From: Owenia fusiformis
Taxonomy: Eukaryota > Annelida > Polychaeta > Sabellida > Oweniidae
NCBI GenBank assembly: GCA_903813345.2
Contig: CAIIXF020000001.1
Span: 5,394,001-5,458,000 of the forward strand
DNA: 64,000 nt
Direction of reading: 5' to 3'
The notes beneath the pieces are model-generated. The model did not search any database and was not told the origin of the DNA. It saw nothing but the letters and a program-made list of their open reading frames with translations. This document shows, piece after piece, positions 1-64,000 of the stretch (the stretch's first letter is position 1; each line of letters begins with the position of its first letter). The position numbers were made by a program, and so were the translations under genes.

Positions 1-2170
1 AGACCCCTAGTGAAGAAAATGAAAGAAACTATAAAATATATAAAGCAAGGTTCAGAGCTATTTTGAGAGCTGTAGAAAAAACCCACTATCGGAATCAATT
101 TGAAACTGCATCTGGAAATATTAAACAAACCTGGAATATTATCTCTGACATTTTAAATAGAAAAAAACTTCATACAGTGGTTCAAAACGAATTTCTGGTC
201 GATGGTATTGCAGTAAATGATAAAAAGTTGATTGCCAATAAATTCAACTCATTCTTTTCTTCAATTGGATTAAAATTAAGCTCTAAAATTCCAGAGTCAA
301 ACAGAACACCAAATGAATATATTAGTAATATGGGACATTTTGAAAATAGATTTCACTTAACACCAGTTGATGAAACAGAATTGTCATTATTAATACAAAC
401 TTTGAAAGACAAGGCAGCATCTCTTGATAATATTAAACCGATTATTGTAAAACATGCAAAAAATGAACTTATACAGCCTTTACTTTTGATATTCAATAAA
501 TCCTTCCAACAGGGAATTTTCCCGGATAAACTCAAAATAGCCAAGGTAACACCAATTTTCAAAAAAGGTCAAAAAGACAATTTCTCAAACTATAGACCAA
601 TTTCAGTCTTGCCAGTTTTTTCTAAACTTCTAGAAAAACTTATTAACTTTAGGCTCTGTAATTTTATCACAGAAAACGAAATATTATATATACATCAGTA
701 TGGCTTTCAGAAAAATGTCTCTACCTTTATGGCAATCTTAACTTTTGTTGAAAACATACGACATGCGCTGGAGAACAATGAATATTCGCTTGGTATTTTT
801 TTAGACTTGTCTAAAGCCTTTGACACCATTAATCATAAAATCCTTCTAGATAAATTAAATTTTTATGGAATTCAAGGGTCTGAACTTTCTCTTTTTAAAT
901 CATATCTAAAAGATCGAAAGCAAGTTGTATCATATAACAATATTGACTCTGATTTACAAAGTATATCATGCGGTGTGCCCCAGGGCTCAGTCCTTGGGCC
1001 GACATTATTCATATTATATGTAAATGACATGTTTAAGGTTTCCAATATTCTTAAAACCGTAATATTTGCTGACGACACTAATTTGTTGGCCTCAGATAAA
1101 GATTTGAAATCTCTAATAGAAAAGGTTAATGATGAACTTGATCTTATGGACGATTGGTTCAAAGCAAATAAATTGTCAATAAACTATTCTAAGACAAAAT
1201 TTATCTTGTTCAATAAACAGAAACGACAAATCTTTAGAGATATTAAAATTGATATGTCCGGGAAACAAATTGAAAGAGTAAAATCTATCAACTTTTTAGG
1301 TGTCATTGTTGATGAACATATTACCTGGAAAGAACATATTAAACATATAGAAGCAAAAATATCCAGAACAATTGGTCTCTTATATAAGATTCGCCACCTA
1401 TTGAATAAAACAAGTCTTTTGGCAATCTATAATTCCCTGATATACTCACATTTAAATTACTGTAATTTAATCTGGGGTGGCCATAGCAATGCTCATACAA
1501 ATGAGCTGCATTCTCTACTTCTATTTCAAAAGAGATTCCTTCGAATATTAGACAACCAGCCAAGAATGGCACATTCAGCACCTCTCTTTAAGAAGTACAA
1601 CATTTTACCTGTAAACCAGGTGTATGAATTTAATGTTTCGAATTTTGTCTATTGTTGTATTTACCAGGAACCTGTTTATTCAAAACTATATAATGATTAT
1701 TTTAATCAAAATGAATATTTTCACAATTATCCTACCAGAAGAAGTCATGATTTACATGCTAGGGCTTACAAAACAAAAATAGGGTTATATTCAATCAAAG
1801 TACAGGGTCCAAGAATCTGGAATTCTATCTCAGATCATGTCAGATTTTTGCCTTCATTACTTCAATTCAAAATGACTAGAAAGAAAAACTTAATTGCTGA
1901 AATATAATTATATATTGTCACCTCATCTACCTTTCCATCCATACATTTTTTCCTAAACTGAAATAGAGTTAACACACATTGGCAGCCACAACTCACCACC
2001 ACTAGCCATAAGTTAGATGCATACATATGCTATCAATATGTATAGTTATTATTAAATTTTCATTTTTGTCACAAAAACAACTTCATACACTTGTTAAAGT
2101 GTCAGTTGATGTATAATTTATGTATCATAGTTTGACAATAAAGTATGTAACTAACTAAAACTAAAACTAA
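1..2170 (+). mobile_element. Non-LTR retrotransposon (LINE), 3' part, cut by window edge
   Basis: The 3' portion of a LINE lies on the plus strand. Its reverse transcriptase frame runs to 1907. A 3' UTR of about 260 bp follows, with AATAAA near 2139 and a short repetitive tail of the AACTAAA type ending near 2170. Such simple-repeat tails replace poly(A) in several LINE clades. The endonuclease and any ORF1 would lie left of the window. The unbroken frame suggests a fairly young copy. The RT is of the CR1/Jockey-related broad group, judged by motif style only; the clade is not resolved. Confidence 0.88.
3..1907 (+). CDS. LINE ORF2 fragment: reverse transcriptase and C-terminal region
   Basis: The frame is open from the window edge, so the true start is outside; the first in-frame initiator-like codon (TTG at 63) is not a real start. 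Counting from that codon, the palm motifs are FLDLSKAFDT (about residue 246), CGVPQGSVLGP (about 303) and FADDTN (about 335), with the catalytic Asp pair in FADD. An upstream NYRPISVLPVFSK block (about 176) is typical of LINE RTs. The C-terminal 200 residues are the usual thumb/connection region. The product would copy its own RNA at a nicked target by target-primed reverse transcription. There are no internal stops, so this part may be intact. Confidence 0.9.
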   Translation, partial: TPSEENERNYKIYKARFRAILRAVEKTHYRNQFETASGNIKQTWNIISDILNRKKLHTVVQNEFLVDGIAVNDKKLIANKFNSFFSSIGLKLSSKIPESNRTPNEYISNMGHFENRFHLTPVDETELSLLIQTLKDKAASLDNIKPIIVKHAKNELIQPLLLIFNKSFQQGIFPDKLKIAKVTPIFKKGQKDNFSNYRPISVLPVFSKLLEKLINFRLCNFITENEILYIHQYGFQKNVSTFMAILTFVENIRHALENNEYSLGIFLDLSKAFDTINHKILLDKLNFYGIQGSELSLFKSYLKDRKQVVSYNNIDSDLQSISCGVPQGSVLGPTLFILYVNDMFKVSNILKTVIFADDTNLLASDKDLKSLIEKVNDELDLMDDWFKANKLSINYSKTKFILFNKQKRQIFRDIKIDMSGKQIERVKSINFLGVIVDEHITWKEHIKHIEAKISRTIGLLYKIRHLLNKTSLLAIYNSLIYSHLNYCNLIWGGHSNAHTNELHSLLLFQKRFLRILDNQPRMAHSAPLFKKYNILPVNQVYEFNVSNFVYCCIYQEPVYSKLYNDYFNQNEYFHNYPTRRSHDLHARAYKTKIGLYSIKVQGPRIWNSISDHVRFLPSLLQFKMTRKKNLIAEI

Positions 2171-2532
2171 AAAATAGATTAGAATTTCTCAAATCGCAGC
2201 CCATCGATTTTTAAAGAATTGCAATAAAATACAGCAGAACTTCTCACCTTTATGTCGTAAACATTTAAACAAAGAGGCCACGAAAATCAAAACCTCTGCT
2301 GTCCTGGTTGGTTAAAGTGCAAAAACGTCGCCACATTTATGTAAATGAGCCAAATTACCGGGGCCCACAAACAATTGTGTGCCCAAAATTTTTGCAGTGG
2401 GCCTTTTTAGGTCAAATTATCAAAAATGGGCATTCAAAGTTTTTTGATTTGAAATGTACACCCCCCCCCCTTGTTAACTTCTGGATTCGCCAGTGGTTAT
2501 GATCACAAATCTACAAGTTATTCTTTACTCTC

Positions 2533-3509
2533 TCTCGCGAATAGGCCTACGGGCGTTTATTTTGCACAGGGCGTTTATTTGAAAGAATTTTTAATAAACG
2601 CCCATGGGCCTATATTAAGAGGGAGAAAACAATTTTCCAAGGAGGATAGGCGTTTATTTAGAGGAATAGCTAGGGGGATATTATCGATTGTATAGTTGAC
2701 ACATGGCCTTCATACTCACGCACTAGTATGATCACGAACGTGGGCAAAAACGTTGACCAATATGTGACCTCATTTTTATTAATCATTTGTACTTGAACGA
2801 CATTAATCACGTATTACCTTACATTATGTACTATTCGCAATTTCATCCCTTTTCTCGAATGTTTTGCCAACTGGGCATTTATTTGAAATAATTTTTAATA
2901 AACAAATTTATATTGGAAAGTTAATCCAATAGCCAGCCAATTTACCTTGAAGGTGTGAAATATATGAATAGCATCGTGAATAGCCCTATTAAGATAGGCT
3001 AGGCTAATTCTGTTAAAACTATACTCATATTAATCACGTATTATTTTGGTAAATAAATGTCATATTTTGTTAAATTAAAAGTGTTTAGCATAAACTTCTC
3101 TAGATAAAACCAATATGATTTAATCTTTTAGAATTAATTCACCTAACTTTTTTACAATCAATAAATTCAGAAAATTACTTAACATTTCCGATTTATATCT
3201 AGTTTCTAATTTATCCCTAATTCTTTCAAAATTCATCAATATCATAATGAAAGGTACATCTAATTGTTTTTATAGATATTTAAATATGGTGGGGTCGAGT
3301 TGACTAAGGGTTGAGTTGACCAAGGGTTGAGATGACTTGGGGTCGAGTTGACTAAGGGTTGACTTGACTTGGGGTCGAGTTGACTAAGGGTTGACTTGAC
3401 TTGGGTTGAGTTGACTTGGCGTTGAGTTGACCAGTTACCTTTTTAAAGAGGGAAAAACCTTTTCATACACCCCACTTTCAAATAAACGCCCATGGGCCTA
3501 TTCGCGAGA
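2533..3509. mobile_element. Small inverted-repeat DNA element (MITE-like), unknown family
   Basis: Inverted termini read TCTCGCGAATAGGCC at 2533 and its complement ending at 3509. Both continue inward to a GGGCGTTTATTT block, for about 34 bp of imperfect terminal repeat. The interior is AT-rich without a coding frame and contains the short minisatellite at 3291-3436. No clear target-site duplication was found, so the superfamily is left open. It lies just upstream of the first exon of the C8orf34-like gene. Confidence 0.6.
3291..3436. repeat. Short minisatellite, GAGTTGACT-type units
   Basis: Tandem, partly degenerate units of about 13-26 bp are built from GGTTGAGTTGACTAAG and GGGTCGAGTTGACT. 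It is similar in style (GGTTGAGTTG core) to the larger array at 8070-9170, suggesting a shared origin or convergent low complexity. Confidence 0.75.
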
Positions 3510-3842
3510 AACTAACATCGTATGTGTACAAAATAGATATATATGCCAGCATGTACATATGCCAGCAGATGAACTGGAATCAATATTCAATGTACGTACA
3601 GTACACCTACTAATAAGGTGTGGAACTGTTACAAAGAAACAGTGGAGCTTCGTGTCAAATTGTGTTGATCGTCAAATGGGATGGAATATTATATGAACGA
3701 ACAAAAGGATATTATCTTTAACATTCATGGCACAATTCCAATTATATGTGGTAGCTGGGGGAACTAATACAAACACGAGTTTTACCAAAACAACTGGCCA
3801 CGAGAGATTTTCGAATGATAATTCCCGACTGTGCGCCCGTTT

Positions 3843-5668
3843 ATGAAGAAACTTGAGGTAAGCTGGCGTGGGACATGGGTGAAAATGGTAGATAAATATG
3901 TGATTCAACTTATTAGACCATAAACAGATCGGATAATTATTGTGAATTACGATTTAGATGCAGTTCTATGACCTACCTGTCCGTGATTTCTACTCGAAGG
4001 GGCGGTATTTCTACTCGAAGGCGCGGTAACCTCTACGGAAAACGGCGGTAAGAACGGGAAGGGGCGAATTTGATCCCTACCTGTGATGATTATTCATAGC
4101 TGTTCATAGCATAGGCAATGGACAAAAAGCCAATCTCACATGAATTGTTAATGTTCATCTTCACTTGTCATTTATTCTACAGGAGTTGATGGCCAAAGTA
4201 ATAGACAAAATGCCAGAAGAACCCGTTCCATACATAATCCGAGTTTTACAGCGAAAATATGGTCTTTCTGAGGTAAGGAATTTTGATTTTCTGGAATGAA
4301 CCACTGTGCTTTTACAAGAGCCAATAAAAGTTGGAACATTTTTCAATTTATTCAAATTTTCTTTATTATTGCAGTTCAATCCACAATTCAGATAATTGTA
4401 AAATGCTTATTTGTGAAAACATTAAGGGAAAAAATAAGGAGTACAATTATTTTTGCCTTGTCATGGTCAGGCTCTGTATCCTGTGTGTGTCATGAAAATT
4501 TTCCAATTTTCTCTGCGTGAGACATCACTCCTGGAAATACAGTATCTTTCATACCATACAATATGTACCCTCCAAATGGTCTCAGCACAATTTCCATCAA
4601 TTAAAACATATGTAGTTATCCCTCAAAGAAGCTATACATGTCTCCCTTGGATTATATAGCTTAACTGTTCTCAGCTTTTGTTCAAAACTCTCACAATATA
4701 TCTCAAAACCTATCATTTTAGCATAAAGAATACATTAAGCTCTATACCATTGTATTTCAGTCTGATGATTTTGGCCAAGTCAGAAGGAGCACAGGGGAAT
4801 ATGGAGGTAAGTAGATAAAAAGGCTCAAGAGTACAACATTTCAAATACTTGGAAATAAAGTGTGTTAATTATAACCCTATGGACTCGAATGGAGAGAAAT
4901 AGATTTGCTACACAATCTAAAATAATTGAATAACATTACATAATGGAATAAGTTTGATTGAACTGTTTCAAAATTTTCACTTGATATGACGTGTTCATAT
5001 GCACTATTTTTCAGACACATTCGGTGTTGCCAAGGAAAAGGCGAGTTACGACAAACCATGGAAGACAAACAGTAAACGATTAAAGCCAAAGAAATCTGAA
5101 GATGTAGAGAATAAAAGACCAGGTAAGGAAAATTATGTAGCTTATTTGTAGTTGCATTTTGTTGTTTCCATATGTTGTCTCCTTTAACATTCTCTATTTT
5201 GAAGGAGATATCTTAGGAGCTCTTATTGGTTCCAGTTGTTGTTGGCTGTTTCATTTCTTTAGCAATTTCAACCCTTCATTTGGAGATTTATTATGAGAAT
5301 ATTTTTGATTTGACTTTATTTTACATGATTCTTTAAATTTCAGATCTTCTGTACAGTGTGAATTATTCAATGCTCAGACATATTTTATTTTGAATAAATA
5401 CACTTCTAAGTTTTAGTACAATATTTATTATTATTTGTTTGATATCAGGTTAATTATATGAACAATTGTTGCCAATACATAATTGCAGCAATTAGAAAGG
5501 CTTCCCCAACAAAGGATAGGTTCATCCAGTCTGCACCAGTTGATGCAGAATTCAATGATCTTTTCCGTGTTAGCCCCATAACTCCCAGAAATGTCCGCAG
5601 TGCTACCCCACGAGTTAACCAGGAATCGAGTCCGAGACTTCCACAGATTTCTCCTTCCCCCAGTAGAG
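3843..5668 (+). CDS. C8orf34: C8orf34-like gene, exons 1-5 (RII-alpha-like N terminus)
   Basis: Exon 1 gives only MKKLE before a GTAAGC donor. An in-frame stop lies just upstream, but the codons directly before the ATG read V-R-P-F, which resembles the family N terminus (G-P-L-F-E), so a missed upstream microexon or another start is possible. Exon 2 (30 codons) carries the docking-like helix. Exon 4 carries A-S-Y-D-K-P-W, the best match to the vertebrate protein. Exon 5 (180 nt, rich in S-P and T-P) ends at AGAG/GTTAAA, a weak donor with T at +3; the phase with exon 6 supports it. Confidence 0.75.
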
Positions 5669-8600
5669 GTTAAATATGAATATTAGCATGGTGCTGAAGG
5701 ATTTTTCTTATATGTACTAGGTGGCATTGGGTTAAACATAATTTGAAGTTCACAATATACATTTACTGTGCTTTTTATGACACTACCAAGAAGAAGTGAC
5801 ATATTTTTTTGTATCTCATACTTGAGTGGGTTTGCGGTAGATATCACCTGGGAATACATATCATATCTGAGGAGCAGGCAGGATATATTGTATATGTCCC
5901 ACTCCAGACCAAATGAAGGCAGATATAATATATCCATCCCACTCCTGGGAATTTTTCAAAAGTTTAAAAAAGTTTAATTTTTTTTAAAGTTTAGATGTTT
6001 CAATTTAATTGTATTGAACGAAAGGAATATTACGAAAATGTTGAATATAAATTGTGCTTTCACAGTATAGGCCTATCTTGTCATTTGAAAAGGTGGAACC
6101 CCAAACCCACACAAGTATGAGATACACCAGTTATGTACGGTCGGTTTTGGATATAGGGAATATCCAAAACCTCCCAGTACATAACCCTTATATATTGTTG
6201 TCATTTTTTGACTGGCACGGTGGTGGGTATTAACTCAGCATTATAAAAGTGATTACGCTTTTTTAACCATTTGCACTAACTTATGAGGTGACTGCATTTT
6301 GTCGTATTGATGCCTTAATTGAGCAGGTCGTTGTTCCCCCCTCAAAAAAGAGGAGATGCAAAAATCTTTCCTTATAAGGTTAAAATATTTCCCATGATGC
6401 AGTTCGCAGAGGAACAAATTTATACTTCCTTGTTTTCCCCCATAGCTTTAACATGGGGATTGTCACACCTATTTTTCAAACGATATATTTGTTTATATTC
6501 CCGTACGAGAGCACAGAAAAAATTATCAGAAACCGCGAAATGGACAATTGCCTAAATTCGTCTCAATATAAGAATACCATATAAAATGCTTTTTACATGT
6601 ATATTGTATGTTTGATCTTTTTATGAATTCTTTCCATGCTTTTACATCCTTTGTTATTTTTAGCTCAATTGTGACTGTAAATGTAATGTGAACTTAAAAA
6701 TCATTGCTTTATGTTTAAATCAACCAAATATCTCCTCTGAAATAAGGATGATTTGTCATCAATGTGGAACTCTAATGTGGAAAAGAATGGTGCTTTTTAT
6801 GTGCTAATAACTAACAGGGAACATGCTTCAAATCATGAATGGAGAAAAGGGTATCAGCCAATCTACACCTGGAAAGAAAATCCATGATTTACTTCATAGC
6901 TTGTATATTCTGGTATTTGTAATAGGATTAAAGTTGGGAATAGTTGCATGAATTCTAATGGTAATACGGAATGGTTAGTTTAGCATGTATCTGACACTGA
7001 AAAAAATATGTAATGACATACTGTACTTCAACTAATATTTGATGCTATTATATTTTGCATTTTACGATTTTGAAATTTTGCAGCAATATGTATTCATTTT
7101 TGCTAAATTTCGGTTTTTCGAAATTTTTCGGCTATTAATTTTTCTGGATTTGTGAGCTCTCAAAATGTTTCCAGCTTCTTTAATTCTTTGATTTAAATCT
7201 TTTAAAATCCAAAATGAAATTTAGGAAACATTGTCTTTTAATTCCAACCTTGTATTGTCCAGCATTGGACAAAATATTGTCAACATATTGACTGAAATAT
7301 ATTCGTGGGAGATTCGTGACTGCTATATTCCATGAATTAGAATTATTGGAATTTTGCGTCTATTATATTTCACGAATTTTACTGAAACACATTGATACAC
7401 TGGTAAAAATAGTTGAATTTAATCATATGGCTTGTGTTTCCAGCAGGTGGCATGTCCCAGAGCAATGAAGAATGGGATTCCAACACAAAGACAAAGTCCC
7501 AGAATTTTGATGAATTGTTTACAGAGACACAACAGAAGAAAACTGCAGCCATTAAGAAACAGACTGCAAATTCAACATCAAAGAATCTGTGGCGTACTGA
7601 AGCTGAGGTAATATTGCATCTTTTTGATAAATGTACAGTAATGTATTTCTTGACTTCACAATTGTGCACATTTAGAATGTCATCATAATCTTTTCAGATA
7701 GCATCAGGTTTAAGATAAAACATTTTCCCCAAAATCACGGAGTGCGATTGAAAGATTTGTCTGGTATTGGGAAGCATGCTACTTTTCATAAGAACACCAA
7801 GAAAACTTCATCAATTAATTTTGAAGCAATAGGTTTGGTTATACCAAAGAAAATCACCTACTCCATGCAATGGATATATCATTTGTAGATAGTTTTAATT
7901 TCTGTTTGAAGTCCAATAATGCTAGTGTACTCTAAAATGGCACAATATAGTGACATGATAATATTTTCATATATTTAATTTATGCATTGGGTCTTTTAAT
8001 TTTTTTCATAAAAAGTTTTTTTGAACTGCTAGAGTTTGAAAATTTAAAACCTATCATATTCATAGGAGAAACATTTGAAAGGGAGTTGTCAAGGGTATGA
8101 GTTGTCTAGTGGTTGAGTTGTCAAGGGTATGAGTTGTCTAGGGCTTCAATTGTCTGGTGGTTGAGTTGTCAAGGGTTGAGTTGTTTAGTGGTTGAGTTGT
8201 CAAGAGTATGAGTTGTCTAGTGGTTGAGTTGTCAAGGATTGAGTTGTCTTGTGGTTGAGTTGTCAAGGGTATGCGTTGTCAAGGGTTGAGTTGTCTAGTG
8301 GTTGAGTTGTCAAGGTATGAGTTGTCTAGTGGTTGAGTTGTCAAGGGTTTAGTTGTCTAGTGGTTGAGTTGTCAAGGGTATGAGTTGTCTAGTGGTTGAG
8401 TTGTCAAGGATTGAGTTGTCTGGTGGTTGAGTTGTCAAGGGTATGAGTTGTCTAGGATTGAATTGTCTGGTGGTTGAGTTGTCAAGGGTATGAGTTGTCT
8501 AGGGTTGAATTGTCTGGTGGTTGAGTTGTTAATGGTATGAGTTGTCTAGGGTTGAATTGTCTAGTGGTTGAGTTGTCAAGGGTATTCGTTGTCAAGGGTT

Positions 8601-11600
8601 GAGTTGTCTAGTGGTTGAGTTGTCAAGGTATGAGTTGTCTAGTGGTTGAGTTGTCAAGGATTGAGTTGTCTGGTGGTTGAGTTGTCAAGGGTATGAGTTG
8701 TCTAGGATTGAATTGTCTGGTGGTTGAGTTGTCAAGGGTATGAGTTGTCTAGGGTTGAATTGTCTGGTGGTTGAGTTGTTAATGGTATGAGTTGTCTAGG
8801 GTTGAATTGTCTAGTGGTTGAGTTGTCAAGGGTATGAGTTCTCTAGGGTTGAGTTGTCTGGTGCTTAAGTTGTCAAGGGATGAATTGTCTAGGGTTAAGT
8901 TGTCTGGTGGTTGAGTTGTCGAGGGTATGAGTTGTCTAGGGTTGAGTTGTCTGGTGGTTGAGTTGTCGAGGGTATGAGTTGTCTAGGGTTGAGTTGTCTG
9001 GTGGTTGAGTTGTCGAGGGTATGAGTTGTCTAGGGTTGAGTTGTCGAGGGTTTGAGTTGTCTAGGGTTGAGTTTTCTGATGGTTGAGTTTTCAAGGGTAT
9101 GAGTTGTCTAGGGTTGAGTTGTCTGATGGTTGAGTTGTCAAGGGATGAATTGTCCAGTTATTGAATTGTCACCTGGTTATTTGAAATAGTACAATAGTGC
9201 AGTGAATGGGCAATGCTTTTTGTAATTCTCTTTAGGACCATGACTTCACTTACCAAAGTTCAGGCTACACAGGTCCAAGACGAGCAAAAACAGGTGAAGA
9301 CTCCTTGGCATCAGAACTAATTGTTACTCACAGTTCTAGGACCAAAGAAGACCCCATACAAACTGCAGCAGTTACATCAGGGTAAATTGATAATAGGCTC
9401 GAAGCTTAAAGATTTACTGTATGTATGTCACTAGACAACACTAGGCAGGCATGCTTTTTGAAATGATTGCTTTCAACATTTTATACTCTTTTTGTAAACT
9501 TCCTATTAACAAGAAAAAATAAATAGTTAGGTAGTCAAATGCTGGGGACATGAGAAAATTCTTTCATCCAATATGTGTTGATTCCAGGAGCAAGAGAAAG
9601 GGCCAGGCAGTGGATGCTCATAAACACAGGAAAAAGCTAGAAGAGATGATATTATCAGAACAGAAGGCTCAGGATTCTGGTTACTATGATGAGAGAGAAG
9701 AGAAAGACGATGCACTGGAGGTCTTAGGTAATGTTTCAGATGTTTTATCCAATTACAATATTTAGATAAGAGACTACAGGTTCAGTATATGCATACTAAT
9801 ATGGAATATACTGAAAACTGAAAACCCTTGACCTACACCTTTGGCCAAAGACTGACTGTGCATCAAAAAATATAATTTATATTAGTGTTTCAGTCATTTC
9901 TCATTGTAAGTACATTGTATAAGTTTCAAGTTTAAAAACTGATTAGTTTTGGGGTATTCCGGGTCAATTTTTAAGGTGGCCATTTTGGATTAAGGGCTGA
10001 AAATCCACAATGTTCACATTAACATTTACCCAGAATGACAGTTCTAAAACTTGGAACTAATTAAGAACTTTATTACATGTATTTACAATGAGAAAATGGC
10101 ACTTGACTGAAATATGAATTTGAATTACAATTTTTTGATACCCAGTAAGTCTTAGGGATGTTTCTTGGTATACAACTTTACAACTGATTTGTTTTGGGGC
10201 ATTATGGGTGAATTTTAAGGTGGCCATTTTGGATTTTCTGTCCTGAAATCTTATCTGTAAAGATTTTTATAGTTTTGAGTCAAAACATTTCTTGGATCAA
10301 TCTGAAATTTTCAGAGATGTTTCTTGGTATAAAAGTGTACAAATGCTTAGTCTTTGGACATTCTGGGTAAATTTTCAGGTGAGATGGGTGTCACAATTCA
10401 CAGTCATTTGTGTGAAATCTAATTTTATATTGTCAAGGACACCTGGTCCTTTATTCACTATATAAGAATCCACCCCATTTCTCTTAAAGGGAATGCGAAG
10501 TTTTGTCCCTTAAACTTGATAATAAGTTAGAATAAAGATACATCTTTCATTCCAACTTCGTTTTATTGTTCTATCATCACCCCCTTAATTGTTATTGAGC
10601 CCCGGGTTTTGTATATGAACTGGACCACGGAGCTGCCATTTCAACCGTAAAGTGGTTCTTTACGACATTGTTATGACGTCATTGATGCCAGATTGATGCC
10701 TTGGCATTCCAAAAGTTTTGTGGCGCCATTTTTGAATCAAAAATTAAATGCTGAGTTGTTGCCATTCCAAAACCGAATAAATCATTTTAAAGGAACTAAA
10801 AGAATACGTATATAAACTTACCACCCATAATAAAGAACGATTTCAATAGAATATTAACGCCGGCATTTTCGGAATTGCTTTTTACCTATCAAGACATGGA
10901 ATGCAGGTTACATTTATTCGTTATTTAGCCTACACTTGAAATAATCTGGGATTCGTGATGATTTAATTTGCTTGTCTCATTACAAAAATACGTGTTCGTA
11001 CTTCAATATTCATTGCATTTATGTTTATCTTTAACATAAGTATTCGAAGAAAATTTTAAAATTAAATTTAAACTGTATTCAATTACTATCATGGATTCTC
11101 AGCCTCACGTCGCATTTTTACGGGGACCGTACAGTCTATCATTTCTGCGGTAAGTAAAATCTCTACGGTTGCCAAAGTATTTCTGCAGTCAGATAATTTA
11201 GCAGTCACATTTGCTAAGATAGCTGTACGGCGTATTTTGATTATGAGGAAAAACTACGATTCCCGTACGGCTGATAAACGATGACGCACGATAAGTGTAG
11301 GGCGGCCCTACGACGTGCGTAGTTTTTCTTGAAGGCCTCCACATGTACAAGGGGTTCTACGGTTCGGAAAGGTCAATTGTAACCTATGAAATCCAAGCGC
11401 AGCCGCAAGTCGACCGTGAACCTGACGTACAGCCGCCGTGGGACCTACTTTTTGGCTGCTACTTGTTGATATCTACAGTGACCATAGAAAAGAAAAAGTT
11501 CTCCGACTCTACGCCCTGTAAAAACTTAATTTGCCGTGTACGTAGACCGCAAGGTGACCTTAAGGTGACTGTAGTTGTCCTTTGATTGCCGAAGAAATTT

Positions 11601-14600
11601 ACTGATTTCAGGGAAATACGGTCGACATGCTGTCGCATTGAGCAAATGTGACTGAAGCTTTTAAAGTTCAACTTATTTTAGAAGAAACGATATGGAAAAA
11701 CAAAAGGTGTATGCCATTAAATTGAAAATCATTATTTGGAAAATACTGTAGAACTGTACTTACAACTTACGGATGTTATATAATTCAATTCGAGCTCGAA
11801 ATCAGGAATTGTTTTTAACAAAAAATAAATATGTATTAAAATAAATATTAAAATAGCGTACTATCAATACGGAAATTGCCTTATCGTCGTTGAAATGAAA
11901 TATCATACTACAATCAACCCCATCGTCTCCCCGCATCACTGAACGTTATGAGCCTTCTGTCACGATCCAAGGTGACATACCATTGAAAAGCTTTTTGTAA
12001 TATTGAATGTCGCTATTACGGTGATATGATGATTGGAATATTACGTATTATTCTTTGAAAATATGACAGTGGCATGTCCTTGTAAAGCTATTGCCAATCT
12101 TAATATTTAGGAGATTGACATTTACATAAGTATCATTTAGACCACATCGATTTTTCGTTTTTTGTTTGTGTTTTTCATCAGAATTTAAATGGTTAAACAC
12201 TTTAGGGAGTTACTGTTTCATATGATTACTACTTTTCGTTCTATTTCTTTCATTCTCCAATATGCACCTATTTATATTTGAATAGAACACTACAGATAGA
12301 AGAAATCTACCATTTATGCCTATTTGCCGACGTATACCAGGGGCGTAGGAAGGTGTAAATTCAACACTACGCCAAAAATATGTGTCAATTGTGTCAAACC
12401 TTCTGCTTATATCAAAACGCCTATTTTATGGCAATACCTTTCTAATGTGCTTAAAATGTTCGAATGTTTTCCATCATACAGTGAAACCGGTTTATCTGAA
12501 CACCTCTTTAATCTGAACAGCCCTCAAGGTGAACACTTTCTCTTTCCCAATTTTGTGATCTCCCATTGACTCACATGTTAATAAACCCTTAAAATGTGAA
12601 CATCTCCTAATTTGAACACCTTTGACTGGTTCCAGATATGTTCGAATTTGCGAATTAGACAAGTTTTACTGTATAAAATCACCATGGAAAGCCGATCTTT
12701 TTAATCTCGACATAACTCATTCTTACTTTTCTCATGTAAATGCTAATTTTCTCAAGGGATATAGAGTAGACGACCAGATAACAATAAGAGGTTTTTGATC
12801 ATTTTTGAATATTGAATTTAGATACATAATTTTCTGATTCCATCGTGTATCGTTCAATGGGACAATACAAATTGAAGAAACTAGTATGATTAATCGATTT
12901 AAAGAAACATTCGTGATCAATGATACAATTAACCCTATTGTCTGCAACCTTTTTTATAACAACAATTCGCAACACCAAATGACCCCCCCCCCTCCAAAAA
13001 GGTCAAATCGAGGTCAATGTGACTAGGGGGGGGGGGGGGGGGGGGGCGCCAAAAATGCCATATATCCGAAAATAATAATCTATTATCTTGCAAATGAAAT
13101 AAAAATCCAGATAAAAGCTTTTCTAGCACTGAAGTTATGTACTTTCAAAGATAACAGGTATTGCCAAAACTCATTAAAATCAAGGGAACGTGGAATTGAA
13201 TAATCAACAATTTCATGTTGTTTTTGTCTACAAGTACTACCAATAACAATAAGTGATTTAGTAAGAAATAGATTTTTGCTGACTTATATTATTATTCCAA
13301 TATAATTTCGGTCCATGATTTTGTCTAGCAACGGAATATAAATTGAATTAGTGAAATTCAAAAATTGGGGATAGGGGATAATTAATAAATATATATCTAA
13401 AATTTCAAGGGGTCCATCACCATAATCATGAACCACACCATGCACAAAAATTGAAAATGTATTCATCAAGTTGTTTTTGAAAAAAAGGTTTTTCTCTCAA
13501 ATTCGTGAAGTAAATGCGATTCACGAATATTTGGTGAAATTGTATTTCACTTTTAAAATTCATAAGATAGTCAATAGTGGCTCGATTTTCATAAAATAAG
13601 GCATGTCGGAAAGAGGATCCAATCTGTTAAGTGGTTATTTACCAAACAGCGCAATATTGATTATATTGCATTTTCGACAGTATCAGAAACAAGGTAACTT
13701 TCAATATTTTATGAATTTCATTTTTCAAAAAATGTCATTTATCTGTGGCCCAGGCTAGAAAAATAACAGAGGCACAAAAACCTTGCAAAAGAATACTTTT
13801 GAGGATATCATATATGGTATTAAATATAATATTTCTTAAGGCTTCTGTGCTGACGATTAGTTTTAAAATTTATGCACAATGAGAGAATATGACTAAAGAA
13901 CAGAATATAGGAAAAATAAAAAGCATTTTTTATTCTCACTTTTCAACACTACGCACTGGCGTTTTGGCGTACATTGTTCCTACGCCACTGTATACCTTAT
14001 CATTATATAAAATAATTCTAGTGGATATTTTTCAAGTGGAATATAATGCGATGACTTTTCAGTCAAAACCAGTTAAATTGCAAATCGCGTAGCCGATATT
14101 TCAGAAGTTTAGTGATTTTCCTACCTAGCCTATACTATATTACATTGGAGAAAATAAATAGAAACATTTGAAAAAAGACATTGCAACAATTCAATTTCTA
14201 TGAAGAATATATTGAAGCAACCTTTCCAAATATATAATATGATATGGACACGAACATGCGGCAACAATGTTAAGCGGACAGAAATAGTTAAAAAATATCA
14301 GTGAAATGTGTTTTATTTCTGCGATCCGAGTATGACGTGATTTCCCAGGCATCAATTTTAAGGCATCAATGACGTCATTGATACATAACAATGGCGGCAT
14401 CCGCAGCGATCCAGATATGGGTACTTTGAACTTGAATTATATGTTAGTTCAAACACGATATATCCAATGAGTGAGCTGAGGTGATAGATTATGGTTATAA
14501 GTAGTCAGAGTATAATTTAGAACATGAAACTTCGCATTCCCTTTAAATGTCATATTTTACATATGGATTTATATTTCAACGATAAAGACAATTATAAATA

Positions 14601-17600
14601 CACATCTAAGTACAATTCTGTTATCTAATGTTATGTATATGGACCTTATTCTGTGACAATGGCGATTTTTGCTTTTTGTCCTGAAAACTAGTTTTGAAAT
14701 CTTGTCTTCTCCATAATAAATACACAACTTGACAATATTATTAAAGACAAATGGGTAGATTTGATATATTGATGATAACATATGTGAAAGCAATCCAGAA
14801 ATAACTCAGACAGAAATCCCAATTTCAGAAAAAACTTTGAACATTTTTTGACGATTTCACCGAGAGCATTCCTGGACGAAAAATGTGATATCCCTAATTA
14901 AATCATACAGTTGTTGATGCTACACAAGTAAAATTTTTCTTCCATTGAACACTCTATTTACACGCAAAAAATGACAAAGATTCTTTCATTATTGAGAAAG
15001 ATATTCCAAAATTAGTGGGTGGCATTTTTTGTGTCACCATGTACATTCCAAGAAATTTTGGACACCCTGCAAGTCATAGATTGAAGGTGCAAGTTGAAGG
15101 GTTTTTAGTATATTCCTGCTTATATACCCATTAGTAAATTAGTGTTTTGGTTGACTTTCATGACTTAGAAAATGGAAAATCTTACTTCATAATATATTTT
15201 TTCAGAAAATGCAGGAGACCTAGAATCTGAAGGTATTAGCATATCTAAAGGTCAAGGCGTCAAAGTCAGTAGGTCACAGAGGAGGTCACCTGATGAAAAA
15301 GTCAAAGTTAGCATATGTGCTATGTGTGCCAAGTAAGTAGAAATGCCTAAAATAATTAATAAAAGAAATGATTGCTTAGATGAAAAAAAATGATTAATCT
15401 ATTTTAGAATCAAAAATAGCCTAGTTGCTTATTATTATCAATTGGTGATTGCATGTCTGATGAATCATTTCATCTACTTAAGGGTTATGAGTGGCCAGAG
15501 AGGACCACAGCCAAGTGAACCTGCCATGGGTAAGTCTTCCCTCTAGAGCCTACACTGTTCATAATTTACAAGTACTGAATCTCACAAGTATTGTTTATTT
15601 GCATTATTCATCTTTCTCAAAAGTAATGGCACACATCAGGTTTTTTTGACGGCGGTTGGTTTGGCGGTTGGCTTCCAATAACTTAAAAAATACTTTTTAG
15701 ACTGACTTCAATTTTTTCAAAATCATCTACATGTTTTCAGATGTTCAAATCTGACTATGTATTAAAGATTTGACTTTCAATGCCCTTTTCAAGGTCAAAA
15801 AAGGTCATTTTCAACTTGCTTTAAATTGACCAATTTTTTTTCAAAATCATTTACATGTTCTCAACAGTTCATCAATGACATTCTCATGGTCAAAAAGGTA
15901 TTTTTCATCTTGCTTCAAATTGACTAATTCTTTTTTCCAAAATCATCCACAATTTCTCAGAAGTTCAAATCTGACTTTAAATATGAGATTTGACCTTCAA
16001 TGACCTTCTCAGGGTAAAAAAGGTCTTTTTTCTACTTGCTTCAAATTGACCAATTTATTTTTTCAAAATCATCTACGAGTTCTCAGAAATTCAAATCTGA
16101 ATTAAGATTGAACTCATAATATTGTGAGCACTTAGGTGGTGACATTTTGTCATTTTAATGCCTTGTTGTTCTTAGTGGTGTTCTCTTATTTTTGCATTAT
16201 GTACGCCGTACGCATTAAGGCATCAAAGTTGTACTGTAATTTGACAATAAATAATTTTGTATCAGATCATCAATTTAAATCTTTTTGGAAAAACAGTTTA
16301 CTGTGTAATCCTATGCTGTTTAGATATAATTCATGAAAAAATCAGCCAAACTCAATAGCCGTCAATGCTCTGAAAAGGGGAAATTCAATTTAAATTAATT
16401 CAAGTATTATTTTACGCGCTGCAGGTACAAGGTTTGGCGAGCTACCAGACTTTGACTATGAGACTGATCGAGATTTCCCAAGTCGACCACAATCATCAGT
16501 GCGTTATACACCAACGCCCCCTAGTGATGTGGAGGATTTTGAGAGTGTATCACAAGTGACAGGTCCTAGGAGACCTGTATGGCATAATGAGGTGAATTTC
16601 ATAACCAGTTTCTATCACAGTAATTTGTTCTGCTTGTTGTTATAAAGGTAGATATCACAAGTTTTTTTGATTTGTTTTTTGAATAAGCCATTTATTTTGA
16701 ATTTGGTGGATTTATTGACTCCCTTTTCACTTTTTTACATTTTAAGCTATATTTATGTATATTTGGCTTCCTGTTAATTTTTTGAGAAGTACTAAAATTG
16801 AAAAATTGAAACGCTTGAATTGAGTAGTTTTCCAATACATCACTGTTATATGAATTCTAATATCTGATGGACAAGTGGATACTGGTTCATATCTTTGTAT
16901 AGATTGATATACGCTTTATGGGTCATTGGAATACATGACAGGCATCTTTAGCTCTATTTCTTCCATTTTCACCCGCCTTGCTACTTTAATTCCTGCAATG
17001 CGTTTATTGAAATCTTTACCAGTACATGTAGTTCTCTTTTTGTCGAATTATTTAAGGGCATCAGAGTTTTTTCTTTACACGCTACAGTTGTGCGGCCATA
17101 TTCATCAAAGGGGGGGGCAGAAACAGGGACTTTCCCTCCTCTTGTTCAAAAGATAATGAATATTTTTTTGTTTCAACAGGACTCTGATGCAGATACTATA
17201 ACACCCAGGAAGGGAACACATATGTTTTCCAAGGTTGTAGACACGGATCAACATCCTGAACAACCCATGTATGCTGGGTAAGCATGTATTTTATTTCAAA
17301 GTCGAACTAAAGGCTGTGTAATTTGCTAGTCTTTCTTAGACATAAATCTGACAATAACTTGTGAACAGGGCACTTAGATGATAGTTTCAATGAAAACAAT
17401 GCAATGGACTAGAATTGTGTTAAAATAAGAAATAAAACTCCATATATTGTCTCATCTAAATAATTGAAATAAACAGTACTTATTATCAATTCAAATCCTG
17501 GTACATTTTAGCTGGCGAAGAACTTAGTTAACAGATTTGATTCAAATTCAACATGCTGATGCCTTTGGGACATAGAACTCCGCTTAAGAAAGAAATTTCT

Positions 17601-20600
17601 AATGATTAATGAATTAAAAGTGGCCACCATTTTCATGAAAAAATACAATTTTTGATAACCGAAATACCAGTTGGAGGTCCCATGCAGTGTCTCATCATAG
17701 ACACTGTGGCGGTCAGATGGAGAAATAACCAAATATTGGTGAAAATAGTCCCCTTTTTAACCTCTTGAATCCCAGGCTCTAAAATTGGCATGAAACCAGA
17801 GAATTTTTCATTTTTTGCCACCTTTTGACATTTTATTACATACCTATACAACTTTAGATGCTCAGCTTAGTAAAATTGGACGGCAGTGATCATTTCTACA
17901 CGTTTTAAAACAATTTTTTTGTAAATTGGATGAAAATTGTTCAAATGAGAGCAATTTTTGTGAAAAATTTTGTGACGGATTTTCTCGTCCCTCTGGGCAC
18001 CAGTCTTATTTCATTTGTGACGGATATATCCGTCACTCTGGGTATTCAAGAGGTTAATCAGTATATTCATCCAATTTTGTTATAGCTTATAAAATATTTA
18101 TTCTTTTACATTATTATTTTGTAAGAATATTTCGGATACGTGGTCTATCCATACCTTGTAATTCTTTTGACTGTAATCTGATATTTCAGTACGAGATCTC
18201 CAATGTCTCCTAAGAGGGCCACAGGAACCCCTAGTCGATCACGTAGCCCTGGGAGGAATGCCCAACTGTCTGGCACTCTCCCTCTACGCTCTGTAGACAT
18301 GCGCAGCAGTTATTCTAACACCCAGGTAGCAGATGATGAGAAGTCCCTTGAGTTTATGAGGAAGACATGGAGTCCCAATACACATTCCTTTGACACTGAG
18401 GTGAGTCCCAATGCACATTCCTTTGACACTGAGGTGAGTCCCAGTGCACATTCCTTTGACACTGAGGTGAGTCCCAGTGCACATTCCTTTGACACTGAGG
18501 TGAGTCCCAATGCACATTCCTTTGACACTGAGGTGAGTCCCAGTGCACATTCCTTTGACACTAAGGCGAGTCCCAATGCACATTTCTTTGACACTGAGGT
18601 GAGTCCCAATTCACATTCCTTTGACACTGAGGTGAGTCCCAATGCACATTCCTTTGACACTAAGGTGAGTCCCAATGCACATTCCTTTGACACTGAGGTG
18701 AGTCCCAATGCACATTCCTTTGACACTGAGGTGAGTCCCAATGCACATTCCTTTGACACTGAGGTGAGTCCCAATGCACATTCCTTTGACACTGAGTGGA
18801 GTCCCAATGCACATTCCTTTGACATCAAGGTGAGTCCTAATGCACATTCCTTTGACACCGAGGCAAGTCCCAGTGTCATTTGACTCCAATATTGGGATTT
18901 TGCCAAATAGTCTGGCAGAAATATAGGGTATTTTGACATTCAATCATTTTCTTCGGATTACAATGTTTTTTTAACTTATCAACATGAATATAGGATTGGG
19001 ACCTCAAAACCACCGGATGCCGGTGCGGCACCCTTGGGCAACTCTCTACAGAGCATTTCTTATACCCCCCTGATAAAATATACAGGGGGTACTATAAGAC
19101 ACCCTCATATCTCAGATACTGATAAGTATATTAACTTGAGATTTACAGGAATTAGTTTTAGTATGATGCTTGACATGTATGACAAAAATCAAGAAAAAAT
19201 CTTAATCCGTTGCTATAGCAACAGTAACAGAACACTATTTGTTACCGTAGAGATGCATTATTTTGCTGATTTTCAACATTTCTTCATATAGTTGATTCTT
19301 AAACTAGTATATAGTATTACACTAGTATATAGGACACTGCATATTTTATATTTAGTATATACATGTATATCAAATGAAATCTAATGAATTTATACAGTAG
19401 TGAGGTTGGCATATAGTCTAGACTTTGGCATTTAGAACATGCATCATAATAAAATCTAATGTAATTATACAATAGAGAGGTTGGCATAGTCTAGATTTTG
19501 GCATAATGTCTAAATTTTATAAGCATTGGCTTTCCTCATCTGAGCAATCAGACTACTGGGGGGGGCCCTGTATAGCTTCTGGGGGCCACTGGGGACCATC
19601 GTATAGCTTTTAAAGGCACTGTGAATATTTGATTTAACAGTGAATTCAATTGGATATTGAAGCTTCGAGCTTTGTTGTTAAAATAGCTCTGTGGGTTCTT
19701 CATAAAATAATATGGATTGGTCTTGTAATGTAAAAAAGACAAGATTAACACAGAATTAATATACTCATAAAACTGTACTTTATTCCAAGTAAAAGACTAA
19801 ACATGTACAATTACACTCTTCAGTATAAAATAAAACTGTTCAAAGATAAAGAAAGAATGAAAATGAGATTAATAAGATGAAAAGAAATGATGTGTGATGT
19901 TCCCCCCGATCTAACTCTCTACTGAATGAAACCCAAAATTTCTCTTAAATACCCCCAAGTTATAAAAAATGAAAGGCAATCCCTTACCCTACAAAACCTA
20001 TAAGAAACCCATAGAAAGATGGCAGCACAGTACGGTGAATCAACATGAAAAATGCTATACAACCCCCACCCAAATAAAATGACAATTCTCCTGACATTGT
20101 ACGTACTAAAAAAACTGAAAATATGCTAAATCTAAATAAATGTATATGATATTCTAACAATGTCCTATATGAATGTTTACTAACACAGTGCCGCATACAT
20201 AGTTCGTGTATAATCCATATCCATATCCAATATCCATATGAAATATCCACGCAGAGTTCGTGCAAATATCCTTGCTTCATACGTAGTTCCTGTTGATAAA
20301 TGTCGTTATAATAAACCATAATAAGTTCCGATTTTATAATCCGCGTATCTAGTCCTGGATCCAATGCGATGCTGTAATACGTGCATCTAGTCCACGATGT
20401 AATATTTTCGAATCCAAAATATGCACCGTCTTAGTAGTCGAAATAATATCCATAATCCGTATATCACATGCACGTCCGCATCGTGTCCATTATCGAATAT
20501 GTCCGTATCCTCGCTGAAGAATCCATAATAAAATATCCATTTCCTTGTAGCAGTGTTCATAATAAACGTTTTCGTTGGAGAAAAGAATTGTTTATAATAA

Positions 20601-23600
20601 CAGGAGATCGTACATCTTCAGCTCCTTCATCAGTTGTCGAAATCCTCTGTGGCTCCACTCCATCCGAAATCCGCGTCGTCTGCATCTCCATAAGACATAG
20701 GCATCGCCTTCACAGGTCATCTTCATCGCTTCTTCACGGTTAGGTAGTCGTCATCTACTTCAGGTCGTCATAGGAAATCGCTTACTGGGATCCCGGGCAA
20801 TTAATTTTTTAATTCTCAAAAAGTTCTCCAAAAGTGTCTTTAAGAAACATTTTTTATTAACATGTCTTTAACTTGCTTTTCTATGTGACATAAACAAGTC
20901 TTCTTCGTGTTCTAAACTCTTCATGAATTTAATTTTCTTCAAGACATCAATTTCTCTTCATTGACAAGTAACTAGTCTTTCTATCTCTTCAACATACAAA
21001 CTTTTCACTTGACTTGTCTTTCATGACTGAGCGTTTTTCAACTCTTCAACTCTTCTAGCAAATCTTCAACTTCAACTCTTCATGAAATTATTTACATTTT
21101 CTCTCTATTCTTCAAAATGATCTCTGATTGTTACTTGTGAAACTTGTCTTTATCTTTAAAATGCACTGAGTGGTTAGTCTTTTAAAATAAAAGATGCAAA
21201 TTGCTTACGAACAGTAAGAAAGAATATAAATATGGCTTAACATGTTTTCCATAATAGGCAGGACAAATTCTAAAAAGTAATAACACAATTATACATATCT
21301 AGCGATTTAACATTAACATCAATAATGCATGCAACATGGGTTTCAGACTCTGCCAAGATTACTAAAACCTTTTCTTCAGGTCGCCCCCTCTTGCTAGGAC
21401 TTTGTTTCCGAAAGTAAATCAGTAACACCTCAGTGCACAATAGCATTTTACTTTTGATTTTCCAAAGAATTCTATATTTTCATACTTAGCGCTATGTATT
21501 GTACAAATACAAACAAATTGCTATATTCAAATATAAATGACTAATCTCTCATGTATTCATTTCACTAAACCTGATGATTGATGGCTGTCATAACAAAATC
21601 TCGTTGTAGGATCCACAGTTTGTACTTTCTTACAAAACTGAGAAAACCACTTGCCTGGGCTTCAATTCAATTCTCTATTGAACCCTAAAGGGGCAGGGAA
21701 AGTATCGCAACAGACTTTTGACAGTTGATAATTTTTTGTGAGTGGTTTCTGGCTGTAAAAAATAAATGCTTGTGAAAGGCGAATCTATAATCTTCAAGAA
21801 ATGTTCAAAGAATAGTTTCCAGATCAATTGGATTATCTTATAATCCATGTTTAATCCACCCATCAACAAGCTTTTTCAAAATACATTCGTCATTTTCACC
21901 ATCGTCCCTCATTTTTTTTACAATTTTTCATGCAAAGTTACATTGTACTTGAACACATGTTTCATCACGTAAAATATATAAGGAACTCCATGAAGTTTGT
22001 TTTTGAGTTTTTTTGGAAAAAATGAACCTCTTAAAATGCATGTTTACAAAAATAATTTAGAAGCGATGTAAAAGATGGCAATGTTTTTCAATAATAACAT
22101 GCATAGGTGCGTGAATTACTCATGTGTGTTGTGTTTTAATCCTGCATTCACTGACTGAGTTAGCCTATTGAAAAACCATAGAGATTAATAATACAAACAG
22201 TAATACCATGAATACTTCTACTTCAAGCTCAAATAGAGCTTTCAGGGTCCTGTGTTGAAATACTAGATCACCTTATGTGCATGAATTTTTGATTTGTAAG
22301 GATCAAGAGAAAGCATTAGTGCAAGCAATTAAATGAAAGCATCATCCGAACATCACTTGAAAAGTAATAATGTGGTGAAAAATTGCAGGATGTTGACAGA
22401 AAATATGGCTAGGGGAGAGTGTCGTCTCTCAACCCCCCCCCCTCCTCCCCCTCCCTGGGCACGGGACTAATACATGTGATATGGCAAAGTCCAATTCATA
22501 GATTAAGTTTCCCTGGCAGTCTTGTTGGCATTTTTATTAGAGTTCATGTTTTGTTTATGTGATGGGTGAGTGGAAGACCCTTGGGTGGCAATCAAATATA
22601 AAATGTTTTCTAAAATATATATTTGAAATACTTTGTGTATGTACAGTCACAAACTCTAGGCATCATTAACTAGTAGGGCAACACCCCAACTCAATTGAGT
22701 GAATGTGTAAACCATATATGGAACAAAAAACATTACACAAAACAAACTCAGCATGCAAACATGTAAAACTGGCATGGCAAAACAATAGATTGTGAAACTG
22801 AATAATAAAAGCACATACGACTTGAAAACAAGGGATTAATAAACACTGGTGTAAAGTAATGATGGGACCTGTTAAAATGACATGAATGGGGATTGGTCAA
22901 TATGAATAGTAGAAATATAATTTGTGAAAATTTTACATTTAGTATTGATCATGAACATTAGAGAGGTTAAGTACACAGGCTCGTAGCCAGGTAGAGTGGG
23001 AGAGATAAAGGGAGCTGCTGCTCCCCCAAGAGATTCTTTCAAAATGATGCAGTTTCTCACCAATCTGAGCACTTTTCGCATGATTTTTTAGCCAAAACTG
23101 TCAAAAAGTTCCTCCCTAGGCAAAAGCTTTGCCCTTGGTAAAACTGCTCCTATCCCTTGGTAAAAGGTGGCTACAGCCTGTGTAAAACATTTGTGTGAGA
23201 ACTTGAATGTGAACGAGTACTGTTATGACCCCCCGTAATGATGTCCATCTCTCAACTGGTTTAACTGGGGACCATTACACCAATTGGCATTATATCAATC
23301 AGGCAAAAAGAGGCCAGTGATGTGAAAAAAGCCAATAGCACAGTGTTATAGCATGATGGTCACGCCACCTCTGAAAACGAGGTTGGACAGCTACGTTCAC
23401 TGATTTATTCAATAAAATGGCCGCGATGGAAGAGAAAACTAAGCTTGGCGCATTATTTTCTACTACTGTGTATCAATCAATTTCGCTTAACCGTCCATCA
23501 ATTGTTTACACTACCGCAAATTCAAAATACATCATTATGGCTTGAGTAGAACATATTAGGTAGTTTCCAATGCTCAATTGGCTTTGTATGATCGTATATA

Positions 23601-26600
23601 GGTTACATCTATATACCACAAGGTTTTTAGGCAATGTGGACCATGCCCTAACAAAAAAATGAACAAATTACTAAATTTTTATGTAGTTTTGAATTTCAAA
23701 ATCGACAGTTTTTCTCTTATTTCACGTTATCCCCGGGCATCAATTTGCAAAGACTACGTTCAAAATATACATTTCTGAATGTATCACCGAATGCCATTCT
23801 TACATAAATCGTTCATCCTTTCATTGATACACAGTAGTAGAAAATAATGCACCAACCTTAGTTTTCTCTTCCATCACAGCCATTTTATTGGGTAAATCAG
23901 TGAACGTAGCCATGCAACCTCGTTTTAAGAGGTGGCGTAACCGTCATGCTATAACACTGTGGTTACCGTCCATAGAATTCATACTTCGATAGAAGTCATA
24001 CGTAGTCGTCTAACGACATTGCGTTTGAAACCTTATTATTTACAATATACACCACGTTCCTGTTCTGGATTTGTCATTTTATGCCTTGTTTATAAACAGT
24101 TAACTTACACTTAATATTTTGAGTGGCTCATGTACTGAGAAAACACGAGAATGAACCAAAAATGATAAAGTTTGATATCTCAGTCGGTAGGTTTACAGCT
24201 TATATTCTGTTTCTTGTAGACCACCTGGCAGATTTGACCCAGTCTTTATAACCATCCATATATACGTCACCGAATGAAAGTAGTTTAAAAGGAGATCTTA
24301 TCTGCGAATATTGCCTACAGGCGAGAAAGAGGACATGCTGCCTTTCCCATCCGCCATTTTTTGTTATCGTTACCGCAAAATTTTGCAAATCGCCTTGACG
24401 TAACCGTCATGCTATAACACCGTGAATAGGGGACCATAAGTTTACACATTCCATGTGTACGTTCATCAGAATAGTGCGATCTTAACCTCCCTTAAAATTG
24501 AAATTGTTGGCTCAACCAATAGACTCATTCTATGTTTGTTTATATTTGTTCACATTAATATGGAAGAAAATCTGACATTTTGCTAAAAAGATGTTATTGT
24601 AAATCTTAGAAATAATGATAAAGGTATTATACACAACACACTCAATGGTATTGATTATGGTTTTCAGAGACTCTCAATAGGGACCTTAAGCTTGTAATGT
24701 TCACAACCTAAATGTGAATGGAAAATGTTTAGCGATGCATTTGTGTGGGTGATTGGTCATAGGTTGGTGTTTCGATTTTATATGCAAGCTTAATCTCCCT
24801 AATGTTAACATTAAGGTAAGAGTGTATGTTACTCATAACATTTTCTTAGGATAACATTTCTTGAATTGATGGATATGCAAAAAATATTCTTAGCATATCA
24901 TCCTTCATTTTATTATTTGAATAATCAATCTGGAGATATACTCAAATAAGGAAGTGTGTTATAACACATCATCATATAGAAACATGTCCAATGTTTTTTC
25001 AGAAGCTGGATCAAAATATTTGTCTTACTAAAATTATTGGCAAAGGTATGATATACTAAATACTTGTACTGTATTTATGATTTTGATAGCACTGAATACC
25101 TCGTGAATCATTACTGATAAACAAGATACAGAAAACCTGTTCAAAGTAAATGCTATAATAAGGACATCATAGAAATTATCATAAAGAGAGGTATTTAGAA
25201 TTTCTTAACAACTGACACACACAGGTTTAACTGCACTCAAACATTAAACTGTCAACTTGACAGGTATTCAGAATTGTTTGGGAAATGCTGAGGTTATGCT
25301 CCATTGATTTAAACAGGGGATCAAACAGCAGGGGGTCAAACAAGTCCAACCATTCATTTATGAAAACATTTTGAACTAACTTTATGGCACACTAATGACA
25401 TCTTATATGAGTGTGCTGTACTAAAACCATAGCCCCATTGGATCCCCTTATATTGGATTATCATAATCCTAATCCAGAAGGAGTTCCTTATACATTTTAA
25501 GTGATGAAACATGTGTTCAAGTAAAATGTAACTTTGCATGAAAATTGTAAAAAAAAATGAGGGACGATGGTGAAAATGATGATTGTATTTTGAAAAAAAG
25601 CTTGTTGGTGGGTGGATTAAACATGGCTTATGAGATAATCCAATTGATCTTCCTTGAATTTTTCTTAAAGATTATACATTGGCGTTTCATATGCATTCAT
25701 TTTTATACAGCCAGAAACTACGAGAAAAAAATTATTTACTGTCAAAAATCTGTTGCGATACTTTCCCTCGTTCTTTGACAATTTATGATCGTCATCATAA
25801 CATTATCCAGTTGCCGCTCGGGAAATAACCATTTATTTCGAGCATGTACATGGCAAAATCTCATAACAAATAGTGTGGAATAAAACAATAAAAAACAAAA
25901 TCAGAAACTTAAAGACAAGATATCCCAAAGATAACATTATCCCGTCCAGCAGGAATATGTTTCTTGATAGACTAAAATCATCATAATCTTATGATGCAAT
26001 TTCCACAATACACAAACAGAAAAACATGCCATATACTTTTATGCTTTTCGCATCCTGAAAAGATACAACTTGCTCACTGTAAGTAATATTTAAAATTATT
26101 AGCCATTTGATTCCTCTTAAAGTCATAGCAAAATTATTCTCCAACCCTGGTTTATGAGGCCGAGTCTTAAAACAAAACTGCACTAATTCTACATAATACC
26201 GAGTAATTCCAACTAATGTTACTGTCAGTGCACGTGGGCTAACTGATACCTATGATTCGACTTAGATGCGATATCCAAGGATAAATACCAGTTATTCTAC
26301 CCCACTGCTTTACATGTGGATCATTTGTTACCTATGATTCAACTTAGATGCAATATCCAAGAATAAGTAACAACCACAAAACCTCATCTAAAACAACATT
26401 GAACTCTTCTTCTAGCTAACTTATCAACTTAGATGCAATATCCAAGAACACATGACAAGAAACCTAGTTCAAATCTCATAACTTAACAACAATGAATTCT
26501 CTTCGTCTAGCTAACTTATCAACTTAGATGCAATATCCAAGAACGCATGACAAGAAACCGACTTTACTTTTCATCATTTAAGTACCATATAACTGCCAGG

Positions 26601-29600
26601 CCTTACTACACGAATGGAATATGAAATTCCATCATAATTTTCTATAACAAACCACCAGTCTCAAACTACCCCCTCCATTTTCATGGAATTTCATATCTCT
26701 TAATAAAACCAGATAAAACGATCCCTATGTGTATTTTCGACAAGCACACGTTTAATTACTGTAAAACATAAATTGTCTTCAGAAATCTCATTTTAAAAGT
26801 TACTTTTTCAATCTTCTCATTATCTTAAATGCTTACTTCTTATTGTTCACTCTTAATTGTTTACTTCTAATTACTTATTTCTAATTGTTTACTCTTTATT
26901 GTTACTTCTAATTGCTTATTTCTAATTGTTTACTTCTTATTGTTACTTCTAATTGCTTATTTCTAATTGCCCGGGCAACCACATATTACAAAAATGACAA
27001 ATCTCATTCATCCATTCAGCGACACAAAACAAACATGCATTCTTGCCAAATACGGATGTTTGACTCTTTCTATGCATAATTAATAAAGAAAAATGTTCTT
27101 CAATACTACAAAATGGTCCTGTTTTCATACTTGAAAGGCTTTACCTCCCCTAAACAATTTCTTTTGCAAGTCATGTTTTCATCCACTAGCCATTAAAATA
27201 TACCTATATGCAATTCCATTGAGAGTTTGAAATAAAAGATCTTTTAAGGTATGCATTGATGACTTTTACTTAACTCTGTATTATGTACTTTTTCCCTTTT
27301 AAATAATCACGAGATAAACAATGCCCATGCAGCACACATTTAACTAACTTACTACTAACCGACTATCTACCCAACTACCTAACTAACTAACTAGCTAACT
27401 AAATATGTTCCCTTTATATTTACTTATACCAGAGACATATAAAATGTTTTATAGGTCTCTGCTTATACACACTATATACATTCTTTGACTAAACAATCAA
27501 TTAATCCCATCCATATCTTGTAGGCGCTCTTCTATTTCTTGCATTTCAATATTGAAGCAAGACTATGCCTTAATAAACCATCCGACGATTTCTTTTCTTC
27601 ATTTTGATTTTCAGGTGAAACCGTGATTTTGCCATCTGTGTCTTTCTCGTCATGGAGACTTACATTTTTATCTGACCAAATCAAATCAAAGTTTTCATTA
27701 TTTTCGTCTTTCTCATCTTCATTTTCCCCAACGGCACCTAACACGACAGAACACCCATTTTCACATTGATCCTTCCCCTCCATATTCACAAGGTATCAAC
27801 TTCTATTTAATGAATGAGGTATAATCTATATGTAATATCAAAACACAAACAGAATCAAGTACGCTTTTATCATCAATACAGGGATTTTTACAAAATACAA
27901 AGACCAAAAACTAGATCTTGAACATTCAAATCAAATATTCTCAATTAATAATTTCGTCTACAAGGTCTAACACCAATTCGGGACTATCTTAACACTATAG
28001 CCACAGCCAAACAAATAGATACGCGCTCGATTTTGCCAATTTTAAAGCAATGCGTCTTAGCATGCACAATTGTAGAAATAAAGGATAGAAAGAAAGTAAA
28101 AGAAAGTGTTTTTGAAGTAACTAAAACAGGAGCCTGTTACATGAGCTTCTTGTTGATAGCAAATACAGAAATTAGTACAACGCTGAAATGCAAGCGTTTT
28201 CGTATTTCAATTTAAAAGTAACTACAACGGGAGCCCGTCTTCATTACTAAATGATGATTCCCTTAAGAATAGCACGTGTAAACATAAAATATGCTCGACT
28301 CTTTGTCTTCTCTTTGTTCACAAGATCAAGGTAAAGTTACGCATAAATTAACTGAGCGTACACAAACGCAAGATCATTATCAGTCTTTTAAGTGAAGACT
28401 GTCAACTTAAATGCATGCATAAACCCCAGGGCATAAACAAACATTGTGCATAAAGACAAAGTTAATACTTAATAGTACAGTGAAGACAAATACTCTTCAT
28501 TCAAAGAGAATATGAACTGAATATGAACTGAATATGAAGACAAAATCCTAAAGAAAGAGTTGAAGAGAACTAATCTTCACTCTTCGGTATAGAATGAACC
28601 TAACTTAAAAGAGAGAAACGAAGAGAACTAATCTCCGCTCTTTTGTAAGAGTAAAGCTAGATTGAAGATGCGAAGAGAACTAATCTCCACTCTTCAGTGA
28701 AAGTTGATCAAACTTAAAGATGTGAAGAGAACTAATCTCCACTCTTTAATGAAAATAAAAACACTAAAACTGCGAAAAGAATCTCTTTACAAGACAAAGA
28801 CCAATCCCACCGCTGCCACCAATGAAGCTTCGAGCTTTGTTGTTAAAATAGCTCTGTGGGTTCTTCATAAAATAATATGGATTGGTCTTGTAATGTAAAA
28901 AAGACAAGATTAACACAGAATTAATATACTCATAAAACTGTACTTTATTCCAAGTAAAAGACTAAACATGTACAATTACACTCTTCAGTATAAAATAAAA
29001 CTGTTCAAAGATAAAGAAAGAATGAAAATGAGATTAATAAGATGAAAAGAAATGATGTGTGATGTTCCCCCCGATCTAACTCTCTACTGAATGAAACCCA
29101 AAATTTCTCTTAAATACCCCCAAGTTATAAAAAATGAAAGGCAATCCCTTACCCTACAAAACCTATAAGAAACCCATAGAAAGATGGCAGCACAGTACGG
29201 TGAATCAACATGAAAAATGCTATAATATTTTCTCTAACAGTGAAATTTAAGGGTTATGAAACATTTCAGATTGACAACATCATGAATTTTTTGTCAGTGA
29301 ATTTGGGCTTTCTTCTTGGGGCCACTGGGGGCCCTCGTATGGTTTCTGGAGGCCACTGGGGGCCTCTGTATAGCTTCTAAGGCCACCATATAGCTTTTTT
29401 GGGCCACTAGGGGCCTCAGTATAGCTTCTGGGGGCTCCTGTTTAGCTTTTTGGGGACACTGGGGGGCCACCATATAGTTTTTGGGAGCCACCGTATAGCT
29501 TCTGGGGGCACTAGGGGCCACTGTATAGATTCTGGGGGCTACTTTGGGCCCCTGTATAGCTTCTGGAAGTCACCATATAGCTTCTAGGGGCCATTTGGAG

Positions 29601-32600
29601 CCCCTGTTTAGCTTCCGGGGGCTACCATATAGCTTCTGGGGGCTACTAGGGGTGCCTGTATAGCTTCTGGGGGCTCCTGTTTAGCTTCTTGGGGACACTG
29701 CATACCATCCTATAGCTTCTGGCGGCTACTTGGGGCCAGCGTATAGCTTCTGGGTGCCATCATATAGCTTATGGGCCTACCATATAGCTTTTGGGGGCCA
29801 CTGTAAAGCTTCTTGGAGCTACTGGGGACCACCATATAGCTTCTGGGGGCTACTAGGGGCCACTGGATATGCTTCTGGGGGCCACCATATAGCTTTCCAG
29901 GGCCACCATATATCTTTATGGGGGCACCAGGGGCCACTGTATAGATTCTGGGGGCTACTGGGGGCCCCTTTATAGCTTCTGGAAGTCACCATATAGCATC
30001 TAGGGGCCATTTGGAGCCCCTGTATAGCTTCTGGGGGCTACCATATAGCTTCTGGGGGCTACTAGGGGTCCCTGTATAGCTTCTGGGGGCTACCTTATAG
30101 CATCTTGGGGCCACTGGGGGCCCCTGTATAGCTTCTGGGGCCACTGGGGTCCATGGTATAGCTTCTGGGGTCCACTGGGGGCATTTTTTATTTGAACCTT
30201 GAAAATTAATCTATTTTGCCAGATTTGGTGGCTGTCGAGGTGGGGTAAAATTAAATTATAATTTTTTTTCAAATTCATGTGACTATTTATCTCTAAAGCA
30301 TCACTTTTTTACCTAGGGAGCATAACCTTTTCAAGAAGTGTTATTTTGGACCACCTTTTTAAAGAAAGTGAAATGTAAAAACCTGATTATTAAGTGATGT
30401 TACCATAGCAACTGAAATGTTAGATATATTACATAAACCATATGATGAATTATTTCATCTTTACTTCTAATCATGTACATTTGTATATAACAGATACGTA
30501 TATACTTCAGATGCTTAAAGAATCAAGAATATGAAGAAAATTATGAAAATCAGCAAACCAATGCATTTCTACGGTAACAAATAGTGTCTATTTCTGTTGC
30601 TATAGCAACGGATTAAGATTTTTTCTTGATTTTTGTCACATGTCACATTGTCATATTTTATCAGGGGGGTATAAGAAATGCTCTGGAGAGAGTTGCCCAA
30701 GGATGCCGCTCCGGCATCCAATGGTTTTGAGGTCCCAACCCTATATTCATGCTGATAAGTTAAAAAAACATTGTAATCCGAAGGAAAGGAGACAATACTA
30801 CTACTACTTCTTCCTGGTTATTATTTCTATCATGTGATGTCCAAAATGACAAGGGATGCAATAAAATAGGTTGTGTTTGATGAGATATTCTACTCCACAG
30901 AGTTGCCATTTTTAAGTTCATTTTAACATTTTTTTTGTTATTTTTAGGAATTACTTTTAAAACAGCGGCACGCATTAAAACAATTGTAGGACACCCACGT
31001 CCCACATACAAACATGCATTTACATGCATTGTCTATTAGAACAATGAATATTACTTTCTTTGCATTAAAACAATTGTAGCACACCCACGTCCCACATACA
31101 AACATGCATTTACATGCATTGTCTATTAGAACAATGAATATTACTTTCTTTGCATTAAAACAATTGTAGCACACCCACGTCCCACATACAAACATGCATT
31201 TACATGCATTGTCTATTAGAACAATGAATATTACTTTCTTTGCATTAAAACAATTGTAGCACACCCACGTCCCACATACAAACATGCATTGTCTATTAGA
31301 ACAATGAATATTACTTTCTTTGCATTAAAACAATTGTAGCACACCCACGTCCCACATACAAACATGCATTTACATGCATTGTCTATTAGAACAATGAATA
31401 TTACTTTCTTTGCATTAAAACAATTGTAGCACACCCACGTCCCACATACAAACATGCATTTACATGCATTGTCTATTAGAACAATGAATATTACTTTCTT
31501 TGCATTAAAACAATTGTAGCACACCCACGTCCCACATACAAACATGCATTTACATGCATTGTCTATTAGAACAATGAATATTACTTTCTTTGCATTAAAA
31601 CAATTGTAGCACACCCACGTCCCACATACAAACATGCATTTACATGCATTGTCTATTAGAACAATGAATATTACTTTCTTTGCATTCAAACAATTGTAGC
31701 ACACCCACGTCCCACATACAAACATGCATTTACATGCATTGTCTATTAGAACAATGAATATTACTTTCTTTGCATTAAAACAATTGTAGCACACCCACGT
31801 CCAGTGTAGACACTAAGGGGCTGAAACCTGCTGGTCAAAATGATATTACGGACCAGTTGCAATGTTATTTTCCTATACCTAGTGAAAAAATCAACTGGTC
31901 CGTATCAAAAGTAACCAGATAATGACCAGTGGACCGGCTGTTAATGACAACACTGCCCACGTCCCACATACAAACATGCATTTACATGCATTGTCTATTA
32001 GAACAATGAATATTACTTTCTTTGCATTAAAACAATTGTAGGACACCCACGTCCCACATACAAACATGCATTTACATGCATTGTCTATTAGAACAATGAA
32101 TATTACTTTCTTTGCATTAAAACAATTGTAGCACACCCACGTCCCACATACAAACATGCATTTACATGCATTGTCTATTAGAACAATGAATATTACTTTC
32201 TTTGCATTAAAACAATTGTAGCACACCCACGTCCCACATACAAACATGCATTTACATGCATTGTCTATTAGAACAATGAATATTACTTTCTTTGCATTAA
32301 AACAATTGTAGCACACCCACGTTCCACATACAAACATGCATTTACATGCATTGTCTATTAGAACAATGAATATTACTTTCTTTGCATTAAAACAATTGTA
32401 GCACACCCACGTCCCATATACAAACATGCATTTACATGCATTGTCTATTAGAACAATGAATATTACTTTCTTTGCATTAAAACAATTGTAGCACACCCAC
32501 GTCCCACATACAAACATGCATTTACATGCATTGTCTATTAGAACAATGAATATTACTTTCTTTGCATTAAAACAATTGTAGCACACCCACGTCCCACATA

Positions 32601-34008
32601 CAAACATGCATTTACATGCATTGTCTATTAGAACAATGAATATTACTTTCTTTGCATTAAAACAATTGTAGGACACCCACGTCCCACATACAAACATGCA
32701 TTTACATGCATTGTCTATTAGAACAATGAATATTACTTTCTTTGCATTAAAACAATTGTAGCACACCCACGTCCCACATACAAACATGCATTTACATGCA
32801 TTGTCTATTAGAACAATGAATATTACTTTCTTTGCATTAAAACAATTGTAGCACACCCACGTCCCACATACAAACATGCATTTACATGCATTGTCTATTA
32901 GAACAATGAATATTACTTTCTTTGCATTAAAACAATTGTAGCACACCCACGTCCCACATACAAACATGCATTTACATGCATTGTCTATTAGAACAATGAA
33001 TATTACTTTCTTTGCATTAAAACAATTGTAGCACACCCACGTCCCACATACAAACATGCATTTACATGCATTGTCTATTAAAACAATGAATATTACTTTC
33101 TTTGCATTAAAACAATTGTAGCACACCCACGTCCCACATACAAACATGCATTTACATGCATTGTCTATTAGAACAATGAATATTACTTTCTTTGCATTAA
33201 AACAATTGTAGCACACCCACGTCCCACATACAAACATGCATTTACATGCATTGTCTATTAGAACAATGAATATTACTTTCTTTTCTCCAGGATGAAGGCC
33301 GTAACATGGCCACACCAGATATACTATCCAAAAGAACAAAAGGCTGGCAGATACCAGCAGATGATTCCGATACCAGTAGTGTAGACTGGGACAAAGGTAA
33401 GCTACCATTTAGTGATTCAGAAAGGTGTTGTTATACCAATTCCTCTGAGACACTTACACCAGTGTTGAGTGGCAATTTACAAGGCACAAAGAAATTAAAA
33501 GGAGAAAAAATTGTGTACATGTTAGTGGTGTTTTTAGAATACTTAAATCAACAGATGTTGTATATGGTGGAAACTTAGACCAAAAAATGAATCATTTGTG
33601 TGGTATTTTATACGCCAACCAGTGTTAGCCATTGGAAAAACATGACATGAAAGTTTTTGACTGTTAAATAAAAAGTTTTTTAAAAAAGATTTTAAGTAAA
33701 TAATAACATGCCTGTTTTTTTATTATTAGCGCTATATTCTTTCTATTATGTTTCATGTGTAAAACCAGGCTTCTGATTTTGTCCAGCAGTATCATTGCTA
33801 AAGCATGAGGCTATTATGTACTTAGCCAGCTCAGCAGTAGGAGATCATCTCAACTGAGATCTTTAAATGCTCCCATGTATATGAAACCGTATAACCTTGT
33901 TTTGTTTTACTTTATCTTTCAGATGGCAATGTGACAGGGCTAAAAAGACATAAACCAAAAACTAAAAGTGGTTTATCTGCAAGCCAAGGATCTAGATCTG
34001 GTTTGTAG
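3843..34008 (+). CDS. C8orf34: C8orf34-like protein, 15 exons (575 aa predicted)
   Basis: Coding exons by frame and GT-AG sites: 3843-3857, 4183-4272, 4761-4806, 5015-5122, 5489-5668, 7447-7607, 9236-9381, 9588-9727, 15206-15332, 15483-15529, 16425-16591, 17180-17277, 18190-18400, 33291-33396, 33923-34008. The lengths sum to 1728 nt and every junction keeps phase, which strongly supports the model. Recalled similarity to human C8orf34: ELMAKVIDKMPEEPVPYII against its RII-alpha-like ELMTKLITETPDQPIPFLI; SYDKPW; KSQNFDELF; an acidic DDALEVL segment; and a KVSICAMCAK Cys motif. The family is uncharacterised. The N-terminal helix pair resembles a PKA RII dimerisation/docking domain, so dimerisation or anchoring is an inference. 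The rest looks disordered and rich in Ser, Pro and charged residues. Exon 13 may be longer (see the donor array). Confidence 0.85.
5811..6125. mobile_element. MITE-like element in intron 5
   Basis: Near-perfect inverted ends of about 24 bp (GTATCTCATACTTG at the left, CAAGTATGAGATAC at the right) flank 315 bp of non-coding AT-rich DNA. No target duplication is obvious. Superfamily unknown. Confidence 0.65.
7441..7607 (+). CDS. C8orf34: C8orf34-like gene exon 6 with a tandem CAGCAG acceptor
   Basis: The acceptor reads TTTCCAGCAG, so splicing may use the first AG (exon from 7444) or the second (exon from 7447). Both keep the frame and differ by one residue (junction A-G-G-M against G-G-M). NAGNAG acceptors are a known source of one-residue isoforms. 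The exon encodes the conserved F-D-E-L block shared with human C8orf34, followed by a Lys/Gln-rich stretch. Confidence 0.8.
8070..9170. repeat. Minisatellite of about 32 bp units in intron 6
   Basis: About 1.1 kb of tandem units alternates GGTTGAGTTGTCAAGGG with TATGAGTTGTCTAGTG-like halves (32-33 bp, with 16-bp half-units). There are higher-order blocks: the stretch near 8400-8580 recurs near 8650-8830. The array ends about 65 bp before the exon 7 acceptor. No open frame of interest. Confidence 0.92.
9236..9727 (+). CDS. C8orf34: C8orf34-like gene, exons 7-8 (acidic/charged central region)
   Basis: Exon 7 (9236-9381) follows the minisatellite and ends with phase 2 at GG/GTAAAT. Exon 8 (9588-9727) encodes a Lys/His-rich stretch (HKHRKKLEEMILSEQKAQD) and then an acidic DEREEKDDALEVL run. 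This matches the order in human C8orf34 (a Gln/Lys run, then an LSQDSFES-like block, then EEDIDNEDDAMELL), the second clearest anchor for the assignment. Confidence 0.82.
9936..10390. repeat. Three diverged copies of a roughly 230-bp tandem repeat
   Basis: Blocks at about 9940, 10175 and 10335 share TTTTGGGGYATT...GGGT(A/C)AATTTT and, in the first two, AAGGTGGCCATTTTGGATT. The copies are well diverged and non-coding, in intron 8. Confidence 0.55.
10484..14546. mobile_element. 4.05-kb TTAA-flanked DNA transposon, Kolobok-like, non-autonomous
   Basis: TTAA sits at both ends (10484-10487 and 14543-14546). The inverted termini AGGGAATGCGAAGTTT (10488) and its complement (ending 14542) are exact over 16 bp. 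Subterminal inverted motifs around a TGACGTCATTGATGCC-like block occur near 10675 and 14350. TTAA targets are used by piggyBac and Kolobok; termini starting AGG rather than CC favour Kolobok. No transposase frame was found, so it is a non-autonomous or gutted copy. The stretch at 11090-11640 is more GC-rich and different in composition, perhaps captured or decayed DNA. It fills most of intron 8. Confidence 0.8.
12979..13046. repeat. C10 and G21 homopolymer runs
   Basis: A run of about 10 C near 12982 is followed by a run of about 21 G at 13026-13046, inside the Kolobok-like element. The two can pair as a hairpin, and the G run can form a quadruplex. The length is probably unstable or uncertain in assembly. 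Confidence 0.85.
15206..17277 (+). CDS. C8orf34: C8orf34-like gene, exons 9-12
   Basis: Exons are 15206-15332, 15483-15529, 16425-16591 and 17180-17277. Exon 9 ends with D-E-K-V-K-V-S-I-C-A-M-C-A-K, a short Cys-x-x-Cys segment that matches K-V-T-L-N-I-C-S-R-C-A-R in the human protein. Exons 11-12 are acidic and Pro/Ser/Thr-rich (E-L-P-D-F-D-Y-E-T-D, then T-P-T-P-P-S-D-V-E-D-F-E), with no recognised fold. Phases run 2, 1, 0, 2 at the four 3' ends. Confidence 0.8.
15640..16110. repeat. Tandem repeat of about 110 bp units in intron 10
   Basis: About four diverged units carry AAGGTC, TTGCTTCAAATTGACC and TTTTTTCAAAATCATC in order, after a unique lead with GGCGGTTGG. The same composite occurs in the opposite orientation at 50940-51340 in RPN2, and a single unit lies at 47805-47925. 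It is therefore a dispersed element with an internal tandem array, not a local expansion. Confidence 0.75.
17757..18057. mobile_element. piggyBac-like MITE in intron 12
   Basis: TTAA duplications lie at 17757-17760 and 18054-18057. The inverted termini start CCTCTTGAAT at both ends, with CC next to TTAA as is usual for piggyBac. The 293-bp interior is non-coding and contains a GTGACGGATATATCCGTCAC palindrome near the right end. It lies about 130 bp before the exon 13 acceptor. Confidence 0.82.
18190..18883 (+). CDS. C8orf34: C8orf34-like gene exon 13, short form to 18400, extendable through the donor repeat
   Basis: The exon starts after ATATTTCAG at 18190 (phase 2 in). The shortest form ends at 18400 with ACTGAG/GTGAGT, phase 0, which joins exon 14 (GAT GAA). 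The unique part is basic and S-P/S-R-rich (P-S-R-S-R-S-P-G-R). The same frame stays open through 15 repeats of an 11-residue unit (S-P-N-A-H-S-F-D-T-E-V) to a stop at 18881-18883. Because each later donor is also phase 0, forms with extra 11-residue units would still join exon 14 in frame. Failure to splice gives a truncated protein ending in the repeats. Confidence 0.8.
18371..18881 (+). repeat. 33-bp minisatellite that repeats the splice donor (15 units)
   Basis: The unit is AGTCCCAATGCACATTCC followed by TTTGACACTGAGGTG, so each unit border reads GAG/GTGAGT, a strong 5' splice site. GT donors occur at 18401, 18434, 18467, 18500, 18533, 18599, 18632, 18665, 18698, 18731, 18764 and 18830. 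GC donors occur at 18566 (AAG/GCGAGT) and 18863 (GAG/GCAAGT). The unit ending near 18797 has lost its donor (GAGTGGAGT). The period is a multiple of three and all donors are phase 0. Confidence 0.93.
22977..23095. mobile_element. Fragment of the CAGGCCCGTAGCCAGG-type MITE family
   Basis: The start reads CAGGCTCGTAGCCAGG. The following text (TCTTTCAAAATGATGCAGTTTCTCA, and an antisense-like GCACTTTTCGCATG segment) resembles the reverse complement of the interior of the element at 39529-39738. Only one end is seen. Confidence 0.5.
23339..24424. mobile_element. Transib-like DNA element with RSS-heptamer-like ends
   Basis: The termini are CACAGTGTTATAGCATG (left) and the complement of CACGGTGTTATAGCATG (right). 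AATAG lies directly outside both ends (23334-23338 and 24425-24429), a 5-bp target duplication. CAC-starting termini with 5-bp duplications are features of Transib and of RAG-related transposons, and CACAGTG equals the RSS heptamer; no nonamer was seen. A third copy of the terminus (complement, 23944-23971) closes an internal inverted repeat 23339-23971. No transposase frame, so non-autonomous. Confidence 0.65.
26246..26560. repeat. Diverged tandem copies inside the LTR element
   Basis: Four copies of CAACTTAGATGCAATATCCA-like units are spaced 80-110 bp apart. Further right, at 28556-28760, about four copies of GAAGAGAACTAATCTCCACT recur. Such short internal arrays are common in non-coding LTR derivatives. 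Confidence 0.7.
29296..30190. repeat. G-rich minisatellite, ATAGCTTCTGGGGGCCAC units
   Basis: About 30 degenerate units of 25-35 bp contain (C)ATATAGCTTCTGGGGGC with CACTAGGGGCC variants. The strand asymmetry is strong: GGGG runs lie on the plus strand. Open frames on either strand here (for example 29710-29937) are repeat translations, not genes. It is an expansion inside the right arm of the outer element; the left arm has only two or three units. Confidence 0.9.
30971..33282. repeat. 90-bp tandem array (about 24 units) ending at the exon 14 acceptor
   Basis: Units are nearly identical. Each contains TGCATTAAAACAATTGTAGC, ACACCCACGTCCCACATACA and an end GAATATTACTTTCTT. One unit (31241) is 10 bp shorter, and one carries a hAT insertion. 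The last unit passes directly into TTTTCTCCAG, the acceptor of exon 14, so the repeat contains the branch-point/pyrimidine-tract region. The minus strand is open through most of the array (30-residue repeats in frame) because 90 is a multiple of 3; I do not consider that a gene. Confidence 0.95.
31802..31955. mobile_element. hAT-type MITE inserted into the 90-bp array
   Basis: A 154-bp insert with termini CAGTGTAGAC and GACAACACTG (complement CAGTGTTGTC) is flanked by a perfect 8-bp duplication CCCACGTC (31794-31801 and 31956-31963). An 8-bp duplication and CAGTG ends fit the hAT superfamily. Inner CAACTGGTCCGTA and TACGGACCAGTTG arms make a hairpin. The array unit resumes exactly after the second duplication. 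Confidence 0.92.
33291..34008 (+). CDS. C8orf34: C8orf34-like gene, exons 14-15 and stop
   Basis: Exon 14 (33291-33396) follows TTTTCTCCAG directly after the 90-bp array and encodes an acidic/Ser stretch (A-D-D-S-D-T-S-S-V-D-W-D-K), ending phase 1 at AAAG/GTAAGC. Exon 15 (33923-34008) encodes a basic tail (L-K-R-H-K-P-K-T-K-S) and stops with TAG at 34006-34008. The C terminus differs from what I recall of the vertebrate protein and may be lineage-specific. Confidence 0.78.
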
Positions 34009-36176
34009 TCCTAAATTTTCTTTTGTCATTGTAGTCTTAAATTTTCTTTTGTCATTGTAAAACTAGATAACTTGATTTTGTATTCACATAGCAAGGTGTG
34101 TACAAGGTGATTCCGGCTAATCCGAATACAGTATTTCATATAACCAATCACCGCATCCAAAGTCATTCCTTAAGTGGTTGTCAAGATGACAACTGTAAAG
34201 CTTGAAATTGATGCTTTGCCAACTTGACCCTTGCATAAAGTTTCATTGAACATATGTTCTTTTAGTGATTTCTTATCTTTTAGTGACATTATAGAAAATA
34301 TTTTGCAGTGTGAGAAAAGAATTTAAAGGCAGAATCAGATCTAAAGGGCTTGACAAAATTGCAAGTAATATGTACATTTCACCTACCCAAGTTCAAATAT
34401 AATATCCCCCAAAAGATATGTGATACATCACCAATTGGTGAAGTTATTTTAAGACTCAAAGTGCAAAAATATTTAAACTCTCCCAAATAATAAGAAAGGT
34501 AGCTTAGACAAATGATTGCATAATTGTTAAAATATTAAATTTTCCTCAAATTATATATTTGGGTTATTTTTAGAAAATAGCCATGACAAGGAATATGAGC
34601 CCAAGATATTCTATAAAATTGAAATAATTTTCATCAAGGTGAAGCAACAGAGTAATATTGCTAGATCTGATTCTGCCTTTAAGCCCGAGACTCAATGCAT
34701 TGTGGAATGACCATTTAGAGAGAGCTCAAGGAGATTTTCAGATAAGCCCCAGTTAAGCTGTTTCCTCTTATTGATTTAGCACTCTTTTTGATACGTTTAA
34801 ATGTTAAAATACATATTCCTACATTCGTTTTAACCTGTTCAGGCCCCTCAAGAGGGGAATGGGGGGAGGAGGTGTTAGGTGCGACTGCACCCCCTCACTG
34901 AAACTGAAAATGCATCGTTTCATTTTTTCTAATTGACTCAAACACTCTTGAAGTGCATAGAAATCACTAAATAGCACTGTACCCCTTTGGTCTTATTTTT
35001 CAGTTGAAATCGTATATCGAATCGAGTTTATGATAATTTATTTACTTATTGACTATCTATTCAAAATTATTCATCGAATACAAAAAAATCTTTTGAAAAA
35101 TGACCCCTGCATAATCCCAAATATATGATCAATGGTAACAAGCAATACTATGTTCAATGATATTAAATCTACCAATACAATCCATTTAAAACAGTGCTGC
35201 TCCAACAGGAGGAAGTAATTAAAATTTTGTCAATTCCTTTAGTACTAATTCCTTTCAGGCATTGTTTCTTAAAATTAACACTCTAGTCTAGTGCAAATTT
35301 TGGAAGGCAACACCTTCAAGAAATGGTCATCCCATATCGCACCGAATCCAGGGCTTAAATGAGATGTATAATGTGTATGTTCATATTCATTCCAGGTCGT
35401 CAATACTGATCAACTGATTTCCATCATTCCGCAAATGCCCTCAAATAAATCCTGTAATTACACAATTTCCATGGAGATTGGGAGGACAGATTCAGAATCC
35501 GAGGACTGAACTATTATTTTGTTAACACTGAATCCTGTGAACATTATTTTATATTCAGAGGAGTTGGGATTTCTCTAGATTTACTATTTACAACATGATG
35601 TAGTGAGGCTCATAATATATGTATATTATACACATTTACTATTATACAAAATACACCACTTTTTTAAACTATGCTGTAACTTTTTTATTTAATTTTTGAT
35701 CCAAAATCATAATTTGCATACCAAATGAAACTTGAAGTTGAAAATCTAGCCATGCATTATTTATGGTATATAAATTATAGATAGGGTTTGGGGAGGTCTC
35801 CAGGAGATGGTATATAGGAACCCAATCTCAACTAAAGCTGGCAATTTGGACAGACAAGTTGAAAGAAACTTGGCAAACATTTCACTGATACTGCTATATC
35901 TGAATGGTGACTAATACTCAAAGCTATCATCAAAGAGGGGGTAGACCTAGAACTCATTTTTGATCAAATACAATCTAAGTTGAAGGACTGATTCCATTAT
36001 TTTATTACTCATCACCTGAGTAATCTGGCACTCTAGAACTGGGAAATAAAAAAGTGTTTTATTAAAAAAAAGTGGCACTTATTTTGGCCCACTTTGTATT
36101 TAGTGAATAATAAAAATAAAATAATAAATGAATATGATACTGATAACATAAACCAGATATTTCATGTTTTGTGACA
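34009..36176. other. Gap between the two convergent gene ends
   Basis: This holds the C8orf34-like 3' UTR of unknown length and the RPN2 polyadenylation side. No frame of interest was found. The only recognised element is the TTAA-flanked insert at 34327-34678. An AATAAA at 35444-35449 (plus strand) is a possible poly(A) signal for the C8orf34-like gene, 1.4 kb after its stop; a nearer one was not seen. Confidence 0.5.
34323..34682. mobile_element. TTAA-flanked MITE, Kolobok-like
   Basis: TTAA lies at 34323-34326 and 34679-34682. The inverted termini AGGCAGAATCAGATCTA (34327) and complement (ending 34678) are perfect over 17 bp, with 352 bp between. The AGG start resembles the larger element at 10488-14542, although the following bases differ, so they are related at superfamily rather than family level. 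Confidence 0.78.
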
Positions 36177-36182
36177 TTTATT
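36177..36182 (-). terminator. Candidate poly(A) signal of RPN2
   Basis: AATAAA on the minus strand lies about 600 bp after the RPN2 stop. It is a reasonable end of the 3' UTR, but other AT-rich variants lie nearby. Confidence 0.45.
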
Positions 36183-36783
36183 TCACAAATATATATAATA
36201 TAATATTATCACTTTCTAATGTTGAGTAAAAAAATCTCAATCACAACAAATATTTCAATAGAATTTTTATGTAACATGATACTACACAACTACTTCTGTT
36301 CAGCAATATGAGACACATATTGTAAAAACATAATTATGCATGAACAACAAATAATCAATGACAATACAGCAAATAGTGAATTAAGTTTTAGGGAACTTGT
36401 TAAAAACTTGTTTGGCAAAGTTTGTTCATGTGAATTGGAATGGTAAAGATAAAAGTCTATCACACCACAAAAAATTAAATATTTCAGTTAAAACCATTCT
36501 TCCATATCAATGTGTCAAGTCAGGTGTGTTATCCATATTGCATCCAGTATAAATAGAGTAATTTCAGTCCACATATTGATTGAGAATCTCCTCAAAACTA
36601 TATAGAATTTAGGAAATGCAAGAAAACAATGTCAACTCAGATACATTTCCTGGTATGGCTCTACTATGTTCTTGGAACTGTCCATGTGATGATTATGATG
36701 ATATGGATGATGATTGTAGAAATGAGGACAGAGCCATCTAATGTTCGACTGTAGATCATGACTTGAATTGAAGATATTCAGGA

Positions 36784-55402
<18,619 letters not shown>

Positions 55403-56020
55403 GTTAGATTTTGAAACTTATGGCTCTCAAACATAGAAGTGAACAGCTGATCAATAGTGACCTTTGAAATTGAATTAAGTCGATCCGCGGCTTACTTTTG
55501 GTCTCTAACTGTGTCTTACATCAGTATCATCAATCCATGTAAGTATTGGAGCGCTGGAGTACTTCTTTTTCGATCAAGACTTGTAAATTGTTCATCGAGT
55601 TAAAGTTTTACAGACCTATTTCCAATATGGCGGTTTGCTAGGTGCGAGATACGCAACAACGAAATGAATTTTGAGAATTAGTTAAGTTCGGACAACCTCC
55701 GGAGATTTACGAAAATGTCCGAGCAGAAACCGCCATATTGGAATTTGGCAGTAAAACGATTCACTCGACTAACAATTACAAGTCTTGATCGAAAAAGAAG
55801 TACTCCAGCGCTCCAATACTTACACGGATTGATGATACTGATGTAAGACACAGTTAGAGACCAAAAGTAAGCCGCGGATCGACTTAATTCGATTTCAAAG
55901 GTCACGATCATTGAGCTGTCCAAATGCTCCGTGGGAAAGCTATTATATCAAAATCCAAATAGCTTTCGCAGGAAGTAAGCCGTTACCATTTCAATTCATG
56001 AAATATCAATGGAACGATTT

Positions 56021-59000
56021 TTAGAATATCACATACATTTTTTGAACGACAGCGATTTTACAATAGTTCACGGTGTTCCAGATAGAATCACTTCTAGCCA
56101 AGAATTGGCTAGAGACTCGAGTAACACAGGGTTAACTTCGTGAACATCTGCACGGTGCACGGGCCTGCATGACTTGCATTTTGCGTTTCTCGTTCAATCA
56201 AAATCCACTAAAACGCTGCATGCCTGAACCCTTTCCATAGGCTCTGGATTTGGGTCCGGATCTAAAGCCTAATTCATGAAAGCTCCGCAAGCCTGCGCAA
56301 TTCCGCAACTCACTGCGGTACCGCTATTTCCAATTCACAAAGGGACCGCAAAGTCAGCATCATCGCAGATATCTTGCGGTACCGCGAGAATTACGTCATT
56401 ATCGTGCGATACCTCTGTACTTACCGCAAGTCACTATCTGAAAATTCAGTGTAATGAATCCTCTTGAAAAATCACTTAACATTACCTTTCAGTGATGGTA
56501 ATACGTACATGTGTAAACCTGGTATTGTCCTTTTATCAGGTTCAGTTTCCAAATAAAAAAATTAAAATTGAATGTGATATAGACGTTGAAATATGGCTGT
56601 AAAAGCAACCTGTTCAGAGTATGTTTTTAAGATTTTTAAGGTTGCGGAACAACGCAACTTTAAGGTTAGTTTGTATGTTGCTGCAATCCTCAATAAAGTC
56701 ACATGTTATTTTTCAATTAGGAATCACTCCTTCATCACATTTATTGTCTATATTTTAAGTTTTGAACAAAAAATGCACTAATGTACCTAGAAAAGACCGG
56801 TGAGAACATTTGCTTCGTAAAATGCATAAAACGAGAAAATTCAGTGACATAAGGTTAATTACGAACATACACGACAACCTTTTATAATTATCGCCATTTT
56901 GAATATCAATAATAAGTACTCTCTGGGAGCAATTGGAGAAACGTGAGACGTAAACGTGTCTTTAGAGATCCGCCAGAGATTTTTGGCGAACACGAATTAC
57001 TGGAAAGATATCGTATGCATTAAATTGTTATATATCAAAACGCATATTGACAGAATCTGCAAGAATGAAGCATCAAATAAAACGATCGCAAGCACTTCCC
57101 TTTAATGCAGGTATATTGTTGTAATTATATTCTCCGAAATGTGAACCATCTCCCTTTAATTTCTAGAGAATACTAGATCCATTTTGCCTTTGCCCGGCTC
57201 TACTATACTAATGCAAGGCCCTACAAAATGTTGATGTAAAAACCGGTAAAACAACGAGGTAGAACCATGACTTAGAAGTAAAATTTCCGGTATTATGGCC
57301 ATTGTTGATAAAAAAAATGTGACTCCGAGGTCATGATTTACAAGGGACACTATAGCTAAAATGGGTCAAACTGACATTTCTGCCCTAATAAATGATACGG
57401 TCGTCATGGACACAGATTGCGCACTGAAAACAGCTTAAGTGTGAAACAAATTTTGTTAAAAATTCAAAAAAGCATTAAAATGATTTTTTCAAATAGACAT
57501 GTAGTAGGTATCTATATACATTTATACACACGTTACCCAAAGCATTGAAGTAAACTCCACGGAACATAAGGTGGAATTTCAAATTGAAATTAGGGCCCGT
57601 CTCCAACGTGACGATTTTCACAGTTTCAGTCCGTGATTAATATGCCAAGATATTCACATTAGAATGCAACATTTTCAAAAAACCAAGGACTTTCCTCATG
57701 ATACTCTCCTGTCCTTTAAAATCATAAATGAATTTGGAACTTCAAGTATTTTCCTTTTGATGTGCATCACTTGTCAACATGAAACATCCGAATCCATAAT
57801 TTTTCTCGATTTTTTCATACGTTGTGTTTTTAATTTGAGTAAAATTGAAAGGGGTCGATCCTATTTGAACATGAATCGATTCGTTCATGAAAAATGATAC
57901 TTTAGACGAATAGAAAATGACAAAAAAATTATTTTGGAAGCAATGATCATTTGGCTGGTTCACCATTTTTCCGCGTGTCGTTTTTCACAAGAAAATTGAA
58001 AACAAATGACAATGAGTTATATGTTCACTTAATTAAAGAATGGTCATTTTTTATGACTATAGCTAGATGAATTGAGAAACAAGTTTGTATTTTTGTCTTA
58101 TATTATCACCTTTATGTTTAATTTTCCGTCAAAACTCGACATAAAGCATGAATAGTAGAATCGTGCCGTGTTTCACCTTCTCCAAGGAAAAAGCAGTTAC
58201 GTACATGTTACATATGTGGACTCATATGCAATCATAGCTTATATGTACTGAACACCTCTTTTCTATTTTCAATAACTATGTGCACACCACATTATTTATC
58301 TTTTTAAATCAACTTCACCGAAACTTTTCACTGATTCAAGAAACCAGCGCTTTTACACTTTACATCGATGGTGCAAATGCCATGTCGTCAAGCACCTAAT
58401 CACCCTAGTTCCCTTTTAATCTCTTTTAGTGTATGAGGTAAGACACTTTGATTTTTTTTTTACAATTTGAGAAACTTTTACTATGGGTGTTTACTTTTTG
58501 GACCAACTGCAGGGTGACGTAGTGAAGTCTTTCCTGCATGCACCACAAACAGCAGGGCAACCATGTACATGTTCATACCAAATGACATTAAAGGCATTCA
58601 ATCATGCATCAGAAAAGTCCCTTTTAAAGATTTCAAATTTAAAGAGAAACTTTTTCATTTAAAATTAATGGTTACTCTACTTGATTGTACGTTATCATTT
58701 GAAAGATATAAGAATGATATTGCTGACGTATTTAAGTCTGACGTAGCCAAAGCATAAAAATCATCTACACTGTGAATATGAAATTTTCTTTTGGTCTGCG
58801 GAGCGCTTCATCGATGCCCCGATCTCATCACAAGGTCATTTTTCATGGCCACTGAAAACGTTCTTATCGTTATGTTTTGCTTCATTCGAGCTGAGTTAAG
58901 TCGCTAGTCCTAGAACGACTTTTGTCAGACTCGATACTTTTTCAACGGTTTCTGATATCACATAACAGAACTCTCAGCATAAACTCAATTCTTTCCTGTG

Positions 59001-59935
59001 ATTTTCATTTTTTCTTTGAAGTTCTGGAAGTTTAATATTCAGTGCAATGAGTTATCCCGGTTTTGTTTTAGAGAAAGAGAACGTTAAAAGAATTAATCTC
59101 TCTTTGTTGCCTCCATTCTCGAAGCGTGCATTTTGTGCTGATTTCTTTTTGCTAGTCGGTTGGCGATATATTTCAAAGAGGAGTGTTTTTTTGCATTGCT
59201 TGCCTTCCATTTTCTTTAATATTCTCGGGGATTGCTTAGTTTTTGCTTTTCTCTATCCCTTTTCCAACGAATTGCGTTTCGCAAAGGCATATTGAATATT
59301 ACAGATCATATACAGATCGTGCAAATGGAATTGAAATAGATAAAAATTAATTATAACACGAAAACATCGTTGAAAAGCTGTAATCGTTCATATTACTTAA
59401 CGCGAGTTTTCGGTTTATGCTGTTCTCCATTTATAATAATTGCAATCATTGAAAAGAAAACAGAATGCAAACATTAAGTGACTTTATGATTGAATTCAGC
59501 GATCCCCGGGAATACAATGAACGAAATGTTATTTACTGAGGGTCAACTATTTTGGGCTTTAATGGTCTTCATATAACATTTTTTGTTATGACTTTTCCCA
59601 AAAAATTACGCTTATGGAATTCCCAAATAACTTGTCATTTGCTTGCATGTTATGTATTATTGTAAAGACGTATAAAATGTAAAAAGCACATTTACAAAAG
59701 GGCAAATTCGTTAGGTGTTATCGTTTCCTTGCCTATAAATCGATCTTTATGCGTAATCACTGAATAACTTTTAAACATGTGTTTTAAGAATATGGGTCAT
59801 AATATAAAATTAAATCACTCGATCTGGGATTTATAAAATTGTCTAATTACTGCTTTGAGTTAAATGCTATAACCGTGACGTTTTTCACGCGTGACGATTG
59901 TCACAGTTTCGCACAATATCAGTCCATAGATGAGG
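56021..59935. other. Intergenic DNA without a recognised gene
   Basis: 3.9 kb upstream of RPN2 on its strand. Frames here are short and unlike known proteins (for example 58563-58757 and 59047-59295). Noted items are the 10-bp palindrome GCGGTACCGC twice near 56310 and 56373 in a CCGCAA-rich patch, and a motif CGTGACGATTTTCACAGTTT near 57607 that recurs (CGTGACGATTGTCACAGTTT) near 59892, just outside the LINE end. I see nothing else. Confidence 0.5.
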
Positions 59936-60073
59936 TTTATGTTTATGTTTATGTATCTTTATTTCCACCTATGCAGATGAGTACATAATAATTATAAAGT
60001 TAATGTGGCAATATTAAAAATATAAAAATAAAAATATATATATATACAACGCAAACTGTGTTGATTTAATAGT

Positions 60074-63000
60074 TTATAGAGCTATAGCTGCAGCTCTTGT
60101 TTTTAACATGTGTTTGACACTTAACATTATCTTCACATACATTCTGTAGTCTAATGCTTCATTTTTTCCTAGTAAGATCTCCATTTTTTCAACCATATTA
60201 TATCCATCAAATATTCTGTCACTTAAAACTGCCAACAAGTCACTCCTACTTTCATGAAGTTCAAGGCAATCTAAGAGAAAATGCCTTGTCGTTTCATTTG
60301 TCATCCCACACAGAGGACAAATGGTGTCATAGTTGAGTGGGAAAGCACCTGTTAGCAGTTTTACCATATCCCTACACATCCCTATATATTTACAATTCGA
60401 TTGACAGATTCTCCACCATACGCATGGTTTTATCGTAACTTGTATCGTTCTATAAACGCTAAGTCTGTTAGATATGTTACATAACAAGTGCCATCTGTCT
60501 TCTTCATACTGCATTATGCGTGCTTTAACAATCCGTTTCCACGCACATTTGGGCATCAGGTCATAATTCAAAAAATATTCATCAATATATCGCCATAAAT
60601 TGTATCTTGTCACAAGGTTCAAAACTGCATTTATTACTGAATAGTTGCTATACAACTTTGAGTGTTCAGAAATTGACTTCCATCTAAAGAACTCAATTAT
60701 AAAAATCATTTTATACACACATGTGGTTGGTAGATTTAGGATACACCACAGAAACATTAACTTTTTTGTATCTATGACCGCACGAATCCTCGACCAGCCC
60801 AGTTGTGCCAAGGAAGCTTCGTTATGCACATTACATGGCAATTGTTGAATTCGTTTTGCTATTTGTCTATGTGTCAATTCAAGGGTATCATAATCACATT
60901 GTTTCAATGGCAGGATATCCATACCGTATGTCATGGATGGTACCGATATGGACCAATATAAAATAGAGGCCGTCAGTGGATTGTATTCGAAGGAGTCACT
61001 GCTGAGAAGCCCCACCCCCGCGTTGATAGCCCTTCTAGCCTTTCCCATTGCATTATCAATATGTTGTTTCAAGTTACCATTTGTATTTAAAATGAGACCC
61101 ACATGTGTACATTCTCTGACATGATCCATTTTATCTGGTCCAAGGTAAAAACACAAGTCTTTGCGGCCCTGTCTCTCTTTAGTGCAAACCATCAACGTTT
61201 TTGACTTCCCAGGGTGGAAGGTGAAACGCCATCGCGTACTGAAACGATATGCTATGTCCAGTAATGTTTGTAAGGACCTTGGGAACACAGCCATGAGGAT
61301 CAGGTCATCGGCGTATGTGGGTGAGGTTACATTGATATTGCCGATTCTGCATCCAGCATTGCTTTGTTCGAGTTCCTTTAAGAGGCTATTTGTGAAACGC
61401 ATATAGAGCATCAAACTACAGACACCCCCCTGATGGACTCCCTGGTTAATGAAGAAAGGATCAGACATAGTTTTTCCCACTCTAACCCTGCATTGATAAT
61501 CCGAATACCAAATTTTCAAAATTCTCCATATTTTCCCCTTGAAACCTTGGTTAAAGAGTGTATACAACAACCCATCTATCCAGACAGAATCGTAACATTT
61601 TTTAATGTCCAATGATGCTATATATGTATCACTACCCCTGTCCGCATTATGCGCGACAGTCTCCCGCACGACCATCGATGTGTGGATACAAGAAGTACCA
61701 TCTATTGCTGCCCCTTGCAGACAATGTATCGGTTCAATGTTATTATCGGCCTTAACTCGTGCTATGTATAAATTTTCAAATAGTTTGCTAAATATGGTCA
61801 TTAACGTGATACCCCTATGGTTATCTTTTTCTAAAATATCTTTGTTCCCTCCTTTGAATAACGTTATTAAGACCCCTATTTTAAAAGAATCCGGAAAGAA
61901 CTCATTTTCGATTATAGCATTGAATAGATACGTTAAGACCGAGATTAACCTTGTACCACCGTACCTTATATGCTCTGGGGTGACAAGATCGTGCCCCGGT
62001 GCTTTATTTAATCTCAATCTATCTATAGCAGCGATAACTTCGACTTCCGAAAACGGTTCCTGTAAATTATCGTCAGTTTGGGTGCGCGTTAATTGATCAA
62101 TTCTATGAATTGCGCCTTCGACCTCTTGCTTAAAGCCGTTATCAAAAACAGGATTATTTGCAGGTGTATAAAGTTTTTGAAAGTACGCTTTCCACTCGTT
62201 ACAAATATCTACTTCCGTGTCTAAAATACTACCATTGTCACCCCTCAATTGTAACACATTTTTCCCATTCCCCTTTCGTTTAGTTTTAACTAACCGCCAG
62301 AAGTCATTAATATTAATATTGCCCGATACGTCTAGCTCTCTCTGTGTTTCCATTGCATGTTCGTATTGTTTATTCCTGAGCAGTTTTCTAAACTCGCGTT
62401 TCGTGTTTTTATAAATAGCATAGTTTCGACCCGTTCTCGGTTTTCCACTTTCCCGCCAAGTATGATATGCAATCATTTTCTGTTTATACATAACTTTCAA
62501 TTCCGGGCACCAATATGGTTTAATGTGTTTACGAAATTTCCCTTTGGGTAGATTGTTTTGCGAAGTATCTTTTAAGAGCTTAGCAAGCTGATTGAAGTAA
62601 TTGCTAATTTGTTTGTTTGATAACGAGGGGGTCCTACTCAACTCATTTTCTATATCTATAAGTTTACTTGAAACCACATCAGTGAACAAGGATTTAATTT
62701 GACTTTCACTGATCTTATTCCATTTTACATTAACTGCCCTCAATGCCTCAAGGTTACCCTTACAAAACACTGAATTTGTCGCCGCAATAGTCAAAGTTAA
62801 CGTTAAGGGGAGGTGATCAGATGTGTTCAGTAGGGTCTCCTCGTGTACTTCACATGTAACACAGCATCTTATAAGAGGTGCTGTAACTAATATATGATCA
62901 ATATACGTATTTATGTTGGGTTCTTTATAAAACGTGTACTTGGGTCCATTACGACAATCTGACATATCAGCACATATCAACCCATTCCTTAGCATAAAAT

Positions 63001-63610
63001 TATACAAGAGTCTACCATTTTTTGAGTGGTCCCCTTGACCCATGTCGGTCACCAAATTCCCAAGATTAGCATTCATGTCCCCTACAATGATGACCTCACC
63101 GATACCCCTGACTTGTTGCAGGCATTCGTCAAGTGTATCTAACACAACATCAAAACTGTCCCTTACACAAGTAGGTTGAGGTAAGTACACTGACAGAATA
63201 TGCATAAAACAATCATTCCATCTAACTTTAAGTCCTACTATTCTGTCCGATTCGAAATACACTGGCATTGCATTGATGTTCTTTCTATAGAGGATCCCAA
63301 CCCCGCCATGCCCTATATGAGAACCCTTATTCAATGGCTCTAAACTGCTACTACTGACTCCTATACCAAAGAAATCCTCATGTAATTCACTCAATGTTCC
63401 AATTTCATTGGGATATAACCAATGTTCTGATATACAAATAATATCGGATGAATTACACAGTTCACGTACATAATGTCTTTTTGTACTAAGACAATTCACG
63501 TTATAACCCGTGATGGATAGCAATGTCATAATAAAATGTATATAAAACATATTTACAAGCATGTTTCTTGCATAAGCTACAGGCAGAAGTCGTTTTAGCA
63601 ATCGTCCCAA
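60074..63610 (-). CDS. LINE ORF2: APE-type endonuclease, reverse transcriptase, C-terminal Cys-His motif
   Basis: A long open frame of 1178 codons. The nominal first codon is TTG; a better start is the ATG at about codon 18 (M-L-V-N-M-F). The endonuclease occupies about residues 33-280, with G-D-M-N-A-N near 175 and S-D-H-L-P near 264, the metal-site and catalytic blocks of APE-type nucleases. RT motifs: A-S-L-D-I-K-K-C-Y-D-S-V-W, N-Q-G-V-H-Q-G-G (near 725) and T-Y-A-D-D-L (near 764). Near residue 1100, C-P-L-C-G..E-T-T-R-H-F-L-L-D-C is a CCHC-like motif often seen at LINE C termini. It would nick target DNA and reverse transcribe the element RNA. No stop inside; clade unassigned. Confidence 0.93.
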   Translation of the reverse strand: MGRLLKRLLPVAYARNMLVNMFYIHFIMTLLSITGYNVNCLSTKRHYVRELCNSSDIICISEHWLYPNEIGTLSELHEDFFGIGVSSSSLEPLNKGSHIGHGGVGILYRKNINAMPVYFESDRIVGLKVRWNDCFMHILSVYLPQPTCVRDSFDVVLDTLDECLQQVRGIGEVIIVGDMNANLGNLVTDMGQGDHSKNGRLLYNFMLRNGLICADMSDCRNGPKYTFYKEPNINTYIDHILVTAPLIRCCVTCEVHEETLLNTSDHLPLTLTLTIAATNSVFCKGNLEALRAVNVKWNKISESQIKSLFTDVVSSKLIDIENELSRTPSLSNKQISNYFNQLAKLLKDTSQNNLPKGKFRKHIKPYWCPELKVMYKQKMIAYHTWRESGKPRTGRNYAIYKNTKREFRKLLRNKQYEHAMETQRELDVSGNININDFWRLVKTKRKGNGKNVLQLRGDNGSILDTEVDICNEWKAYFQKLYTPANNPVFDNGFKQEVEGAIHRIDQLTRTQTDDNLQEPFSEVEVIAAIDRLRLNKAPGHDLVTPEHIRYGGTRLISVLTYLFNAIIENEFFPDSFKIGVLITLFKGGNKDILEKDNHRGITLMTIFSKLFENLYIARVKADNNIEPIHCLQGAAIDGTSCIHTSMVVRETVAHNADRGSDTYIASLDIKKCYDSVWIDGLLYTLFNQGFKGKIWRILKIWYSDYQCRVRVGKTMSDPFFINQGVHQGGVCSLMLYMRFTNSLLKELEQSNAGCRIGNINVTSPTYADDLILMAVFPRSLQTLLDIAYRFSTRWRFTFHPGKSKTLMVCTKERQGRKDLCFYLGPDKMDHVRECTHVGLILNTNGNLKQHIDNAMGKARRAINAGVGLLSSDSFEYNPLTASILYWSISVPSMTYGMDILPLKQCDYDTLELTHRQIAKRIQQLPCNVHNEASLAQLGWSRIRAVIDTKKLMFLWCILNLPTTCVYKMIFIIEFFRWKSISEHSKLYSNYSVINAVLNLVTRYNLWRYIDEYFLNYDLMPKCAWKRIVKARIMQYEEDRWHLLCNISNRLSVYRTIQVTIKPCVWWRICQSNCKYIGMCRDMVKLLTGAFPLNYDTICPLCGMTNETTRHFLLDCLELHESRSDLLAVLSDRIFDGYNMVEKMEILLGKNEALDYRMYVKIMLSVKHMLKTRAAAIAL

Positions 63611-63999
63611 TCAGACCATCTTTTTGACGTATAGCCTGGCCACATCCTATCATCCTTGTCGGCGTTGTCGGCGTTGTTAACGCTGTCATCGGTACTATAA
63701 CCGGCGATGTCAACATCTTCACGGCGTTGATCATTATCATTGATTCTGTCGTATGTCCTCTCATAGGATGTTCCGCGCCAAAATCCACCACGCGGCGTTG
63801 ATCCGTAGTTACGACGTGTACGTGTTGGAGGCTCGCGTGACCACTCCCTGCACGTGACGTTTTCGGGCCAAAGGGATTCGCTCAGCATCACATCGCGCTG
63901 CGTATCGGGTATTGTCATTTTTATGCCGAAAGTATCACTACTGACCCGATTACGGATGATATATGAGTTCATTACACGTACTTTGTTATGCCTAAGATG
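63595..63999 (-). CDS. LINE ORF1 C-terminal end, overlapping ORF2
   Basis: The frame is open to the window edge and stops with TAA just inside the start of the ORF2 frame (overlap of about 16 bp by the nominal starts). It contains R-H-N-K-V-R-V, F-G-I-K-M-T-I-P and L-W-P-E-N-V-T-C-R-E-W, followed by an Arg/Gly and acidic tail (D-D-S-V-N-N-A-D-N-A-D-K-D-D-R). This order resembles the C-terminal part of ORF1 proteins of some invertebrate LINEs as I remember them. Its function is probably RNA binding, inferred from position. The ATG at 63970-63972 is internal, not the true start. Confidence 0.6.
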   Translation of the reverse strand, partial: HLRHNKVRVMNSYIIRNRVSSDTFGIKMTIPDTQRDVMLSESLWPENVTCREWSREPPTRTRRNYGSTPRGGFWRGTSYERTYDRINDNDQRREDVDIAGYSTDDSVNNADNADKDDRMWPGYTSKRWSDWDDC

Positions 64000-64000
64000 G

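Follow-up and report, generated by a model that had tools for sequence, protein, structure and literature searches.

A 33-bp array at the end of a coding exon

On the plus strand of the window, by which we mean the whole 64,000-nt stretch analyzed here (G+C about 35%), a phase-consistent chain of predicted exons extends from 4183 to 33396 and is followed by one further doubtful exon; the gene start may precede the window. The chain comprises 12 exons through the one that bears the array, two of which are doubtful (11335-11553 and 15483-15529). When the predicted exons were joined without 11335-11553, the product matched the Pfam family DUF5586 (PF17824; E 3.2e-15, 56.5 bits against a cut-off of 26.6) over residues 1-275 of 482. 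We take DUF5586 to be the C8orf34 family, in which case the gene is C8orf34-like and the array lies where one of its exons ends. The array exon and the exon that follows it did not match any Pfam family, so both calls rest on splice signals, phase, and frame. In each of the two only a single frame is open, and the junction between these frames is in phase 0, in agreement with an earlier sequence-only reading of this DNA that had put the donors in phase 0 with the following exon.

Table 1. Features of the array, its flanking exons, and its intron (window positions).
Feature	Start	End	Strand	Basis
Coding exon of 211 nt, ending before the first donor (TRSPMSPKR...SPNTHSFDTE)	18190	18400	+	Exon chain, consistent phase; single open frame
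33-bp minisatellite, 15.2 copies; unit is a 5' splice site joined to the exon end	18370	18872	+	Tandem repeat and donor scan
First GTGAGT, proposed main 5' splice site, opening a 14,890-nt intron	18401	18406	+	Donor scan; comparison with sister arrays whose exon ends are conserved
Repeated donors: 11 more GTGAGT and two GC (18566, 18863); donor lost at 18797	18434	18868	+	Donor scan
Degenerate, shortened last unit; holds the TGA (ends 18883) that closes the open frame	18865	18899	+	Repeat, donor, and ORF scans
Minisatellite of 90-bp units (x 26) at the opposite end of the array's intron	30972	33283	+	Tandem repeat and sequence reading
Next coding exon, phase 0; acceptor 8.9 (own matrix)	33291	33396	+	Exon chain, acceptor score, single open frame

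Run on the window, Tandem Repeats Finder returned the array with 94% matches and zero indels. The consensus unit in codon register is GTGAGTCCCAATGCACATTCCTTTGACACTGAG, which translates to VSPNAHSFDTE. GTGAGT occurs at 18401, 18434, 18467, 18500, 18533, 18599, 18632, 18665, 18698, 18731, 18764, and 18830; the two GC donors read GCGAGT and GCAAGT, respectively, and at the remaining junction the donor has become TGGAGT. Donor-like sites are thus present at 14 of 15 unit junctions, which is the tally of twelve GT and two GC donors reported before. Counting back from the first donor, 30 of 31 bases are identical to the next unit, and past those 31 bases the exonic copy and the first repeat differ at two bases that make the GT. 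This pattern indicates that one copy is fully exonic and that the others consist of this copy plus a donor; they sit in the would-be intron start. The earlier description of a unit that spans the exon end and intron start and re-creates GAG/GTGAGT therefore stands, while the numbering of the exon as the thirteenth is uncertain, given a chain of 12 exons with two in doubt and a gene start that may precede the window. An ORF scan found the frame open from 18182 to 18883, confirming that it remains open across the array.

Differences between units are unevenly spread: units 1, 14, and 15 carry 10 of the 18 and units 10-13 are identical, so that in this small sample diverged edges flank a uniform center, as in homogenized arrays. 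The predicted fold of the array RNA is weaker than that of every one of 100 shuffled sequences (z +5.3), which suggests that its donors are probably accessible. In a search of the 498-Mb genome that skips very common words, the array was found once. A transposon or dispersed satellite was rejected as its source, as by this kind of search neither this array nor the 90-bp one that shares its intron occurs elsewhere in the genome. The repeat translation gave an over-cut-off Pfam match to PCC_BT (E 1.3e-5) and weaker matches to others, which we attribute to low-complexity chance. The internal units are unlikely to act as acceptors, whether in an exitron or a ratchet: AG/GT scored -3.3 to 1.4 at the 15 junctions compared with 8.9 for the acceptor at 33291, yet the accepted exon start at 18190 scored only 0.1.

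Donor arrays elsewhere in the genome

We searched the genome (498 Mb, 525 contigs) for three AGGTRAGT copies at short spacing and for four variants of this pattern. Ten of the contigs (C1-C8, C10, and C12) measure 32 to 62 Mb. Every placement was taken for two of the variants; placements of the triple AGGTRAGT were taken as far as 19.4 Mb of the first contig, and those of the other two variants as far as 31.3 Mb and 12.6 Mb of contig C7. Grouping neighboring placements yielded at least 47 arrays, 8 with the triple AGGTRAGT and 24 plus 15 with variants. We then read the 5' flanks of the 46 arrays besides the one in the window, calling exons by eye. The first donor ends an apparent coding exon in 37 of the 47 listed arrays, the window's included, and similar arrays thus lie at many exon ends of this genome. 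No such exon was seen at the other ten listed (L036, L037, L038, L082, L086, L087, L088, L095, L096, and L104), among which L036 and L038 are copies of one dispersed element.

Placement counts were compared with a reversed control: 570 against 517 for the triple AGGTRAGT, 30 against 27 for GAGGTGAGT, 57 against 49 for AAGGTGAGT, 113 against 12 for CAGGTGAGT, and 213 against 357 for AGGTAAGT. Because only CAGGTGAGT clearly exceeds its control and placements cluster in few arrays, we do not claim a general excess of donor-like arrays. That repeated CAGGTGAGT is above control and AGGTAAGT is not points to a preference for GTGAGT over GTAAGT. Within the window, one of three AGGTRAGT sites beyond the array is a donor of the exon chain, a sample too small to set a baseline.

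The exon end matches the unit over at least 13 bases in 25 of 36 listed arrays (22/32 and 3/4; ungapped, mismatches allowed; the 37 exon-end arrays minus L072). In the other 11 the shared stretch is only 4-11 bases, suggesting that the unit there is mostly intronic; not all 37 arrays, then, show the full anatomy of the window array, and this counts against the first-donor reading set out below.

As an independent check on the exon calls, we scanned 33 exon peptides against Pfam, leaving out L071 (19 residues), L101 and L102 (16 residues), and the window exon. Fourteen had a match at E <=0.005: AAA_2 (3.2e-27), BTB (2e-14), UDP-glucose dehydrogenase (1.5e-10), tudor (1.1e-10), ERAP1_C (7.3e-10), C2 (8.5e-8), PX (2.9e-5), Reeler (1.3e-4), and kringle (2.6e-4), along with weaker or perhaps coincidental matches to Il2rg (2.4e-7), the coiled-coil family DUF7518 (4.3e-4), MIR (0.0016), Ras (0.0033), and TPR_6 (0.0047). 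We additionally compared six of these peptides with solved structures. Matches were obtained to SMC4 (7.9e-32; exon ends ...DPFSEGIVF), UDP-glucose dehydrogenase (2.2e-18; ...KTYGLGK), NCS-1 (2e-10; ...VFDANK), Rab27A (1.5e-8; ...LWDTAGQE), and a WD-repeat protein (E 1.8e-6 for the sequence as a whole, no individual stretch reaching the threshold); the SMC4, NCS-1, and WD-repeat peptides had no Pfam match at E <=0.005. Altogether, 17 of 33 peptides have family or structure support at E 0.005 or better. The remaining 16 (L034, L035, L039, L040, L075, L076, L079, L080, L083, L090, L092, L098, L099, L100, L106, and L107) have no such support, and they too count against the first-donor reading.

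Two tentative names were not borne out by the structure comparison: L107, considered as DIP2, gave no match, and L074, considered as DCAF7, matches only other WD-repeat proteins. Three further tentative names, SRP72 (L073), a proton-channel-like protein (L099), and a cadherin (L075), were likewise not supported. In a profile search of the genome, three over-cut-off matches to Eryth_link_C (PF16915), which we take to be a family of annelid blood-pigment linkers, fell on one contig, one of them with an internal stop, and hemerythrin had no match in the genome. The Eryth_link_C matches point to a genome that is probably annelid rather than amphioxus.

Several sister loci showed additional features. 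L101 and L102 (contig C6, 14.30 and 14.34 Mb) lie about 33 kb apart and are near-identical copies of one exon together with the donor array at its end; this recent segmental duplication could date array turnover. Upstream of the exon that seeds L079 (L112:450-800), the acceptor side (TTTTTCAGGATATGGCAC...) is repeated as well, so that both exon borders are duplicated. The UDP-glucose dehydrogenase exon (L115:750-1500, L097:1-194) is similar in this respect: its acceptor and much of the exon (TTTTTGCAGCCTGGGTTAGA...) are tandemly repeated upstream and its donor side downstream.

Choice among the repeated donors

To ask which donor each exon could use, we followed the reading frame, in frames of our choosing, from the first donor to the next intact AGGTRAGT donor in 35 of the 37 exon-end arrays, dropping L102 as a copy of L101 and L098 for its irregular spacing. 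Moving to the next donor would cause a frameshift or meet a stop in 28 of the 35 listed arrays (24/31 and 4/4), which indicates that the first donor must serve in these. SMC4 and Rab27 have a stop at the seam, and the distances for NCS-1 and UDP-glucose dehydrogenase are 44 and 83; since the exon end of all four falls within conserved sequence, only the first donor would yield a working protein. In the other seven, the frame is kept and stays open as far as the next donor: the window array, L034, L077, L084, L093, L100, and L109. In L034 and L084 the first spacing is unlike the array period, and in L093 the added residues would land within the C2 domain.

Together, these data suggest that the window array is quite probably a mirage-type minisatellite, in which the first donor, at 18401, dominates and the other donors are intronic passengers. 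This had been put forward as an alternative in the sequence-only reading and fits better than the ladder of isoforms it favored, as 28 of 35 arrays cannot use the next donor without a frameshift or stop. We envisage that a 33-bp tandem duplication, comprising 31 exonic bases plus the GT, arose across the 5' end of the intron, and that slippage or unequal exchange would have expanded it to about 15 units, most of which re-create GAG/GTGAGT. The spliceosome would mainly take the exon-proximal donor, join it to 33291, and discard the remaining units as intron. The surplus donors would then be passengers that the gene tolerates, the next few being used to a minor extent if at all and each adding 11 residues.

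Several observations count against the first-donor reading. The window array is itself among the seven whose frame continues to the next donor. Scores are alike for all 12 of its GTGAGT donors, the last (18830) doing as well as the first, so the motif itself gives the first donor no preference. The array exon has a weak acceptor at 18190 (0.1 in our own matrix) and contains a donor-like CAG/GTAGCA at 18326. In human IFI6, according to excerpts of PMC4526556, two downstream units of a minisatellite are used as donors, giving three mRNA species.

Several facts favor a ladder: all donors of the window array are in phase and open, the GT donors score equally, and six other arrays of the 35 listed are likewise in frame and open to the next donor; IFI6 provides the precedent. 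If many or all donors were used, the resulting proteins would differ by whole VSPNAHSFDTE units of 11 residues and copy number would alter the protein. We consider this unlikely for the locus, although it is possible there in terms of phase and frame. An open frame is nearly automatic, because the template unit is coding: a period divisible by 3, a one-in-three chance, and a junction codon other than a stop are all it takes. Next-donor distances are divisible by 3 in 10 of 35 listed arrays and periods, entered by hand, in 6 of 31, neither above one third, and with in-frame distances at chance level the open frame in the window needs no selection. Nor does the array show codon or donor constraint. 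Of 11 distinct substitutions among its 15 units, 2 are synonymous, against a neutral expectation of 27%, and the donor 9-mer is variable at 3 of 9 sites compared with 6 of 24 for the rest of the unit; at this low power, there is no sign of selection on peptide or donors. Use of later donors would also expand the exon from 211 to as many as 673 nt beside a 14.9-kb intron, and exon definition disfavors a large exon next to a long intron. Finally, mirages are reported to splice normally in the parts of PMC3087553 and PMC3902484 that deal with them. A minor isoform ladder may accompany a dominant first donor.

A protein in which the whole array is coding, with a far donor used and about 14 repeats forming a disordered SP-rich stretch, is very improbable. 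The frame is open to 18883 and the GTGAGT at 18830 equals the first in score, but this would take an internal exon of 640-673 nt, the 2 of 11 synonymous changes reveal little protein constraint, and most sister arrays would break frame in doing the same. We give similarly scant credence to the proposal that the donors form a landing array for U1 snRNP, which would suppress premature polyadenylation in the long intron or raise expression: twelve good U1 sites lie within about 435 bases of weakly folded RNA (the z of +5.3 above), but the arrays at NCS-1, SMC4, and other genes look like by-products of duplication. Least credible is that the copy number is an assembly artifact, for although tandem arrays are commonly mis-sized in assemblies, the units differ in a non-repeating pattern, a 62-Mb contig carries the array, and an error would alter the count rather than the kind.

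It has long been asked which of several identical 5' splice sites in competition the spliceosome will take, and most work on this has used engineered constructs. This genome supplies dozens of natural tests: its arrays hold between 3 and about 30 donors that are nearly identical, and for several of the genes conserved proteins fix the correct exon end. If the first donor always wins, a position rule would be shown by nature; if it does not, in-frame arrays would give proteins that depend on repeat number. One could go further and propose a genome-wide class of arrays that originate at 5' splice sites. The first donor would reliably be picked, and an in-frame minority, to which the window array and L093 with its C2 domain belong, would yield low-level ladders of protein length that vary with repeat number between individuals; we offer this as a speculation and consider it improbable. 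In practice, donor arrays are a trap for gene prediction, as the exon end may be put at any unit.

Comparison with mirages and further repeats in the window

Mirages were described in a 2010 paper on amphioxus globins as repeats that span exon-intron boundaries, and the globin and Adh3 data reported there suggest that they leave regular splicing undisturbed; their length is variable, and the Adh3 mirage shows somatic instability (PMC3087553). Excerpts of a second source list troponin C and PGBD5 as further loci (PMC3902484), so that, with Adh3 and the globins BflGb6 and BflGb9, amphioxus mirages are known at several genes, as are the arrays here (37 of 47 listed at apparent exon ends). The window array shares with them repeats that span the exon-intron boundary, a first unit that is exonic with the next beginning at the donor, AG/GT signals in many units (12 GT and 2 GC at 15 junctions), and, in a small sample, a homogenized center with diverged edges. 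Mirages have been reported from cephalochordates, whereas the present genome is that of an annelid and has more loci than are named in the excerpts of PMC3087553 and PMC3902484. In-frame open repeats, seen in the window array, go unmentioned for amphioxus mirages in the same excerpts. The likeness suggests that mirages, although first met in amphioxus here, are not peculiar to cephalochordates.

The human minisatellite in IFI6, attributed to Turri et al. 1995 in excerpts of PMC2572611, PMC2915984, and PMC4526556, provides several splice donors. As in IFI6, the window array is an exon-end minisatellite whose units form 5' splice sites, their use here being predicted. The unit is 33 bp in the window array and reportedly 12 nt in IFI6. 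With the amphioxus mirages (PMC3087553) and IFI6 (PMC4526556) of the same kind, as far as the excerpted texts go, and with 37 of 47 listed arrays at exon ends in this genome, the earlier claim that the array is unusual does not hold. In the tandem-duplication model of intron gain, duplicating a segment that bears AG/GT makes new splice signals (passages of PMC3087553); relative to this AG/GT proto-splice model, the window copies lie in an existing intron and no new intron is seen. Tandem repeats at exon-intron boundaries also appear in human segmental duplications (PMC2812944, in part), and earthworm metallothionein genes have minisatellites in the first intron, where the excerpt of PMC12783039 does not state whether splice sites are spanned. 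Among the results of the literature searches, one of which was aimed at annelids and molluscs, splice-spanning minisatellites were met only in the amphioxus and human cases.

The intron opened by the array bears an array at each of its ends. The 90-bp array stops 8 bases before the acceptor at 33291, and its last unit gives TTACTTTCTTT, which is most of the pyrimidine tract. We considered whether it repeats acceptors and rejected this, as TTGTAG scored -4.6 to -6.4 at the 6 of 24 sites listed. Within it, an insert of about 150 bp (31802-31955) ends in CAGTG...CACTG, like a small inverted-repeat transposon.

Other repeats were seen in the window. Minisatellites at 8083-9154 (about 1 kb) and 3292-3431 (140 bp) consist of GGGTTGAGTTGTCTAG-like units with a common motif, and an irregular array of GGGGCCACTGTATAGCTTCT-like units at 29312-30182 has periods of 20, 31, 52, and 104 bases. 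On the minus strand, a 1178-residue open frame at 60074-63610 contains endonuclease/exonuclease/phosphatase and reverse transcriptase domains, indicating a LINE-like element free of stops.
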